The position numbers were made by a program, and so were the translations under genes. Shown here piece by piece: positions 1-64,000 of a stretch of DNA of 64,000 bases; the first letter of the stretch is position 1, and every line of letters begins with the position of its first letter. This stretch comes from Secundilactobacillus similis DSM 23365 = JCM 2765 (GTDB lineage: Bacteria; Bacillota; Bacilli; Lactobacillales; Lactobacillaceae), in contig NZ_BBAD01000006.1 in assembly GCF_001311075.1 (NCBI RefSeq), forward strand, positions 1-64,000, written 5' to 3'. The notes under the pieces are model-generated. The model had not been told where the DNA came from and made no database searches. It saw nothing but the letters and a program-made list of their open reading frames with translations.

Positions 1-176
1 ATAGTGTGGCGTTTTCGCTGAAGTTGCCTTACACATAGCGCTTTGCTTCTCGGAACACGTTTCGGCGCGGTGGCCAGAGGGCGCCAAAGAAGGCAATTCC
101 GCTAGGAAAGTAGTAAGCGGAAAGTCGAATCCAATGAGGCGCCGAAAACTAGGTAGCCGGAAAGCACGTCGCAAGG
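1..176 (+). repeat. HVE-A element copy 1 (right part, cut by window edge)
   Basis: Right half of a dispersed element seen about twelve times in this window. It shows the second hairpin arm, the conserved box GGAACACGTTTCGGCGCGG, and the distal domain ending GGCGCCGAAAAC then GCACGTCGC. The first arm must lie left of the window or be lost. The distal domain is itself bounded by an inverted repeat, TTTCGGCGC and GCGCCGAAA. Confidence 0.75.
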
Positions 177-231
177 ACTACTCTGTGGATTTAAAGTGCA
201 GAGTAATTACTGATATTAAAAAAGCACACAA

Positions 232-286
232 GAAAATAGGAGCACCATGATTTCCAAACTGGGAATCGTGGTGCTCCTATTTTTTG
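232..286. terminator. Bidirectional intrinsic terminator
   Basis: Long hairpin with AAAATAGGAGCACCA on one side and TGGTGCTCCTATTTTTT on the other, with A- and T-tracts on both sides. It can stop transcription from a gene left of the window. Confidence 0.75.
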
Positions 287-322
287 TGTTTAGTGATTCA
301 GATAAGAGAACGGCGCATTACT

Positions 323-450
323 GTCCTCAAGCCGAAACGTGTTCCGAAAGGCAGAGAGTTGCACCTAAGTCACTTCCACCACAATCCCCAAAACCCGGGG
401 ATTCTGGCGGAAGTGACTTAGGCTCCACTCTCTAACCGCCTTTCTCCACA
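323..450 (-). repeat. HVE-A element copy 2 (distal domain truncated)
   Basis: Reverse-oriented copy starting immediately after the TAG stop of the minus-strand gene at 453. On the minus strand it reads GTGTGGAG, then the conserved left stem, then a 60-nt hairpin with arm CCTAAGTCACTTCC, then CTCTCTGCC and GGAACACGTTTCGG. The usual distal domain is missing. Confidence 0.7.
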
Positions 451-452
451 CT

Positions 453-881
453 CTACTTCTTTAACCACTTCGGCAAATACCCGCGCTTCGCCAACAAATC
501 ATACGAGCGCTGAGTTGCCGGGGTAAAGCCGCGGTTAAATAGGTGTCTAAAGTACATCATGTTGTAGATAAAGCCCCAAAGTAGGCCGACGAGGAATTCA
601 ATCGTGCTCCAAGCCGTTGCGAAATCGGTCGTTGAGGCAAAGGGGTACGACTGGATGCCAAGGGTGATGCCCATTTGGATCCCAATCATGCACAACAAGT
701 TGTACCAGTCGCCACGGAAAATCGGCACGAGCACGTTGAACAGAAAGGCGGTCAGTGAAAAGCCGACTTTGCCGATTCGAATCTCGCCGTTATCCTTTCG
801 CACGACGGTCGCGTAGTTTGGCGGGACGGGAATGCCGTTAGGGCCTTCGTGGTTGTCTCCATTCTCAAATGGATTTTGCAT
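453..881 (-). CDS. DUF2628-like membrane protein
   Basis: A 142-residue protein of unknown function. A polar N-terminal stretch (1-40) leads to FSLTAFLFNVLVPIFRGDWY, which resembles the DUF2628 family signature of an aromatic/hydrophobic segment ending in a short RGDWYN motif. Two or three membrane segments follow at roughly 45-65, 68-85 and 95-112, then a basic C-terminal tail ending LPKWLKK. A GAAGGTT ribosome site precedes the ATG. The stop codon is directly abutted by an HVE-A element, so the mRNA probably carries that hairpin in its 3' end. Function unknown; the family call rests on motif resemblance only. Confidence 0.6.
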   Translation of the reverse strand: MQNPFENGDNHEGPNGIPVPPNYATVVRKDNGEIRIGKVGFSLTAFLFNVLVPIFRGDWYNLLCMIGIQMGITLGIQSYPFASTTDFATAWSTIEFLVGLLWGFIYNMMYFRHLFNRGFTPATQRSYDLLAKRGYLPKWLKK

Positions 882-1005
882 GGGGAACCTTCTTTCATGA
901 AATTAATGGTATGAGTTAGCAGTGACGTTATTGAAAAATCCAACGTTCACCAAGTAATGTAGTGTATTACTACATCATAACGATATGTGCCTAAGAGTTC
1001 AATCA

Positions 1006-2454
1006 TTAGATCCGGGTGAATTTAACGACCGCTTCACACCGTGCCGTTTGGGGCATCATGTCGACAGATTGAATGTAATCCACGCGATATTGACGGGTTA
1101 ATTTGACCAAATCCCGGGCTAACGTGGATGGGTTGCAGGAAATGTAAACGAACTTCTTTGGCTTTGACGCCAAAATAGCGCGAATCAATTGGTCATCGAG
1201 GCCGGTACGAGGGGGGTCAACCACGAGGGCGTCCAGTTCAAAGCCCTCGTCTAACCACTTAGGTAGCAACGTTTCGGCCGTGCCAGTTTCGTACGTGGCG
1301 TTGGTGATATCGTTTAAAGCGGCGTTTTCGCGAGCGTCTTTAACGGCATCATCGATCACGTCCATCCCACGAACTTCTTTAGCCGCGTGGGCCATGGAAA
1401 GACCAATCGTCCCAACGCCGGAGTAGGCGTCCACCACGTTTTCGTCAGGGCTTAAATCCAAGGCCTTAAGCGCCTCGGCGTACAGCGTGACGGTTTGGTA
1501 GGGGTTCAGTTGTAAGAAGGCTCGCGCTGATAAGTTGAATTGCAAATCGTTGAGGACTTCGCGAATCTGAGGCTTACCGGCCAATAGATAGGTGTCATCG
1601 CCCCAAATCAGGGAAGTCCGTTCGCTGTTAACGTTTTGCATGATCGAAACAACTTCGGGGTGAGCTGTTTGAAGCCGGTCAATCATATCAGCCTGTTGCG
1701 GGAAGTTAGTGCCGTTGGTGACAAAGACAACCTGAACTTCGTCGGTGCCAGCAGCAACCCGAACGACAACGGTTCTCACTAAGCCGCTGTGTTTCTTTTC
1801 GTTGTAAATCGAAACGTCCAGTTCTTCAAGCAGGTTGACCACCGTCCGCATAACGGCCATCGTTGCGGGCATTTGAACGGAACAGGTTTCTAGATCAACT
1901 AGTTTATGACTCCGTTCCTGATACAGACCAGCCATCACGTGGCCGTCGGTTGCCCGACGAATTTGGAACTGTGCCTTGTTTCGGTAACCGTAAGGATCGG
2001 TCATGCCAATCGTTGGTTTGAGCAGGTAGTTTCTGAAGCCCTTTGGTTGGTATTTTTCTAACGACTGCCGGACAACATCGCGTTTAAATTCGAGTTGTGC
2101 CGGGTAAGCGAGGTGTTCGAGTTCGAAACCACCAACTTCGCCCGCGTAAGCATCGCGAGGCGTTACCCGGTCAGGACTAGGTGTTTTCAAACGGTGAACC
2201 TTCGCCGTCAAAAAGTTCGGCTTGATGCCAGTAACTTCGGCAACGACCACTTCGTTGGGAAGCGCGCCTTGGACGAAGACCAACTTACGCTTAAAGTAGC
2301 CGATACCTTCGCCGTTAATGCCAAGTCGTTTGATCGTTAATGGGAAACGTTGGCCCATTTCGACTTGAACGTCTTGTTGCTGCCGACGTTGGTTGGGCCG
2401 GTGATTTTGAGAGTTGTTACGTGAATGATACTGATTGGTTTGCGTTGTTTTCAA
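1006..2454 (-). CDS. rlmD: 23S rRNA (uracil-5-)-methyltransferase, RlmD/RumA family
   Basis: SAM-dependent RNA m5U methyltransferase of 482 aa. After a basic, glutamine-rich N-terminus (1-30), a TRAM-like RNA-binding domain spans about 32-92 (GINGEGIGYF, FVQGALPNEVV). The catalytic half has a SAM-binding motif (VDAYSGVGTIGLSMA), a VVDPPRTGLD motif, and the nucleophile/base region YISCNPSTLARDL, with the cysteine expected to attack uracil C6. A late glutamate occurs in ARCEAVVKF. Length and motif order match Firmicutes enzymes that methylate 23S rRNA U747 and/or U1939 (YefA/RlmCD). Which uridine is modified cannot be told from sequence. It appears monocistronic, with a repeat region upstream. 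Confidence 0.9.
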   Translation of the reverse strand: MKTTQTNQYHSRNNSQNHRPNQRRQQQDVQVEMGQRFPLTIKRLGINGEGIGYFKRKLVFVQGALPNEVVVAEVTGIKPNFLTAKVHRLKTPSPDRVTPRDAYAGEVGGFELEHLAYPAQLEFKRDVVRQSLEKYQPKGFRNYLLKPTIGMTDPYGYRNKAQFQIRRATDGHVMAGLYQERSHKLVDLETCSVQMPATMAVMRTVVNLLEELDVSIYNEKKHSGLVRTVVVRVAAGTDEVQVVFVTNGTNFPQQADMIDRLQTAHPEVVSIMQNVNSERTSLIWGDDTYLLAGKPQIREVLNDLQFNLSARAFLQLNPYQTVTLYAEALKALDLSPDENVVDAYSGVGTIGLSMAHAAKEVRGMDVIDDAVKDARENAALNDITNATYETGTAETLLPKWLDEGFELDALVVDPPRTGLDDQLIRAILASKPKKFVYISCNPSTLARDLVKLTRQYRVDYIQSVDMMPQTARCEAVVKFTRI

Positions 2455-2534
2455 GTTAAATTTCCTATTCTATGGTTGTCTAGTTAGTGTTTCATGCTGT
2501 GAAGTATTGTACCACAAAGCGGGATGCTTACGCT

Positions 2535-3232
2535 TGTGTCCAGCGTAAGCATCCTTGATATAAGTTTGTGAAATATGATTTGCGTGAACTGTCGATTCCG
2601 GTAAGCAGCTAGGTTCCTGCTGTGGGGCCGGCCTGAGCCAAAGGGCGGTCTCAGCCCTCGAATTGAAGCCTCGCCAAAACCCATGCGATTCTTCAATTCG
2701 TCCCCGATAATTGGCGGTTGTCGGAAGAACACCAACAACCGCCAATTATCGCGACACAGCATACACCTAGCTGCTTACCTCCATCTCATGTTGGCGCAAT
2801 TCGGCACTATCGCAGAACATCTCAAAACGCGTTGAACGGCAATATTATCTCGTTGAATCAGCATAAATGTGGCGTCCAATTGATGAAGGCCAGCATCAGG
2901 TAATCGTTGGGCCATTGCGGTTACTGAACATCGACCGCTATCGATTATTGCGGTTGTTGAGTTACCATCCAACGTTGCCATTACACATTTTCGGCGACTT
3001 CATAATGTGATAAGCCAGCAGTTTGGGGTGCCGACAACGCACCATGTAGCGGGAGGCGGAGGCGCGCGAGGCTCAGCAGTGTCGGTATGACGGTCCTCAG
3101 CCATTCCTAGCTCGTAGGCCCGCCACTGCGTTCCAGCCTCGCATAGCGCCGGAGCCTCCCGCGGCATCCTCCCACTATAGAAAACCAGAATCATTGAATT
3201 TCACAAACTAAACATGCTTACGCTAAACACAA
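2535..3232. repeat. Composite hairpin region flanked by inverted repeats
   Basis: No credible gene in this 0.7 kb. The edges are imperfect inverted repeats: TTGTGTCCAGCGTAAGCAT on the left and ATGCTTACGCTAAACACAA on the right, followed inward by a shared AGTTTGTGAAAT. These ends match the termini of the HVE-B element at 19954-20275. Inside are an outer palindrome (GTAAGCAGCTAGGT near 2600, complement near 2765), a perfect 16-bp hairpin (GATAATTGGCGGTTGT, 2706-2757), a hairpin on CGAATTGAAG (2658-2700), and a GC-rich imperfect palindrome (GCGGGAGGC, 3049-3165). Probably one or more decayed or composite members of the HVE family. Confidence 0.6.
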
Positions 3233-3238
3233 ACAACA

Positions 3239-3277
3239 ATAAAACGCCCGCACATTCAACGAATATGCGGGCGTTAA
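3239..3277 (-). terminator. Intrinsic terminator after galM
   Basis: Hairpin AACGCCCGCA ... TGCGGGCGTT followed on the minus strand by TTTTATT. It lies just past the galM stop. Confidence 0.8.
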
Positions 3278-3288
3278 AAATTCAACGA

Positions 3289-4295
3289 TTAAGCTTCATA
3301 ATACTTGTAACGAATCGTGTAATCCTTCAATTGACCCGAAGGCAACACGATGTCACCAAAGCCATCATGGTTGATGGCATCTGGCAACGTCTGCGCTTCG
3401 GTAGCTAAGGCGTTGTAAGGTTTGCTTTGATCGAATGGGTTAGCGGTGAAGACCACTAATGAGTTCCGGTCAGAGAAGATGTCAATGTGACGGTTACTCT
3501 TGCTGTCACTTAAGGTCGCAATTGGTTTGTCAGCGCTTGGGGTAACTTCGTAAGCATCATCGATTTCAACCTTGCCAGTTTGGGCTTTAATGTCAGCCAA
3601 GCGCTTGGGATGTCGCGGGCGGTGGCGAAGTCGTAGCCGGTGCCAGCTAAGTCGGTGAAGTCGCCGGTTGGGACCTTATCAGAATCAGCTAACGTCAACC
3701 GACGAGTACTGTTAACTTGGAGTTCTTGGGTGGTCAAATCCTTTTGACCGTCCGTCAAGTTCCAGTAAACGTGGTTCGTTGGGTTGAAGAGGGTGTCTTC
3801 GGTTGAGGCGGCACTAAAGTTGATGGAGACTTGGTTGTCGTCAGTCAACGTGTAGGTGATGCGGGCATCCAAATCACCAGGGAAGTTGTCTTCGCTACTT
3901 GGAATGTGGCGTGAGAAGGTCACGCTGGCATCGTGGTCGCGGATGCTTTGTTCCGCATTCCAGACGATTTCAGAAAAGCCGTTCGGGCCGCCGTGCAAAG
4001 TGTTGTCATTTTCATTGGCGGTAAAGTGAACTTGCTTGCCATTAATGGTCGCTTGCGCCTTACCTAACCGACCAGCAACCCGGCCAATTGCCTTACATAG
4101 ACTGTAAGAAGTTGGGGCATCGTATTCGCCCAAAGTGTCAAAATGAACGATCAATGGATGGTTGTTAACGGTAAAACCAGTCCAAGTCGCCCCTAAGGTG
4201 ATGACTTGAATGAAGCTCCCAGAAGCGTTGGTAATCGTGTAGCGGTCAATGTTTTGATCATTGTGTTGACCGAAAACGTCAGTTGTAATTTGCAT
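3289..4295 (-). CDS. galM: Aldose 1-epimerase (galactose mutarotase), frameshifted
   Basis: Interconverts alpha and beta anomers of galactose/glucose in the cytoplasm. The first frame (from 4295) carries the N-terminal beta-sandwich with GATWTGFTVN, the catalytic-His region NPTNHVYWNL and DATFNPTNH-type signatures. It runs out of frame near 3602, and the remaining 85 residues (LADIKAQTGKVEIDD ... VVFTANPF) continue in another frame. Adding one A in CCAAGCGC gives a 335-residue protein of normal length. The loss is one of sixteen similar homopolymer losses here, so I treat the gene as intact in the organism. A cre-like site and AT-rich promoter lie upstream (4365-4380), consistent with carbon catabolite control. 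Confidence 0.85.
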
Positions 4296-4364
4296 TGCTA
4301 AAAATCCTCCCTGTAGGTCTCTTAATTAATATTCAGATCATTAACCGGCTGATAATGGTTAATG

Positions 4365-4380
4365 TTTGTAAGCGCTTAAT
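4365..4380. promoter_or_regulatory. cre-like CcpA site upstream of galM
   Basis: TTGTAAGCGCTTAATT matches the cre core (TGNNARCG) with two mismatches in the right half. It lies about 70 bp upstream of galM and about 200 bp upstream of the divergent small gene. Confidence 0.45.
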
Positions 4381-4583
4381 TAACATCATTATACAACGTT
4401 CTATGAAAAACCAAACCATTTTTCTGAAAAAGTTTAGTAAACTTTAATCGATTTTAGGCAATCATTGAAATTTAAGCATTTCGCTACCAAAGCTTCACAA
4501 TTTGAACACAGAATCGCAACAGTTTCTCGACATTTTTTCGATACACTAGAACCTGTAATCAACGCATGGAAAGGATGATTCCG

Positions 4584-4829
4584 ATGTTAACGCAAACCAA
4601 TCTTGAAACCATCGCCGTGCAACTTGTTCAGGTGACCCCCACCGTTGTCACGGCTAAAACCGAAACAAATCAAATCATTGAAATTAAACCTGCGCCACAT
4701 GACCAGCACGACCACGCCTTTTGGCAATCACTGAAGGATATTGCTCAGGCGAAAATCTGGTTACCCGTGACCAAGGGCACCCACGAACTGCTCCAGCACG
4801 ATTGGTTGAGTACGATGCCTGCAATTTAG
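4584..4829 (+). CDS. Small hypothetical protein
   Basis: An 81-residue soluble protein (MLTQTNLETIAVQLVQVTPT...). The start at 4584 is chosen over 4566 because GGAAAGGATG lies at a good distance upstream of it. It has no membrane segment or cysteine, and looks like a beta-rich N-terminal half followed by a HDHAFWQSLKDIAQAKIW helix. I do not recognise the family. It sits between divergent galM and the aldo/keto reductase with separate spacing on both sides. Confidence 0.55.
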   Translation: MLTQTNLETIAVQLVQVTPTVVTAKTETNQIIEIKPAPHDQHDHAFWQSLKDIAQAKIWLPVTKGTHELLQHDWLSTMPAI

Positions 4830-4919
4830 CCGTTGATTTCGGGACCAAATCGTTGGTATTTTGACCGAATCACGCTACACTAACTATGGTATTGTCTCAA
4901 TATTAGAGGAGGGTTCAAC

Positions 4920-5768
4920 ATGGCATTAACTGATACGTATACACTCAGCAACGGCGTTAAGATTCCGGTTGTCGGCTTTGGAACTTGGCAGACACCTTCT
5001 GGCGATGTTGCCTATCATGCAGTGTTAGATGCAATCAAGGCGGGCTATCGCCATATCGATACCGCGGCATTTTACGGTAACGAAGAAAGTGTTGGCCAAG
5101 CCATTCACGATTCTGGTGTGAAGCGCGAAGACCTGTTTGTGACCACGAAGCTTTGGAACGATGATCACGGCTACGAAGCAACCAAGGAAGCCTTGGGCAA
5201 ATCACTGTCACGGTTAGGCCTAGAATATGTCGATCTATACTTGATCCACTGGCCAAACCCAATTGCGTTCCGGGACGATTGGCAGGCTGCCAATGCGGGT
5301 AGCTGGAAGGCAATGGAAGAAGCTTACGAAGCCGGTACTGTGAAGGCCATCGGGGTTTCTAACTTCCGGTCACACCACATTGACGCTTTGCTGGAAACGG
5401 CCAAAATTGCGCCAATGGTGAACCAAATCTTCTTGAACCCATCCGACTTACAACCAGCTGTCGTTGAGTACAACAACGCCCACGACATCGTGACCGAGGC
5501 GTACAGCCCACTGGGAACAGGGAAGATTTTTGAAATTACCGATTTAAAGGCAATCGCTGACAAATACGGCAAGTCAGTGCCACAATTAGTCTTACGCTGG
5601 CACTTGCAACACGGCTTCTTGCCACTACCAAAGTCAGTGCATACTGAATACATTGAAGCCAACACGCAGATTTTCGACTTTGAAATCACTGCGGATGATA
5701 TGAAGAAAATTGATAGTTACCAAGGTGTCGCTGGGACGGCAGCGGATCCAGATACGGCTAATTGGTAA
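4920..5768 (+). CDS. Aldo/keto reductase
   Basis: NADPH-dependent reductase of carbonyl compounds, 282 aa, cytoplasmic TIM barrel. The catalytic tetrad is visible: Asp in HIDTAAFYGNE with its Tyr, Lys in VTTKLWN, His in YLIHWPNP. The AKR signature GVSNFRSHHI and the cofactor-binding LPLPKSVHTEYI are also present. Length and motif order match the 2,5-diketo-gluconate reductase-like group common in lactobacilli. AGAGGAGG precedes the ATG. It is followed by a clear terminator, so monocistronic. Substrate unknown. Confidence 0.93.
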   Translation: MALTDTYTLSNGVKIPVVGFGTWQTPSGDVAYHAVLDAIKAGYRHIDTAAFYGNEESVGQAIHDSGVKREDLFVTTKLWNDDHGYEATKEALGKSLSRLGLEYVDLYLIHWPNPIAFRDDWQAANAGSWKAMEEAYEAGTVKAIGVSNFRSHHIDALLETAKIAPMVNQIFLNPSDLQPAVVEYNNAHDIVTEAYSPLGTGKIFEITDLKAIADKYGKSVPQLVLRWHLQHGFLPLPKSVHTEYIEANTQIFDFEITADDMKKIDSYQGVAGTAADPDTANW

Positions 5769-5798
5769 ATCGGGTATTAGTTTTTTAGTGCAATAAAG

Positions 5799-5841
5799 CG
5801 GCCCCGTAGATTCTGAAACTAGGAATCTACGGGGCCGTTTG
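5799..5841 (+). terminator. Intrinsic terminator after aldo/keto reductase
   Basis: Perfect stem CGGCCCCGTAGATTC / GAATCTACGGGGCCG with a short loop and a T-rich tail. Confidence 0.85.
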
Positions 5842-6005
5842 TTGATTGTTTCGAAATTTAAACGCGTTTGAGTTCGTTCACGTCAACCACATCGGCTAAA
5901 GTTGCGGGATTCTCGGCATATTTTGATTAAATCGTTTTGGCGATAACGTGAATCAGAATCCATGGTATGATAGCGTTAATCTAACATTAGAAAAGGGGCC
6001 TTCTC

Positions 6006-6866
6006 ATGACACAAAAACGACCAGTAGCTTTCGTGACCGGGGCATCATCCGGTATTGGCTTTTCCATCGCTAAGCATTTGAAACAGCACGGGTTTGTAGT
6101 TTACGCTGGTGCTCGGCGCGTTTATAAAATGAATGACTTGGATGATATTGGGATCCACACGTTATCGTTAGATGTAACTGACAGTGAGAGTATCCAAGCG
6201 GCGGTACAACAAATTGCAACTGCTGAAGGACGCCTAGATGTCTTGGTCAATAATGCGGGCTTTGGCGTTTTTGGGGCGATTGAGGAAGTCCCGCTTGAAA
6301 AGGCGAAGCAACAATTTGATGTGAACGTTTTTGGGGTGACCGAAATGAGCAAGGCGGTCTTGCCGTTAATGCGCGAACGTCACGCTGGGCGAATTATTAA
6401 CATCAGTTCGGTTGATGGCAAAATTGCCAACCCGCTTGGTGGCTGGTACGTGGGGTCTAAATTCGCCGTGGAAGGCTTGAGCGATTCGATGCGGTTAGAG
6501 TTAGCCGATTTTGGCATTCAAGTTGCCGTGATCGAACCCGGCCCAATCAAATCTGACTGGGCTAAGATTGCTGGTGAGCAATTACTGGAAGTTTCTCATG
6601 ATGGGCCTTATCAAGAGCTATCAAAGCAAGCGGCGGCCTTTTTACAAACGGTGGATGCGTTTGGCGCCCAACCGGAAATCATTGCGCGGAAAGTTGTTCA
6701 AGCGGCAACTGCTCGGCGACCACGGACGCGATATACGGCTGGGGTTGCGGCTTATGCGGGCCTATTAGGACGACGGCTGTTGCCGGATAGTGCGCTGGAT
6801 GCGGTGTTGCGGCAGACGGGGAAGTTGGCGTTGAGGTATCAGGAACGTTCCCAAGATGAGAACTAA
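6006..6866 (+). CDS. SDR family oxidoreductase
   Basis: Classical short-chain dehydrogenase/reductase, 286 aa. Cofactor motif TGASSGIGFSIA near residue 13, NNAGFG at about 80-85, catalytic Ser in NISSVDGK and YxxxK in WYVGSKFAVEG. A 60-residue C-terminal extension, rich in Ala/Arg, is typical of the retinol dehydrogenase-like subgroup. Its Rossmann loop has Arg-Arg (AGARRVYKM), favouring NADPH. AAAGGGG ribosome site upstream. It is single, with no partner gene, so the substrate cannot be inferred. Confidence 0.9.
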   Translation: MTQKRPVAFVTGASSGIGFSIAKHLKQHGFVVYAGARRVYKMNDLDDIGIHTLSLDVTDSESIQAAVQQIATAEGRLDVLVNNAGFGVFGAIEEVPLEKAKQQFDVNVFGVTEMSKAVLPLMRERHAGRIINISSVDGKIANPLGGWYVGSKFAVEGLSDSMRLELADFGIQVAVIEPGPIKSDWAKIAGEQLLEVSHDGPYQELSKQAAAFLQTVDAFGAQPEIIARKVVQAATARRPRTRYTAGVAAYAGLLGRRLLPDSALDAVLRQTGKLALRYQERSQDEN

Positions 6867-7045
6867 GTTGCTGACACTGGTGAGCTAAAGATACATGTGG
6901 GCTAACAGTTAACGGCATCACGGCTTTAGGTCGTCTGATTGGGCGTCAACAGTCGAAAAACCATAGTTAAAGTGAATCGCTTCCATTACTGGTATAAAAA
7001 TAAAGGTATTCAGCTCGATTTCGTGGTAAAATTAAAGTCAAACAA

Positions 7046-7133
7046 CACGAGGGGTGTCCCGCTACCGGGGCTGAGATGTGCTTGGCATGATCCCTTTGAA
7101 CCTGTAAGTTCATACTTGCGTAGGAACGTGTTC
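7046..7133 (+). ncRNA. TPP riboswitch (THI element)
   Basis: Conserved TPP aptamer blocks in order: CACGAGGGGTG, GGGGCTGAGA, ATCCCTTTGAACCTG, and TTCATACTTGCGTAGGAACGTG split across the second stem. It lies upstream of thiM with a terminator between, giving ligand-dependent control of thiMDE. Confidence 0.93.
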
Positions 7134-7160
7134 ATCGACGGCCGGAGAATTACCGGAAAC

Positions 7161-7199
7161 AGGTCGACCTGAACGCATCACGTTTGGGTCGGCCTTTTT
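7161..7199 (+). terminator. Riboswitch expression-platform terminator
   Basis: AGGTCGACCTGAACG pairs with CGTTTGGGTCGGCC followed by TTTTTA. It is placed between the TPP aptamer and thiM and should form when TPP is bound. Confidence 0.85.
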
Positions 7200-7255
7200 A
7201 ACTGAAAAATGAACGAGGCGTTGTTTTAAAACAGTTTTGGGAGGCGGTTTTTGTA

Positions 7256-8062
7256 ATGAAAATTGGGTTACTAGATACGCTGCGTGCGGCGAATCCCGTT
7301 GTTTTGAACATCTCCAACTTTGTGACGGTTCAAGACGTTGCGAATGGGATCAACGCGATTGGCGCATCGCCAATTATGTCGGAAGAAATTGCTGAAACGC
7401 GCGAAATGGTGCAGATCAGCAGTGCAGTTGCGTTGAACTTGGGGGCTTTTTCTAAACCCCAAGTGGACCACATTTTAGCAATGGGTCAAGCAGCTAACGA
7501 GTTGCATAAGCCATTGGTGATCGATCCGGTAGCGGTTGGCGCAATTGCTTACCGCAAACAAGTGGCTACCGATTTGATGAGTCAGTTCCAAGTGGACGTG
7601 ATTCGCGGTAACGCTGGTGAAATTGCGGCGTTGGCTGACGTTGAGTGGCAGGCTAAGGGCATCGATGCTGGTTCTGGGAATCAGGACCTAGTTGAAATCG
7701 CTAAAGCGTGTGCGCAAAAGCAACACTGCGTTGTGATTTTAAGTGGTGAAACTGACGTCATCACGGATGGCGAGCGGGTCGTCAAGGTTCATAACGGCAC
7801 ACCACTATTCCAGCTACACGTGGGTTCTGGCGACATGTTAAGTAGTATCGTGGCTGCCTTTTGTGCCGTTAGTGATGGTGACTACTTTGAGGCCGCTCAG
7901 ACGGCCTGTGTGGTCTTTGCTGCGATTGGCGAACTGGTTGCCAAGGAACTAAAGGAAGAGCGCCCTGGTACCTTCTCAGCGCGCTTGATGGATGCCCTTC
8001 ACCTGACCACGGTGGCCGACATCGAAAAATTGCTCAATTTGACTGAAAGGCGTGATAGGTAG
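7256..8062 (+). CDS. thiM: Hydroxyethylthiazole kinase
   Basis: Phosphorylates 4-methyl-5-(2-hydroxyethyl)thiazole with ATP in thiamine salvage. At 268 aa, it shows the family motifs NFVTVQDVANG, KPLVIDPVAVGA, DVIRGNAGEIAAL and the ATP/anion-hole GSGDMLSS with its catalytic Asp (usually GTGCxLS; here GSGDM). GGGAGG ribosome site about 14 nt upstream. First gene of a three-gene operon: one base separates its stop from the thiD ATG. Control is by the upstream TPP riboswitch. Confidence 0.95.
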   Translation: MKIGLLDTLRAANPVVLNISNFVTVQDVANGINAIGASPIMSEEIAETREMVQISSAVALNLGAFSKPQVDHILAMGQAANELHKPLVIDPVAVGAIAYRKQVATDLMSQFQVDVIRGNAGEIAALADVEWQAKGIDAGSGNQDLVEIAKACAQKQHCVVILSGETDVITDGERVVKVHNGTPLFQLHVGSGDMLSSIVAAFCAVSDGDYFEAAQTACVVFAAIGELVAKELKEERPGTFSARLMDALHLTTVADIEKLLNLTERRDR

Positions 8063-8063
8063 A

Positions 8064-8885
8064 ATGGCTGAGGAAGTAAATGCATTTCCACAAACGTTAA
8101 CGATTGCGGGGACCGACTCCGGTGGGGGTGCGGGCGTCATGGCTGATTTGAAGACCATGCAGGAACGCCATGTTTTCAGCACAGCGGTCATTGTTGCGGT
8201 GACGGCTCAAAACACATTAGGCGTTCAAGATTTCATGGCGTTACCCAAGAAGCTGATTGATGAACAATTTGCCTCATTGGCAGATGATTTAGCAATCAAA
8301 GCCTGCAAAACGGGGATGCTAGCCGATGCAGAACACGTGCGCATCGTTGCTGATAATTTAAGAAAATACGATTTCGGCCCACTGACAGTTGATCCCGTGA
8401 TGATTGCGAAGGGTGGCGCTGCGCTACTTGCAGATGACGCCATCGAAGTGGTGAAAGAAGAACTGTTACCACTGGCAACTATCGTAACGCCAAACTTACC
8501 GGAAGCCGAACGCTTGACTGGTATGACCATCGCCACTCCGGATGACACGAAACTGGCAGCCCAACAACTACAGGCCGCTGGGGCGAAGAACGTCATCATT
8601 AAGGGTGGTCATGGTGATACCGATACGGTGAGCGACTACGTGTTGTTAGCGGATGGCCATGATTTTTGGTTGAGTTCGCCACGGGTCGATACGGTTCGGA
8701 CGCATGGGACTGGTGACACGTTGTCATCATGCATGACCGCTGAACTGGCCAAGGGACATGACATTGAAACCGCCATTCGAACAGCCAAAGACTTCGTTGA
8801 GGCTGCTATCAAGAACACCATTCAGGTGGGACACGGACACGGTCCACTGAACCACTGGGCATACGGGGAGGCACACACCAAATGA
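8064..8885 (+). CDS. thiD: Bifunctional hydroxymethylpyrimidine kinase/phosphomethylpyrimidine kinase
   Basis: Phosphorylates HMP and HMP-phosphate to HMP-PP, the pyrimidine half of thiamine. It has IAGTDSGGGAGVMADLKT near the N-terminus, VDPVMIAKGG, TPNLPEAERL and the catalytic anion hole HGTGDTLSS. I take the ATG at 8064 (273 aa); an in-frame GTG at 8052 would overlap thiM by 11 bases. The 3' end overlaps thiE by four bases (ATGA), so translational coupling is likely. Confidence 0.95.
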   Translation: MAEEVNAFPQTLTIAGTDSGGGAGVMADLKTMQERHVFSTAVIVAVTAQNTLGVQDFMALPKKLIDEQFASLADDLAIKACKTGMLADAEHVRIVADNLRKYDFGPLTVDPVMIAKGGAALLADDAIEVVKEELLPLATIVTPNLPEAERLTGMTIATPDDTKLAAQQLQAAGAKNVIIKGGHGDTDTVSDYVLLADGHDFWLSSPRVDTVRTHGTGDTLSSCMTAELAKGHDIETAIRTAKDFVEAAIKNTIQVGHGHGPLNHWAYGEAHTK

Positions 8886-9523
8886 CGACCTTTGATCCTC
8901 AATTATTAAAGGCCTACTTTGTGTGTGGGTCCCAAGACGTACCAGCCGGCCAGTTTGTGCCGACTGTGAAGGCTGCTTTAGCAGCTGGTATCACGGCGTT
9001 TCAATTTCGCGATAAGGGGCAACGGTCTCAGCTCACCGAAGAGGAACGGGTAGCGACCGCCATAACGTTGCGCAACCTCTGCGCTGATGCGGGCGTGCCG
9101 TTTATCGTGGACGACGACGTTGAATTGGCTCAAATGACCAAGGCCGATGGAATTCACGTTGGCCAATCGGATGAAAAAATTCAGGCCGTTATCCAAGCAG
9201 TGGGTGGTCAAATGTTTATTGGTCTCTCCTGCTCGAATCAAGCCGAAATTTTAGCAGCCAATGCCATTGATGGGATTGACTACTACGGTAGCGGGCCGGT
9301 CTTTCCAACCGGCTCTAAAGCCGACGCTGACCCGGTTATTGGGTTAGCTGGACTCAAACAATTGGTCGGCCTCTCAACCCGACCAATCGTTGGCATCGGT
9401 GGCATCACGGTAACGGACCTTCCCGATGTCATTAAAGCGGGTGCCGCTGGCTCAGCAGTCATCTCGATGATTGCAGCTAGTTCGGATATTGCGATTACCG
9501 TTGGTGCGATGTTAGATGCTTAG
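8882..9523 (+). CDS. thiE: Thiamine phosphate synthase
   Basis: Condenses HMP-PP and thiazole phosphate to thiamine phosphate. It is a 213-residue TIM barrel with QFRDKG, PFIVDDDVELAQ, HVGQSDEKI and the diphosphate-binding GSGPVFPTGSKADADP. Last gene of the TPP-controlled operon. The pathway present is salvage of thiazole and HMP; no thiC, thiG or thiamine transporter occurs in the window. Confidence 0.95.
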   Translation: MTTFDPQLLKAYFVCGSQDVPAGQFVPTVKAALAAGITAFQFRDKGQRSQLTEEERVATAITLRNLCADAGVPFIVDDDVELAQMTKADGIHVGQSDEKIQAVIQAVGGQMFIGLSCSNQAEILAANAIDGIDYYGSGPVFPTGSKADADPVIGLAGLKQLVGLSTRPIVGIGGITVTDLPDVIKAGAAGSAVISMIAASSDIAITVGAMLDA

Positions 9524-9572
9524 TTTTCAACTACACTGTGACTAACACTGACTTTGAATAATAGATATCGTA

Positions 9573-9604
9573 TGGGACTGCCGGTTTTGGTGGTCCTTTT
9601 TGTT
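9573..9604 (+). terminator. Possible terminator of thiMDE
   Basis: Imperfect stem GGGACTGCC / GGTGGTCCT followed by TTTTTG, 50 bases after the thiE stop. Weak. Confidence 0.45.
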
Positions 9605-9609
9605 GTCGT

Positions 9610-9945
9610 TTGTGTCTAGCGTAAGTGTTGAGTGCGATTTGGGTGTTGGCTGTTTGTCATCGCTTCGCTCGCTAAAACTGCATAAAAACCGGCGCTCTCA
9701 GGCTACAAAATTCGGCGCCACTTAGACTGGTATTTCTAGGGTTCTTGAAGTTGTAGAAGTTTGCTAATCACGCGCTTTCTGGCTACCACGCCGAATGGCC
9801 AGATAGGCTTCTGACTTCGTCGAGTCGTGCTGCACGAGACTGAGAGCTGCATGCAAGGTAACATCGGTAAAACCGCCAGGCCCGGGCGCCTTCACCGATG
9901 TTACCTTGCACACTGCTCTCAACCCGTCTCGCTCCGCACACTAAA
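9610..9945 (-). repeat. HVE-B element copy 1
   Basis: Reverse-oriented copy of the longer element type. The end GTTTGTGTCTAGCGTAAGTG and the segment GGTGCGATTTGGGTGT-like through TTGTCATCGCTTCGCTCGC match the right end of the 19954-20275 copy. The hairpin arm is AAGGTAACATCGGT ... ACCGATGTTACCTT around a CCCGGGCG loop. The other end stops at AGTGTGCGGAGCGAGACGGG without its terminal repeat. Confidence 0.7.
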
Positions 9946-9989
9946 AAACACCTTGACATTTCAACCACACGGAATTAAGATTTACTCAT

Positions 9990-10259
9990 CGAAAAGCAAT
10001 TGAATTTTAACAAAGACACGGAAGAAGAGTAGCAACCCACGATTACCCTAGCGAGTCCGGGATGGTGAAAACGGATGGGATTACGGTTGTGAAGATGAGC
10101 TTCGTTGGTTTCGCATTGGTTAACGCTGGTGCGACGGTAGGAACCGTTACCTTCCCGGATATCAATGGGTATCTTGAGACGCGGCAACGCGTGAATAAGG
10201 GTGGTACAGCGAAGTTTTCGCCCCTTACTTGTAGCAATATGAGTAGGGGGCGTTTTTTT
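9990..10259 (+). ncRNA. T-box leader upstream of oppA, probable Met specifier
   Basis: It has a stem I with an AG-bulge region (CCTAGCGAGTCC ... GATGGTGAAAACGG), a 5' AGAGTA S-turn strand, the T-box sequence AAGGGTGGTACAGCG (10196-10210) and a terminator CGCCCCTTACT ... AGTAGGGGGCG plus seven T (10219-10258). If the specifier follows GAA by one base (GTGAAGATGAGC), the codon is AUG (Met); GAU is the alternative reading. It should let transcription continue when the cognate tRNA is uncharged. Confidence 0.82.
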
Positions 10260-10263
10260 GTGT

Positions 10264-10400
10264 AGAGTGCGAAACAAGGCGGTTAGAGACCGGAGCCTAA
10301 GGGACTTTCACCACAAGCCCCGGTTTTTGGGGCTTGTGGTGGAAGTCCCTTAGGTGCAGGTCTCTGCCTCTCCGAACGCGTTTCGGCACGGTAGCCGTAA
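10264..10400 (+). repeat. HVE-A element copy 3, between T-box and oppA
   Basis: Begins GAGTGCG four bases after the T-box terminator tract. It has the left stem AGGCGGTTAGAGACCGG, arm CCTAAGGGACTT with TTGGGG loop, then TCTCTGCCTC and CGCGTTTCGGCACGG. The distal domain is truncated at about 10400. Its position separates the T-box from oppA. Confidence 0.7.
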
Positions 10401-10505
10401 AACACCGAAGTTTAACCGATTAAAATTCAATCTATTCAAATTGCTTTTTCAAACTATTCAAATCAGGTTATTAGGGAAATCAAACCAGAAAAGGGGAACA
10501 TCAGC

Positions 10506-12143
10506 ATGAAACGAAAAACGGTATTCGGCATCACAGCATTAGGGTTAGGGCTGCTATTAAGCGCCTGTGGTCAAACCAGCTCAAGCAACGGTACTCCCAA
10601 AACGGGGACTCAGAGTAAGGCGTTAAAGGTCACGGCCAGTCAGGCGATTGCAACAACCGATCCCAACAAGGCGACTGACATTGTGAGTCAGGCAGCAATT
10701 GCCCAGATTTACGAGGGTCTTTATACAACGAATAAACAGGGGAAGGTTGTTCCCGGTGTTGCCACTAAAATCGCAACGCCAACCAATGGCGGTAAAACCT
10801 ACACGATCACGCTACGTAAGGATGCCAAGTGGTCAAACGGCGAGCCTGTGACGGCACAGGATTTCGTCTACTCACTGCAACGGCAGGTTGATCCAAAGAC
10901 GAAGTCGCAAGAAGCCGGTCACGTGGAAGGAATTGCGAACGCAACGGCGATCAATAACGGTAAAAAAGCGGTTAGCACACTGGGCGCTAAGGCGCTCAAC
11001 AAACATAAGCTCCAAATTACGCTGGCGCAAAAAACACCGTGGTTCAATTCCCGCTTAGCCACCGAGCTTTACCCATTAAATCAAAAGTTTGTTTCAAAAT
11101 ACGGCGAAAAGTACGGCAGCAGTGCCGCCAAAACCCTCAGCAACGGCGCCTACAACATCAAAAACTGGACGGGGAGTAGTGATACTTGGACGTACGCGAA
11201 GAACGGGAAGTATTTCAACGCTAAGGACGTTCGGTTGAAGACGGTTAAGGTGCAAACCGTTAAGGATAACAGTACGGCGCAAAACCTGTTTGCGTCAGGT
11301 GATGTGCAAGTCACAACGGTCACCGGTAACCAAGTTCAGGCGGATAGTACCGGTAAGTTGAAGAAGAACTTGAAGTTGACCAAGTTGAACCGCTTGAATT
11401 TCATCGTTTGGAATTCAAAGCAAAAGGCCACTAACAACACGGCATTACGTAAAGCGGTTAGCTACGCCATTAACCGAAAAGCCTTGGTTAAGAACGTGTT
11501 GAAGGATGGCTCACTGCCATCAAAGAGTGCCATTCCAGAAGGTAACTTCACGAACCCAACCACCGGCAAAGATTTCAACGCCGATACCGGGAACTTGTAC
11601 CCTTACAACTTGAAGAAGGCCAGGCAGTACTGGCAACAAGCCCAACAAGAACTGGGTAAGAAGACCGTCTCAATCGAACTCTTAACTAACGACCAAGACG
11701 TGAACAAATCCGTTGGGGAGTACATTCAAGGGGCCGTTCAACAGAACCTGAAAGGGTTAAAGGTTTCCCTTCGTGCCATTCCGTTGAACAACGAAATCAG
11801 CACCTTCACCAAGGGTGACTTCCAAAGTGGGACGTTAAGCTGGACCAGTGATTTCCAAGATCCAGTGGACTTCTTGAACAAGGCTTCAATCACCAACAGT
11901 ATTAACTTCGGGAAGTTTGACAATAAGTCTTACGAGAAACAAATCGCCACGATTTCGGCGGATAAACAGTCTGCTAAAGATCGTTACCAAACGATGCAGG
12001 CCACGGCCAAGGCTTTGGCTGACAATCAAGGCTTCACGCCACTTTACCAAAGTACTCAAGCGAACTTGATCAGTACCAAAGTCGCCGGCGTGCAACCAAC
12101 GTTGTTGCGTGATACACTTTACCGGTACGCTTATTGGAAATAA
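10506..12143 (+). CDS. oppA: Peptide ABC transporter substrate-binding lipoprotein (OppA family)
   Basis: A 545-residue extracellular binding protein. It has a signal peptide with lipobox LLLSACG (Cys about 21), then an SBP_bac_5 fold: YEGLYTTNKQGKVVPGVA, KDAKWSNGEPVTAQDFVYSLQ, ALRKAVSYAINRKALVKNVL and LSWTSDFQDPVDFLN are typical of OppA/DtpA-like proteins of lactobacilli. AAAAGGGG ribosome site. No permease or ATPase gene follows, so this is an orphan binding protein that would work with a transporter encoded elsewhere. The T-box upstream suggests induction by starvation for one amino acid, plausibly methionine. Confidence 0.92.
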   Translation: MKRKTVFGITALGLGLLLSACGQTSSSNGTPKTGTQSKALKVTASQAIATTDPNKATDIVSQAAIAQIYEGLYTTNKQGKVVPGVATKIATPTNGGKTYTITLRKDAKWSNGEPVTAQDFVYSLQRQVDPKTKSQEAGHVEGIANATAINNGKKAVSTLGAKALNKHKLQITLAQKTPWFNSRLATELYPLNQKFVSKYGEKYGSSAAKTLSNGAYNIKNWTGSSDTWTYAKNGKYFNAKDVRLKTVKVQTVKDNSTAQNLFASGDVQVTTVTGNQVQADSTGKLKKNLKLTKLNRLNFIVWNSKQKATNNTALRKAVSYAINRKALVKNVLKDGSLPSKSAIPEGNFTNPTTGKDFNADTGNLYPYNLKKARQYWQQAQQELGKKTVSIELLTNDQDVNKSVGEYIQGAVQQNLKGLKVSLRAIPLNNEISTFTKGDFQSGTLSWTSDFQDPVDFLNKASITNSINFGKFDNKSYEKQIATISADKQSAKDRYQTMQATAKALADNQGFTPLYQSTQANLISTKVAGVQPTLLRDTLYRYAYWK

Positions 12144-12166
12144 CGGATAAATTGGAGGTAGCTGTG

Positions 12167-12892
12167 ATGAGCAAACAAGTCATTATCGGAATCCCGGCTG
12201 AAAGTCGGGTGTTAGACAATGCTTACCGCAACAGTGTCAATCAGGGGGACGTTGCGGCGGTTGTGAAGGCTGGTGGGGCACCAGTGTTGATTCCAACGCG
12301 AAATCCAGAGTTGGTCACCCGGTACCTTGATATCATCGATGGCCTATTATTACCAGGTGGTCCGGATGTGGCGCCCCGGTTTTACGGTGAAGAACCACTG
12401 CCACAGTTAAGCATGACGGATTCGTTGTTAGACGAAAGCGAACTAACACTGGTTCGAGAAGCCGTTAAGCGTGGAATCCCAATCTTTGGCATTTGCCGGG
12501 GCATTCAGGTGATCAACGTGGCACTGGGCGGTGATTTGTATCAAGATATCGCCACCCAGTTTGGGCACCCAACCTTACAGCATTTTCAAAATGCCGCAAT
12601 GACGCAGGGGACTCACCACGTTGCCATCGATGCTCAGAGTCGGTTAGCAACGATCGTGCAGGCGGATGGGCTGTTGGTGAACAGCCATCATCACCAGTCA
12701 CTTAAGACGGTGGCGTCTCAGCTTAAAGTGACCGCGACTGCCAGCGATGACACGATTGAAGCAGTTGAGAGTGTTGATAATGACCTCATCGTGGCGGTGC
12801 AGTGGCATCCGGAAACCATGTTTGAAGTGGATGCGCAGATGTTGACGTTGTTTGAAGACTTTATTAAACGCGTTGAACGCGCAGTTGATTAA
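12167..12892 (+). CDS. Class I glutamine amidotransferase-like hydrolase (peptidase C26)
   Basis: A gamma-glutamyl-GABA hydrolase (PuuD)-like protein of 241 aa. Catalytic triad: Cys in IFGICRGIQVINVALGG, His and Glu in VQWHPETMF. The LLPGGPDVAPRFYGE motif forms the oxyanion loop and SHHHQSL is typical of the family. The start at 12167 is chosen because GGAGG lies eight bases upstream; the longer frame would overlap oppA. Lying 23 bases after oppA with no terminator between, it is likely co-transcribed, which would fit a role in hydrolysing imported gamma-glutamyl compounds. A paralogue lies at 23129. Confidence 0.88.
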   Translation: MSKQVIIGIPAESRVLDNAYRNSVNQGDVAAVVKAGGAPVLIPTRNPELVTRYLDIIDGLLLPGGPDVAPRFYGEEPLPQLSMTDSLLDESELTLVREAVKRGIPIFGICRGIQVINVALGGDLYQDIATQFGHPTLQHFQNAAMTQGTHHVAIDAQSRLATIVQADGLLVNSHHHQSLKTVASQLKVTATASDDTIEAVESVDNDLIVAVQWHPETMFEVDAQMLTLFEDFIKRVERAVD

Positions 12893-12901
12893 ATGGCATC
12901 A

Positions 12902-12937
12902 TAAAAAGCAGTTAGCCTGGTGGCTAGCTGCTTTTTT
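12902..12937 (+). terminator. Intrinsic terminator after the amidotransferase gene
   Basis: AAAAAGCAGTTAGCC and GGCTAGCTGCTTTTTT around a TGGT loop. Confidence 0.88.
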
Positions 12938-13002
12938 GTTACTGTCAGTTTGCGAAGTGCGATGATTGACTTGAATTGCCGACTTTCGTCTCACATCGCA
13001 CC

Positions 13003-14846
13003 CTATACCCGCGTTGGCAACGATGGCCGGTCAAAGTAGTATCCCTGAAACTGCTGAATGCCCAATGATTGGCAAAAGCGAGTTCCGATTGGTTTTCAAC
13101 GCCCTCCAAGATAAAGGTGATCTTTGCGGTGTTCGCGACTTCGACCCAGAATTTGATTCGGTCTTGGATCCGGGTTAAGGAGTCGGTTCGGCGCAGGTTT
13201 TGCATGGCAAATTTAATCCCATCGATGTAGGGCAACATGTCGCGCACGAGTTCGTAACTGTTGTCGCTACCGACGTCATCGATATAAATCGTGATGCCGC
13301 TCTCGTGGTAGTTTTGACTAATTTCAGCCATCACATCGAGACTAGGAACGTCGATAATTTCAACACCCAGTTCCGGAATCGCAGGTGTTTTTTGGAAAAA
13401 GTCACATAAGACATCGCTAACGTGTGGATCCTGAAACTGGTCGGCGGTGAGGTTTAGGCCAAGCCGGGTGTTAACGTCAGTTTGAAGCACTTTGTTGATC
13501 AGCGCAACTTGCATTTCAACAGAAATAGCGAATTCTGACGGCAAGACCCAGTGTTCGCGATCTTTATCGTATAGCCGGAGTAATAGCTCGTTTCCCCAGA
13601 GAATTGGGTCACCGTCAATAACGGTCATGATCGATTGGGTGAAGAACGTGTGAATATCAGCATCAGTACTTAAATCGTGATCCGTATGCAACGTGTGGCC
13701 GTTGACCGTCACGGCATCTCGGCCGCGCTGCTTACTCTGATAGAGGTTGCTATCGGCGCGTTTGTAGGTGTCGTTGATCGATTGATCTGTTTCAACCACT
13801 TGGGTAACGCCCATTGAAATCGTGACGGAAATTTGATCATCGCCAGACGTAAAGTAACTTTTCCGCACGGCTTGCCAGCAGGCTTCGATGATTGGCAGAG
13901 CCGCATCGATTGATTTGTGAGGGAAGATAATGTTAAATTCTTCGCCACCGGTTCGATAAATGTGGTTCTGCTCACCATGGGTCTCCAGTGTTTGCTTCAA
14001 GGTATCGGCAACGCCCACCAGAACGGTGTTGCCCGCAAGGTGGCCGAACGTATCGTTGACTTGTTTGAAGCGGTCGATATCCAAACTCACCAGCGTTAGT
14101 GGTTGATGTGACTGCCGAGCGTCCTGAAAAAGGCCGGTAGTATCACGTTGGTAGTGCGAGTAGGTTTTGGCGTTAGTTAAACTATCATAGTCGGCCAACT
14201 GTTGAATCTTTTGGGTTTGGATGAGTTCTTGTTGGCGTCGAATCCAGTAGCTGGTAGCTAATGACCCCATCGCCAGAAAAATGGTGATAGCCTGCCCGCG
14301 CAGTAGTGGTGTCATGGGAACGTGGTAGACGTGGTCGGGAATCGTGAGCCAAAATACCAGGGCAATGGTCAACCAAGTTGCCATGGCGGGAAGCCAGTGG
14401 TAGCGGATCTCATCAGTGTAATGACCGATCAGGAGCATCATAAGCAACAAAACACCGTTACCCGCAATCGATGGCGCCATGAACCAGTTGGTGAGGTGGG
14501 TCAGTTGCCAGACGCCGAGGAGAATGGCACACCGAAAGAGGTAGGTCACGGTTGTGTTGTTTCGGGCCAATAGTGGAATGACCAGCACAAATAAACTGAT
14601 GTTAATGAACATGGCGGTATTGCGCCCGCTAATTAAGCCACCGTACTGCATGACACCGCCCACGATAATGGGCAAGAAAAGCCAAGTTCTGCGACGATGG
14701 CGTTTGATTGACGGTGGCAGGTCGTCAGGTTGAAACGCCTGTCGCCAGATGGTGTTGAATAGTTCAACAAACCCCGCAATAAAAAAGTTGGCGACGGTTA
14801 ATTGAACGATCCAAAGACCAAGGAAAACGGTTGTATCAGACTGCAT
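13003..14846 (-). CDS. Membrane GGDEF/EAL cyclic-di-GMP protein, frameshifted near its C-terminus
   Basis: Putative c-di-GMP enzyme of about 614 aa. The N-terminus has 7-8 hydrophobic segments (1-200). The GGDEF domain (about 215-385) has the active-site loop YRTGGEEFNIIF. The EAL domain (about 400-610) keeps ELLLR in place of EALLR, the Asn region LNLTADQF, DD in IDDVGSD (usually DDFGTG) and LEGVE, but IKID is replaced by IKFA, so activity is uncertain. Near 13070 one T is missing from a run: restoring it continues the frame into FCQSLGIQQFQGYYFDRP and a stop at 13003, exactly the expected EAL end. I take the start at 14846, eight bases after AGGTGA. Confidence 0.82.
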
Positions 14847-14911
14847 TGGAGACATCACCTCAATCATTACTTATTCAAGTAGTGTAGCATGAATGACACA
14901 TGGTCGGTAGG

Positions 14912-15319
14912 TTACTTCGTGGTTGATTTAACCTGACCGAGGCCGAACTTCACGTCCTGCATTTTCAGTTCGGCTAATCGTTGCGTGCCCCAGTCGTACA
15001 TCGCGTTCACGATGGGGAGCAGGGTTTCGCCCAGCGGTGTTAGGGCGTAGGAAACCTTGCGGCGTTGGCCGGCTTCTTCGGTTCTGACCACGAGGCCATC
15101 CGCAACCAGTTCCTTCAGTTTTTCAGCAAGTTCTTTGTGTGAAGCGGCGGGTAATAGTTTTTGAAATTCATTGAAGTAGTAGGCACCTTCCTTACCCATG
15201 TGGTAAATCATGTTGATTTTCCACTTGCCGCTAAACATGGACAGGGTAAACTCCTTGGGACAATTGAACGCGCCATCGGCTAACTTTTGTAAAACTTCGT
15301 TACGAACGAGATCGGTCAT
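14912..15319 (-). CDS. HxlR-type winged-helix transcriptional regulator
   Basis: A 135-residue DNA-binding protein. The core 20-115 matches HxlR: a Cys near the N-terminus (FNCPKEFTLSMFSGKWKINMIYHM), recognition helix region ASHKELAEKLKELVADGLVVR, wing RKVSYALTPLGETLLPI. The single N-terminal Cys may sense oxidants or aldehydes as in other HxlR members, which is inference. The start at 15319 is chosen for GAAAGGAAAA upstream. It is divergent from the D-2-hydroxyacid dehydrogenase gene, 265 bp away, and is a natural candidate for its regulator. Confidence 0.85.
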   Translation of the reverse strand: MTDLVRNEVLQKLADGAFNCPKEFTLSMFSGKWKINMIYHMGKEGAYYFNEFQKLLPAASHKELAEKLKELVADGLVVRTEEAGQRRKVSYALTPLGETLLPIVNAMYDWGTQRLAELKMQDVKFGLGQVKSTTK

Positions 15320-15583
15320 GGTGAATTTTCCTTTCAAGAAACTAAGATTTGGGGTCGAGCTAAATCGTTTGATTTTCAGAAATTCGTGCTAAAATCAACG
15401 CATCGTTAAGGTGATTGATAAGCGTACAAACCCGTGAATTTGGTTAGTTGTGAAATAAATATCAATTGCTTTCCAGCGGTATATGACGGGCTTTTGGCAC
15501 GGTTACGAAAAAGTGCGTGATTGAACTTTGAACGATTTAGGACGATAATGAAAGCGTTAACAAAATACTGGAGGTAAAATCTT

Positions 15584-16546
15584 ATGAGCAAAGTATATTT
15601 ATCAGCTAAGTTACCAGAAGTTGCCACTAAAACCCTGACCGATGCCGGTTTGGATGTCAGCGTTTTCGCTGGTGACGGCTTAATTTCTCATGAAGAATTA
15701 CTCAAAAACGTTACGGATGCCGACTTTTTAATCACGCCACTGTCAACTAAAGTGGATAAGGCCATCATTGATGCTGCACCTAAACTGAAGTTAATTGCGA
15801 ACTTCGGTGCCGGGTTCAACAACATTGATACCGCCTACGCAAAGGAAAAGGGTATCCCAGTAACCAACACGCCAGCCGTTTCAACAAACGCCGTGGCTGA
15901 AGTTACCATTGGTTTAATTTTAGCATTAAGTCACCGAATTGTTGAGGGTGATCAAAAGATGCGTCACGAAGGTTTCCCTGGCTGGGCCCCACTTTACTTC
16001 TTGGGCCACGAAATTGCCGGCAAGACCTTAGGGGTTGTTGGTTTGGGCAACATTGGGAGTGACGTTGCGCGCAAGGCCAATGCTTTGGGTATGAACGTTC
16101 AATACTACAAGCCAAACCGCCTGTCAGATCCTGAAGAGCGTTCAATGAAGGTGAAGTATGTTTCATTGGATGAATTGATCAAGACCAGTGACTACATCAG
16201 CATTAACGCCCCACAAACTGCTGACAACCATCACCAATTCGATGCTGACGCCTTTAAGGCCATGAAGTCCACTGCTTCGATCATTAACGTTGGTCGTGGG
16301 CCAATCATTGATGAAGCTGCCTTGCTGGATGCTTTGAAGGCTGGTGAAATCGCTGGGGCTGCTTTGGACGTTTACGAAAAGGAACCCGAAGTTGACGACG
16401 GCTTCAAGACTTTGAAGAACGTTATCTTGACCCCACACGTTGGGAACGCCACTGTTGAAGCGCGTGACGCTATGGCTAACATCGTTGCTGGCAACGTTGT
16501 GCTGGTTAACAAGGGCGAAGCCGCTAAGTTTATCGTTAACAAATAA
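15584..16546 (+). CDS. D-isomer-specific 2-hydroxyacid dehydrogenase
   Basis: NAD(P)-dependent oxidoreductase of 320 aa acting on 2-oxo acids or glyoxylate. Cofactor domain (about 100-285): GKTLGVVGLGNIGSDVA Rossmann motif; the acidic residue normally ending beta-2 is replaced in VQYYKPNR, compatible with NADP preference. Catalytic residues: Arg in INVGRGPII, Glu in YEKEPE, His in LTPHVGNAT. It resembles the phosphoglycerate dehydrogenase-like group rather than D-lactate dehydrogenase. GGAGG ribosome site. Probably controlled with or by the divergent HxlR gene. Confidence 0.9.
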   Translation: MSKVYLSAKLPEVATKTLTDAGLDVSVFAGDGLISHEELLKNVTDADFLITPLSTKVDKAIIDAAPKLKLIANFGAGFNNIDTAYAKEKGIPVTNTPAVSTNAVAEVTIGLILALSHRIVEGDQKMRHEGFPGWAPLYFLGHEIAGKTLGVVGLGNIGSDVARKANALGMNVQYYKPNRLSDPEERSMKVKYVSLDELIKTSDYISINAPQTADNHHQFDADAFKAMKSTASIINVGRGPIIDEAALLDALKAGEIAGAALDVYEKEPEVDDGFKTLKNVILTPHVGNATVEARDAMANIVAGNVVLVNKGEAAKFIVNK

Positions 16547-16560
16547 CGCTTAATCGTACG

Positions 16561-16593
16561 CAAAAAGAGGTCGAGAAATCGACCTCTTTTTTG
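16561..16593. terminator. Intrinsic terminator after the dehydrogenase
   Basis: AAAAAGAGGTCGA / TCGACCTCTTTTTT with a GAAA loop. Confidence 0.88.
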
Positions 16594-16605
16594 TGTTGTA
16601 TGGCT

Positions 16606-16833
16606 TACGCTTGCATGCAGCTCTCAGTCTCGCGCAGCACCATTCGGCGTGGTGGCCAGAAAGCGCGTGGTTGACAAGTTTCTGAAACTTCAAGAACCCT
16701 GGAAATAACAGTTTAAGTGGCGCCGAATTTCGTAGCCTAAACGAGCGCTTTTCGATGCGGCTTTGGCGAGCGAAGCGACGACAAAAAGCCGACACCCAAA
16801 TCGCACCCAGCACTTACGTTGGAATGGCTAAAA
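16606..16833 (+). repeat. HVE-B element copy 2 (left arm deleted)
   Basis: Aligns with 20050-20275: CATGCAGCTCTCAGTCTCGC, AGCACCATTCGGCGTGGTGG, GGCGCCGAATTTCGTAGCC and terminal CAGCACTTACGTTGG. It joins a remnant GGCTTACGCTTG directly to the second arm, so the first arm and loop are deleted. From here to the nudC promoter (16834-17092) I see no convincing gene. Confidence 0.7.
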
Positions 16834-17092
16834 TTGCCGCCCAGAGGAAGTCTTGCTGATAGCTGGTAAGCAATCGTGGTGCGGTTATTAAACGTTGCTT
16901 TGGAACTCGCTTTAACGATACCAGAAACAATGCTGACAGACATGTCGGCTAACAGGAGAACGCTCAACCAATCAAACCTGGTTTTTCGGGTGTGTTTGTT
17001 CGAAACTAAGCATGCTATAATTAGTGTTAAATAACCGTAGCGCGCTATCGCCGATTTGGCGGTGGTCAACGTGATAGAAAGCTGGTAGGCTC

Positions 17093-17917
17093 ATGTTTCA
17101 AGACATCGCACCCAAAGTATTTGACAATCACTATAACCGAAAAACGGCGCCTTCTAAGGACGATTACGTTGTGATTTATCACGATCGAAAGGCCGTTTTG
17201 TATAAGGGTAAACAACTACCGCGCTATAAAGAAGTGACGGCGCAGTGGCACTTTGATTTGGAACAGTATACCTACTTGTTTTCAATCGATCAGTCGCGGT
17301 TTTACTTGATTGAGGATCCGGTGGTCGAGACGACTGATTACCGTTACGAAGACGTTGGGACGTTTCGGCATCTGGATCCCGAATGGTTAGGCTATGCGGG
17401 AGCGACTGCCTGTCACTTAGCGTCATGGTATGCGGCTAACCGGTTCTGTGGCCGTTGTGGTCATCAAATGGGTCGTGAGACTGAAGAACGGGCGCTTAAA
17501 TGCCCGAACTGTCACCGGGAGATTTTTCCCACCATTGCGCCCGCAATTATCGTTGGCGTAACGAATGGCGACCGCTTGTTGTTGACCCGGAATTTGAACG
17601 GTTACCGGCGTCGAACCTTGATTTCCGGCTACGTTGAGGTTGGTGAATCCATGGAAGCTACCGTACAACGAGAAGTGGCTGAAGAAGTGGGCTTAGCAGT
17701 TCATAATATTCGTTACTATGCGAGCCAGCCTTGGGCCTTTTCGGGGTCCGTATTGATGGGCTTCTTTGCGGACTTGAACGAGGAACTTGCGATTCAGTTG
17801 GAGCGAGACGAACTGGCGAACGCGGCTTGGTACGATCGAAAGGATCTGCCAAAGGATGACACAACGTTGAGTCTGACGTGGCGGATGATTGAAGCATTTC
17901 GGCACGCGGAAGTTTAA
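17093..17917 (+). CDS. nudC: NAD(+) diphosphatase / NADH pyrophosphatase
   Basis: Nudix hydrolase cleaving NAD(H) to NMN(H) and AMP; the family also removes NAD caps from RNA. It is 274 aa with an N-terminal domain (1-110), a zinc ribbon with CGRCG ... CPNC (about 121-140), and the Nudix box GYVEVGESMEATVQREVAEE, continuing VGL, followed by the NudC SQPWAFSGSVLMGF motif. All metal-binding glutamates of the box are intact. TATAAT lies about 65 bases upstream. Single gene; the region after it holds a short regulator-like fragment. Confidence 0.93.
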   Translation: MFQDIAPKVFDNHYNRKTAPSKDDYVVIYHDRKAVLYKGKQLPRYKEVTAQWHFDLEQYTYLFSIDQSRFYLIEDPVVETTDYRYEDVGTFRHLDPEWLGYAGATACHLASWYAANRFCGRCGHQMGRETEERALKCPNCHREIFPTIAPAIIVGVTNGDRLLLTRNLNGYRRRTLISGYVEVGESMEATVQREVAEEVGLAVHNIRYYASQPWAFSGSVLMGFFADLNEELAIQLERDELANAAWYDRKDLPKDDTTLSLTWRMIEAFRHAEV

Positions 17918-17925
17918 CGGTTTTA

Positions 17926-18039
17926 ATGCTGGGTGAGATGTTCTATGGTGATGACCGGCCACTAACGCGAGAGCGGTTTGAAAACTTGCTGCAGACGATT
18001 TTGATGCCGGTATTTCGGCAGTATTTGAAACAGCGCTAA
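17926..18039 (+). pseudogene. Possible fragment of a TetR-type regulator C-terminus
   Basis: A 37-codon frame (MLGEMFYGDDRPLTRERFEN...) whose amphipathic helix and LMPVFRQYLKQR end resemble the last helix of TetR regulators. No DNA-binding part is present upstream. It may be a remnant; a genuine small protein cannot be excluded. Confidence 0.25.
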
Positions 18040-18200
18040 TTAAGTGATGAAAGCGGTCTTTAGAACCTTAATTAGAAAATCTAATTATATTTTAATTTTA
18101 GAATAAAAAAACTTTTTTTCAGTGATTTTAACGGGTGACAAACCAGCGAAATAATAACGTTTGTAGACTATTCCAAATTAATGTTCGTTATTCCTACCCC

Positions 18201-18228
18201 TTGCATTTTAAAAATATTAAAGTAGAAT
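18201..18228 (+). promoter_or_regulatory. Promoter of the T-box/permease transcript
   Basis: TTGCAT and TAGAAT separated by 16 bases, immediately upstream of the T-box leader. Confidence 0.55.
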
Positions 18229-18230
18229 GT

Positions 18231-18436
18231 GAAACAAGAAGTCTTAAGACGGACAGAGAGCTGGCGAGTTGCTGAGAGCCAGTACTAGAAAATGGCAGAA
18301 ACATCAAACAGGTTGCGCAACCGATATCAGCGATTAAAGGCAGTTCATAAGGAACTGTGAAACTTGGGTGGAACAGCGTTACGACGCCCCTTGTACTTAC
18401 CATAACGTGTGGTAGGTGCAAGGGGCGTCGTTTTTG
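18231..18436 (+). ncRNA. T-box leader upstream of amino-acid permease
   Basis: AGAGAGCTGGCGAGTTGCTG with the pairing GAGAGCCAG forms the apical part of stem I. The T-box TTGGGTGGAACAGCG is at 18364-18378, and the terminator is ACGACGCCCCTTG ... CAAGGGGCGTCGTTTTT. The specifier is ambiguous to me: GAAAATGG would give AUG, while AGAAACATCA could give AUC. Confidence 0.85.
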
Positions 18437-18488
18437 TGTCAGCCAGAACCACCCGGTGGACCCTCAGTCAGAGAAAAGGAGAGCATGT

Positions 18489-19867
18489 ATGCAAACGAGT
18501 AAGAATCAGAAAAAACTATCTAGGTCGCTACAGAGTCGCCATATTCAGATGATTGCCATCGGTGGGGCGATTGGGACTGGTCTGTTCCTGGGCTCTGGGA
18601 GCGCCATCCGGACGTCTGGGCCATCAATCATTTTGGCCTACCTCATTGTCGGGTTGTTTTGTTTCTTCATGATGCGGGCGATCGGGGAACTGCTGTTATC
18701 CGATACCAGCAAGCATTCATTTTTGGACTTCGTGAAACAGTACCTAGGTGACCGGATGGAGTTCGTCACGGGTTGGTTGTACTGGTTCTGCTGGATCAGT
18801 TTGGCAATGGCCGATTTAACCGCAACCGGGATTTATATTAAATACTGGTTCCCAAGTCTACCACAGTGGGTGGCACCGTTCGTCATTTTGATCCTGCTGT
18901 ATTTGACCAACCGGGTGAACGTGAAGGCCTTCGGGGAAATGGAATCGTGGTTCTCGATGATCAAAGTGTTAGCCATTATTATTCTGGTCGTCGTCGGGTT
19001 TGCTTTAGCCATCATCCACTTCAAGGTCGATGGTCAAACGGCATCATTTACTAACTTGGTCAGTCACGGTGGGTTCTTCCCAACCGGGGGTTACGGGTTC
19101 TTGATGTCCTTCCAAATGGTCGTTTTCGCCTTCGTCGGCATCGAAATGGTCGGGTTGACCGCTGGGGAAACGAACGATCCCGAAGCCAACTTACCTAAGG
19201 CCATCAACAGTTTGCCAATTCGAATCGGGTTGTTCTACGTGGGGTCTATGATCGCCATCATGAGTGTTTACCCTTGGAATGGAATCACCACAACGGCTAG
19301 TCCGTTCGTCCAAGTATTTTCTGGCATCGGGATCACCGGGCTGCCGGGATCTTAAACTTCGTGGTTTTGACCGCCGCCTTATCCGCAACCAACAGCTGTC
19401 TCTTCAGTACCAGCCGGACGTTGCACGCCCTGAGTCATGGGGGCAACGCACCAAAGCGGTTCATGATGTTAAGCAAGAGCGGGGTGCCAAACGACTCCCT
19501 GAACTTCTCGACCTTAGTGTTGTTCATTATCGTTATCTTGAACTACTTCATGCCAGCCAGCGTCTTCACGCTGATCTCCGGGGTTTCAACGATCAACTTC
19601 GTCTTAGTTTGGGTCATCTTGTTGTGGTGTCATATCAAATACCGCCAGACTAACCCAGCCGGGGCCAAGACCTTCCGGATGCCAGGGTACCCAGTGACTG
19701 ATTGGGTCAGTTTGATCTTCTTCTGCGCCGTACTAGTCTTCCTGTTATTCAACGCCTCAACGCGAGTTTCAATGATTATTTCATTGGTCGTCTTCGCAGT
19801 GATGTTGGTGGTTTATCAGGTGGTTTACCGGCCGGTGAGTGTGGAGAATGGGAACGTTCAGAAATAA
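18489..19867 (+). CDS. APC-family amino-acid permease, frameshifted
   Basis: Amino acid/proton symporter of about 459 aa and 12 membrane segments. The N-terminus has the APC signature MIAIGGAIGTGLFLGSGSAI and later FVGIEMVGLTAGETNDPEANLPKA (AAT family; closest in style to D-Ser/D-Ala/Gly or aromatic permeases). The frame ends at GITGLPGS near 19353, but adding one G in ACCGGGCTGCC gives GAAGILNFVVLTAALSA and continues to 19867 at full family length. The start at 18489 follows AAAGGAGAG. Expression is under the T-box leader just upstream, so uptake rises when the cognate tRNA is uncharged. Confidence 0.85.
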
Positions 19868-19896
19868 GGGTTAATGTAGAATTAAGTTAACAAGTT

Positions 19897-19947
19897 AAAG
19901 AAGTCGGCTGTAATTCCTTGGTAGGAGTTGTGGCCGGCTTCTTTTTT
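19897..19947. terminator. Intrinsic terminator after the permease
   Basis: AAGAAGTCGGC pairs with GCCGGCTTCTTTTTT across a 25-nt loop. Confidence 0.7.
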
Positions 19948-19953
19948 GCTGTT

Positions 19954-20275
19954 GTTTGTGTCCAGCGTAAGTGTGCGGAGCGAGACGGGTTGAGAGCGGT
20001 GTGTAGGGGCACTTCGGTGAAAGCGCCCGGGCCTGGCGGTTTTATCGAAGTGCCCCTACATGCAGCTCTCAGTCTCGCGCAGCACCATTCGGCGTGGTGG
20101 CCAGAAAGCGCGTGGTTGACAAGCTTCAGTCACTTCAGGGCCCCTGGAAATAACAGTTTAAATGGCGCCGAATTTTGTAGCCTGAACGAGCGCTTTTCAA
20201 TGCGGCTTTGACGAGCGAAGCGATGACAAACAGCCAACACCCAAATCGCACCCAACACTTACGCTGGACACAAAC
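19954..20275 (+). repeat. HVE-B element copy 3 (complete, with terminal inverted repeats)
   Basis: 322-bp element bounded by 21-bp perfect inverted repeats (left begins GTTTGTGTCCAGCGTAAG, right ends CTTACGCTGGACACAAAC). Next to the left repeat is TGCGGAGCGAGACGGGTTG, then arm GTAGGGGCACTTCG, loop with CCCGGGCC, the complementary arm, and CTCTCAGTCTCGCGCAGCACC, which pairs with the left flank. The distal part carries GGCGCCGAATTTTGTAGCC. No coding frame. It looks like a MITE-type element with an internal variable hairpin; no flanking target duplication is obvious. Confidence 0.8.
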
Positions 20276-20376
20276 GACACCAGCAACGCCAGGTCTAATC
20301 AAACCGATTTCACATCAATTTAACGCTGGTTATGAGACGTAGTTAAGTTGAAATCAGGTTGAAAGGGTGTATCTAA

Positions 20377-21035
20377 ATGAAACAATGGCGACGAATGAGT
20401 GCGGATGTGGAATTTTTGTGGACGTTGATTACGATTTTATTGATGAACATTGTCACGATTCTGGGGAGTGTCCACGAACTACGGGTTGCCGGGATATTGA
20501 GCTGGTTATCGGTCATGGTGTCGTTAGCAACGTTATTTGGCGTTCTAACCGCGGCTCGGCAGTTTCGAATTGCAAACCGGAGTTGGCATTTGAATCTACA
20601 GATGAAACGGTTTGATTACACGAAGCAGGCGTTAGATCTCTATGTGACAGAGATTGAGCGAAGATTGATCGATTGGATTTCGCACAATTTGATGGTATGA
20701 TTGGCGCGGGTAATCGAAGAAATATAGACACGCAACTAGAATTACTAACGCAAACAATGCAAGTTGCAAATTGGGCTGAAAGTTCAGATGCTGAAAAGTT
20801 TGTCGAAGAACTGATTGAAATATTAATGATGTTAAGTCGATTATCCGGTTATTTCTATTATCAAGAAATGCACGAAGAGCACCTGCTTGAAATTATTAGT
20901 TATCGAATTACGAAATTTTCTCATCATCAGTCGATTCCATTATTAATAGCTGTATTAGAACGCAAAACGCATTTGAAAAAATTTAAACTTGTTTTGCAAA
21001 AATGTGAAATTTATATTGCTGAACGGGGGCGCTAA
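20377..21035 (+). CDS. Hypothetical membrane protein, frameshifted
   Basis: Two frames, 20377-20700 and 20673-21035, join into one protein of about 219 aa if one G is restored in GAGCG near 20657 (giving EIEAKIDRLDFAQFD). The N-terminal half has two hydrophobic helices (WTLITILLMNIVTIL and LSWLSVMVSLATLFGVLTA). The C-terminal half is a soluble helical region with many acidic residues (EKFVEELIEILMMLSR). No family recognised. The stop at 21035 lies one base before the next gene's ATG, so the two form an operon. Confidence 0.55.
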
Positions 21036-21036
21036 A

Positions 21037-21258
21037 ATGAAAGCAATTGAAGAAATGAGTGGAACCGAATTAACACAGTATGTCTTGGAACTTCTTGATG
21101 ATCCGGTTCAAACGGAAAAATTTCGGCAGTACATGCTAACCGCTCCAGATACAGATCCTAAGTTGAAGGCTGAATTGAAAAAAATGACTTTCAGTGAGTG
21201 GCTGGATGAGAAGAGTCAGCCGTTAGTTGATGCGTGGCATCGCGCTGGCGGCTTTTAG
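21037..21258 (+). CDS. Small acidic protein, paralogue of 50390-50626
   Basis: 73 aa, starting one base after the previous stop. The C-terminal half, with short blocks PDTDPKLKAELK, MTFSEWLDEK and PLVDAW, matches the protein at 50390 (PDADPQLKADLK, KTFNEYLMEK, PLRKAW). Helical, acidic, without Cys or membrane segment. Function unknown. Pairing with a membrane protein in an operon suggests a small regulator or partner of it, which is inference. Confidence 0.65.
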   Translation: MKAIEEMSGTELTQYVLELLDDPVQTEKFRQYMLTAPDTDPKLKAELKKMTFSEWLDEKSQPLVDAWHRAGGF

Positions 21259-21273
21259 CATGAAACAATTTAA

Positions 21274-21319
21274 AGAGGACCAGTCAAGCTTGTGAATTGG
21301 GCTTGGCTGGTCCTCTTTA
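21274..21319. terminator. Intrinsic terminator
   Basis: AAAGAGGACCAGTCAAGC and GCTTGGCTGGTCCTCTTT form a near-perfect stem after the small-protein operon. Confidence 0.8.
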
Positions 21320-21433
21320 GTTGAATACATTGACTATAAATGACTGGAAATAGTTGTTGTGATGACATGTCTTAGGGTCACTATAATTGGAATTTCTGGC
21401 ATATAGAAGTGTCTGATTACTGATCCTTATACG

Positions 21434-22887
21434 TTAATCCGCCAACTTATAATGCTTCTTCACGGCATTTGACAGCCAGGTCAAAATGCCAATCAAAATC
21501 AGGTACATGACCGCAATCAGCAACCAAACCTTGAACCCTTCCATGTTCTTGGCGATGATAATCGTCCCTTGTTGCGTCAGTTCGGCGACCCCGATGGCTG
21601 ACAGCACTGAGGTCCCTTTCAAAGCGATGATGAATTGGTTAATGAAGGATGGCACCATGATGCGGACGGCTTGTGGAAGCACGATTTGGCGCATGGCGGT
21701 CAGGTAGGAGAGGCCACAGGCTCTGGCGGCTTCCATTTGGCCCTTTGGTACGGCGTTGATCCCGCCGCGAACGAACGAAGCCGTGTAGGCGCTGTTTTCC
21801 AACGTGATTGTAGCGACCCCGGCGACGAACAGCGGAATCTTTTGCCCGGTCAGGTTGGGAATCCCGATGTAGACGAAGAAGGCCAGCACCATGACGGGGA
21901 TACTTCTAAAGATGAAGCGTAAGTGGTGGAAATGGCCCGAAGCGCTTTGTTTGGAAAGACACCCATGATCCCCAAGATGACGCCGATAACGGTGGCGAGA
22001 ATGATGGCAACAATCGTGATCTCAACGGTCATTTTGATCCCGTCTAAGAACGATGTGGCGTTGTCGCGCAGAAGGCCAATGAACGACCGGTCGATCTTAG
22101 TTGATCCGGTGACGGTACTGTGTTTACCAAGGTAGGTTTCAATGATCTTATTGTAGGTGCCGTCAGCTTTGATGGCTTTCAAGCCCGCGTTAAATTGACG
22201 AAGGAGTTTCTTATGGGTGCCCTTCTTAACCCCAAACGCAACGGGATTCTTATTGTAGGCTTTCCCAACGAGGTGCAGTTTCATCTTATTCTTAATGGCG
22301 TATTCAACGGTGGCGGTGGAATCAACGGCCGCAACGGTGTTGCCAACTAAGACGTCGTTAAATTCAGTGTTACTATCTTTGAAGCGCCGCAGGTTAAAGC
22401 CGTACTTCTTTTGAACGGATTCGGCGTAGGCCTCGGAAGTTGACCCGGCTTTAACGGCGATGGTCTTGCCTTTTAAATCTTTCCAGCTCTTGATCTTACT
22501 ATTAGTAGGGGCGGCCAAGGTCAGCCCAACACTTAGGTAGGAATCTGAAAAATCGATTTTATCTTTCCGCTCAGGCGTGATCATCAGTGCGGCCAGGATA
22601 CCGTCAGTCTGATTTCCTTCCAACGCCGTGATGTTGGCGGTAAGTTCCATGGGCTTGAAGGTGTAAGTAAAGTGTTCTTTTTTAGCGATTGCTTTGAAGA
22701 TTTCAATCTCTAATCCCGGATGTTTGCCGGTATATGTACCCTGATTATCCTGAATCTGAAACGGCATAAAGGTCGGCCCAGTCCCAATTGTATAGTGATC
22801 AGCAGCCTTTGCGCCAGTTGGTAGGGCGAGCATGCCAACGAATAAAAAAACAAAAGCAAGTAAGATTTTAATCGAATTTTTTCTCAT
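21434..22887 (-). CDS. Amino-acid ABC transporter: fused substrate-binding and permease protein, frameshifted
   Basis: GlnPH-type fusion of about 484 aa. Signal peptide (1-28), then a periplasmic-type binding domain (SBP_bac_3: YTIGTGPTFMPFQIQDNQG, LKGKTIAVKAGSTSEAY, about 30-250), then a permease domain with five membrane segments (FLDGIKMTVEITIVAIILA ... ENSAYTASFVRGGINAV, RQIVLPQAVR). Near 21884 one T is missing; restoring it gives YASSFRSIPVMVLAFF and the normal length. The ATG at 22887 is preferred; a GTG lies at 22896. Its ATPase is the divergent gene at 23870. The substrate is a polar amino acid, glutamine-like by family. Confidence 0.88.
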
Positions 22888-23039
22888 TAATTTCACATCC
22901 TTGGCGGTTTTTGAATACTATACCACGCTTTATATGAAAATAAAAGTGACTTGTTCTAATTAATACATCTCTGAATTCTGCGTAGTTACCGTTAATGCGC
23001 CATACTTGACACATTAAAAAATAATTAGTATATTTTAAT

Positions 23040-23115
23040 GTAGCGAGTGATATTCATTCAAAAATGGTTTAAATATTCTGAATATTCACTCTAATATTCA
23101 TTTTAATATTCAGAG
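23040..23115. promoter_or_regulatory. Repeated AATATTC motif between divergent transport genes
   Basis: Four AATATTC units and a related GATATTC: two 9 bases apart, then two more at 12-base steps, just upstream of the TTG start at 23129. Could be an operator for the amidotransferase/ATPase operon or simply an AT-rich promoter. Confidence 0.35.
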
Positions 23116-23128
23116 AGAGGGCCTTGAA

Positions 23129-23845
23129 TTGACCATTAAAATTGGCATTGCTAGCAATCACATGATTCACCCAACACAGACTTTAGATACGAACTATTTT
23201 GATTACATCCAAAAAGACTACGTGGACGCGATTCGCAAAGCAGGCGGCTTACCCGTTGTCTTGCCACTAGGCGATCCTAGCGATGCAGAAGACTACATAG
23301 AACTTGTTGACGGGTTATTGTTAGCTGGCGGTCAGGGACTGTCGCCAGTACTATATGATACGGAACCAATTCGGGAAATGGCTGAGTCGGATATTTACCG
23401 CGATCGGTTTGAAATTGCGTTGGTGAAGGCAGCTGTGAAGGCCCATAAACCAATCTTAGGGATTTGTCGTGGCGAACAGGTCATTAACGTTGCGCTTGGT
23501 GGGACGTTGTACCAAGACATTTACGTTCAAATGGGGGCCACTGAGAAGCATAATCAGTTGCCAACGTCTTGGGAGATTCCTACCCAGCACGTTACAACGA
23601 CGGCCGATTCATTCCTAGATAAGCTGATGGGGCACCGCTTCTTGGTCAACACGTTCCATCATCAAGCCATCCACGATCTGGGAAAGGGGCTTACCGCAGT
23701 GGCGGAAAGCGATGACCACGTCATTGAAGCGATTGAATCCGATGATGGCAACGTGTTTGCGGTCCAGTTCCACCCAGAGCGGATGTTTAGAACGACCCCG
23801 GCATTCATCAGTATCTTTGATCACCTCATTGAACGCGCACATTAA
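23129..23845 (+). CDS. Class I glutamine amidotransferase-like hydrolase (peptidase C26)
   Basis: Paralogue of the 12167 gene, 238 aa. It has LLLAGGQGLSPVLYDTEP, nucleophile Cys in ILGICRGEQVINVALGG, FHHQAIHDL, and the His-Glu pair in VQFHPERMF. It starts with TTG after GAGAGAGG. The next gene, an amino-acid ABC ATPase, follows 24 bases later with a GGGAGG site, so they are one operon. This link suggests processing of an imported gamma-glutamyl compound, which is inference. Confidence 0.85.
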   Translation: MTIKIGIASNHMIHPTQTLDTNYFDYIQKDYVDAIRKAGGLPVVLPLGDPSDAEDYIELVDGLLLAGGQGLSPVLYDTEPIREMAESDIYRDRFEIALVKAAVKAHKPILGICRGEQVINVALGGTLYQDIYVQMGATEKHNQLPTSWEIPTQHVTTTADSFLDKLMGHRFLVNTFHHQAIHDLGKGLTAVAESDDHVIEAIESDDGNVFAVQFHPERMFRTTPAFISIFDHLIERAH

Positions 23846-23869
23846 ATAGTAGAAAAGGGAGGGATTCAC

Positions 23870-24610
23870 ATGTCAATGATCGAATTTCATAACGTTGAAA
23901 AATACTACGGCGACTACCACGCACTGCACAACATTAACTTAAAAATCGATGGTGGCGAAACGGTGGTGCTGATTGGCCCATCTGGTTCTGGTAAATCAAC
24001 GCTGATTCGGACGATCAACGGTCTTGAAACGATTCAAAAGGGCCAGTTGATCGTAAACGGTCAGGATCTAGCGGAAAAGAAGACCGATATGAACCGAATT
24101 CGTAAGAACGTGGGGATGGTGTTCCAACACTTCAATCTGTATGCTAACAAGTCGATTTTGGAAAACATCATGCTGGCGCCACGAATGGTGCTGAAGCGGC
24201 CAGAAGAAGAAAACCGCAAAATTGCGATGGATTTGTTGGACCGGGTAGACTTGGTCAACCAAGCTGAAAAGTTCCCATCGCAATTATCAGGGGGCCAACA
24301 ACAGCGGATCGCCATTGCGAGATCGTTGGCAATGAAGCCCAAGGCGTTGCTGTTTGATGAACCAACCAGTGCGCTGGATCCCGAAATGATCGATGATGTG
24401 CTGAACGTTATGAAGGATATCGCTAAAGATTCCGACATGACAATGCTGGTGGTGACCCACGAAATGGGCTTCGCGCGCGAAGTGGCTAACCGGGTTATCT
24501 TCATGGCAGATGGTCAGATTTTGGAAGATGATACGAAGGAAAAGTTCTTCGATGGCCAACCAACAAATGAGCGGGCGCGGCAATTTTTGGGGAAGATTAT
24601 TACGCATTAG
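23870..24610 (+). CDS. glnQ: Amino-acid ABC transporter ATP-binding protein
   Basis: A 246-residue ATPase of the polar amino-acid uptake family. Walker A GPSGSGKST, Q-loop VFQHFNLYANKSILENI, signature LSGGQQQRIAIARSLAM, Walker B ALLFDEPTSALDPE, switch His in VVTHEMGFA. Expected partner of the fused binding-protein/permease encoded divergently at 21434-22887. The HVE-A element begins on the base after its stop codon. Confidence 0.93.
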   Translation: MSMIEFHNVEKYYGDYHALHNINLKIDGGETVVLIGPSGSGKSTLIRTINGLETIQKGQLIVNGQDLAEKKTDMNRIRKNVGMVFQHFNLYANKSILENIMLAPRMVLKRPEEENRKIAMDLLDRVDLVNQAEKFPSQLSGGQQQRIAIARSLAMKPKALLFDEPTSALDPEMIDDVLNVMKDIAKDSDMTMLVVTHEMGFAREVANRVIFMADGQILEDDTKEKFFDGQPTNERARQFLGKIITH

Positions 24611-24843
24611 GTGCGGAGAAGAGCGCTTAGAGAGTGGAGTATACGGGAGTCCGTCCCATGCTGGCTGGGTTTCGCCAGTATGGGACGGACTCCCGTATAT
24701 GCAACTCTCTGCTCTTCGCAGCACGTTTCGGTGCGGTGGCCTAAACGAAGTCCCGTAATCAGTGTTTCAATAAAATCGATTATCCGGAACATCCAAGTCC
24801 AAGAGGCGCCGAAAACAAAGTAATAGCAATGAGCGTCGCCAAA
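24611..24843 (+). repeat. HVE-A element copy 4 (complete)
   Basis: Starts GTGCGGAG directly after the glnQ stop. Left stem AAGAGCGCTTAGAGAGTGG, arm TATACGGGAGTCCGTCCCAT, loop with GGCTGGGTTTCGCC, complementary arm, then CTCTCTGCTCTTCGC, AGCACGTTTCGGTGCGGTGG and the distal GGCGCCGAAAACAAAG ... GCGTCGCC. Confidence 0.8.
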
Positions 24844-24973
24844 CCGCACTCAGCAACAAACAACGCTCATTCCTAAAAGGCATAGTGCCGGTACTGATCA
24901 TTTCGGCGAAAAAAACAGACCCGCCAACCCCCAACCGGGTCACGCGAGTCTGTTCCACTCTCAAAAATAAAGA

Positions 24974-26591
24974 TTAATATTCTGGTACCCACTGCGTATC
25001 AGCAATCGCCTGCGACACATCCACAACAGCTGTCCGCGTTAACTTCTGATCCACAGCACTCTGAGCGACCGCCTTGGCCACTGCAGTTGAGAACTGATTC
25101 AACTGCGTAACGGGTGGCAAGATTGCGGCACCGGGTTGATCTGGGTCAACTAACCCACCAAGGGAGTGAGCAGCGGCGGACAACATGGTATCGTTCAAAG
25201 TCGTTGCCGTGCTAGCAATCACGCCAAGGCCTAACCCAGGGTAAATGAGTGCGTTGTTGGCTTGGCCAATTTGATAAGTGACACCGTTTAACGTCACGTC
25301 ATCGGCTGGAATCCCAGTGGCGACCAATGCCCGACCGTCAGTCCAAGTCAGTAAGTCCTTTGCGCTGGCTTCGGCCAATTTAGTGGGATTGGACAATGGT
25401 AAAATAATTGGTCGTTCAGTGTGAGCTGCCATGTCACGGATGATGGCCTCGGTGAAGGTACCCGGTTGCGTTGATGTGCCGACTAAAATCGTTGGGTGAA
25501 TGGCGCTTACTACGGCAGCCAAAGTCGTCAACGTTTCGGGGTGGTTAAATTCCGTCCGGGAACGAGCGAATTCCCGCTGTTCTGGGGTTAACGTTGCATC
25601 ATCGTCAAACAATAGTCCCTGACGATCAACGAGGTAGAAATGACTTTTAGCTTCAGCGGGGGTTAAACCGTGTTGCAGGTATTCATCATAAACCCGCTTA
25701 GCAATTCCGGCGCCGGCAGTTCCAGCACCGAAGCACAGGTAACGCTGGTCGAGTAAGGATTGTTTCGACACGTTGAGCGCACCAAGGACGGCAGCTAACG
25801 TAATGATCCGGTGCCTTGAATATCATCGTTGAAGATGGTGTAACGATCCCGGTATTTGGCCAACAAGTTGGCTGCGTGGTCGCGACCAAAGTCTTCGAAA
25901 TGCAGGTAGAGATTATCGAACAGTGATTCAGCGGTAGTCACAAACTGGTCAACGAACGCATCGTAACGCTTGCCAGTTACCCGTTCGTGGCGGTTACCAA
26001 GGTAGCGGGGACTGTTTAATAGGGTTTGGTTATTCGTCCCGGCGTCCAAAACGACTGGGAGGACTTGTGATGGATCGATACCGGCTGCGGCAGTGTAAAC
26101 CATCAGCTTACCAACGGCGATATCGACACCGTTAGTGCCCCAGTCACCGATACCAAGGATGCCTTCAGCATCGGTGACCACGATTAAACGGATGTCGCGA
26201 CCAGCTGCGGCGTTCGTTAAGCTGGCCTTGATGGCCTCGGGATCATCAATGGACAAGAACGCTGCGCCTTGAGGATCAACGAATAGGCTGCTATAGTGCT
26301 CGATGCTGTCAGCAATCACTGGATCGTAAACGATTGGCATGAATTCGGTAACGTGCTGGCTGAACAGTTTGTAAAAAAGAACGCGGTTTTCGTTAAAAAT
26401 CGTCATCAGGAACCGACGCTTAGCTAGGGGCGTTGCTTCCGCTTGAAACTGAGCGTAAGCTTGCTCAGTCTGTTGATCAAGCGTTTGAACGTAAGGCGGC
26501 AGTAAGCCTCTAAACCAAGTGAGCGGCGTTCAGCAGTGGTAAAAGCGGTCCCTTTGTTTTGGAATGGATCGTTTAGTAATTGATATGACAT
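24974..26591 (-). CDS. mleS: Malolactic enzyme, two frameshifts
   Basis: Decarboxylates L-malate to L-lactate with NAD and Mn. The repaired length is about 539 aa, as for known lactobacillar enzymes (about 541). Motifs: [70 protein letters not shown], then [13 protein letters not shown] and the PGLGLG end. N-terminal piece at 26591-26510; one missing G there, one missing A near 25805 (GGATC for GGAATC). Both sit in short homopolymers. A divergent MleR-type regulator lies 137 bp upstream. The malate permease usually beside it is absent. Confidence 0.9.
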
Positions 26592-26728
26592 GTTTTGGCC
26601 TTCTTCGTATTTGAATAAGGTCAGTGTAACGCCGTTGATTTTTGATAGTCAACTTACTCACTCTTAATAAGAAATGGTTATAATAGGAGAAAGAAGCTTT
26701 AAAATAACGCGTAGGGGATGCGATCGTC

Positions 26729-27618
26729 GTGAATATCCGGGATTTAGCTTACTTTGTTAAACTCACCGAAATTAAAAATTTTTCTCAAGTGGCGCAGTAT
26801 TTTCATGTCAGTCAACCAACCATCACGTTTGCGTTGCAACGACTGGAAAAGGAGCTGGATGCAACGCTCTTGATTCGGCATCGCGCACACGGTGATCTGC
26901 TGATAACGCCTAGTGGCCAGCAACTTCTCGTGCACGCGACCAACATCGTGAACGAGGATCGATTGCTGCGGCAAGAGTTGCAAAATCAGAAGCAGGAAAA
27001 ACTATTGCTGGGATTACCGCCGATTATTGAAAATACTTATTTTCCGAAAATCGCGAAGCAGTTGAAGGCGGCTAATTTATTGAGTCGCCTGCAAACGTTG
27101 GAGGAGGGGTCGATGACCACCTTGGAAGCTTTGCAGGCGGGGACGATTGACCTCGCGTTATTAGGATCAGTGGCACCGCTAAACGATCCTAACTTAGAGA
27201 CGGTGATATTTGATCAACGCCCCTTTGCAATTTACGTTGCGCGCACGCATCCGTTGGCGAAACAGCCGGAGTTTACTTTGCGGATTTGAAGGGTGAAGAC
27301 TTTGTCCTGTTCAAGGGCGGCTTCATTCACAACCGCGCCTTCAATGATTTGGCGAAACAGAACCACTTCCGGCCGCACGTCGTTTTCAGGTCTAACGGGA
27401 CGCAGAGTTTGCTGAACCTGATTGCGGATGGGGTTGGCGTCGGTTTTTTAACTACGACCATTTTGGAGCAGGATGCTGATGTCGTGCGGGTACCGTTATT
27501 AGACGAGCAGGTGCCGCAATTTATGACGAGTTTAGTCTATCGGCGGTCGCACGTATTTACGCCGGCGCAACAGCAGGTCGTGACAACGATTTCTGAGACG
27601 TTGCGCAAAACGAACTAA
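26729..27618 (+). CDS. mleR: LysR-type regulator of malolactic fermentation, frameshifted
   Basis: LysR regulator of about 296 aa. The N-terminal winged HTH is clear (MNIRDLAYFVKLTEIKNFSQ, VSQPTITFALQRLEKELDA), followed by a substrate-binding domain (LLGLPPIIENTYFPKIA, IDLALLGSVAP). The frame breaks near 27278, where one T is missing; restoring it reads EFTFADLKGEDFVLFKGGF and continues to 27618. Divergent from malolactic enzyme, the classical arrangement, so it is likely the malate-responsive activator acting in the 137-bp intergenic region. Confidence 0.88.
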
Positions 27619-27653
27619 AAAACGACAACCGAAAAATCCGGTTGTCGTTTTTG
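27617..27653. terminator. Bidirectional terminator between mleR and GNAT gene
   Basis: AAAACGACAACCG / CGGTTGTCGTTTTT with loop AAAAATC; serves two convergent genes. Confidence 0.88.
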
Positions 27654-27656
27654 CTG

Positions 27657-28088
27657 TTATAATTTTTTCTCGACATTGACGCAAGGAACGCCGTCTTCCA
27701 AGTACATTTCGGAACTAACAACGTAGCCTTGGCGTTCGTAGAAACCTTGGGCGGTCAATTCGCTGTGAATCAGGGATGTTTTGTAACCTTCTTGACGCGC
27801 TTTGTCCTCCAGAGCCGCAACCACTTGTGCACCAAGGTGCTGACCACGGTAGTCTTTCAGCGTTGCGATCCGGGCGATCCGAATCGTGTCAGCATCTAAC
27901 GGCTGATAACGACCAGTTGCAACGGGTGTTTTAGCGTCCGCATAGACCACCGCGTAAACCGTGTCGGGCAGGTCGTGGTCGTCAAATTCATCTTCAATAG
28001 CGATGTTACGTTCCTGAACAAACACGTTTAGGCGAACCGCTAAGGCAGCGGCGTGGTTCCAAGGTTCTGATCCGGTATGGACGTTCAT
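27657..28088 (-). CDS. GNAT family N-acetyltransferase
   Basis: A 143-residue acyl-CoA-dependent acetyltransferase. Motif A is RIATLKDYRGQHLGAQVVAAL (acetyl-CoA pyrophosphate loop R-G-x-x-x-G), preceded by GRYQPLDADTIRI and followed by the C-terminal YERQGYVVSSEMYLEDGVPC strand typical of ElaA-like proteins. Single gene with its own GGGGACC-type upstream site. Substrate unknown. Confidence 0.88.
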   Translation of the reverse strand: MNVHTGSEPWNHAAALAVRLNVFVQERNIAIEDEFDDHDLPDTVYAVVYADAKTPVATGRYQPLDADTIRIARIATLKDYRGQHLGAQVVAALEDKARQEGYKTSLIHSELTAQGFYERQGYVVSSEMYLEDGVPCVNVEKKL

Positions 28089-28134
28089 GGTGAGGTCCCC
28101 TTTTATCGTTAGAGTTTGATTAGAGTCTATTATA

Positions 28135-28290
28135 GCGCAGAGTGCAGAACAAGGCGATTAGAAGGTGGCGTGTAGGGAAGAAAAAGCGGTATTGCCTGGT
28201 TTTGGGGCAATACCGCTTTTTCTCCCCTACACATAACCTTCTGCCTTGTGGCGCACGTTTCAGCGTGGCGGCCAAAAACAGCCTGAAGCT
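28135..28290 (+). repeat. HVE-A element copy 5 (distal domain degraded)
   Basis: Starts GCAGAGTGCAGAAC; left stem AAGGCGATTAGAAGGTGGCG; arm GTAGGGAAGAAAAAGCGG with loop CTGGTTTTGG; complementary arm; ACCTTCTGCCTTGTGGCGC then ACGTTTCAGCGTGGCGG. The conserved distal end is not recognisable. From 28291 to the adhesin start I see only promoter-like AT-rich sequence with a TATAAT at about 28404. Confidence 0.65.
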
Positions 28291-28577
28291 ACCCGTTTCT
28301 TAAAGCCATTTCAATGTGCCCAATATAGGTGATGAATCAAAACGAACTTGTGCTGGAGATGAGCACAGCTATCCTTGTAACTATACCAATAATTGACAGC
28401 CGTTATAATACATTCAAAAAAATGACGATATTTTAGGTGTGAACCGACTTTTGCTAGTTGGTGTGTAATTAGTTGATAATCTATACCAATCGCATTAAAC
28501 TACGCTGTGAAAGTTGGGGAAGTCAGGTGTTTGTGTTTGTAGCGAAAATGGCCAAGATTCGAGGAGGAGGAATTGGC

Positions 28578-31500
28578 ATGAGTAAGAGAGCGGTTCGCGG
28601 CCGTGCCAAGCTAATAAAGGACACGGCCCAGACAAAAGTTTGGTATAAAATGTATAAAAATGGCAAAAATTGGATTGTGGCTGGAATTGCAACCACTGCA
28701 CTAGGTTTAGCCGTTTCGACTGTCCCTGCCAAGGCTGCCACTAGCGACACAGCTGATCCGGTAGTTAGTGCACCAGCACCATCAACTACCAGTGGAACGG
28801 GGGACGAGCAAACTGCAACCTTAACGACACCGGCGGCTGATGCAACTGCGGCACCACAGCAACCGGTCGCAGATTCAACGCCCCAGCAAGCGACTGCTGA
28901 GTCGGCACAAACGACGACATCATCTGAAATTTCTGCTGATTCAACATATCAACCGGTGGATAGTGCCCCAGCAACACCAGCTGCTTCAACGGATGCGAGT
29001 TCGACTGCTACCACGAAACCGGCTAGTGATTCAGCAAGTACAACTGCCACCACGCCAGCCAGTGGTTCAGGCGCCGGGGCGACAGCTACCCAATCTCAAT
29101 CAGAAAGTACGGCACCAGACCAAACGCCAACTATTAAACAGGAAACATCCGGTAATGTAAATTCGACTGATAACAGTTCAACGACAACAGCAGCTTCTGC
29201 TTCGGCGGCAACGCAACAATCAATTGCGGCTGCAGCACCATCGACAGCAGCTACTAAAGCCGTATCAGCAGCAGTACCGGCCGCTCCATTGGTCATGTCG
29301 TCGGTCATTATTCCGGCGACACAGGTCTCGGCGGTTAATCCTGGATCAGTAACGATGACCAATACGGCGCTGCAAGAAGCAATCGCTATCTATAAGGATA
29401 AGACCAACGCTTCGACAACGGCTGCTGGACTGACTCAAGTGGGTGGACCCGGGACAAATGCTTTTTACACGAGTCCAACGGTAGCGATTGAATTTTCAGG
29501 GACACCATTCAGTGGTAATATTGCCACTTATCCCAATGCGCTTTCAACCGAGGTCATTAACGGTCAAATTTGGGTCAAGGGCGTGACCATCTCGGCCACC
29601 AATACGCGTACCGTGAATGGCAAGGTTGAACTGACACCGGCATCAGTGATCACTGTCACGGTGCCTAATCAAAATCTCGCTATGACGGCACATCGTCGAC
29701 TTTCCAACAGGCATCCGGTGGGGTCCCATCCTTATTTATTGAATCCGATGCCCCCGGCGCTAGTCCGAGCGTTACGGTGTTGACAAATATTGGTGACGGT
29801 TTTCCAAAATCAATTTCGATTAATGCAACGACCAAGACTGCGACAGTCGGCAACGCCGATACGATCACGGTGTCGACCAGTCAATATTACACGACAGGCA
29901 CGTCACCAACCGCAGTATCCGCATCTAATCGGGTCTACGATGGTGTATTTACAATTGAAAATATTCAGCTCAAACCAACCGTTACATGGAACCCATTTAG
30001 TTCAACCGAGTTAGCTGCATCTGGAACTGGAACTGCTGTCGGCGATACGATCACGATCAAGTCTGATGATGGCAAGAAGTCGGTCACGGCGACAGTTGGC
30101 AGTAACTGGACTTGGAGCGCCGATTTAGCGGCAGCTGGGTTTACGGCAACTGATGGCATCTACGTGGTTGAAAGTAATAACATTGGCGATATTCCAGGGG
30201 CCGCTGCTGCCTTACAATATGGTCAAGATACCAGAACCATTGTTTATATGGATGCTTTGACGGGCGCTGAAATTAAGTCAAGTCAACCAACGTCGATGAT
30301 CGTACAGGCTGGTGGCACCCCATCAGGCGTTTCAGCTAATAGTGCCACCATTACGCGAGGAACGTATACTCAGGCTAACGGTGCAGCTGCCGTCTTTCCA
30401 GCAATTGCTAAAGAAGATCTGGAAAAAATCGATGGCTACTTACCTGCCACAAGTGGACTAACGACGATACCAGGTCTTTTAAATGGGGACGTTAAACAGT
30501 ATGTTCAACTTTACCCGGCAGTCTATACTGTTGACCCAGATACGGTTGAGGATCCCAATAACCCAAGTACTAACGTATCACCAAAGGATCCCAATACCCC
30601 AGTTAAACCGGGTGATCCAAATTCACCTGTCTTTCCGCCAGGGGTATCTGATAATAATTTAGAAACAATCGTACCGGAGATCCTGCACTACCAAGACGGT
30701 GAAACTGGTGAGACGGTGGCGTCCGATTATACGACATCGCTAGACTTTAAACGGGCTGCCAGTGTTGATTTCAGCAAGACTGACAGCCAAGGTAATCCGC
30801 AGGTAACTTATACGGATTGGCGTCCGGTGACGACTGATACGTTTGCGGAAGTTACCAATCCAGTGGTTCGGGGTTATGTCACGAGTAAGCCAGTTTATCC
30901 AGAAGTGCCAGTTGACGTGACCCAAGAGAACCCGGCATATGAGGATACGGTTAACTATTATCCAGCCGAGGTAATTGTTGGACCGAAAGAACCAGTTGAG
31001 CCAAGTGATCCAACTGGACCTAAAGATCAGGGCGATACTGTGACGGATAAGCCTGATGATCCGCGGGTCTACCCAAATGGGGTCACTAAAGATGACCTGA
31101 ATAAGTCGGTTGACCGGACGATCCACTACGTCAGCGCGTTGACTGGTGAGACACTGGCGCCAGATGAGGTTACACCGGCTGAGTACAGTCGGGTGGCGTT
31201 GATTCGGTTTGATCAACTAGATGAAAATGGGAACCCAACTGTTTACTATCAAGACTGGAAGGGCCCAACGGCTTACCCAGATGCGACTAGTCCAACGGTT
31301 ACGGGTTACTTTACCAAGACCCCAGTCGTTGAAGGCGTTCCGGTAACGGTCAATAGTGCCCCATCAGAAGTGACGGTTGTTTACTATCCAAATGAGATTG
31401 TTGTTGGTCCAAAAGAACCGGATCCAGACAAACCAATCGATCCAAGCAATCCGACCGGGCCAAAGGACGAAGGCGACAAAATCGTTCCAGGTGATGACAA

Positions 31501-34500
31501 CAGCCCTGAATATCCGGCTGGGGTTACAGCAGAAGACCTGAATGGTCAGCGAACACAAACGATCCATTACGTTGATAAGGCCACGGGTGAAAAGGTTGCT
31601 GAAGACAATACCGCAATCATTGAATACACCCGGACTGGTCTCGTTGATGTTCAAAAGGGGACCGTATCGTATACTGATTGGACACCGGCACCCGGAACGT
31701 TTGCGGCAGTTGCTAGTCCGGTCGTTGAAGGCAAAATTACCTTTGAACCAGAAGTTGCTGCCATGGATGTGGCTTATACTGATACGGATAAAGACATCAC
31801 TGTCTTCTACTATCCGGCCGAAATCGTTGTTGGGCCGCATGATCCAGATCCTAATAAGCCAATCGATGAAACTAATCCGACTGGACCAAAGGATGAAGGT
31901 ACCACGATCGTTCCGGGTGATGAGGATGGCCCTAAGTATCCGGGCGGTTTGACGGCCGATGATCTGAATGCCAAGGTAACGCAGACGATTAACTACGTTG
32001 ATGCGGTAACGGGCGATCCAATCGCACAAACTAACAATGCTGAATTGGCCTTCACCCGGACCGGAACGCTGAACGTTGCGACCGGTACGGTGACATATGC
32101 TGATTGGCAGCCAGTGACAACGGATGAGTTTGCGGCAGTTACTAGTCCAACGGTGGCTGGGTATTATCCAAACGTTAGCGTGGTGCCAGCGGTAAAAGTA
32201 ACTAACGAGACCGCGCCAATCGTTGAGGTCGTTAAATACTACCCAGCTGAGATCATTGTCGGACCAAAAGATCCTGATCCTAATAAGCCGATCGATCCAA
32301 GTAACCCAACTGGGCCAAAGGACGAGGGGACGGACGTGGTACCAGGTGACGAGGATAGCCCTAAGTATCCAGGTGGTTTGACGGCAGACGACTTGAACGT
32401 TACTAAGACCCAAACGATTCACTATATCGATAAACTTACTGGTGAGACGGTCGCCAAAGACAACGTGGCAACGCAGGCCTTCGAACGCAACGGTATCGTG
32501 GCCGTTCAGACCGGGCAAGTCACGTACACGGATTGGACGCCAGCGACTGCCAATTATCCGGCAGTCGTCAACCCAACCGTGGCGGGTAAGATCGCATTGA
32601 ACCCACAAGTTGATGCCCAAGCGGTGACAGCAACGGATGAAAATACTGATATGACAGTATTTTACTATCCAGCTGAAGTGATCGTTGGTCCGCATGACCC
32701 TGATCCAGACAAGCCAATCGACCCAAGCAACCCAACCGGGCCAAAAGATCCAGGAACGTCGATCGTGCCAGGTGATGAGGACGGGCCGAAATATCCTGAA
32801 GGCGTGACGGCAGATAAGCTGAATGCAAAGATCACCCAAACGGTCCACTATGTTGATGCAACAACTGGTGATTCGGTTGCAACTGACGTGACTGCTGAAT
32901 TGGCCTTTACGCGAACTGGGACGGTGAATGTGGCCACTGGGGAAGTGACCTACTCACCTTGGGTAGCGACGACAACTGATCAATTTGGTGAAGTTGTTAG
33001 CCCAGACGTTGATGGCATGTTTACTTTGGTCAAGGCAATTCCAGCGGTTACGGTCACTGGTGACAGTCAGCCAATCGTTGAAACGGTTAAATACTACCCT
33101 AAAGAAATCATCGTCGGGCCAAATGAACCTGATCCAAACAAGCCAATCGACGAGACTAACCCAACTGGGCCAAAAGATCCAGGAACGTCGATCGTTCCCG
33201 GTGATGAGGACAGTCCTAAATATCCGGGTGGCGTGACGGCCGATGATTTGAAAACGTCAGTAACGCAAACGGTACATTATATTGATGCCGCGACTGGACA
33301 ACCAATTGCGAAAGACGCAACCGCTGAATTAGCGTTTACGCGGACTGGGACAGTTGATGTGCAAAACGGCACCGTGAGTTACGCTGACTGGAAAGCGGTC
33401 ACGACGGATGTATTTGGTGAAGTCGTCAGTCCAACGGTCGATGGGTACTATCCTTTGGTCACTAGTATCCCGGCGACAACGGTGAAAGGCGATAGTCAAC
33501 CGATCGTTGAGACGGTCAAATACTATCCTGATCAAGTTATCGTGGGACCAAAAGACCCCGATCCAACTAAGCCGATCGATCCAAGTAACCCAACTGGGCC
33601 AAAGGACGAGGGGACGGACGTGGTACCAGGTGACGAGGATAGCCCTAAGTATCCAGGTGGTTTGACGGCAGACGACTTGAACGTTACTAAGACCCAAACG
33701 ATTCACTATATCGATAAACTTACTGGTGAGACGGTCGCCAAGGACAACGTGGCAACGCAAGCCTTCGAACGCAACGGTATCGTGGCCGTTCAGACCGGGC
33801 AAGTCACGTACACGGATTGGACGCCAGCGACTGCCAATTATCCGGCAGTCGTCAACCCAACAGTGGCGGGTAAGATCACATTGAACCCACAAGTTGATGC
33901 CCAAGCGGTGACGGCAACGGATGAAAATACCGATATGACAGTATTTTACTATCCAGCTGAAGTGATTGTCGGACCACATGATCCAGATCCAGACAAACCA
34001 ATCGACCCAAGCAACCCAACCGGGCCAAAAGATCCGGGGACCTCGATCGTACCAGGTGATGAAGATGGGCCGAAATACCCTGAAGGTGTCACCGAAAAGG
34101 ATCTGAACACCATCGTGACGCAAACGATTCACTATGTAAACGCTGGTACGGGTGAGACGGTTGCACCAGACAGTGCTGCAACGTTAGCCTTTACCCGAAC
34201 CGGGACCGTTAATGTTGCGACTGGAACGGTGACCTACTCACCATGGACACCAGTGACGACTGATCAATTTGCGGCGGTGACGAGTCCAAGTGTGGCAGGT
34301 CTGTATCCAATCGTAACGACAGTCGATGCTGTTACGGTCACCGGCGACACAGCGCCGATCGTCACGACGGTCAAATACTATCCTGCTGAGATCATCGTTG
34401 GGCCAAAGGACCCAGATCCAAACAAGCCGATTGATCCAAGCAACCCAACGGGACCTAAAGATCCGGGAACGTCAATCGTTCCTGGCGATGAGGATAGCCC

Positions 34501-35256
34501 TAAGTATCCGGGTGGCTTGACTCAAAGTGATCTTAACCAGATCATTTCACGGACGATCAATTACTTGAATCCGGATGGCACTAAGGCGGCGGATAGTGTG
34601 ATCCAGCTCGTGCACTATGAGCGTCAGGCGACTTTGAACGTTGCAACGGGAGCGGTCACTTATGGTGATTGGACAGTTGTTGATTCGAATGTTTTCCCTG
34701 CAGTTTTGAGTCCTACGATTCAAGGGTATACCCTGATTTGGCAATTGTCGCGCAATTAGCGGTTGCACCAACGGATGCCAATACGATCGTTAACGTGCAC
34801 TACACGGCTGTTCCGGGAACTTCTACGCCAGAAACTTCTACGCCAGGAACGTCTACACCGGGAACTGGGATTGAAACACCAACCCCAGGTGGCGGTAACG
34901 GTTCAGGTGGTAACGAGACCCCAGGCGGCACGACACCAGTTATTGACACACCAATAGTAGATACTGGTGGTACTACTGGCGGTGGTGCCAGCGCGGGTAC
35001 CGGTGACAACGGTGGTAATACCAAGACTGGCGGAAGTGGTGGTCAAGTCACAGCGACACCAACGACACCAGGCGCGGTTAAAACACCAGCGGCAACTGGG
35101 ACTGTTACAGTCGGTCAGTCACCAACATCAAATGAACAGGCTACTTTGCCACAAACTGATGAGGCTAATCAGGCCACATCACTTATCGGGTTACTTTTGA
35201 TGAGTGCGCTGGGGTTGACTGGCTGGAAGAAACGCAAGAAAACAGATTCTAAGTAA
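28578..35256 (+). CDS. LPxTG cell-wall-anchored mucus-binding protein with ten Muc_B2-like repeats, two frameshifts
   Basis: Giant surface adhesin, about 2,226 aa after repair. It has a KxYKxGKxW-type signal (WYKMYKNGKNW, then a hydrophobic stretch ending KAA), a Ser/Thr/Ala-rich region to about residue 230, a non-repetitive N-terminal domain to about 680, then ten repeats of about 142 aa (428 bp). Each contains a TQTIHYVD-like strand, TGETVA, TRTGTV, YTDW and PTGPKDEG linker. The tail is Pro/Thr/Gly-rich, then LPQTDE, a hydrophobic helix and KKRKK for sortase anchoring. One T is missing near 29682 and one C near 34732; both repairs restore obvious continuity (LAYDGTSSTFQQASGG; QGYTPDLAIVAQLAVAP). 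The start at 28578 follows GAGGAGGAGG. Expected role: adhesion to mucus or host glycans. Confidence 0.9.
32282..33962 (+). repeat. Near-identical repeat pair inside the adhesin
   Basis: The tracts 32282-32678 and 33566-33962 differ at only about six positions noticed by eye, while neighbouring repeats differ widely. Offset 1,284 bp, exactly three repeat units, which points to recent duplication or gene conversion. Confidence 0.8.
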
Positions 35257-35320
35257 GGTTAGTCGGTTTGATCAACGATGATGTTGACATTGTTATTTAT
35301 CGCTAAAAATGTTTCACGGT

Positions 35321-35352
35321 AAGTTCACTCGTTATGAGTGGACTTATTTTTT
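35321..35352 (+). terminator. Terminator of the adhesin gene
   Basis: AAGTTCACTC / GAGTGGACTT with loop GTTAT, followed by ATTTTTTA. Confidence 0.8.
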
Positions 35353-35366
35353 ATGGCTTACGGACA

Positions 35367-35706
35367 CAAAAAAACGGCCACTCAGGGGAAAGTGGCCGTT
35401 TTTTGCGTTATTTAGTTAGGGAGATGTTGCTAAGAAGATGTTGCTAAGAGAGAGGGGTATTTCAGTTAATTAGGGGTGTTGTTCAATTCAGTTAAGTTGG
35501 TTTGGAAAAGTTTGATTTGAGAAATCGTGGGAGCTAAATTTGCACTTCTTGGTTATTTGAGGGGAATCATTGCCAGCAAGCGTTGCTGGTGACGGTGGAC
35601 GGTGACGGCGCTAATGGTCGCGACCGTGATCACGGCGGGGATAGCTGCAAGTAGTATTTTCATAAACAGACTTCCTTTCAGTTGACTAGGATTGAATCTC
35701 ATCTAC
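35367..35706 (-). ncRNA. Small-RNA-like unit 1, encoding a 36-aa peptide
   Basis: Transcript predicted from a promoter at 35714-35768 to a strong terminator at 35367-35404 (AACGGCCACT / AGTGGCCGTT, loop with CCCC, then seven T). It contains the peptide gene 35553-35663. The 3' part is C-rich with ACCCCTAATTAAC, TACCCCTC and CTCCCTAAC, like the C-rich loops of units 2-4. The role is inferred from structure only. Confidence 0.6.
35553..35663 (-). CDS. 36-residue hydrophobic peptide
   Basis: Begins MKILLAAIPAVITVATIS, one membrane helix, then a basic tail with VHRHQQRLL. GAAAGGAAG lies about eight bases upstream of the ATG. It sits inside small-RNA unit 1. Unit 4 has the same upstream site and a degenerate relative (MPTVITV). 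Size, single helix and basic tail resemble type I toxin-like or small membrane peptides; this is only resemblance. Confidence 0.5.
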   Translation of the reverse strand: MKILLAAIPAVITVATISAVTVHRHQQRLLAMIPLK

Positions 35707-35713
35707 AAGAACC

Positions 35714-35768
35714 ATGATAGTTCGGGGAGCTTAAAGCGGACTTAACTGGTGCTTAAGTGAAGCTTAAG
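35714..35768 (-). promoter_or_regulatory. Hexamer-array promoter of unit 1
   Basis: On the minus strand: CTTAAG-N5-CTTAAG-N5-GTTAAG-N5-TTTAAG, then ten bases and TATCAT. Exact 11-bp period. Confidence 0.75.
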
Positions 35769-35794
35769 TTGAATTTATCAGTGGCGGATTAAAA

Positions 35795-36023
35795 AACAAA
35801 AATCACCGGCAACGTCAGGGGAGGACGGCCGGTGATTTTTAAGTTATGTCAGAAATTGATCACACCCGGTTGCGGATGAATGGGGGCTTGGTGATTAGGG
35901 AACACCAAGTTGTTGTTAGTTTAGGGGTTTGTTAAGAGTGGGAGTTGCAACCGATTCACCAACCTAGTTAGGGGGCTAGTTTGGCGAGGGTGATCAATTT
36001 AGAGAGGTAAAACCTCATCTACA
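35795..36023 (-). ncRNA. Small-RNA-like unit 2
   Basis: About 225 nt on the minus strand. A hairpin at 35958-35985 has stem CGCCAA / TTGGTG, CTAG / CTAG and loop CCCCCTAA; a second hairpin is CTTGGTG / CACCAAG with loop TTCCCTAAT; a closing stem is CGGTTGC / GCAACCG. The terminator ACCGGC / GCCGGT has loop containing CCTCCCC. The three stems differ from unit 3 by paired changes, so RNA structure is selected. No ORF. Confidence 0.72.
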
Positions 36024-36029
36024 AGTAAC

Positions 36030-36084
36030 ATCATAACGGGTGTAGCTTAAGCAGAACTTAATGGCAACTTAAGCCTAGCTTAAA
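36030..36084 (-). promoter_or_regulatory. Hexamer-array promoter of unit 2
   Basis: TTTAAG-N5-CTTAAG-N5-ATTAAG-N5-CTTAAG, ten bases, TATGAT on the minus strand. Exact 11-bp period and the same hexamer-to-(-10) distance as units 1, 3 and 4. Confidence 0.78.
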
Positions 36085-36105
36085 GTGAGGTTGCGTTATA
36101 AAATA

Positions 36106-36328
36106 CAAAAAATCACCGGCAATGTCAGGGGAGGACGGCCGGTGATTTTTTAGTTATCTACAAATTGATCAATTCCCGGTCGCTGATGAATGGGAGACTT
36201 GATGATTAGGGGGCATCAAGTTGTTGGTTTGGGGTTGTTAGTGGGAGTAGCGACTGTTTCACGATACTAGTTAGGGGGCTAGTGTCGTGAGGGTGATCAA
36301 TTTTAGAGAGGTAGGAACCTCATCTACA
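36106..36328 (-). ncRNA. Small-RNA-like unit 3 (paralogue of unit 2)
   Basis: Same plan as unit 2. Hairpin CACGA / TCGTG with CTAG / CTAG and the identical loop CCCCCTAA (36267-36282); CTTGATG / CATCAAG with loop CCCCCTAAT; closing stem GTCGCT / AGCGAC; terminator loop CCTCCCCTGAC. Stem bases change in pairs relative to unit 2 while loops stay constant. Confidence 0.72.
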
Positions 36329-36334
36329 AGTTAT

Positions 36335-36389
36335 ATATTAAGGGGTGACGCTTAAGCGGGACTTAAATTTGGCTTAAGTGAAACATAAA
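36335..36389 (-). promoter_or_regulatory. Hexamer-array promoter of unit 3
   Basis: CTTAAG-N5-TTTAAG-N5-CTTAAG, ten bases, TAATAT; a degenerate fourth unit TTTATG lies upstream in register. Confidence 0.72.
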
Positions 36390-36420
36390 ATGGGGTTCTT
36401 GACGGTTATATAGCCTAAAC

Positions 36421-36533
36421 GTGTGAAAAAATCAGGTCCCGGCCAGGTAAGCAGGTAAGGACGCAGACCCCAGACCCGGGACTCTACGTCCTTACCTGCT
36501 TATCTTCTGGGACCTAACCGATTTTTTTCACAC
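36421..36533. repeat. 113-bp imperfect palindrome between units 3 and 4
   Basis: Ends GTGTGAAAAAATC and GATTTTTTTCACAC; inner arms AAGCAGGTAAGGACG / CGTCCTTACCTGCTT; GGTCCC / GGGACC between. On the minus strand it reads TCGGTTAGGTCCCAG, reminiscent of the HVE-A left stem. It may act as a bidirectional terminator, or be a degenerate HVE member. Confidence 0.65.
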
Positions 36534-36544
36534 TCTCTCACCAA

Positions 36545-36830
36545 AATCCCCCAACAGCATGGGAGTCCTGTTGGAAGATTTTTCGGGTTTATGTTGTTTG
36601 TTTATATATATGCTTGAAAAGGGTGTTACTCGTCATTTTGATTAAGGAAAGCCGACTAGTTAGGGGGCTAGCCGACCTCATCATGTTTGGGGGTATTACT
36701 TGCTTGAACCTTTAAAGATTCATTACCGTGATCACCGTTGGCATTAGGGGGTACCGGTGATGACCACTAGGCTTCATGGGCAGGGCTTCCTTTCAAATTG
36801 GATTGATTAAGTTGTTGTTTGCTTGTTGAT
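36545..36830 (-). ncRNA. Small-RNA-like unit 4
   Basis: Minus-strand unit with the conserved hairpin GTCGGCTAG / CTAGTCGGC and loop CCCCCTAA (36656-36671), a second C-rich hairpin ATCACCG / CGGTGAT with GTACCCCCTAATG, and a terminal hairpin CCAACAG / CTGTTGG with loop GACTCCCATG followed by GGGGATTTT (a weak terminator). A 21-codon frame after GAAAGGAAG looks like a decayed version of the unit 1 peptide. Confidence 0.6.
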
Positions 36831-36836
36831 GAGTCT

Positions 36837-36891
36837 AATATACGGCTGGTAGCTTAAAGCGAACTTAAAAGGAAGTAAAGGAAAAGTAAAG
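36837..36891 (-). promoter_or_regulatory. Hexamer-array promoter of unit 4
   Basis: CTTTAC-N5-CTTTAC-N5-TTTAAG-N5-TTTAAG, ten bases, TATATT on the minus strand. The two distal units deviate but keep the 11-bp period. Confidence 0.72.
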
Positions 36892-36898
36892 GGTACAG

Positions 36899-37132
36899 AA
36901 CGTGAGGAGAAGCGGTTAAAGGGCGGCGTGTAAGGGGAATCCCAAGTGAAGCTACCGTTTTTGGTAGATTTACTTGGGATTCCCCTTACACATAGCCCTT
37001 TGCTTCTCCTCGCGCATTTCGGCGTGGTGTCCAGAAAAAAGTAACGAAGCCGAAATTAGACTATAACCTAATAGCGGAAAAATTCAGTCAAAAGTACGCC
37101 GAAAACAACGTAATAGCAATGAACGTCGCCAC
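36899..37132 (+). repeat. HVE-A element copy 6 (complete)
   Basis: AACGTGAGGAGAAGCGGTTA left flank, arm AAGGGGAATCCCAAGT with loop around CCGTTTTTGG, complement, then CACATAGCCCTTTGCTTCTC, GCGCATTTCGGCGTGG and distal ACGCCGAAAACAACG ... GAACGTCGCC. Confidence 0.78.
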
Positions 37133-37227
37133 CCAACGCTAATCCAACAAAAAAGCGCCACAGACACCACCTCAGGGCATCTCCAGCACTTAACCTGACG
37201 GACTAACGCTATATCAATGTTGAAAAC

Positions 37228-38226
37228 TCACTTCTGATACTTTCCCAACGCCGCCATCTGCGTCCCAATCCGGTCGCCCCACTCCTCACGGTTATGGTGA
37301 GCCAGTTCGTTAACCACAACCTCTGGCTGTACGCGGTCCACCACTTTCTGAATAGCCGACGTCGTAAACGGAATGTGCTGATCAGCCTTACCCAACCGGT
37401 TGTAGACTTGCGCAAACTGGTCGAGGTACGACTTAGAGTGGTCTAACGGTACGTTTTTAGCAACTTCCGCAAAGAAGCCGTCATGGGCGGCCACGCTACA
37501 GTTTAAATGCATGACCTTAATGTACGGAATTAGACTCTCGTTTCGGTCGAGAATCTGCATGATGTAATCACAGGCATCGTCTTGGTTCGTGATGGCTAAA
37601 TTCGTGTTGCTTAAATGACCAGTATCCAAAACGATGCCGGTATTAGGAATATTTACCCGGTCTAATAGTTCTAGTGGTGTTTTGGGATTCAGCAAGTTCA
37701 GCTCACCCACGGTCAAATTTTCAAATAGAAAGTCGTAGTCCATATACTCACCATAGCGGTCGTAAAGGGTATTGGCCATCTCCACGGTACCATCGATGAT
37801 TTGCTGGTTCTTGTAGCTGATGTCGGCCTTGTCGTAGGCGTAGAGTTCGTCGAGGGTAGTGTCGCCAACGTGGTAGACCACGTATTTAACCCCTAACTTA
37901 TGGGCTGCAATCAACTGTTTACCGTAGACTTCAATCAGTTCTTCGCGGTTCTTGGCTTGGAAAAATTCGGTCCAGGCAGCTTCGGAACCGTACTCCTTCA
38001 TTAAGGTTTCGGTGTCGTTTTGCCATAGCGGTAGCCAGTTGGCGTAGAAACTGAGGTGCAGGCCGGGAATCATGTCGGCTTTCATCTTAGGTGAGAAATC
38101 ATCGCCAACTAAAATGGCCTCGATGCCGTTGCAACCATACTGCTGGTAAAAGTGTTTGAGGTCGTCAGTGCTGTCGAATTCGTCAACGGACCAGTTGTTG
38201 ACGGGCATGTTAATGAGATAGTCCAT
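37228..38226 (-). CDS. TIM-barrel sugar phosphate isomerase/epimerase-like protein
   Basis: A 332-residue AP-endonuclease-2-like TIM barrel. Metal-site style segments: YVVYHVGD, DYDFLFENLTVGELN, GIVLDTGHLSN, IKVMHLNCSV and EVVVNELAHH supply the His/Glu/Asp ligands usual for this superfamily. I cannot name the substrate. It lies downstream of the sulfoquinovose operon but behind a terminator and with its own cre-like promoter, so it may be separately controlled while serving the same pathway (for example an epimerase for related sugars). Confidence 0.72.
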   Translation of the reverse strand: MDYLINMPVNNWSVDEFDSTDDLKHFYQQYGCNGIEAILVGDDFSPKMKADMIPGLHLSFYANWLPLWQNDTETLMKEYGSEAAWTEFFQAKNREELIEVYGKQLIAAHKLGVKYVVYHVGDTTLDELYAYDKADISYKNQQIIDGTVEMANTLYDRYGEYMDYDFLFENLTVGELNLLNPKTPLELLDRVNIPNTGIVLDTGHLSNTNLAITNQDDACDYIMQILDRNESLIPYIKVMHLNCSVAAHDGFFAEVAKNVPLDHSKSYLDQFAQVYNRLGKADQHIPFTTSAIQKVVDRVQPEVVVNELAHHNREEWGDRIGTQMAALGKYQK

Positions 38227-38245
38227 GTGAGGTCTTCCTTTTTTT

Positions 38246-38261
38246 GTGTAATCGTTTACAA
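38246..38261 (-). promoter_or_regulatory. cre site upstream of the TIM-barrel gene
   Basis: TTGTAAACGATTACAC on the minus strand matches cre at all but the last position. It lies about 20-35 bases before the start codon, a position where CcpA would repress. A LacI-family operator is also possible. Confidence 0.65.
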
Positions 38262-38305
38262 TTTAGTATACACGAGCGAGGTGAGGTAAGACGAGTAAAT
38301 TTAAA

Positions 38306-38350
38306 GCAAAAGTACCGCTAATTTTCGACCTCGAAAATTAGCGGTACTTT
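38306..38350. terminator. Terminator at the end of the sulfoquinovose operon
   Basis: AAAAGTACCGCTAATTTTCG and its complement with a four-base loop, flanked by A/T tracts, three bases past the last stop codon of the operon. Confidence 0.88.
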
Positions 38351-38352
38351 TA

Positions 38353-39689
38353 TTAATCCGTATAAACTTTAACCGGAATCTGCAACAACCGACCAAGAGC
38401 CTTCAAATCATCAACGTAATCGCCATAAACCAGCGCAAAGTGAGATTCGTAGCCTTCTTCAACGAATTGGTCAACCAGTTGTTCAACTGGCGCGTCCATT
38501 TGGACTCGACCAGAAGCACCGTTGAATTGTGGTTCAACGTCTAACACGTTGCCGCGAGAAATTGCTAATTCGTAGCCGTCAAGTTCGGTGTAGTGGACCC
38601 GTAAGAAGGTCACTTGTCCAGGCTTGAGGACCATGTTCGGGCTAACGGGCACTTTGCGGTTTGGGTGAACGCTGCTTCAACGCCGTACTTGGGGTTGGCA
38701 AGTGAGTAAGCGCCGTAGTCGTGCCAAGTGGTCATCGTGTTATCGCTTGGATCCATGCTGGAGAAGTCACCCAAGAAGGTGGCGGCGTGGTCGCTGGTCA
38801 TCTGTTGCAGGATGTACATCGACAACGCACCGTGAATGTCACATTCCATTGCAGTCGGCAACTGTTGGTCACAGAGCTGGGACCAAACGGCGCCGGGGGC
38901 ACTGTGGTATTTGTCGAAAAAGTCTGGCCAGCAGCGTGACGCTAGGGCACCTAAGTGGTCTTGGGCTTGGTACTGCTTCATCAGGGTGGCGAACTTCACG
39001 AAGCGGATGGTTTCATCACCCTTGGCGTCAAGATCCTTGAAGTTGGCGATGGCGTAGTCCAGTTGTTCCTTGTAGACGGCGGGTTCTAAAGCGTAGGCTT
39101 GGTCGAAACAGTCGTCGATGTTGTAGTGGATCAGGTGGGTGCCAAAATGCTTCTGAAGTTCAGCAGCGTTGGCATCTGAGAAGAAGAATCCGGGTGGAAA
39201 GGTGCCAACAACGCCAATGTTGAGGTGGGCGACTTCGTCCTTGATCTGAGCGGCCTTCACGAAGCTATTGATCTTATCGTGAACGGCCGGTTCGTCAGGG
39301 TTGCCGTAGATGTGGTCGAACTGGTGGTGTTGGCTGGCTAAATAGTTGCCAGAGCTCATGATGCCAGTTAACGCGTTGAGGCGTAACCAACCGTGAATGC
39401 TGGGTTCGTGGGGTGCCAACAATAAGATTGGGGTGTTGGGGTACCATTCGTGGACCAGTTTGATGAACTCGGCATCCGTAAAGGTCGTGTTATGGAAGAT
39501 GATGCCAGCGAAATGTTGATCACGAACAGAGGCCAGATAGCTGCTCAGTTCTGTTGGGTCGCCTAATGAAGCTTCTGGCGCAACCAAATCGTATTCGGAT
39601 AATTGCTGTTTGGTGCTTTGCATGATTTTTTCAGCGGTGTCGGCGTCAAATTTACGACGGACGACGGGGAGGTAGAGAATTTTGCTCAT
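38353..39689 (-). CDS. L-fucose/L-arabinose isomerase-like protein, frameshifted
   Basis: About 445 aa after repair. The N-terminal Rossmann-like half (YLPVVRRKFDADTAE, GIIFHNTTFTDAEFI, NIGVVGTFPPGFFFSD) and the C-terminal half (ATAMECDIHG-like TAMECDIHGALSMYIL, LGDFSSMD, WHDYGAYSLANPKYG) follow the FucI/AraA-like fold. One A is missing near 38655; restored sequence reads FTQNRKVPVSPNMVLKPGQV. Last gene of the minus-strand operon, 21 bases after the DUF4867-like gene. It is a candidate isomerase for sulfoquinovose or a related 6-deoxyhexose derivative. Function is inferred from fold and context only. Confidence 0.75.
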
Positions 39690-39710
39690 AAGTGTGCGCT
39701 TCCTTCTAAG

Positions 39711-40385
39711 TTAGTCTGTAGTAAGTGGGGTGATGACGGTGTTGGTGCCGGAAAGCCCAGCAAACGCGCCGTTATTCACCATTCGGGTATTTTCAGGGTG
39801 GGTGATGAGCCATTTGTTGTGTTGGAACAGCAGGTCGTCAGGTTGCCGGTCGCTGTTCAGCGGCGTGTTGGTGTCGGCGGTGAGCACCACTAGGCATTTG
39901 AACCCGGATTGCCAAACTCGGATGGGGGCAAAATGCAGGGTGGTTGGATACACTTCGATGGCGGTCCCGGCTGGCACGAAGAAAGCGTGGGCCTTGTCCG
40001 TCGTCATTGTCTTGCCATCGAGGTCCTTACGGTGGGCAAGGAACAGCACTAAATCCGTAGTGGCTAAATTCAGTTCGGAACAGTTGTGCCATTCAAAGGC
40101 GTTGATCCGGTCACTGTTACCGTTGCAGTAACCGATTTCGATGGCTTGTTCACCGTAGAAGTCGCGGCCGATGTCGGCGCGTTGTGCGGCCGTTAAAAAT
40201 TGCGGGTCGTCGCGCACGTAGACGTTCTTTTCGGCGGGAATCGCTGTGTTGGCCGCCAACGTTTCAGCGAGTTCATTTTGGTGCGGAAGGGTGACCACAC
40301 GGCCGTACAGTGCGAAGGCGGGGTCGGTGACTAACGTGATTTTAGTATCAGGGTTAGCTTGTTGCAGTTTCGTTAAAGTGATCAT
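39711..40385 (-). CDS. DUF4867-like protein, candidate sulfoquinovose isomerase
   Basis: 224 aa, cupin-like. It contains IEIGYCNGNSDRINAFEWHN, CSELNLATTDLVLFLAHRKD, AFFVPAGTAIEVYPTTLHFA and GFKCLVVLTADTN, which I recognise as DUF4867-type; the His/Glu residues in EWHN, EVYPTTLHF could bind a metal. From memory, proteins of this family occur in transaldolase-type sulfoglycolysis clusters of Firmicutes and have been proposed as the SQ to SF isomerase. I am not certain of that assignment. It lies between the transaldolase and fucose-isomerase-like genes. Confidence 0.68.
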   Translation of the reverse strand: MITLTKLQQANPDTKITLVTDPAFALYGRVVTLPHQNELAETLAANTAIPAEKNVYVRDDPQFLTAAQRADIGRDFYGEQAIEIGYCNGNSDRINAFEWHNCSELNLATTDLVLFLAHRKDLDGKTMTTDKAHAFFVPAGTAIEVYPTTLHFAPIRVWQSGFKCLVVLTADTNTPLNSDRQPDDLLFQHNKWLITHPENTRMVNNGAFAGLSGTNTVITPLTTD

Positions 40386-40435
40386 GGCTTACTCCGTTTC
40401 CGTGTTGTCCCAGGCGTCTTGGAAAATCTTCAAGC

Positions 40436-41053
40436 CTAGTCGGTGTAAGGGTTGTAGAAGCTGTTTTCGTAAACGGCCAGTGAACAGGTCACGATGTCGG
40501 CACCGTAAATGGCAGCTTGTTGGATCTGTTTGGCGTTGCGGATGGCGGCCACGATGATTTCGGTCTTGAAGTTGTAAGTCCGGTAGATGTCGACCACGTC
40601 CTTGACGTAGTTCATGCCATCGTCGCCGTAATCTTCCTTCCAGCCGACAAATGGCGAAACGTATTTGGCACCGATTTTACCCGGCATGATCGATTGGGCT
40701 GGGGAGAAGACCAGCGTCATATTCGTGCGGATGCCGGCCTGTTCGAGGCGGCGAGCGGCGATGATGCCCTGTTTGTTGGTTGGAATCTTGATGACGAAGT
40801 TGGGTGATAAGGCGCTAATCTTGGTGGCCATTTCAACCATTTCATCAGCGGTTTCCAAGTGAGGGTTGATTTCTACGGAAACCGGGAAGTCGGGCTTGTC
40901 AGCCACATAGTTAGCGATGTCGGTAATCGCCGTCATGAACGGCTTGCCGCTGGCCATAATGTGCTTGGGGTTGGTGGTGACACCGTCAAAGCCGTATTGT
41001 TCGTAAGCAAGCTTGATTTCATCTAATTTGGCACTATCTAAAAAATACTTCAT
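40436..41053 (-). CDS. sftT: Transaldolase of FSA/TalC type, probable 6-deoxy-6-sulfofructose transaldolase
   Basis: 205-residue small transaldolase. The start MKYFLDSAKLDEIK and GVTTNPKHI are classic for FSA/TalC proteins; the Schiff-base Lys lies in FVIKIPTNKQGI, followed by TNMTLVFSPAQ and AKYVSPFVGWKEDYG. In an operon with a sulfoquinovosidase and an aldehyde dehydrogenase, its likely reaction is transfer of a dihydroxyacetone unit from sulfofructose to glyceraldehyde-3-phosphate, giving fructose-6-phosphate and sulfolactaldehyde. The family call is firm; the sulfo-substrate is inferred from context. Confidence 0.85.
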   Translation of the reverse strand: MKYFLDSAKLDEIKLAYEQYGFDGVTTNPKHIMASGKPFMTAITDIANYVADKPDFPVSVEINPHLETADEMVEMATKISALSPNFVIKIPTNKQGIIAARRLEQAGIRTNMTLVFSPAQSIMPGKIGAKYVSPFVGWKEDYGDDGMNYVKDVVDIYRTYNFKTEIIVAAIRNAKQIQQAAIYGADIVTCSLAVYENSFYNPYTD

Positions 41054-41069
41054 GATAAAATTCCCCTTT

Positions 41070-42493
41070 TTAATTAGTCATTTGAACTGAGTTAACTTTT
41101 TCATCACCGCGACGGTTCAGCAGGTCCTTGACGATGGCGCCGTAGCGCTTTTCAGTCAGGGAGTAAGCCCAGTACATCAAGATGATGGTGGCAATCGATA
41201 AGACGGCCGAGTACAGGAACATCAAGCCACGAATCCCCAGTAGGGCGCCGGCGGTTTGCGTTTGACCAGGGACGTAACCGACCCAGGCGAGCACGACGCC
41301 AGGCACGAAGCCGGCAATGGCTTGAGAGAGCTTTCGGAAGTACAGGAAGAAGGAGTAGGTCATCCCTTCGGAACGGATGCCGGTCTGCCATTCGCCATAT
41401 TCCACACAGTCGGAAACGAGGGCCCAGTTGAGGGCGCTGGTAAAGCCGTCGCAAGGTAGGCGATAGAGGTAAAGAACACGAACAGGAAGGTGTTGTCGGC
41501 CATGAAGAAGCCAAGAATGTCGGCGATGGCCCAGATGGCGCAGCCCAGCATGTAGACGTATTTTTTATCAATGCGTTTGGTTAAGATTGGGGTTAAAAAT
41601 ACCGAGACGAAGACCATCCCGATACTGAAGAAGCCCAACCATGAGATGGCGGCAGTATCTTTCAAAATGTACTTGCAGTAGTAAACTTGAACGGCTAGCT
41701 TGAGGTTAAAAGCCGAGAAGGTGAACAGGTTAACGATGCTCAAAGTGATGAGCGGTTTATTTTTCAGCAGTGATTTGAACGCTGCTTTAAGGTCCTTTTT
41801 ATTGACCTTCTGCTTCGCGGGCGCCGAGTAGTTTTCTTTAATGTTGGCGTAGGAGATCCACTGGCAGATGACGCCGAGAGCTGCGAAGACCACGACAGCC
41901 ACGGTGTAACCGGTCTGTTCGTTTGGCAGCAGGTTGACGATCGGCATAAACCCAATCGTCGCCAGCATCAAGCCTAGGTTAGACCCCGCTTGACGCCAAG
42001 AGGCCAGTTCGGAACGTTCCTGACTGTTTCGGGTCATCGTCGGGATCATCGAACCAAACGGCACGTTGGAGATACTGTAACAGGTCCCAAACAGCATGTA
42101 GGCGAGGTAGGCCCAGATCAGTTTACCGGTCACCGAGAAGTTTGGCGTGGTAAAGTTGGCGATCAGCAGCAGGCCGAGTGGAATCCCGGCCCACAATAGG
42201 AACGGCCGGAACTTCCCGCGTTTACTAATGTTGGTTCGGTTATCGATCCAGGTCCCCACTGACATGTCAGCGAAGGCGTCCCAGATTTTGGCAACCAGAA
42301 AGACCGTCCCGGCGGCTGCGCTGGGAAGCCCGACTTGGTCGGTAAAGTAGTTCAATAAGTAGAGTTGTCCCATATCAAACAGGAAGTTATTCCCAACGTC
42401 GCCCATGGCGTAACCAATTTTGTTACGCAGGGTGACGGTGCGGGGCGCAATGTCGTTTTTTTGAGTTGCGGCTTGGGTTTCTGTAGAATCCAT
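41070..42493 (-). CDS. GPH-family sugar:cation symporter, probable sulfoquinovose(-glycoside) importer, frameshifted
   Basis: About 474 aa, 12 membrane segments, melibiose-carrier type. Signatures: NKIGYAMGDVGNNFLFDM, WDAFADMSVGTWIDNRT, KRGKFRPFLLW and the late GEWQTGIRSEGMTYSFFLYF. It resembles E. coli YihO/YihP. One G is missing near 41450 (restored: SIAYLGDGFTSALNWALVSD), giving normal length. Located between aldehyde dehydrogenase and transaldolase genes. Substrate is inferred from operon context. Confidence 0.85.
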
Positions 42494-42620
42494 TTTGCTA
42501 AATCCCTCCGATTGCTAAGTAGTTTATGTATCCCGGCGAGCTGAGGTCAAACAACGCAACAGTTGTCTCACCTTAGCTCGTTGGGATCGAGCTAAGAATC
42601 AAGTGGTGCTGAAAAGGTGA

Positions 42621-43991
42621 TCAGCCTAACGCAATCATCTTTTGGTTAGCGAATTCGTATAACGCGAGGTCGCTCATTTCACGGCCGTAACCGGAGTTCT
42701 TGACGCCACCAAACGGTAACTGTGGGTAACCGTTGGAAGGTTGGTTCAAGAAAATCTGACCGGTTTCGAGTTGTTCGGCGACCGCCTGTGCTTCGGCGGT
42801 GGTGCCAGCGTAAACGGCACCGGCTAAGCCGTACTGCGAACTATTCGCCAGTTTAATGGCGGCTTCCGTTGACTTAACCACGTGGATCTGACCCACGGGA
42901 CCGAAGAATTCGTCATCGTAGGTTGGGTTGGCGGGGGTCATGCCCGTTAACAGCACCGGCTTGAAGAAGTTGCCGGGCTGATCGGTCACGGCACCACCGT
43001 CAACTAGGACCTTGGCACCGTTGGCAACGGCGGCATCAACTTGGGCTTGAAGCCCAGTTTGAGCCACTTTAGAAGACAGGGGCGCAATCGTGGTACTGTC
43101 CAGCTTCGGATCACCAATTTGTTGGGCCTTGAAGGTCGCAATCATTTTAGTGGTAAATTCCTCGGCGACGGCTTCATGGACGATGTAGCGTTTGGCTGAG
43201 GTACAGACTTGGCCAGCATTTCGCAGACGTGAGATGGCGCCATCCGCCACGGCTTGATCAATGTCAGCGCCGGGGAGGACGATGAAGGCGTCGTTGCCGC
43301 CAAGTTCTAGAGTGGATTTGGTTAAGGCTTGGGCTGCTTCCATTGAAACGATTTTGCCGGCTTTGGTGGAACCGGTGAGGGCGACACCCTGGACGCGGTC
43401 GTCAGCGATGATTGCGGCGGCCTGATCGTTAGTGATGAACAGGTTCTTGAAGGCGCCATCGTCACCGATAGCGTCCCAAACCAGCTTTTCAAACAAGTCC
43501 GCACACCCCGCAACGATGGCGGCGTGTTTTAAGATCACTGGATTGCCCAACAAGAAGTTCGGCGCAAACACCCGCATCACTTGAGTATAAGGAAAGTTCC
43601 AGGGTTCGATTGCCAGCACGATGCCAGTCGCATCGTAGCGTAAAAGGGCTTGTTTGTTGTCCAAATACGTATAGGGTTTTGGCTGCAACGCCTGTGGCCC
43701 GTGATCCACGTAGTACTGCGCGATATTAGCGGCGGCGTTGGCTTCACCGAGGCCTTCGCGGTAGAGTTTGCCCATGTTAGTCATGGCCGTTTCGGCAAGG
43801 TCGTCAACGTGGTTGCGGAAACTGTCGGCGATTTTTTGAAGTTGGGCTGCCCGTTGCGCTACCGAATCGTTGTAGTGGTCGTGGTAGTATGTATCGCCCC
43901 GCTGTAAGGCGGTTGCGATGTCGGTATCAGATGCATTGGGATAGTCGATAACCGACTGTCCAGTATAGGGATTCGTCACGTGATAAGTCAT
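42621..43991 (-). CDS. NAD(P)-dependent aldehyde dehydrogenase, probable sulfolactaldehyde dehydrogenase
   Basis: A 456-residue ALDH superfamily enzyme similar to succinate-semialdehyde dehydrogenases. Catalytic Asn in EPWNFPYTQVMR, cofactor VALTGSTKAGK, catalytic Glu in TLELGGNDAF, nucleophile Cys in NAGQVCTSAKR. The ATG overlaps the sulfoquinovosidase stop by four bases, so the two are translationally coupled. In this context it should oxidise 3-sulfolactaldehyde to sulfolactate. That substrate is inference; general ALDH function is certain from motifs. Confidence 0.88.
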   Translation of the reverse strand: MTYHVTNPYTGQSVIDYPNASDTDIATALQRGDTYYHDHYNDSVAQRAAQLQKIADSFRNHVDDLAETAMTNMGKLYREGLGEANAAANIAQYYVDHGPQALQPKPYTYLDNKQALLRYDATGIVLAIEPWNFPYTQVMRVFAPNFLLGNPVILKHAAIVAGCADLFEKLVWDAIGDDGAFKNLFITNDQAAAIIADDRVQGVALTGSTKAGKIVSMEAAQALTKSTLELGGNDAFIVLPGADIDQAVADGAISRLRNAGQVCTSAKRYIVHEAVAEEFTTKMIATFKAQQIGDPKLDSTTIAPLSSKVAQTGLQAQVDAAVANGAKVLVDGGAVTDQPGNFFKPVLLTGMTPANPTYDDEFFGPVGQIHVVKSTEAAIKLANSSQYGLAGAVYAGTTAEAQAVAEQLETGQIFLNQPSNGYPQLPFGGVKNSGYGREMSDLALYEFANQKMIALG

Positions 43992-46004
43992 TTTGAAGCT
44001 CCTATCTGTTGAAAGAGATCCGCAAAGGCTGAGTCCTTGCGGTAAAAGACTGGAATTTCACCCAAGGGTGCTGGAACGGTGTGGGTGCCACCGGTGTAAG
44101 GCCGTCCTGACCAGAGGTGGACCCACTGATCATCTGGCAAGTAAACTGACCAACTGGTTTGGTTCGGTTGGCTGACGGGGGCAACCAGTAGGTCACTGCC
44201 AAACAAGAACTCGTCTTGAACGTCGTAGGCATGCGCATCGTCCTCGTAGTGCATAAACAGTGGCCATTGTGCGGGTAACCCGCGGTGCGCGGCTTCGGCG
44301 ATCACGGCGCGGCGGTATGCAGTGAGTCGTTTGAAGACTTTCGTATATTGCGCTAAGTGATCGATGGCTTCGTCATCTTCGTAAACTTGGAAGTTTTGGT
44401 CAGGTCGGTTGCCTTCGTGGGACCGCATGATTGGCGTAAAGGCGGCCATTTCGGCCCACCGCATAAACAGTTCCTTCGACCGCACGTTACCGTAGAGGCT
44501 GGTGTAGCCACCGATATCGCTATGGCTTAGGCTGTTACCGATGATGCCGCTTGAGAGGGCGGCGGGCACGGTTGAAATCAGCCCATCGTCTTGGCTCCAG
44601 TTGACGCTTTGATCACCAGCCCAAAGTAGCGGCGTGTATTTTTGACTACCAGCAGCGCCGGCACGCATGAAGTACATCAGTTGGTCGGCTTTACCGGATT
44701 CTTGCACCGCTTCGTAGTTGCACTGGGCCCAAAGCACTGGCCACTTGTTGTGCATCATCAGTGGATCAGAATGGTCGTACAGCACGACGTCGGTGGGTAA
44801 ATACTCGCCGAAATCGGCCATCCAACCGGTGATGCCAGCGTCAATCAACTGGTGCTTGATGATGCCTTTAAACCACTCGAAGGCGTCGGGATTGGTAAAG
44901 TCAACGACGCCACAGTGAAATTCACCGAAATCAACGAGGTAAACGCCACCGTCCTGTGTTTGAGCGAAGTAGCCCTTGGCGGCCGCGGCTTGGAAGGATT
45001 CGGCATCGTTAGCGATGTAGGGTTGATGTACCCCAAAAATTGAATGCCGTCCTGTTGCCAAGCCTGAATCTGATCGGTGAGGTGCGGATAAAGTCTTTCG
45101 TCCGCGCGCCAATCCCAGAAGAGGCGTTTGCCAAAGCTGGTCATGCGGATGCCTTCCCAGTCCTGACACCAGAGACCGGCGATTTGAACGTCGTGGGCCT
45201 GGAGTTTATTTTTAAGGTCGTTGACGCGTTGCGTGCCACCCTGTAAGCCCAAAATGATGCCGTTGTCGGTCCAAGTCGGTAAGTTGGCGTTGCGGCCCAT
45301 GAGCGCTGTTAGTTTGGTCGCGAGTTCTAAGTAGGTTGGCGCTTGGTCAAACACTAACTTAGTCGGCACGCCCCAGAATTGCAGTTCGTGGTAGTCATCG
45401 TTTTGAAAATCAAAGTCAGCGTAGGTGTAACTCTCCACGTGGCAGAAGTAGTGTTGCGTGGAAACAAACGTTGCTTCCGGATAGTTGGTGGTGTAGTAGT
45501 CGCCACCCGCGTGATTTTGATCCGCTTGGAAGGTGGTCAGGGTGTGCTTGTTGCGGCCAATTCCGGGTTCGGATGACCAGAGCGGGAAGTGGTGCCCGCG
45601 TAAGTTGAAATATGAGAGTTGTTCACCAGCCCGTAGACCTTTTCGTCTGACTGAGCCGTGAGCCGCAACCAGAGGCGGTTCCAACCATCAATGAGTAAGG
45701 TTGGCGTCACTTGTAGGCGGTCGTGACTATCGATGGTGAAGTTAAGACTAAGGTAGTCGCGGCCATCGAACCCTAACGTCAGGGTGATGTCATCTTCAGC
45801 GACCTGCTCATCAGTGATGGTGAGCGGAATCTTAGTTTGTAAGTTATCCTTGATATCAAAGTTGCCCCGGTACATATCGATGGCGGCGGTGCCGCGACCC
45901 AGAAATGCGATCGGCGACCCATCGGTTTGCTTGAAGAGGGTGAGGTCGTGATAACTGACCTCGTGGCGACTGAGAATCAAGTGTTGTTGTTGCGCAATTG
46001 TCAT
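43988..46004 (-). CDS. yihQ: Sulfoquinovosidase (GH31, YihQ-like), two frameshifts
   Basis: Hydrolyses sulfoquinovosides such as sulfoquinovosyl-glycerol. Repaired length is about 672 aa versus about 678 for E. coli YihQ. Strong matches to YihQ as I remember it: QDWEGIRMTSFGKRLFWDW (the KR...W residues bind the sulfonate), GWMADFGEYLPTD with the catalytic Asp, MRAGAAGSQKYTPLLWAGDQ with SVNWSQDDGL next, HSDIGGYTSLYG, and MRSHEGNRPDQN. One G is missing near 45632 (restored VYGAGEQLSYFNL) and one C near 45034 (restored YINPYIANDAESF). First gene of the operon, no signal peptide, so cytoplasmic. This gene identifies the operon as sulfoquinovose-directed. Confidence 0.92.
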
Positions 46005-46122
46005 GGATCAGAAACCTCCGTTATGGCCACGGCATTAAGTTCGTGGTTAAGTGTTAGGTGATACGGTGTTAAGTTTGGATTTAAAAATTACACATGTTTC
46101 GCAAGTTGTTTGGTATGCAAAC

Positions 46123-46155
46123 ATCTTATGGCTGGGAACTTAAGTGGAGCTTAAA
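46123..46155 (-). promoter_or_regulatory. Promoter of the sulfoquinovose operon with paired hexamers
   Basis: Minus strand: TTTAAG-N5-CTTAAG, ten bases, TAAGAT, the same geometry as the four small-RNA promoters at 35.7-36.9 kb. The 5' leader is about 110 nt and contains further TTAAG-like motifs read on the plus strand (46030-46085). Confidence 0.7.
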
Positions 46156-46191
46156 AGGCATGGTTGAGACGTCAAAATTGATTGCATGAAT

Positions 46192-46207
46192 ATGAAATCG
46201 CTTACAT
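46192..46207 (-). promoter_or_regulatory. cre site upstream of the sulfoquinovose operon promoter
   Basis: ATGTAAGCGATTTCAT on the minus strand matches the cre consensus at every position. It lies upstream of the operon promoter and about 135 bp before the divergent LytTR gene, so CcpA could act on either. Confidence 0.7.
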
Positions 46208-46340
46208 TTTCAACCGGTTCAAATAACCTAACGTTGATAAAGACGACCACTTACGGTCACATTTTAGCCACTTAGCGCAAACAGCTTGTGTCCATGGGTA
46301 AAATCAGGTTAACTAGAAACATAGAAGGGTGGGAAACGTT

Positions 46341-46799
46341 GTGAAGGTCCGGATTGAAATTGATCAAACACTGGCTGAGCCGGAAATCGTGATTCGCACA
46401 CCCGCCGAGGATGCGGAAATTCGACAGTTACTGCAGCAGTTGAACGTTCCGGATGTTCCGACGCCACCGGTGTTAACGTGTTACAAGGGGGACACGGCCT
46501 ACTACCTCGATTTGAATGAGATTTTATTTTTCGAAACTGAGGAGCGGCAGGTCAATGCCCATACGGCGGATGATATCTTCGAAACCCGCCACCGCTTATA
46601 CGAACTGGAAAACCTGTTACCCGGAAGTTTTATGCGGGTGTCAAAATCCGCTATTTTAAACGTGGCCAACGTGTTTGCGTTGACCCATTCTCTCTCGAGT
46701 AACGTTGTGGCGTTCCAGCAATCGCATAAGCAGGTGTACGTGTCACGGCGTTATTATCCGGTGTTGAAGCGGCGGCTAGAAGAATTGGAACAGCTATAA
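46341..46799 (+). CDS. LytTR DNA-binding domain protein
   Basis: 152 aa, starting at a GTG after AGAAGGGTGGGA. The N-terminal 55 residues are acidic; the LytTR domain spans about 55-150 (YYLDLNEILFFETEERQVNAH, RHRLYELENLLPGSFMRVSKSAILNVANV, YVSRRYYPVLKRRLEEL). There is no receiver domain, as in the small LytTR regulators of lactobacilli that are paired with a membrane protein. Divergent from the sulfoquinovose operon and followed 225 bp later by a LiaF-like gene. It could be the factor binding the nearby TTAAG repeats, which is speculation. Confidence 0.88.
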   Translation: MKVRIEIDQTLAEPEIVIRTPAEDAEIRQLLQQLNVPDVPTPPVLTCYKGDTAYYLDLNEILFFETEERQVNAHTADDIFETRHRLYELENLLPGSFMRVSKSAILNVANVFALTHSLSSNVVAFQQSHKQVYVSRRYYPVLKRRLEELEQL

Positions 46800-47024
46800 T
46801 TAAATGGTATAGCCATTATTTAAGGCAAAATTAGTGATTAAAGTCACGATAAACGCCTGTGCAGTCATAATAACATAAAATTCAAAAATGGAACATCATT
46901 AATTTGGTATAGTTGGTTAAATTGCCGATTATTACTGGTTTTATCACGTAAAATAAATTTTTGCCAAACTGGCAGACAGGAGGATGGGGTCATTGCGGAC
47001 AAGTTGTGACTCCTTGAATAAATT

Positions 47025-47776
47025 ATGAATCGTTCATTTCGCAACCGTAACTGGTTCTGGGGCGCTTTTTTCATCGTTGGGGCGCTTTTGTTGGGGGCAA
47101 GTCAGCTAAATCTGATCAATTACCACTTTAGTTTCTGGGGCGTCATCGCGACCCTGGTTTTGGCGGGGGCATTGATTCAAAGCCTGGTGATGTTAAGTAT
47201 TGGCGGCATTATTTTTTCACTGGCCTTTTTGAGCATCTTGTACGCTGGCCCACTGGGCATTCAGGCGTTAGCCCCTTGGACGATTCTGGGAATTGCACTA
47301 TTACTGACGATTGGTTTTTCGCTAATTTTTTTCCGACCGCGGCACCGTTACTGGGAGAAACGATTACACCACCACGCCATCCGTATGGCCCACACCATCA
47401 TCACCAATATAATGGCGGCATGGTTGACGAAGAGACAGTGTCGGACGATAAAACGGAATTAAACATTGAAAGTCGGATGAGCAACAGCATCCGCTATGTC
47501 CGCGGCAACAACTTAGAACGGGTCAACGTGACGGCGTATATGACGGGACTGAAGGTGTATTTTGATAAGGCTGACTTAATTGAAAATGCCGTGATTGATG
47601 TGAACAGCCGGTTTAGCGGCGTGGAACTGTACTTACCGCAGGCGTGGCAGGTGATCAACAAAACGAACGTGTCATTGAGTGGTATTAATGAAAATGGCGT
47701 GCAGCAGGTGGACGGGAAAGTGGTTTATTTGACTGGGGATGTTGTTTTGTCGGGGGTTGAGGTGTATTACGTGTAG
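47025..47776 (+). CDS. LiaF-like membrane protein, frameshifted
   Basis: About 250 aa. N-terminal four hydrophobic segments (FWGAFFIVGALLLGASQL, GVIATLVLAGALIQSL, GGIIFSLAFLSILYAG, LGIALLLTIGFSLIFF), a His-rich linker, then a C-terminal beta-helix-like domain (NLERVNVTAYMTGLKVYFDK, DVNSRFSGVELYLPQAWQV) of the LiaF/DUF2154 type. Frames join at about 47376 with one added C (LHHHRHPYGPHHHHQYNGG). Together with the LytTR gene it resembles a cell-envelope stress module. HVE-A copy 7 begins six bases past its stop. Confidence 0.78.
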
Positions 47777-47781
47777 AGTAT

Positions 47782-48015
47782 AGAGTGCGGAGAGAAGCGG
47801 TTAAAGAGCGGCGTGTAAGCCGACTTTGGCAAAGCGCCTGGGCTTTGGGCGCTTTTGCCAAAGTCGGCTTACACATAGCTCTTTGCTTCTCGGAGCACGT
47901 TTCGGCGCGGTTGCCAGAGAACACCAAGGAAAGCAGTCCCGCTAGAAAAATAGTAAGCGGAAAGTCGAATCCAAAGAGGCGCCGAAAACTAGGTAGTAGC
48001 AATACACGTCGCCAA
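47782..48015 (+). repeat. HVE-A element copy 7 (complete, best example)
   Basis: AGAGTGCGGAG, left stem GAAGCGGTTAAAGAGCGGCG, arm TAAGCCGACTTTGGCAAA, loop with GCGCCTGGGC, complementary arm, ACATAGCTCTTTGCTTCTC, GGAGCACGTTTCGGCGCGG, and distal GGCGCCGAAAACTAGG ... CACGTCGCC. The left and right stems pair with conserved mismatches (extra GGTT on the left). Confidence 0.82.
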
Positions 48016-48160
48016 CACTACCATGGTGAGGACAGCGCTGAATATTAATGATGATTTCAAAATGCAGTATTAAAAGCGGCTAACCCAAATAGGGTGATCG
48101 TTTTTAATTTGGATAGTATTTGGACAGAGTGGCAGTTATTGTTCACTTGCAAAAGTGGGC

Positions 48161-48393
48161 CTTGCGACGTGCATTCCGGCAACGGATTTTTCGGCGTCAC
48201 TGGGGCTTAACTGTTTCGGAATTTAGCGACTGTGAACGTACTATTTCGTCACTGGTTCCCTTCACCACGCCGAAACGCGTTCGGAGAAGCAAAAGGTTAT
48301 GTGGAAGGCGTCCCCAGTGAAACCGCCAAGCCCGGGCGCCTTCACTGGGGACGCCTTCCACGCCACCTTTTAACCGCTTCTCCTCACGCTCTT
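48161..48393 (-). repeat. HVE-A element copy 8 (complete, reverse)
   Basis: Minus-strand reading: AGAGCGTGAGGAGAAGCGG, arm GTGGAAGGCGTCCCCAGTG, loop CGCCCGGGC, complement, then CTTTTGCTTCTCCGAACGC, TTTCGGCGTGGTG and distal GACGCCGAAAAATCC ... GCACGTCGC. It ends about 55 bp before the ABC gene start. Confidence 0.78.
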
Positions 48394-48449
48394 GCCCCCA
48401 ACCGCCAGCTGTGCTTAAATAAAAGGTAAGTCACAATGAGGAGGCCCTT

Positions 48450-49379
48450 ATGGGAAATATCTTAACCGTGCAGAATCTCAACAAGAGTTTCGGCAATAAG
48501 CACATTTTGCATGACGTGTCGTTTACGGTTGAACGGGGGCACGTTGTTGGGCTCGTTGGGCCTAACGGTGCTGGGAAGTCGACCCTGATGAAGACGCTCC
48601 TTGGTCTGATCAATTACCAGACCGGGACGATTGAAATCGATGGTGAATCAATTACGCCAACGAGTCACGAAGCGCTCAGTAAGGTTGGGGCGTTGATCGA
48701 ATACCCCGGCATTTACCCGTTTTTAACTGGTTGGGATCACCTGCGGCTGTTTGCCGATGGTGACCACCAGTTGCGCCACGTTCAAAACGTGATTTCGCAG
48801 TTGAATATGGATAGTTACATTAAACGTAAAACTAAGGATTACTCCTTGGGGATGAAGCAGAAGTTGGGTATTGCGATGGCCTTGGTCAGCGAACCTGAGC
48901 TCGTGATTTTGGACGAACCGATGAACGGGCTTGATCCGCAATCGACCAAAGACCTACGTGACGTCATTATGCTGGAAGCACAAAAGGGCACCACGTTCCT
49001 GATTTCGTCTCACATTTTAAGTGAGCTGCAAAAACTGGCGCAAGACCTCTTGATCATTGATCAGGGTGCCATCGTACAACAAACCACGATGCACCGGTTA
49101 TTGGCTTCGCAAGGCAAGCAGACGATCATCCTAAAAACCAATAATGATCCGCAAGCACAGCAACTATTGAAGGCAGCGGGATTCCAATTAACGCCAAATC
49201 CACAGTTAGAGGTCGTTGAAACGGACGACACCACGTTACCTGAAATGCTGAAGGTGTTAGTTAACGGTGAGATTGACGTCTTAGACATCGATCGACTGGA
49301 AGGTAATCTGGAAACGTCCCTGCTCGAAGTCTTGAAAGCCAGCGAGTTACAGAAGAAGCAGCAAAAGGAGATGAGCTAG
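48450..49379 (+). CDS. ABC transporter ATP-binding protein (BcrA/CcmA type)
   Basis: 309-residue ATPase of an ABC-2 exporter. Walker A VGPNGAGKSTLMK, signature YSLGMKQKLGIAMAL, Walker B LVILDEPMNGLDPQ, SSHILSEL switch region, and a 90-residue C-terminal domain as in antimicrobial-peptide exporters. GAGGAGG upstream. The next gene, its membrane partner, starts with a GTG sharing a base with this stop. Role is likely drug, bacteriocin or lipid export; the substrate is unknown. Confidence 0.92.
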   Translation: MGNILTVQNLNKSFGNKHILHDVSFTVERGHVVGLVGPNGAGKSTLMKTLLGLINYQTGTIEIDGESITPTSHEALSKVGALIEYPGIYPFLTGWDHLRLFADGDHQLRHVQNVISQLNMDSYIKRKTKDYSLGMKQKLGIAMALVSEPELVILDEPMNGLDPQSTKDLRDVIMLEAQKGTTFLISSHILSELQKLAQDLLIIDQGAIVQQTTMHRLLASQGKQTIILKTNNDPQAQQLLKAAGFQLTPNPQLEVVETDDTTLPEMLKVLVNGEIDVLDIDRLEGNLETSLLEVLKASELQKKQQKEMS

Positions 49380-50155
49380 TGGGCACTTTAGTGAAGCAGG
49401 AATTATTCAAACTTTATAAGAAGAACAGTACCTGGATCAGCGCATTCTTCCTACTAGCAGCGGAGGCGTTCTTCGCGATTCTGTCTCGCATTTACCCGAA
49501 AACGTTTGAACCGGCTGCGACCTTTGAATCACTGTATTTTGCCCGACCCATCATCATTTTCTTTATGATTGCGGCCTGTGCGACGATTATCACCATGGAA
49601 TTTCAGTACGGGACGATCAAGGAAGTGCTGTACCGGCGCTACAGTCGCGGGCAGATCCTCGTTAGCAAGTGGCTGGCGATGTTTATCTATAGTGTGTTCT
49701 GGTACGTGTTGAGCTTGGGCATGGCGCTGGTAATGAAGGCGATTTTGTTTGGTCACCACCTCGATTTAGATAAGGGTGTGGGCGACGGACTGACCATCTT
49801 CACCCGAACACTGGAAATCAGTGCGGCGACTTTTGTCACGTTGTGGTTGTTGCTGAGTTTAGTGTTCTTACTGGCCAACGTCTTTACCAGCTCCTCAGCC
49901 GCTGTTTCAGTCGGCATCATCGGCTACTTTGCGACCAGCATTGTTGGTCAATTGCTGATTATGTTGATTCAGAAGTGGGAATGGGCGAAGTGGAACCCGT
50001 TGACGATGTTGCTGTATCCCAATGCGTTGGCGCATCCCGGAACTTATCAAGCGCTCGTTAAGCTTTCGTCGTTTGAGATGTTTGTGGGGAACGTGATTTA
50101 CATTGCGATTTTCCTTTGGATTGGGTTTTATGTGTTTAGACGGCGGAATGTTTAG
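49379..50155 (+). CDS. ABC-2 type transporter permease
   Basis: 258 aa with six membrane segments (about 20-40, 55-75, 105-125, 145-170, 180-200, 230-250) and the ABC-2 pattern MEFQYGTIKEVLYRRYSRGQ followed by SKWLAM. It begins GTG in a one-base overlap with the ATPase gene, so the two are translated together as a two-gene exporter. Confidence 0.88.
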   Translation: MGTLVKQELFKLYKKNSTWISAFFLLAAEAFFAILSRIYPKTFEPAATFESLYFARPIIIFFMIAACATIITMEFQYGTIKEVLYRRYSRGQILVSKWLAMFIYSVFWYVLSLGMALVMKAILFGHHLDLDKGVGDGLTIFTRTLEISAATFVTLWLLLSLVFLLANVFTSSSAAVSVGIIGYFATSIVGQLLIMLIQKWEWAKWNPLTMLLYPNALAHPGTYQALVKLSSFEMFVGNVIYIAIFLWIGFYVFRRRNV

Positions 50156-50170
50156 TTGAAAATAAATATG

Positions 50171-50206
50171 GAGCGGTAGATTTCTGATTGGGAATCTACC
50201 GCTTTT
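50171..50206. terminator. Terminator after the ABC operon
   Basis: AGCGGTAGATT / AATCTACCGCTTTTA stem-loop 16 bases past the stop. Confidence 0.82.
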
Positions 50207-50389
50207 ATTGACGACTTATATTGTTGTTGGTGCGAGTGATTGGTTCGGTAAGTGACTTAAAAATTGGATCGTTGTTCGCTTTAAAATAAATGATTTTTCT
50301 GATAGTCTTGGTTTAAAATTCGAAGTTAAATAATTTTCACGCCGGTTTCAAAATGACTAGTGAATATGAATCAGAAAGGGCTGATAAAC

Positions 50390-50626
50390 ATGGCCAGAAA
50401 CAGAAAAATGTCGTTTGAAGAGGAACATCAGCGAGCGCTAGACTTTTTAAATGACGAGGCGGCACTAGCAAAAATGGTTCAAGAAATTGAAGATTCGCCG
50501 GATGCCGATCCGCAGCTTAAGGCCGATTTGAAAGGCAAGACTTTTAATGAGTACTTGATGGAAAAAGCCGAACCTTTGCGAAAAGCGTGGAATGAGGTGG
50601 CCGCTAATTATAAGGGTCATTATTAA
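50390..50626 (+). CDS. Small acidic protein, paralogue of 21037-21258
   Basis: 78 aa starting at an ATG with AGAAAGGG upstream. N-terminal basic patch (MARNRKMSFEEEH), then an acidic helical body. Shares the DADPQLKADLK, KTFNEYLMEK and PLRKAW motifs with the 21037 protein. It stands alone in an AT-rich region. No known family recognised. Confidence 0.65.
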   Translation: MARNRKMSFEEEHQRALDFLNDEAALAKMVQEIEDSPDADPQLKADLKGKTFNEYLMEKAEPLRKAWNEVAANYKGHY

Positions 50627-50682
50627 GAGGCACGGATTAGTCTGATTAACCTATAAAGCAGATTTTTGACTTACAATAATTA

Positions 50683-50726
50683 AAACGCTCCTTGAAATCC
50701 TATTTTAGGACTTCAGGAGCGTTTTT
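50683..50726. terminator. Intrinsic terminator
   Basis: AAAACGCTCCT ... AGGAGCGTTTTTT with an inner paired segment. Confidence 0.82.
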
Positions 50727-50752
50727 TAGTGGATTTAGGTTAGTGAGTGGTA

Positions 50753-50985
50753 TTGGCGACGTGCATTAAGGCAACGTTGTTTTCGGCGTCACTGGGGCTT
50801 GGATGTTCGGGGATTTAGCGACTATGAACGTGCGCTTTTGGAACTGGTTCCCTTCGCCACGCCGAAACGCGTTCGGAGAAGCAAAGAGCTATGTGTAAGG
50901 TAACTCAGGTAAAACCCCAAGCCCGGGGCTTTCACCTGAGTCACCTTACACGCCGCTCTTTAACCGCTTCTCCTCACGCTCTGCT
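50753..50985 (-). repeat. HVE-A element copy 9 (complete, reverse)
   Basis: On the minus strand it begins right after the TAG of the Pip gene (AGCAGAGCGTGAGGAG), with arm TGTAAGGTGACTCAGGT, loop with CCCCGGGC, complement, CTCTTTGCTTCTCCGAACGC, TTTCGGCGTGGCG and distal GACGCCGAAAACAACG ... GCACGTCGCC. Confidence 0.8.
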
Positions 50986-53145
50986 CTACAACTTCGACCT
51001 TTCCATCTCATCCTCCATCCGATAAACAATCGGTGACAACAGTCGTCTGAGCGGCATGATGACCGTGAAGAATAGGGCGATACAGAGCAGAATCAGCATA
51101 TCGTGCCAGTAGATGCCCCAGTCTGGGACGGTGAGGGCCTCCCTAAACATTTGGATCGAGTAGGTGAACGGGAGGAACGGTGCCAGTGCGGCCAGATCCG
51201 CTGGAACGACTTGGAGTGGGTAGACCCCACCAGTCCCAAACAGCTGGACCAGCATCAGCAGGACGCTCACCACCTTCCCGGCATTTCCCAGCATGAAGAC
51301 CAGGTTGAACATGATGACCAAGAAGACGAAGGACACCAGGTAGAAGGTCATGAAGAACGCAAATACGTGCGGTGGCCGGACGCCCAGTAGCCATTCTCCC
51401 ACAAAAGTGAAGGTGGCTTGAACCGCTGAGATGCCTAAGAAGAGGGTCAATTTTCCCAAGTAGGATTCTAAGTGGTTCGGTCGGTGCAGGCCGTTGCGAC
51501 GGTCGGGAAGGATGTACTCCCACGACAGCAACGTTGTCAGCAAGAGGTCGCCGATCCACAGCGCAAGGCTGGTGTAGAATGGCGTAACCTGTTCACCGAA
51601 GGACTTCATCTTATAGATATCCTCGGTTTGGAGCTTGATTGGCGCTGAGAGCAACGAGGACAGCTTTGGATCAGTCCCCAGCAGTTTGACGAGGGCGTCC
51701 AGATTCTTCTTGTTAATGAACGACATCTGGCTGTTGAGCGCCTTTAACTGTGACTTGATGCCGTCCAGACGCTGGCTGATTCGGGTGACCTGAGAGGTCG
51801 AGAGGTTGCCGGCACTGGATAGCGCCTTTAAGCCAGGAAGCAGGGACTTCATCGACTGCACAACGGAACTGTTGGCAGTCAGGTTGGTGTTAATTGTTGA
51901 ATTAAGGCTGTCCAACGCCGGACTCGTGATACCGTTAAAGTTCGTGTAGGCGTTGTTGATCAAGGTTTGCAGACTATCGCCGGTAGCGTTGATCTGATTG
52001 ATCAGCTGCTTACGCTTAGCGGCAGAGCCGTTACTGTTGGCGACGGTCCGCAAACTAGCGATTTGGGACTTTTGCTTGTTTAACTTTTGCTTGGTAGTTG
52101 CCAGTGACTTGATCATGGCAGTCGTTTTATTAGTTGGCACGAAGTTGTTAATCACGTTCAAAACGCGTAAGTTACCGTTGATCGTGTCGATAATGCCGTT
52201 GATCAAGGTTGCCGAGGTGGCGGTTTGCGCCTTGATCAAGCTGTTTGAGGCACTTCCATCCGTTGGCAGGCTCCCCAGTTGGCGTTGCAGTTTGTTGTTT
52301 TGGGTCTGCAACGACGTGATACCCGTGGACAGGTTGTTTTGAAGTGCCGTGTTTAGCTGCCGGGTTGAGTCGTTGATGGCCTTGGCGTTGTCCAACACAG
52401 CTTGAAGGTCATCGATTTGACTGGAAATCTTCGGTACGTCGGTTTTAACAGTCTGCAGGGTTGCTGCGGTTTCCTTGGACGTTTTGTTGATGCTGGCGAG
52501 GTTAGCCTGCGTTTTATCGATGGTCTTGATGGCATCATTCAAAGAGGACCGCAATTGGAGAATCTCCGGTTCCTTTTGGCTCAACGTTTCACCCGCCGAG
52601 TTCATCATCGTTAAAGCTTGCTTACTCCCGATTTTGATGAAATTCGAACGGATGGTTGCCGTCAACGTATCCTTGGCTTGCCCGGTGATTTTGGTTGCCG
52701 CCGGGTTCAGTTTTTCGTTAGATTTGTAGATGACGCTTGGCTTTTGTGGGTTTTCCGTGGCGAAGGTCGCAATTTTAGCGGAGAAATCGCTAGGAATTTC
52801 AATCAACGCATAGTATTTACCACGATCCAGACCATCGTTGGCCTGCCAGTCGTTGGTGATGATCCAGTTGATCGCGTGGTTGGTCTTCATCTGTTTGGTG
52901 ATCTGCTTACCAATGTTGAACTGCTTGCCCTTGAGTGCGCTACCTTCGTCGTTGTTAACGACGGCAATCGGTAGTCGGCTGGTGTTGCTGGCCGAGTAGG
53001 GGTTCCAAGATACCGCGATATTGAGCACCGCATAAATCATGGGAATCAACGCCACAACGAGGATTGTGATCCAAATAGTTTTGGTGTGAAAGATCCGCCG
53101 GTAATCTTCTTTAATTAAACTGCGTAAGTTACGAAAATGCTGCAT
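50986..53145 (-). CDS. YhgE/Pip family membrane protein
   Basis: 719 aa. One N-terminal membrane helix (about 20-40), then the YhgE/Pip signature YAVLNIAVSWNPYSASNTSR and LPIAVVNNDEGSALKGKQFN, a long extracellular coiled-coil region (about 200-480), and five C-terminal membrane segments (about 510-700) of ABC-2-like topology ending in a basic/acidic tail. The family includes phage-infection protein Pip and proteins linked to type VII secretion accessories; the biochemical role is unclear. A homologue at 54270 lies in the opposite orientation beyond a secreted-protein gene. Confidence 0.88.
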   Translation of the reverse strand: MQHFRNLRSLIKEDYRRIFHTKTIWITILVVALIPMIYAVLNIAVSWNPYSASNTSRLPIAVVNNDEGSALKGKQFNIGKQITKQMKTNHAINWIITNDWQANDGLDRGKYYALIEIPSDFSAKIATFATENPQKPSVIYKSNEKLNPAATKITGQAKDTLTATIRSNFIKIGSKQALTMMNSAGETLSQKEPEILQLRSSLNDAIKTIDKTQANLASINKTSKETAATLQTVKTDVPKISSQIDDLQAVLDNAKAINDSTRQLNTALQNNLSTGITSLQTQNNKLQRQLGSLPTDGSASNSLIKAQTATSATLINGIIDTINGNLRVLNVINNFVPTNKTTAMIKSLATTKQKLNKQKSQIASLRTVANSNGSAAKRKQLINQINATGDSLQTLINNAYTNFNGITSPALDSLNSTINTNLTANSSVVQSMKSLLPGLKALSSAGNLSTSQVTRISQRLDGIKSQLKALNSQMSFINKKNLDALVKLLGTDPKLSSLLSAPIKLQTEDIYKMKSFGEQVTPFYTSLALWIGDLLLTTLLSWEYILPDRRNGLHRPNHLESYLGKLTLFLGISAVQATFTFVGEWLLGVRPPHVFAFFMTFYLVSFVFLVIMFNLVFMLGNAGKVVSVLLMLVQLFGTGGVYPLQVVPADLAALAPFLPFTYSIQMFREALTVPDWGIYWHDMLILLCIALFFTVIMPLRRLLSPIVYRMEDEMERSKL

Positions 53146-53215
53146 GGTTGCTCCTTTGTGTAGTGATTCGGGTGGTGACTTCCTTGCTATTCTACCTAAC
53201 TAAAGCTATGTAAGC

Positions 53216-53260
53216 AATAACCCTGAGAAAACCGGGCATTGGTTTTCCAGGGTTATTTAA
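53216..53260. terminator. Intrinsic terminator
   Basis: AATAACCCTGAGAAAACC / GGTTTTCCAGGGTTATTT hairpin downstream of the secreted-protein gene and upstream of Pip on the minus strand. Confidence 0.8.
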
Positions 53261-53278
53261 AAGTCTTCCTAATATAAA

Positions 53279-53962
53279 TTAAGCCGCAGTTTTGAGTTTA
53301 CTCAACAAGCCGTTAGCGATGGTCAACGCTTGGTTGGCGTTGTTCAACGTTGTCACGAGGTTGCTGCCAGTGGTATTGAGGGCGGTTCCTAAAGCTGAGG
53401 CGTTGGTCTTCAACGAGCTGATGATCGTGTTCAACTGTTTCAAGTCATTGCTGTTGTTAACCGTGCTGGCCAGCGCCGTTAATTGGCTAGTGAGGTTGGT
53501 CATGGTAGTTGCGCTAGTGACTTTTTCGAGGATCGTCATGACGTTGTTGTGAGTTTGAGTCGATAACTTATCAGTGGCGCCCACGAGTTCGTTAAACTGC
53601 GATAACTGCTTTTGGCCGTTGATGTAACGAACAAGGTGGCCACGCCAGATCCAACCCTTCACCTTACCGTTGCCGTTTTTAACGTAGTAGTAAACGGCCT
53701 TGTTGCCGTTGGCTTTGCGAACCGTTGCTGTCTTGTAGGTGTAGAAGGTGGTCAACGGGTAGTTATCCGCGTTGTGGGCCTTCTTGGTGAGCTTAGCGGT
53801 GGTGTACATGTAGCCGGTCACGGCGCGGTAGGCGGTTTTAGTCATCGTCTTTGATGAGAGGACCTTCGTCGTTGCCTTAGCTGAAGCAGTGGTTGGGGCA
53901 GTGGCTGTCGCAAAAATAGCGAAGACCCCAAGTAATGCGAGAAAGAGTGCTGGTTTTTTCAT
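53279..53962 (-). CDS. Secreted protein with SH3-like and helical domains
   Basis: 227 aa. The ATG at 53962 follows AAGGAGG. Signal peptide MKKPALFLALLGVFAIFATA with cleavage after TASAKA. Residues about 45-115 (YRAVTGYMYTTAKLTKKAHN, YYYVKNGNGKVKGWIWRGHL) resemble the GW/SH3-like surface modules of lactobacilli; the C-terminal half is helical and rich in Asn/Thr/Leu. It is placed between two YhgE/Pip genes. No enzyme motif seen; likely surface-associated. Confidence 0.72.
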   Translation of the reverse strand: MKKPALFLALLGVFAIFATATAPTTASAKATTKVLSSKTMTKTAYRAVTGYMYTTAKLTKKAHNADNYPLTTFYTYKTATVRKANGNKAVYYYVKNGNGKVKGWIWRGHLVRYINGQKQLSQFNELVGATDKLSTQTHNNVMTILEKVTSATTMTNLTSQLTALASTVNNSNDLKQLNTIISSLKTNASALGTALNTTGSNLVTTLNNANQALTIANGLLSKLKTAA

Positions 53963-54269
53963 GGTAAAAAACCTCCTTGAAAAGTTTGTTTTTATTTGAA
54001 TTATCAAGCATATCGTTGGAAACGCATTGAGAATTCAACTTAATTGCATTAGAATACAGTGTAAATGATTTTGGTGAAAATTGAAAGTGGTCTGGAAACG
54101 CTGCGGCCATAATGAGTGGTTGCTAAACGGCGCTCTTGTCCCATTATACTCACTTTCTTGAACAACAACTTGACGAGTGTCAATGGCTCGACATCGACAC
54201 AACTGGTATACTAGTTAATCGGACCAAAATCGGTCGCATTTTTCGAGCAACACATAAAAGGAGCAATTC
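53963..54269. other. Divergent promoter region without a gene
   Basis: AT-rich 307 bp between the secreted-protein gene and the second Pip gene. I see a possible TATACT -10 box at about 54207 directed to the Pip gene, and no repeat element or RNA. Confidence 0.5.
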
Positions 54270-56435
54270 ATGTCAACGATACGCGCAATATACTTACGAG
54301 ATCTAAAGGCGATTTTTAAATACCGGTTCACAATCGTCACCGTCCTCGCCTTGGTGGTGCTGCCTAGTTTGTACACGCTGATCAACGTGCGGGCACTGTG
54401 GAACCCATATGATACAACCGAAATTAAAAACATTCCGGTGGCGGTGGTCAACCAAGATCAGGGCGCTACGTTGCAGGGCAAACAGCTGGCGGTGGGGGAC
54501 CAGATGATCAGCACCCTGAAGAAGGATAAACAGCTTGATTGGCAGTTTACGTCTGCCAAAACGGCAAGGGAGCGGTTGAAGAGTGGCAAATACTACGCGG
54601 AGATCATCATCCCGAAGAACTTCTCCAAGCACCTCGCCAGCATCGCCTCGGATAATCCGAAAAAAGCGAAAATTATCTACAAGAGTAACGCCCGCGACAG
54701 TCCCATGGGTGGCAAGATCACCGAAACGGCTGCCAATACGCTAGTCAATCAGGTGCAACAAACCTTCCTGAAACAGGTTAACCGACAAATCTTCTCGGTG
54801 TTGAACATGGTCGGCAATAAGGCTGGCAGCCAACAGGCAGAGATTCTGGCCTTGAAAGACTGGATCGTCACGCTGGGCGACAGCATGAACCTCGCCACCA
54901 ACGTCCTCGGCGATGTGAACAGCGCCTCGACCAACATGGCGACGGTGTTAACGGGCTTGAAGCCGGTGATTTCAGCCTCGCAAAACATTGATGTCCTGCA
55001 GCAGAGTAACTCAGCGATGATCACGTCTCTAAACTCGGTGCAGGGGACGGTCAATAAGGCATTTAGTAGTTTAAATACCAACTTGAAGGCGGCGGATGCC
55101 AGTGGTAAGCAGCTGAACAGTTTGGTGAGTCAGCTGAATAAGACCACGAACTCGACGACGAAGGGGCAAGTGAATTCGCAGCTTAACCGAGCGATTCAGC
55201 AGGTGGACCTGTTGAAGAATCAAATTACGCCACTGGAAACGTTCCTGAAGAGTTTGAACCAGCAGGCGCACCTGAGTGCCATTACCAGTTTAACGACGAC
55301 GTTGAGCGGGACGAAGCAGTTGTTGACTACCGAAAAGAGTCAACTGAACCAGTTGAAGCGAACGGTAACGGCGGCTGGCAATACCAGTGCGGCTGACCGG
55401 GCGAGTGCCTTGCGAACAGCGCGGCAGATCAACGAGAACTTAACGTCGGCGCTGACGCAGTATAACACTAACGTTCAAGGCCACTTGAGTGGTATTAGTG
55501 CCAACTTGATTTCAGCAACCCAGAAATCGCAATCAATTTTGAAACAGTTGAAGGCGGCCAAGGGGATTAATGAAGACTATCTCGATAATGCCATTCAGAG
55601 TAATAAGTTGATTGCGTCAACCAGCGGTAATCTGGAAACCAAGTTGTTGGCTTATCAGAGTGACGTCAAGAAGATGAGCGATCAGCTGAAGTTGACGGAT
55701 GATAACGACATTGTCAGCATCATTACGGTGTTGCAGAACAATCCAAATATGATGGGCAACACCTTGGTGAAGTTGTTTAACGTGAAGGACGAAAGCATCT
55801 ACCGGGTGAAGACCTTCGGGGAAGCCTTCCTGCCAAGTTACGTGACGATCTCCATCTGGGTCGGCTGTACGATGCTGATCATGGTGCTGCACACCACGAT
55901 TCCAAGAGAGGAGCGGCGCTTTAGAAACGCCACGCCACACCAGGAGTATTTGGGTAAAATGCTGACCTTTGGCACGTTATCGTTGGTGCAAACGGCGATC
56001 ATCATCTTCTCGTCGGTGTTGCTGTTGCACGCCCACGTGGAAAACTTCTTCGTGATGTTGGTCTTCGGGGTGCTGACCTCGATGGCTTTTACCAGCATCG
56101 TTTACACCAGTGCGTCGCTGTTCGGGAACCTAGGAAAAGCCTTTGCGGTGATCCTAGTCGCCATGCAGCTAGCCGGAAGCGGCGCCATGTACCCAGTCCA
56201 ATTGAACCCGTGGATCTTCCGGGTCTTCCAACCCCTATTCCCATTCACGTACGCCATTGGCGGCTTCCGGGAAGCAGTGGGTGGACCAAACCCAGAAACG
56301 GTCTTCATTGATATATTCGTCCTAAGCCTCATGACCGGCGGCATGATTCTGTTGGGGTATCTGTTGAAGAACCCGATGGAAAAGCATACCCGGCGGTTAC
56401 TGAGTGATTTTAGGAAGACGGGAATTGGGCAATAA
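54270..56435 (+). CDS. YhgE/Pip family membrane protein
   Basis: 721 aa, same architecture as the 50986 protein: N-terminal helix, signature LINVRALWNPYDTTEIKN and IPVAVVNQDQGATLQGKQLA, a long extracellular helical domain, five C-terminal membrane segments (VTISIWVGCTMLIMVLHTT onward). AAAAGGAG precedes the ATG. The two family members are diverged paralogues, not a recent duplication. Confidence 0.88.
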   Translation: MSTIRAIYLRDLKAIFKYRFTIVTVLALVVLPSLYTLINVRALWNPYDTTEIKNIPVAVVNQDQGATLQGKQLAVGDQMISTLKKDKQLDWQFTSAKTARERLKSGKYYAEIIIPKNFSKHLASIASDNPKKAKIIYKSNARDSPMGGKITETAANTLVNQVQQTFLKQVNRQIFSVLNMVGNKAGSQQAEILALKDWIVTLGDSMNLATNVLGDVNSASTNMATVLTGLKPVISASQNIDVLQQSNSAMITSLNSVQGTVNKAFSSLNTNLKAADASGKQLNSLVSQLNKTTNSTTKGQVNSQLNRAIQQVDLLKNQITPLETFLKSLNQQAHLSAITSLTTTLSGTKQLLTTEKSQLNQLKRTVTAAGNTSAADRASALRTARQINENLTSALTQYNTNVQGHLSGISANLISATQKSQSILKQLKAAKGINEDYLDNAIQSNKLIASTSGNLETKLLAYQSDVKKMSDQLKLTDDNDIVSIITVLQNNPNMMGNTLVKLFNVKDESIYRVKTFGEAFLPSYVTISIWVGCTMLIMVLHTTIPREERRFRNATPHQEYLGKMLTFGTLSLVQTAIIIFSSVLLLHAHVENFFVMLVFGVLTSMAFTSIVYTSASLFGNLGKAFAVILVAMQLAGSGAMYPVQLNPWIFRVFQPLFPFTYAIGGFREAVGGPNPETVFIDIFVLSLMTGGMILLGYLLKNPMEKHTRRLLSDFRKTGIGQ

Positions 56436-56440
56436 AACAG

Positions 56441-56672
56441 AGTGCGGAACAAAGCGGTTAGAGACTGGAGCATAAGGCCCCTTTCCCATAATCCCCGGTT
56501 TTTGGGGATTGTGGGAAAGGGGCCTTATGTGCAAGTCTCTGCTTTGTGGAGCACGTTTCGGCGCGGTGGCCGGAAAGAACCAAGGCAGGCAACCCCACTA
56601 TAAAGGTAGTAAGCGGAAAGTCGAATCTAAAGAGGCGCCGAAAACAAGGTAACCTTAATGCACGTCGCCAAT
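56441..56672 (+). repeat. HVE-A element copy 10 (complete)
   Basis: Starts AGTGCGGAAC six bases past the Pip stop. Left stem AAGCGGTTAGAGACTGG; arm CATAAGGCCCCTTTCCCA, loop CCCCGGTTTTTGGGG, complement; GTCTCTGCTTTGTGGAGC; ACGTTTCGGCGCGGTGG; distal GGCGCCGAAAACAAGG ... GCACGTCGCC. Confidence 0.82.
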
Positions 56673-56696
56673 TGCACTCAATACTAGAAATGCGCA

Positions 56697-56875
56697 TCCC
56701 CGGTTTTGGGGAATTGTGGTAAGAGGGCCTTACGTGCAAGTCTCTGCTTTGTGGAGCACGTTTCGGCGCGGTGGCCAGAAGACACTAGAATAGGCAATCC
56801 CACTATAAAAGTAGTAAGCGGAAAGACCAATTTAACGAGGCGCCGAAAACAATGTAATACCAATGCACATCACCA
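56697..56875 (+). repeat. HVE-A element copy 11 (left arm deleted)
   Basis: Tandem to copy 10. Begins in the loop (CATCCCCGGTTTTGGGG), has second arm GTGGTAAGAGGGCCTTACG, GTCTCTGCTTTGTGGAGC and the complete distal domain with GGCGCCGAAAACAATG. Almost the same flanks as copy 10 but a different arm. Confidence 0.75.
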
Positions 56876-56907
56876 GCACCACTCTATAGAACAAAAAACA
56901 AAACCGC

Positions 56908-56938
56908 CGCAGATTCCCCAATCCACGGCGGTTTCTTC
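56908..56938. terminator. Terminator downstream of the 56956 gene
   Basis: AAAACCGCCG / CGGCGGTTTC hairpin read on the minus strand. Confidence 0.65.
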
Positions 56939-56955
56939 ATCTAAACTTCCAAATA

Positions 56956-57612
56956 CTAATACCAAGCAGGCTTATCCCCATCCGTACCCGGCTTACTAAT
57001 CCCAACCGATTCCCGAATCATCTGACTAGGCTCATCAATGATTTGAGTCACCAGCTGAGCCACACTTTTCCGTGAAACTTCGGTGCCTTTAAATGCCTGA
57101 CCTTTAACAGTTAGTTCGTAATCAACGGTGTTTTCATCTTGGAACCAAGCTGGCCGGATGAGCGTGTAGTCGGTCTTGCTCTTCTCAACGACATGTGTCG
57201 CATCTGCGTAGGCCGTTAACGTTGAGCCCAGCATCATTTGATTCCACTGACCGTATTTGCCAGGAATTTCGTTATAGACCCCGTTGGCAGAAATCCAAAT
57301 CAGGCGTTTAACGTTCGCTTTGTGCATGGCAGTAACCACTGATTTGGCCTGTTGGGCTAGGTTTGACCCGTACAGGTTGGCGTAGATCAAGGATTGATCC
57401 TGCATAATCGTCGTCAACTTAGCGGTGTTCGTAACGTCTGCTTTGACGACGTGCACGTGGTCGTTCGTTAATGGTAAGTCATTCAGCTTTTCTGGATGGC
57501 GAACCAATAGGGTGAGGTTGTCGAGCTGGTGACCAACTTGTGGCAGTAGGTTTTGAACAACTAGTCGGGCAATGGACCCACTTGCACCAAGAATTAAGAT
57601 ATTTTTCGACAT
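56956..57612 (-). CDS. NAD(P)H-binding atypical SDR oxidoreductase
   Basis: 218 aa. N-terminal Rossmann motif ILILGASGSIARLVVQNLL, then VHVVKADVTN and RLIWISANGVYNEI, features of the SDR_a5/NmrA-like group. The YxxxK signature is not canonical. GGAACGATT-type upstream region; the DMT gene upstream on the same strand is 17 bp away, so they may be co-transcribed. Function unknown, often annotated as saccharopine dehydrogenase-like or epimerase. Confidence 0.82.
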   Translation of the reverse strand: MSKNILILGASGSIARLVVQNLLPQVGHQLDNLTLLVRHPEKLNDLPLTNDHVHVVKADVTNTAKLTTIMQDQSLIYANLYGSNLAQQAKSVVTAMHKANVKRLIWISANGVYNEIPGKYGQWNQMMLGSTLTAYADATHVVEKSKTDYTLIRPAWFQDENTVDYELTVKGQAFKGTEVSRKSVAQLVTQIIDEPSQMIRESVGISKPGTDGDKPAWY

Positions 57613-57629
57613 GTTAAATCGTTCCTTTT

Positions 57630-58576
57630 TTATAGAAAGTGAATGCCAAGAACACTAATAAACATTAAAATCAAACCGATAATTTTTTCACGGTCAATGC
57701 GAACGGAGAAGGAATCGAATAACCCAGCGTGTTCGATAATGGCGCTGAAGAGCAGTTGGCCAAATAACGCTAGGACAACGACCTGCCCCGTGCCAATTTT
57801 AGGCACTAACCAGGAGCTGCAGAGAATATAGCGCCGCCAATGAAACCACCAAACCAGAGCCAGTGATAAGTTGCAGTACCACTAATTGCGGCTTTAATGG
57901 TGGTTAAATCGGCACGAGTAAGGATGATGACAACCAACAAAACGAGCGTGCCAATCGTAAACGAAATCGCAGCCGCCTGCATCGACGAATTAAGCGCAAC
58001 GCCCAAGTGGCCATTGATCGCCGTTTGAGTGGCCATTAACATGCCCGCAATGACGCCGAATAGTTGATACAGAAATTGATGTTGCGGTCGGTTCTGTGAT
58101 TGAGTGGCTTGGCCCATTGGGTTTGGTGGATTGAACACCCCAATCGTAATGCAGACGCCAACGATGACGAGGATGATCCCCATGAGTTTGATGATTGTCA
58201 TGGGTTGTGTTGGTGAGTTGAATAACCCAAATTGATCAATGATCACACCCATGATGATTTGCCCCAAAATGGGGAGCACCGAGGCCTGAATGCTCCCGAG
58301 AACGTTAAATAGGATGATGTTGCCGGTAAGGCCGATCACGCCTAATAGCCCACCCAACCAGATCCACCAAGGCTGAGTGGCGATAAAGGTTGAAGTGACG
58401 GTGAGCGATTGACCAGTCAATACGCATAGGATAATCAGGAAAAGCATGCCAATCGCAAATGAAATGCCAGAGGCAACGTAGGGTGATCCTACGAAGTGAC
58501 GCAGTTTTGAATTGATTGCAGTTTGGGTTGCTAACCCAGCACCCATTAAAACGGGTATCAGCGCTAAAATTAACAC
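57630..58576 (-). CDS. DMT-family transporter (YdcZ/DUF606), frameshifted
   Basis: About 315 aa with ten membrane segments in two homologous halves: LILALIPVLMGAGLATQTAI and GVIAGMLMATQTAINGHLGV begin each half with the family's TQTAIN motif. The first frame stops at IFSAAPG near 57808; adding one C gives SAAPWLVPKIGTGQVVVLAL and continues to a stop at 57630, the full two-repeat length. Substrate unknown. Confidence 0.83.
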
Positions 58577-58685
58577 GCTATCCCTCCAATATAGTTGAAT
58601 TACACTTGGCAGTGCAATTAGTAGATTACAACCTATAGTGCACTTGAGGTCAAGGCGAAAGCTTGATGAAAATCAGCAGGAATTA

Positions 58686-58735
58686 AAAAGAGCCACCGCA
58701 GGCGTCGACTGAGCGTCCTGCAGTGGCTCTTTTTA
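58686..58735. terminator. Bidirectional terminator
   Basis: AAAAAGAGCCACCGCAGG / CCTGCAGTGGCTCTTTTT stem, near-perfect, just past the stop of the 58742 gene. Confidence 0.88.
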
Positions 58736-58741
58736 GGATGA

Positions 58742-59416
58742 TTAGTAACGGCGAGTTGGAACGGGATTATTCCCTGAGTAGAGGGTGATCTGCTGATTAG
58801 GATATTGATGATTTTCGACGATATCAATCATCCCTTTAGCATAATCCGCGTAACTAATGTAGTCGTTGGTACCATCATTTGGGTCATCGGTGGGTAAATA
58901 TAGATCACCATCAACGTGGTAATGACGAGTCATCGTGCCATCCGGATCGAAATTATAGGGCGGGGTGACATAAGTCCAATTGACACCGTGACTTGATTTG
59001 AGAATCTGCAGGCCAAGATTATGGGCCTGACACAGGTCCTGCATAAACCGTGGGTAGTAGTTATGCCAGTCCTGCAACTGGTGGCGGTGTTTTTCGTCAG
59101 TGTAGAGCGTATTCGCCCCACCAACTTTGAGATAACGGGTTTGAGACCCTTTAAGCAACGCGGTCACGTGCGCTAGTCCTTCACTATGGACGGATTCAGT
59201 TTTAGGATTCCACGCCCCAACGGCATCGATAACGGCATCCATCCCGAGAACATCGGTTGCGGTGAGGTCACGAATATCCTTGATAAGAAGGTTGGCAACA
59301 AGGGGATGAGCGTGTTTTCGATGGGCAACACCAGTAACGGTATGTCCGCGACGTTGCGCCTCTTTAAAAATTGCCCGACCGGCATGGCCAAATACGCCGA
59401 TAATCATTAATTTCAT
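58742..59416 (-). CDS. NAD(P)-binding protein, NADH-flavin reductase-like
   Basis: 224 aa. N-terminal MIIGVFGHAGRAIFKEAQRR is a GxxGxxG-type Rossmann motif with a following Thr/His loop (VTGVAHRKH); VIDAVGAW, RYLKVGGANTLY and NWTYVTPPYNFD are typical of YwnB/YhfK-like NAD(P)H-binding proteins. A MerR gene lies 50 bp upstream on the same strand; the pair is probably one operon, a common arrangement for stress-responsive reductases. Confidence 0.83.
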   Translation of the reverse strand: MKLMIIGVFGHAGRAIFKEAQRRGHTVTGVAHRKHAHPLVANLLIKDIRDLTATDVLGMDAVIDAVGAWNPKTESVHSEGLAHVTALLKGSQTRYLKVGGANTLYTDEKHRHQLQDWHNYYPRFMQDLCQAHNLGLQILKSSHGVNWTYVTPPYNFDPDGTMTRHYHVDGDLYLPTDDPNDGTNDYISYADYAKGMIDIVENHQYPNQQITLYSGNNPVPTRRY

Positions 59417-59466
59417 GCTGATGGCCTCCTTTATGTCAAAGGATACAACCTCAAGTTAACTAGAGG

Positions 59467-59940
59467 TCAACGATTTGAATCGTGGTCATTGGTAAGCTGA
59501 TCATACTGGTCGAAAGTGGATTGCGCAATTTCGTTAGTATCGTCAACTAAGTGAATGCGCTCAGTTCCGGCGTCTAAGGCCTTTTCGTAATACCATTGTT
59601 TGAAGTGTAGGTGGGCCATGGAGGCGTTGAGGCTGTCAATTCGGGACTGTAATTCGTGCTCGTGCTGTTTTAAGAAATCGTATCGGGCTTGGAGCGTCCC
59701 ATCGCCTTGGAGTCGCCAGCCTTCGAACGTGGCGCTATCCTTGATTGAAACGCCAGCGTCGCGAAGGTCTAATATCATTTGAAGTGTTCGGATATCATCT
59801 TCGGTAAATTGGCGTCGGCCACCTGAATCGCGCTTGAGGAGGGGTAGCAATCCCTCGGCATCGTAGTAGCGAATGGCCTGAACGGTTAAGTTGAGTTTTT
59901 TGGCAACGTCGCCGATGCTGTATGTGATGTCGTTATTCAC
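59467..59940 (-). CDS. MerR family transcriptional regulator
   Basis: 157 aa. N-terminal winged HTH (YSIGDVAKKLNLTVQAIRYY, DAEGLLPLLKRDSGGRRQF) followed by a dimerisation coiled coil (about 85-125, HEHELQSRIDSLNASMAHL). No Cys-based metal site. Likely controls the reductase gene directly downstream. Confidence 0.9.
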   Translation of the reverse strand: MNNDITYSIGDVAKKLNLTVQAIRYYDAEGLLPLLKRDSGGRRQFTEDDIRTLQMILDLRDAGVSIKDSATFEGWRLQGDGTLQARYDFLKQHEHELQSRIDSLNASMAHLHFKQWYYEKALDAGTERIHLVDDTNEIAQSTFDQYDQLTNDHDSNR

Positions 59941-60067
59941 TTAGGTCACCTTCATTTTTAAGTTAGTTTGAGTCATATTGCTTTAATCGTATCATTATCG
60001 GTACCTAGTGAGCGGATTAAATCAAAAGATTATCGGGAATCCGGGGGAATAATAAATAACCCAACAA

Positions 60068-60105
60068 AAAAGAGTGCCCCGCAATCCTGCGGTCAGCGCT
60101 CTTTT
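60068..60105. terminator. Intrinsic terminator
   Basis: AAAAGAGTGCCCCGCA / TGCGGTCAGCGCTCTTTT, an imperfect stem, serving the dehydrogenase gene on the minus strand. Confidence 0.7.
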
Positions 60106-60157
60106 CCTTGTGCATACTGTTTAACTGATTTAAATGACGATAAACGGCAAAGCTAGG

Positions 60158-61096
60158 TTAAGCTTCAGCAGCCGCAACCGTTGGCAACGTCTCAAACTTC
60201 TCGCGGATAAAGCCAGCAGATTGCGCCAACTTTTCCTCTTCTTCGTCAGTGATTGGCAAGCGAAGGGCTTCAACGATCCCAGTCTTGCCAATGATGGCGG
60301 GGTGGCCAACGTACGTGTTGTATTTGTCACTATAACATGAACATGGGCAAGCCAGGTTGGCATCGTCCAGCACGGCGCGGCTCAGCTTAACGGCGCAGGT
60401 TGCGATGGCGTAGCTGGTGTACCCTTTGCCGGAGTGAACGGCCCAGCCGCCGCCACGAGCTTGGCTTTCAAGTTCCGTCAAGTCAAGGCCGCGTTCTTCA
60501 GCGAGTTGTTCGATTGGCAAGCCGTTAACGGAAACGGTTGACCAAGCGACGAATTGAGATTCACCATGTTCGCCAAGGGTGTAGCCAGTGACGTTTTTAG
60601 GATCAACGTTGAAGTTTTCGCCAACCACCTTTTGCATCCGGGCGGTGTCCAAGAAGGTCCCAGTGCCTAGCACTTGGTTAGCAGGCAAGCCGGTCGCTTG
60701 TTGGAGGTAGTAGGTGATGCAGTCGCAAGGATTCATGACATCGATAATCACCCCGTTAAAGCCGGAGTTCTTGATCTTAGGCGCGATGTCTTGAACGATC
60801 TCACGAGTGTATTCAAATTCAGCCCAGCGGTTACCACTGGCATGGTCGAGGGCGTGAATGTTACCAGACGTCACAAATAAGATGTCCGTATCAGCTAATT
60901 CGCTGTAATCGTTCATCTTGATGGTTGTATGAGAATCCAAGCGCGCTTGGGCATCTTGTAAATCAAGTTGTTCAGCACGAGCCTTTTTCTCATTTTTATC
61001 GATTAAAATCAATTCATCCGCGATTTCTTGACAGACAAGGGTGTAAGCGATGGTGGAGCCAACGTGACCCACACCGATAATGGCGTATTTTCTCAT
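60158..61096 (-). CDS. L-2-hydroxyisocaproate/L-lactate dehydrogenase family
   Basis: 312 aa, start at 61096 with AGAAGGT upstream. NAD-binding YAIIGVGHVGSTIAYTLV and the acidic LILIDKNEKK; catalytic site in GTGTFLDTARMQ (Arg binding substrate) and GYTLGEHGESQFVAWSTVSV (His proton acceptor with its Asp/Glu). The usual NPVD motif is NPCD here. The sequence follows L-HicDH rather than classical L-lactate dehydrogenase, so 2-oxo acids from branched-chain amino acids are likely substrates. A pair of Cys in LACPCSCYSD is unusual. Confidence 0.88.
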   Translation of the reverse strand: MRKYAIIGVGHVGSTIAYTLVCQEIADELILIDKNEKKARAEQLDLQDAQARLDSHTTIKMNDYSELADTDILFVTSGNIHALDHASGNRWAEFEYTREIVQDIAPKIKNSGFNGVIIDVMNPCDCITYYLQQATGLPANQVLGTGTFLDTARMQKVVGENFNVDPKNVTGYTLGEHGESQFVAWSTVSVNGLPIEQLAEERGLDLTELESQARGGGWAVHSGKGYTSYAIATCAVKLSRAVLDDANLACPCSCYSDKYNTYVGHPAIIGKTGIVEALRLPITDEEEEKLAQSAGFIREKFETLPTVAAAEA

Positions 61097-61333
61097 ATGT
61101 ATTAACCTTCTTCTATGCAAATTCTAATTATGTTTTAACGATAAGCAGAATAACAGAGGATTGTTGCGTTGTCAACAGCTGTTAAGACTGACTAAGATTA
61201 GTTAGTGGCCATAAATCAGCCACCAACGCTGATATGATGGGCTTTAATTAATTCCTAGTAAAATAAACAATTTTTATAGCGCGCCCATTAGTGATACACT
61301 AGCCAAGTTAATCAAGGAGAGGTAAATAAACGG

Positions 61334-61900
61334 ATGGGAATTTTATTATATCTATTACTAATTTACGGCGTCTTCCGAGTCGCCCGAAAGTCATTTCAAT
61401 TTGAAAAAATCAGCCGGTTTGAGCTGGTAACGATTCCGGCGTACTCGGCGTTGATGTTTGTGCTGTCGATGCGTTGGGATGGTAACAACGTGCTATTGCT
61501 GATTGGGCTAATGGTTATTGCAGCGTTGATTGGCTGGTTCCAGTCATTGAAGGTCATCGTGCAACCCACTGACCAAACGGATAAGCATGGTCGGCCAATC
61601 GTGAAGGTGAAGCAGGGCTGGCCCTATGTGGTGGGGTGGTTGCTGGTATTTGCGCTCGGGGTTGCCGTTGAAGTTTGGCATACGGGGCAGTTTGAGTTAG
61701 TTGAAATTCTAAAGGAACTTGGGCACGAAGTTCGCGAAGACCTCTTCTTGTTCCTGAAGTTTGGCGACGACTACGCTTGGTACCTGTGGGCGGTTGCGGC
61801 AACCGCTAGTATCACTTATACCTGGTTGCTGCGACGGAAGGATCAAGCGGTGAGTGCGGCGATTCGGCGGCCGGATCGATCGAAAAATAAGTCGAAATAA
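61334..61900 (+). CDS. Hypothetical multi-pass membrane protein
   Basis: 188 aa with four or five hydrophobic segments (2-14, 36-54, 57-75, 100-118, 150-168) and a basic tail RRPDRSKNKSK. A charged loop at 76-98 contains QPTDQTDKHGRPIVKVKQGW. AAGGAGAGG upstream. I do not recognise the family. Single gene with a terminator right after. Confidence 0.65.
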   Translation: MGILLYLLLIYGVFRVARKSFQFEKISRFELVTIPAYSALMFVLSMRWDGNNVLLLIGLMVIAALIGWFQSLKVIVQPTDQTDKHGRPIVKVKQGWPYVVGWLLVFALGVAVEVWHTGQFELVEILKELGHEVREDLFLFLKFGDDYAWYLWAVAATASITYTWLLRRKDQAVSAAIRRPDRSKNKSK

Positions 61901-61943
61901 TAGGCACGCTCGGAAGATGATCCTTCTGAGCGTGCCTATTAGT
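61899..61943. terminator. Bidirectional terminator
   Basis: AATAGGCACGCTCGGAAG / CTTCTGAGCGTGCCTATT between two convergent genes. Confidence 0.88.
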
Positions 61944-61968
61944 TTAGTTGGATTGAACATTTCAGGGG

Positions 61969-62535
61969 CTACCGAATCACAACCTTCATCCCAAACGGCA
62001 CGTGCTTATACAGCCAGTACGCATCCGCCACCGTTAACCGGATACAGCCGTGAGACGCGCGATGCCCTAACATCGCGCCGGCAGACGGAATGTAGGCGCC
62101 ACGGGTGTTGATTGGGACACTGTGGAACAGGTAGACCCCGTGACCCTTCCAAGAAACGTAGTAGCGAGCGCCACCGAGCGGACCCATGAAGACCGGACCG
62201 CGTTCCTTTTGAATGTGGTAGGTGCCGGATGGCGTGGCCGCACCAGCTCGGCCGGTTGAGCAGTACATGACGTACAGGATCCGGTCGGTTTTCGGATTGG
62301 TGCTACTGTGGAAGTAGACCCGCTGGCGCTTCTTGCTGACGTAGATCCAAGCGGATTTGTAGCGCTTGAGGTTTGGATAAGCCTTCTTTTGGGAAGGTTT
62401 GCGCCAGTTAAGTGTGGTTGTTTTAGCCGACGTCGTTTTAGCGGAGGCCGTTGAAGTTGCCGTTGTCAGGCCGAAGCCAATCACGAGGCTGAGGAGTGCG
62501 AGTATGAGAAAACTAGTCTTTCGAATTGAAGTCAT
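61969..62535 (-). CDS. L,D-transpeptidase (YkuD domain)
   Basis: 188 aa secreted cell-wall enzyme. The start at 62535 follows AAGGTGGG. Signal peptide about 1-33 (FLILALLSLVIGFGL, cleavage after STASAKT). YkuD domain about 60-188: IYVSKKRQRVYFHSST, TPSGTYHIQKERG, FHSVPIN and the active site GHRASHGCIRLTVADAYWLY with Cys nucleophile and His. It probably makes 3-3 peptidoglycan cross-links or attaches proteins to the wall. Confidence 0.92.
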   Translation of the reverse strand: MTSIRKTSFLILALLSLVIGFGLTTATSTASAKTTSAKTTTLNWRKPSQKKAYPNLKRYKSAWIYVSKKRQRVYFHSSTNPKTDRILYVMYCSTGRAGAATPSGTYHIQKERGPVFMGPLGGARYYVSWKGHGVYLFHSVPINTRGAYIPSAGAMLGHRASHGCIRLTVADAYWLYKHVPFGMKVVIR

Positions 62536-62618
62536 CTTGATCCCACCTTTGCGGTATTTAACGCTAATGATTGTTACCTCAATTATACCATGGGGGCGGG
62601 TGGGGCAAAATACAGCAC

Positions 62619-62655
62619 AAAAAAACAGACCACTCAGTTGAATGATCTGTTTGCG
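62619..62655 (-). terminator. Terminator downstream of tRNA-His
   Basis: AAACAGATCATTC / GAGTGGTCTGTTT hairpin then TTTTTT on the minus strand, 12 bases past the tRNA. Confidence 0.75.
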
Positions 62656-62666
62656 TAATTCATTAG

Positions 62667-62742
62667 GGCGGTATGTGGGACTCGAACCCACGCGTGCCGG
62701 AACCACAATCCGGTGTGTTAACCAAACTTCACCAATACCGCC
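62667..62742 (-). tRNA. tRNA-His(GTG)
   Basis: Cloverleaf on the minus strand: acceptor GGCGGTAT / ATACCGCC of eight pairs including G-1:C73, characteristic of tRNA-His; anticodon stem CCGGA / TCCGG with loop TTGTGGT (anticodon GTG); T arm GTGGG TTCGAGT CCCAC. The 3' CCA is not encoded. Confidence 0.95.
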
Positions 62743-62818
62743 ATCACAGCGCAATAACTATTATAGCATAGTTAACTACGCGATGGTGCATTAATTTGAA
62801 TTATTTTGGCAAACGCCG

Positions 62819-63088
62819 TTACTTTTCGGTTGAATCGTCAGTTGCTTCGAGTTCGCCAGCCTTGATCATCGCCAGTGCGCGTTGATATTCGTTGACGGTT
62901 TCAGAGAAGGGATCCCAGAACTGGGGCGTGACTTGACCCACTTTGCGGACCTCAACGCCCATTGCAGTTGGGATGAGGTCGACCGCATCACCGTCAGTAA
63001 CCTGCAGTTGTGCAATGAGTTCGGCGGGCAGTTTAACGATGTAATCACCATCAGGGGTTTGTTCAATTTTTCCCGTTTGTGCATCCAT
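62819..63088 (-). CDS. AbrB/SpoVT-like small protein
   Basis: 89 aa. Residues about 5-50 (KIEQTPDGDYIVKLPAEL, VTDGDAVDLIPTAMGVEVRK) fit a swapped-hairpin AbrB/MazE-type domain. A helical tail follows (FSETVNEYQRALAMIKAGEL). GGAGGCC ribosome site. No toxin gene lies next to it, so an orphan antitoxin-like or transition-state regulator. Moderate certainty. Confidence 0.65.
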   Translation of the reverse strand: MDAQTGKIEQTPDGDYIVKLPAELIAQLQVTDGDAVDLIPTAMGVEVRKVGQVTPQFWDPFSETVNEYQRALAMIKAGELEATDDSTEK

Positions 63089-63422
63089 GTGGAGGCCTCC
63101 TTAGTCGAGTGGTCCGGTGATGCGTTAAAAGCATGAAGCTATCACCACGTTGCCACTAGCGTATACGGCCATTATACAGCGAAACGGCGGCAACATGAAA
63201 TAATTCGGAAAATTTGGTTAAAAAGTAATCTATTTGACATCTTACGAAACGGCGTCAGGTCAATGAAAACGGTTGAAAATGCGTTCACGACTAAAAATTA
63301 ATTTGAACTGTTCGCCTGTAATTTTCAATTGGAAGTGTTAAACTACAACGTATGACCGGTACGTGATCGAGTAAGAAATCGAGTTGTGTAACTTCCTTGG
63401 CTTTGAAAAGGGGGGCTTGGGT

Positions 63423-63599
63423 GTGGCAAAACGTTACGTTGTCACCAGACCAAACGAGCACATTGTGCACCGGACGGATAGCCTTCAAACGGTTACCCAA
63501 ATTACTAAGCGACCTAAGTGGGTCGTAGAACAATATATTAATAGTGACAAGTTGCTTGATGGCTGGAAGATCGTCGACCAGAATCAGGTAGCGAGTTAG
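63423..63599 (+). CDS. Small hypothetical protein
   Basis: 58 aa, starting at a GTG after AAAGGGGGGC. Short beta-strand start (AKRYVVTRPNEHIVHRTDSL) then a helix-turn-helix-like segment (TVTQITKRPKWVVEQYINSD) and KLLDGWKIVD. Resembles small DNA-interacting modules but I cannot assign a family. The 63089-63422 gap before it shows no gene or repeat. Confidence 0.5.
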   Translation: MAKRYVVTRPNEHIVHRTDSLQTVTQITKRPKWVVEQYINSDKLLDGWKIVDQNQVAS

Positions 63600-63603
63600 G
63601 GGA

Positions 63604-63643
63604 AAGCCGCTGATACTGCAGGAATGTAGGTCAGTGGCTTTTT
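63604..63643 (+). terminator. Intrinsic terminator
   Basis: AAGCCGCTGA / TCAGTGGCTTTTTTT. Confidence 0.8.
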
Positions 63644-63649
63644 TTGTCG

Positions 63650-63708
63650 AGTATGTGGTGGAAGTCCCTTAGGTGCAAGTCCCTGCCTCTCGGAACACGT
63701 TTAGGCTA
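63650..63708 (+). repeat. HVE-A element copy 12 (fragment)
   Basis: Only the second arm and right stem: GTGGTGGAAGTCCCTTAGG, TGCAAGTCCCTGCCTCTCGG, AACACGTTTAGGC. The arm is the same as in copy 3. It immediately follows a terminator. Confidence 0.6.
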
Positions 63709-63947
63709 CATAACAGTCCCAAAGTAACACGGGCTTACACGCAAATCCTAAAGTAAGAAAGTCACGCAATCCTTACCAACTAACACCACAGCCACCAACT
63801 CAAAAACCAGAATCTGACCCAAAATGCAACTCATTTGCGCTTCATAGTTATTTCAAATTTTGGTAATAATTCGGGCATATGTATTTGTTACGCTTAATGC
63901 ATGGAATAAGACCGTGTTGATATCAAACTGAAAAGGAGCGAACGACC

Positions 63948-64000
63948 ATGGTGACTAAAATGCTGATTCAAGTCATATCGGTAGTCACGTTAGTATTCGG
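63948..64000 (+). CDS. Partial CDS running off the right edge
   Basis: ATG at 63948 with AAAAGGAG ten bases upstream. The visible 17 residues (MVTKMLIQVISVVTLVF) form a hydrophobic start, so a signal peptide or membrane helix. Product unknown. Confidence 0.55.
   Translation, partial: MVTKMLIQVISVVTLVF

Follow-up and report, generated by a model that had tools for sequence, protein, structure and literature searches.

Background

What kind of genes make up the minus-strand array at 35.37-36.87 kb of the window analysed here, a stretch of 64,000 nucleotides from Secundilactobacillus similis, and what controls them? The first-pass annotation took them for a regulated family of small RNAs analogous to the csRNAs of streptococci. 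These are transcribed from CiaR-dependent promoters with the published layout NTTAAG-N5-TTTAAG and a -10 element at 10 nt (PMC3091779). The same source, dating from 2010, regards CiaRH as a streptococcal system that other bacteria apparently lack, and describes lactobacilli as apparently devoid of hfq; in the available parts of two further papers, CiaRH is mentioned for streptococci only (PMC12735751, PMC11326707). Among the papers listed by our literature search there was no csRNA in lactobacilli.

Architecture of the array

Direct reading and comparison of repeats resolve four minus-strand units, each running from its own putative promoter to a terminator-like hairpin, as had been noted before, and a motif scan finds TTAAG-N6-TTAAG-N10-TAnnnT exactly at the start of all four. 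The putative CiaR-type promoters, all exact matches on the minus strand, lie at 36837..36868 (unit 4, -10 TATATT), 36335..36366 (unit 3, -10 TAATAT), 36030..36061 (unit 2, -10 TATGAT) and 35714..35745 (unit 1, -10 TATCAT). Units 1 and 2 each have four perfect TTAAG boxes with an 11-nt period (35730-35767 and 36046-36083, respectively), one box of unit 3 is a variant, and unit 4 has two clear boxes. CTTAAG forms the second box in units 2 and 3, as has been described for some streptococcal promoters as well (PMC3091779). A scan for consensus sigma-70 promoters gave one site against 2.3 expected, and this site is not at any unit start, which fits boxes standing in for the -35 element.

Hairpins followed by runs of T were read from the sequence at about 36584-36545, 36151-36107, 35840-35797 and 35404-35369 (units 4, 3, 2 and 1); a mechanical terminator scan, which covered loops of 3-8 only, listed the unit 4 hairpin alone on the minus strand. 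Between units 4 and 3, and outside both, is an interspersed hairpin element (about 36401..36537) with about 30 other matches in the genome. A fifth CiaR-type motif in the window (46123..46154, minus strand) precedes a glycoside hydrolase 31 gene that is frameshifted. In G008 (locus L249), such a motif precedes a gene with an N-terminus similar to that of the window glycoside hydrolase 31.

Units 2 and 3 are paralogues predicted to be structured noncoding RNAs

Unit 3 (36107..36328, minus strand) and its paralogue unit 2 (35797..36023, minus strand) are predicted to be noncoding RNAs. Unit 3 would consist of a 5' hairpin, a body with CCCCCTAA apical loops, and the terminator with CCTCCCC in its loop; the centroid structure of the body is a three-way junction, from which the minimum free energy (MFE) structure differs in the middle. 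The predicted folds of units 2 and 3 are far more stable than those of their shuffled versions (z -7.92 and -8.50; 0/200 shuffles as good).

Both the paralogy and the paired changes of the stems, already suspected in the first reading, are borne out by repeat comparison and by a randomisation test of pairing. With a gap set by hand and with centroid structures, two choices that both favour the result, the substitutions leave 3 and 6 broken pairs against null means of 15.7 and 13.5 (0/5000 randomisations each), and there are four compensatory changes in each direction (6 and 10 of 5000 randomisations). An automatic alignment, in which the outer stem is misplaced by one base, combined with MFE structures gave 10 broken pairs from unit 2 to unit 3 (0/2000) and, more weakly, 15 from unit 3 to unit 2 (797/2000). 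Moreover, CTAGTTAGGGGGCTAG is indeed identical across units 2, 3 and 4; of the loops stated to be fixed between units 2 and 3, the second one varies, being CCCCCTAAT in unit 3 and TTCCCTAAT in unit 2.

Neither unit 2 nor unit 3 has a sequence match in the 14 other genus genomes, and DNA searches of plasmids and phages gave no matches. Covariation among homologues, by which the small-RNA reading was to be checked, is present between units 2 and 3 and in most class A comparisons (broken pairs low in 5/6) and is mixed for class B, where 4/8 comparisons go in the wrong direction; in the peptide-RNA pair G010/G002 the pairing test was not significant.

Units 1 and 4 also encode peptides

The designation of all four units as small-RNA genes suits units 2 and 3, but it missed that units 1 and 4 also encode peptides of 36 and 21 aa. 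The predicted unit 1 RNA (35369..35707, minus strand) is a small-peptide mRNA with a C-rich 3' part, and its ORF (35553..35663, minus strand; MKILLAAIPAVITVATISAVTVHRHQQRLLAMIPLK), which has a Shine-Dalgarno sequence upstream, encodes a conserved micropeptide whose hydrophobic stretch, judged by eye, is probably a membrane span. The peptide is clear in 5 of the 15 genus genomes, with a sixth, G006, at E 0.066 only, and it is the third codon positions that change most often among its homologues. Different short peptides are found downstream of other CiaR-type motif sites in the genus.

The predicted unit 4 transcript (36545..36830, minus strand) is C-rich and carries a CTAG-CCCCCTAA-CTAG hairpin. 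Its small ORF (36712..36777, minus strand; MKPSGHHRYPLMPTVITVMNL), likewise with an upstream Shine-Dalgarno sequence, seems to encode a degenerate relative of the peptide in unit 1, PxVITV being common to both on inspection by eye. Folding energies relative to shuffles are z -2.11 for unit 4 (3/200 as good) and z -2.25 for unit 1 (3/100).

A CiaR orthologue accompanies the promoter motif

The genus has a CiaR orthologue that is the reciprocal best match of Streptococcus sanguinis CiaR: the best match in S. sanguinis has 53% identity and the next 39%, while the S. sanguinis protein searched back finds seven orthologues of full length in the genus at 51-54% and no other full-length regulator there above 37%. 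The recognition helices, VVEVYMSNLRKKI in the genus and VVEVYVSKIRKKL in S. sanguinis, are similar. An NCBIfam search gave no CiaR-named model among the matches listed. In the present assembly two frameshifts disrupt the regulator gene, and the S. sanguinis protein matches its two halves at 62.5% and 52%; as the adhesin and glycoside hydrolase genes of this assembly are also split, the frameshifts may be assembly errors. Eight other genus genomes have a copy, seven of them full length and that of G010 cut at a contig end.

Across the 15 genus genomes the motif has 56 matches and its reversed control none; 54 matches fall in the nine genomes with a CiaR orthologue and 2 in the six without. A C-rich RNA lies behind at least one motif in 9/9 regulator-bearing genus genomes, and in G001 and G013 this motif is the only one. 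When four-box arrays were sought in 301 genomes without requiring a -10 element, 6/6 had TAnnnT exactly 10 nt downstream. At least 119 four-box TTAAG stretches across contigs of many phyla were taken as chance and left out, save locus L181, which led to the S. sanguinis genome. Four-box TTAAG arrays also occur in that genome and in a Streptococcaceae contig (L122).

At the family level the motif is found in 147/397 genomes, with the reversed control also scoring in many, and in 47/51 of the genomes with a strong regulator match (E<=1e-90). In g22 it occurs in 4/4 genomes with the regulator (16 matches) versus 5/21 without (5 matches), and in g23 it is found directly ahead of the regulator gene in 13/15 regulator-bearing genomes (11 loci read). 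At seven regulator loci of the genus and five of g14 there was no motif near the regulator gene. Regulator-bearing genomes without the motif are those of g32 (0/2 have it) and two of g33, where motifs are numerous alongside a 56-58% regulator (six genomes) and absent alongside a 64% one (two genomes). The link between putative promoter and regulator is well supported at the sequence level, as is the predicted structure of the RNAs.

C-rich loops and candidate targets

In the predicted folds the C-rich motifs UCCC, CCCCCUAA and CCUCCCC are unpaired, in hairpin loops and linkers of the array RNAs. CCC-loop hairpins beat all 150 shuffles in 7 of 22 RNAs and reach seven in a single RNA; unit 1 has no significant excess of C-loops (64/150 shuffles), and the excess is weak in units 3 (13/150) and 4 (10/150). 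The class A RNAs of G001, G003, G008, G013 and G014 have two to seven C-loop hairpins without a unit 1-type peptide, the peptide RNAs of G003 and G008 have five and six, and unit 1 of the window has one, in its terminator. In 10/22 RNAs a CAT stands 3-9 nt ahead of CTCC, TCCC or CCCC, at no fixed place; units 3 and 4 have this arrangement, and units 1 and 2 do not.

The claim that the loops are complementary to Shine-Dalgarno sequences stands insofar as the complementary part is there, but the target search within the window gave general complementarity only and found no specific target. The RNAs are predicted to pair mildly better with start regions of the window than with internal sites. The terminator loop would pair with the GGAGGAGG start region of the adjacent adhesin gene at -16.5 kcal/mol, and at least 3 of 43 genes pair better with that loop.

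Interpretation and alternatives

We consider it likely that the array is a case of CiaR-type two-component control of csRNA-like RNAs with C-rich anti-Shine-Dalgarno loops, some of which also encode a membrane micropeptide. The phosphorylated regulator would activate the four promoters by binding the TTAAG direct repeats, which take the place of a -35 box; units 2 and 3 would yield noncoding RNAs of about 225-235 nt, and unit 1, together with the decayed unit 4, an RNA also encoding the small membrane peptide. The likeliest role of the unpaired C-rich motifs would be to base-pair with target mRNAs at their Shine-Dalgarno regions and to block their translation, and several loops per RNA could serve several or multivalent targets. 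The putative promoters, predicted structures, paralogy, motif-regulator link and peptide conservation are read from the DNA itself, whereas transcription, regulator binding, activation, anti-Shine-Dalgarno action and any action of the peptide are what we infer from them.

The micropeptide could also be given precedence, the small membrane peptide being the conserved product, with the C-rich 3' parts, like units 2 and 3, no more than stabilising or decayed remains. The occurrence of the peptide in a third of the genus genomes with changes mostly at third codon positions, the decayed ORF of unit 4, the other short peptides behind other motif sites and the chance-level C-loop count of unit 1 all suit such an origin; yet units 2 and 3 lack an ORF of this kind and keep their structure under pairwise constraint, and the five class A RNAs named above combine C-loop hairpins with the lack of a peptide, which makes this unlikely in our view. 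The loops might instead act as sponges, capturing other RNAs or an RNA-binding protein and not mRNA start sites, as up to seven alike loops on one RNA could suggest; given that no partner is known and that the motif resembles the loops with which RNAIII and LhrC bind mRNAs, we hold this to be unlikely too, if anything a little more so.

The same RNAs could be driven by another OmpR-family regulator, the genome itself having 12 matches to the OmpR-type DNA-binding domain and a frameshifted CiaR-like gene, and the motifs of g33 going with the less similar regulator. The presence and absence of the motif across the genus, the recognition helix and the motif before the regulator gene in g23 point to the CiaR-like protein, and we regard a different regulator as quite improbable. 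That the array is a chance or unexpressed repeat cluster is very improbable indeed: interspersed hairpin repeats do lie beside and between the units, but the folding tests, substitution tests and motif statistics argue against it.

Beyond CiaR-type control of this array, it is conceivable, although we put it at somewhat below even, that a CiaR regulon with a csRNA-like network extends through the family, with comb-like RNAs that bear as many as seven anti-Shine-Dalgarno hairpins and, in dual-function versions, encode a membrane micropeptide, so that one envelope signal would call forth both a peptide and a multivalent antisense response. An orthologous regulator, the motif and C-rich RNAs occurring together in lactobacilli suggest that a circuit described as streptococcal is wider, with an unusual form here. 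There is now a regulator with a name, a promoter that can be searched for and a set of candidate RNAs in an industrially used group, which also offers a natural comparison in which the same transcriptional circuit has acquired different RNA bodies.

Comparison with known systems

The analogy with streptococcal csRNAs holds for the promoter layout (4/4 units) with the same 10-nt gap, the orthologous regulator that tracks the motif, the paralogous or tandem C-rich RNAs with unpaired Shine-Dalgarno-complementary motifs, and the terminator at the end; the differences lie in length, structure, the anti-start-codon element and the peptides. Tandem csRNA copies are known in S. sanguinis, and tabulated csRNAs measure 50-218 nt (PMC8186281), whereas the lactobacillus RNAs span 144-538 nt by predicted ends and are more structured than most csRNAs, units 2 and 3, noncoding and with a terminator, being slightly longer than those tabulated and units 1 and 4 carrying ORFs. 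An element complementary to the start codon, CAU, is present in 53/61 published csRNAs (PMC3091779) but inconsistently here. Further differences are the apical loops of several hairpins as a frequent place for the C-rich motifs, the peptides encoded by some of the RNAs, the four boxes of some promoters, and a host that is not a streptococcus.

An Rfam model for LhrC exists; in the array and its vicinity no Rfam family reached its gathering score. Sub-threshold Rfam matches were mainly eukaryotic miRNA models on near-perfect hairpins and were discarded. The LhrC1-5 RNAs of Listeria are multicopy and two-component controlled, with redundant UCCC/CU-rich sites in stem-loop, linker and terminator, and LhrC binds the adhesin mRNA lapB and impedes its translation (PMC4132741). 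The lactobacillus RNAs resemble them in being multicopy, putatively under a two-component system and endowed with redundant UCCC/C-rich sites; the regulator of LhrC is LisR and not CiaR, LhrC is noncoding, and the sequences were compared through Rfam only.

RNAIII of Staphylococcus aureus is under Agr quorum-sensing control. It combines a small peptide with hairpin loops rich in C through which ribosome-binding sites are bound (PMC2837412). A peptide ORF and C-rich hairpins on one RNA are likewise clear in G003 and G008 and weak in unit 1, the C-rich part of which is little structured, the comparison being one of described features; the peptide-bearing members may be a new case of the RNAIII type.

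The array and its promoters

The array is composed of four minus-strand units running from 36.87 kb (unit 4) to 35.37 kb (unit 1). On one side lies a convergent mucin-binding adhesin with Muc_B2 repeats and an LPXTG anchor (open frames 28473-35256), on the other a 39-nt inverted repeat (36918-37001). As the first-pass annotation had claimed, all four units have their own promoter, of the form TTAAG-N6-TTAAG-N10-TAnnnT, and all four end in a terminator-like hairpin. Units 2 and 3 are paralogues. Each has a 5' hairpin close to where the RNA is predicted to begin, hairpin arms enclosed by an outer stem around TTGATCA/TGATCAA, and a terminator whose loop contains CCTCCCC. Units 1 and 4 begin with GAAAGGAAG followed by ATG, with frames of 36 and 21 codons, respectively. 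Neither the array (at gathering score) nor three related loci (above it) have a match in Rfam; elsewhere in the window a TPP riboswitch was found at 7040-7143 (RF00059, 67.1 bits). An interspersed repeat accounts for the hairpin at about 36401-36537: its query gave 33 matches in total, about 30 further matches lie in the own genome, and 18 were seen in a genome of the genus, G008.

Published CiaR promoters read NTTAAG-N5-TTTAAG with the -10 at distance ten (PMC3091779). The proposed resemblance of the hexamer arrays to this type is borne out in 4/4 units, the sole deviation being that the second box of units 2 and 3 opens with C. When four-box arrays were picked without regard to the -10 (6 sites in 301 genomes), TAnnnT lay at exactly N10 in 6/6, which provides an independent check of the layout.

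The CiaR-like regulator in the genus

The motif TTAAG-N6-TTAAG-N10-TAnnnT occurs 56 times in the 15 genus genomes and its reversed control never. Searched with a 77-aa C-terminal stretch of the regulator of the own genome, nine of them each yield a single copy (87-100% identity), with the following motif counts: G000 15, G001 1, G002 8, G003 6, G005 4, G008 10, G010 7, G013 1 and G014 2; the remaining matches listed are at most 40% identical. Among the genomes without the regulator, G007 has two motifs and G004, G006, G009, G011 and G012 none. The chance of all nine regulator genomes falling among the ten motif-bearing ones is 10/5005 (hand arithmetic).

In Streptococcus sanguinis 2908 the best match of the G003 regulator (53% identity, the next 39%) is an open frame that carries the helix VVEVYVSKIRKKL and precedes a histidine kinase; in the reverse search this protein finds the genus orthologues as best matches. 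VVEVYVSKIRKKL is the helix published for CiaR of S. sanguinis SK36 (PMC3091779). The recognition helix in the 29 regulator loci read is VVEVYMSNLRKK(I/L) or VIEVYMSNLRKKI. The regulator gene of the own assembly is frameshift-split into 105 and 77 codons, and the adhesin (28473-35256) and glycoside hydrolase (43988-46004) genes are each broken into overlapping open frames; these split genes suggest that this assembly suffers from indel errors or from wide decay.

Distribution across the family

At E<=1e-55 the G003 regulator is found in 218/397 family genomes and 27/40 genera, a set that may include non-orthologues, since G006 passes at 1.3e-56 with listed C-terminal matches of 32-35%. The stricter set at E<=1e-90 holds 51 genomes by hand count, the own genome lying outside it, and the motif is present in 47 of them (by genus: g1 8/8, g14 19/19, g23 15/15, g22 4/4, g36 1/1, g32 0/2, g33 0/2). 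In g22 without the regulator, 5/21 genomes have the motif, one match each. Family-wide it occurs in 147/397 genomes, with a reversed control above zero.

In 13/15 regulator-bearing g23 genomes (exceptions G036 and G258) the motif stands directly upstream of the regulator gene on the same strand; the reading covered 11 of these loci in 10 genomes. In g4 it lies beside the gene, divergent, in four loci, one of them about 560 nt away. No motif near the regulator gene was seen in the 7 genus and 5 g14 regulator loci read.

What the motif precedes

By our own reading, the 56 genus sites precede 22 RNAs with C-rich loops or tails, 4 further short-peptide genes and 26 protein genes or probable ones, the remaining 4 being unassigned. 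The RNAs comprise 5 of class A and 6 of class B (motif-driven, without the unit 1 peptide), 5 with that peptide, 3 with other short peptides, and units 2, 3 and 4. Class B members have just one or two C-rich stretches each. None of the nine regulator-bearing genus genomes lacks a C-rich RNA of a type other than class B, and in G001 and G013 this RNA stands at the sole motif site. The hairpin ctattCTCCCAaatag is common to loci L228, L235, L237, L255 and the G008 peptide RNA, and recurs in L281 with one pair fewer.

The proteins include six alike membrane proteins (acyltransferase-like by eye; the 70-residue start of one representative has no Pfam match), five AMP-binding-like proteins (one 70-residue start tested, under the Pfam cut-off), three dicarboxylate symporters, two histidine phosphatases and two of glycoside hydrolase 31 (one representative of each tested). 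The motif precedes the glycoside hydrolase of a minus-strand carbohydrate cluster in the window (37228-46154: TIM-barrel and isomerase-like proteins, DUF4867, transaldolase, MFS, aldehyde dehydrogenase, glycoside hydrolase 31), and likewise a similar protein in G008. This cluster resembles sulfoquinovose transaldolase pathway clusters.

Outside the genus, 20 fetched and 5 other loci of our own choice give a look rather than a count: short C-rich RNAs follow the motif in G081 (two in tandem), G253 (in tandem), G238 and G297, short peptides with a C-rich tail in G309, G228, G258, G036 and G212, and plain protein genes elsewhere.

The unit 1 peptide is found at E<=1e-15 in 5/397 family genomes, all of this genus; a sixth match (7.9e-4) falls inside a 474-aa frame and G006 reaches E 0.066 only. 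The five sequences share 9 invariant columns, and in the pairs compared the third codon position varies most (e.g. 14/24 differences). A GNAT-like gene (by eye) lies downstream in G002, G003 and G008. In Pfam the window peptide has no match and the G008 peptide one, below cut-off. A second motif-driven micropeptide family (39-43 aa, common (K/M)-PPV-LxEDP stretch; G000:C7:32359-32412 (L069), L253, L287) has scant C-rich RNA behind it in its three genomes. A predicted motif-driven RNA of 144-165 nt occurs in six genus genomes at the same locus by eye (L240, L247, L252, L285, L289, L296), with a core TTACT(A/G)GGCAAA-like stretch, a TCCCC-loop hairpin and mixed covariation; it is a candidate conserved sRNA.

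RNA structure

The modelled structure of the array RNAs is beyond chance: MFE z-scores are -7.92 and -8.50 for units 2 and 3 (0/200 shuffles as good for each), -2.11 for unit 4 (3/200) and -2.25 for unit 1 (3/100). Paired changes were scored by applying the centroid of one paralogue to the other, using an alignment with a manually set gap in the outer stem. The unit 2 centroid on unit 3 (63 pairs) leaves 55 unchanged, 4 compensatory, 1 one-sided and 3 broken; the reverse (71 pairs) gives 58, 4, 1 and 6, with 2 gapped. With the same substitutions placed at random, the mean number of broken pairs is 15.7 and 13.5, respectively, and 0/5000 randomisations are as low as observed; automatic alignment and MFE structures give 0/2000 one way and 797/2000 the other. 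Among class A pairs broken pairs are few in 5/6 tests (14 to 57 of 3000; the sixth 247/3000). In class B they are few in 3/8 (0, 1 and 55 of 3000), with one indifferent and four in the wrong direction, and the near-identical G010 and G002 peptide RNAs give 1100 and 64 of 3000. The covariation predicted among homologues thus holds for units 2 and 3 and most class A comparisons, but half of the class B comparisons go against it.

CCC-loop hairpins exceed all 150 shuffles in 7/22 RNAs (L228, L237, L248, L255, L281, L282, L283). Their count is reached by 5 shuffles for L256, 8 for L235, 3 for unit 2, 10 for unit 4, 13 for unit 3, 64 for unit 1, and 13 to 59 for the other nine. The unpaired share of CCC nucleotides is 83-92% in units 1-4 and 52-80% in shuffles.

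Proposed mechanism and comparison with known systems

CiaRH was described in 2010 as found in streptococci and apparently nowhere else (PMC3091779). A review lists genes that may take part in Lactobacillus biofilm signalling, ciaH and ciaR among them (PMC11753222); the name of the gene has thus been used there before. Judged by title and abstract start, no open full-text paper among the matches listed treats csRNAs or CiaR-dependent RNAs in lactobacilli.

On the basis of genome comparison, the regulator would act on the promoter and the promoter drive the RNA. The C-rich loops of the RNA may then pair with mRNA start regions. Set against the 43 window genes that have a Shine-Dalgarno sequence, the C-rich segments show somewhat stronger pairing at start regions than at internal regions (e.g. 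terminator loop, mean -10.0 versus -7.9 kcal/mol), a preference to be expected of any C-rich RNA. The step from RNA to target is proposed by analogy with RNAIII and LhrC, whose C-rich/UCCC loops bind mRNA start regions (PMC2837412, PMC4132741), and no target is claimed.
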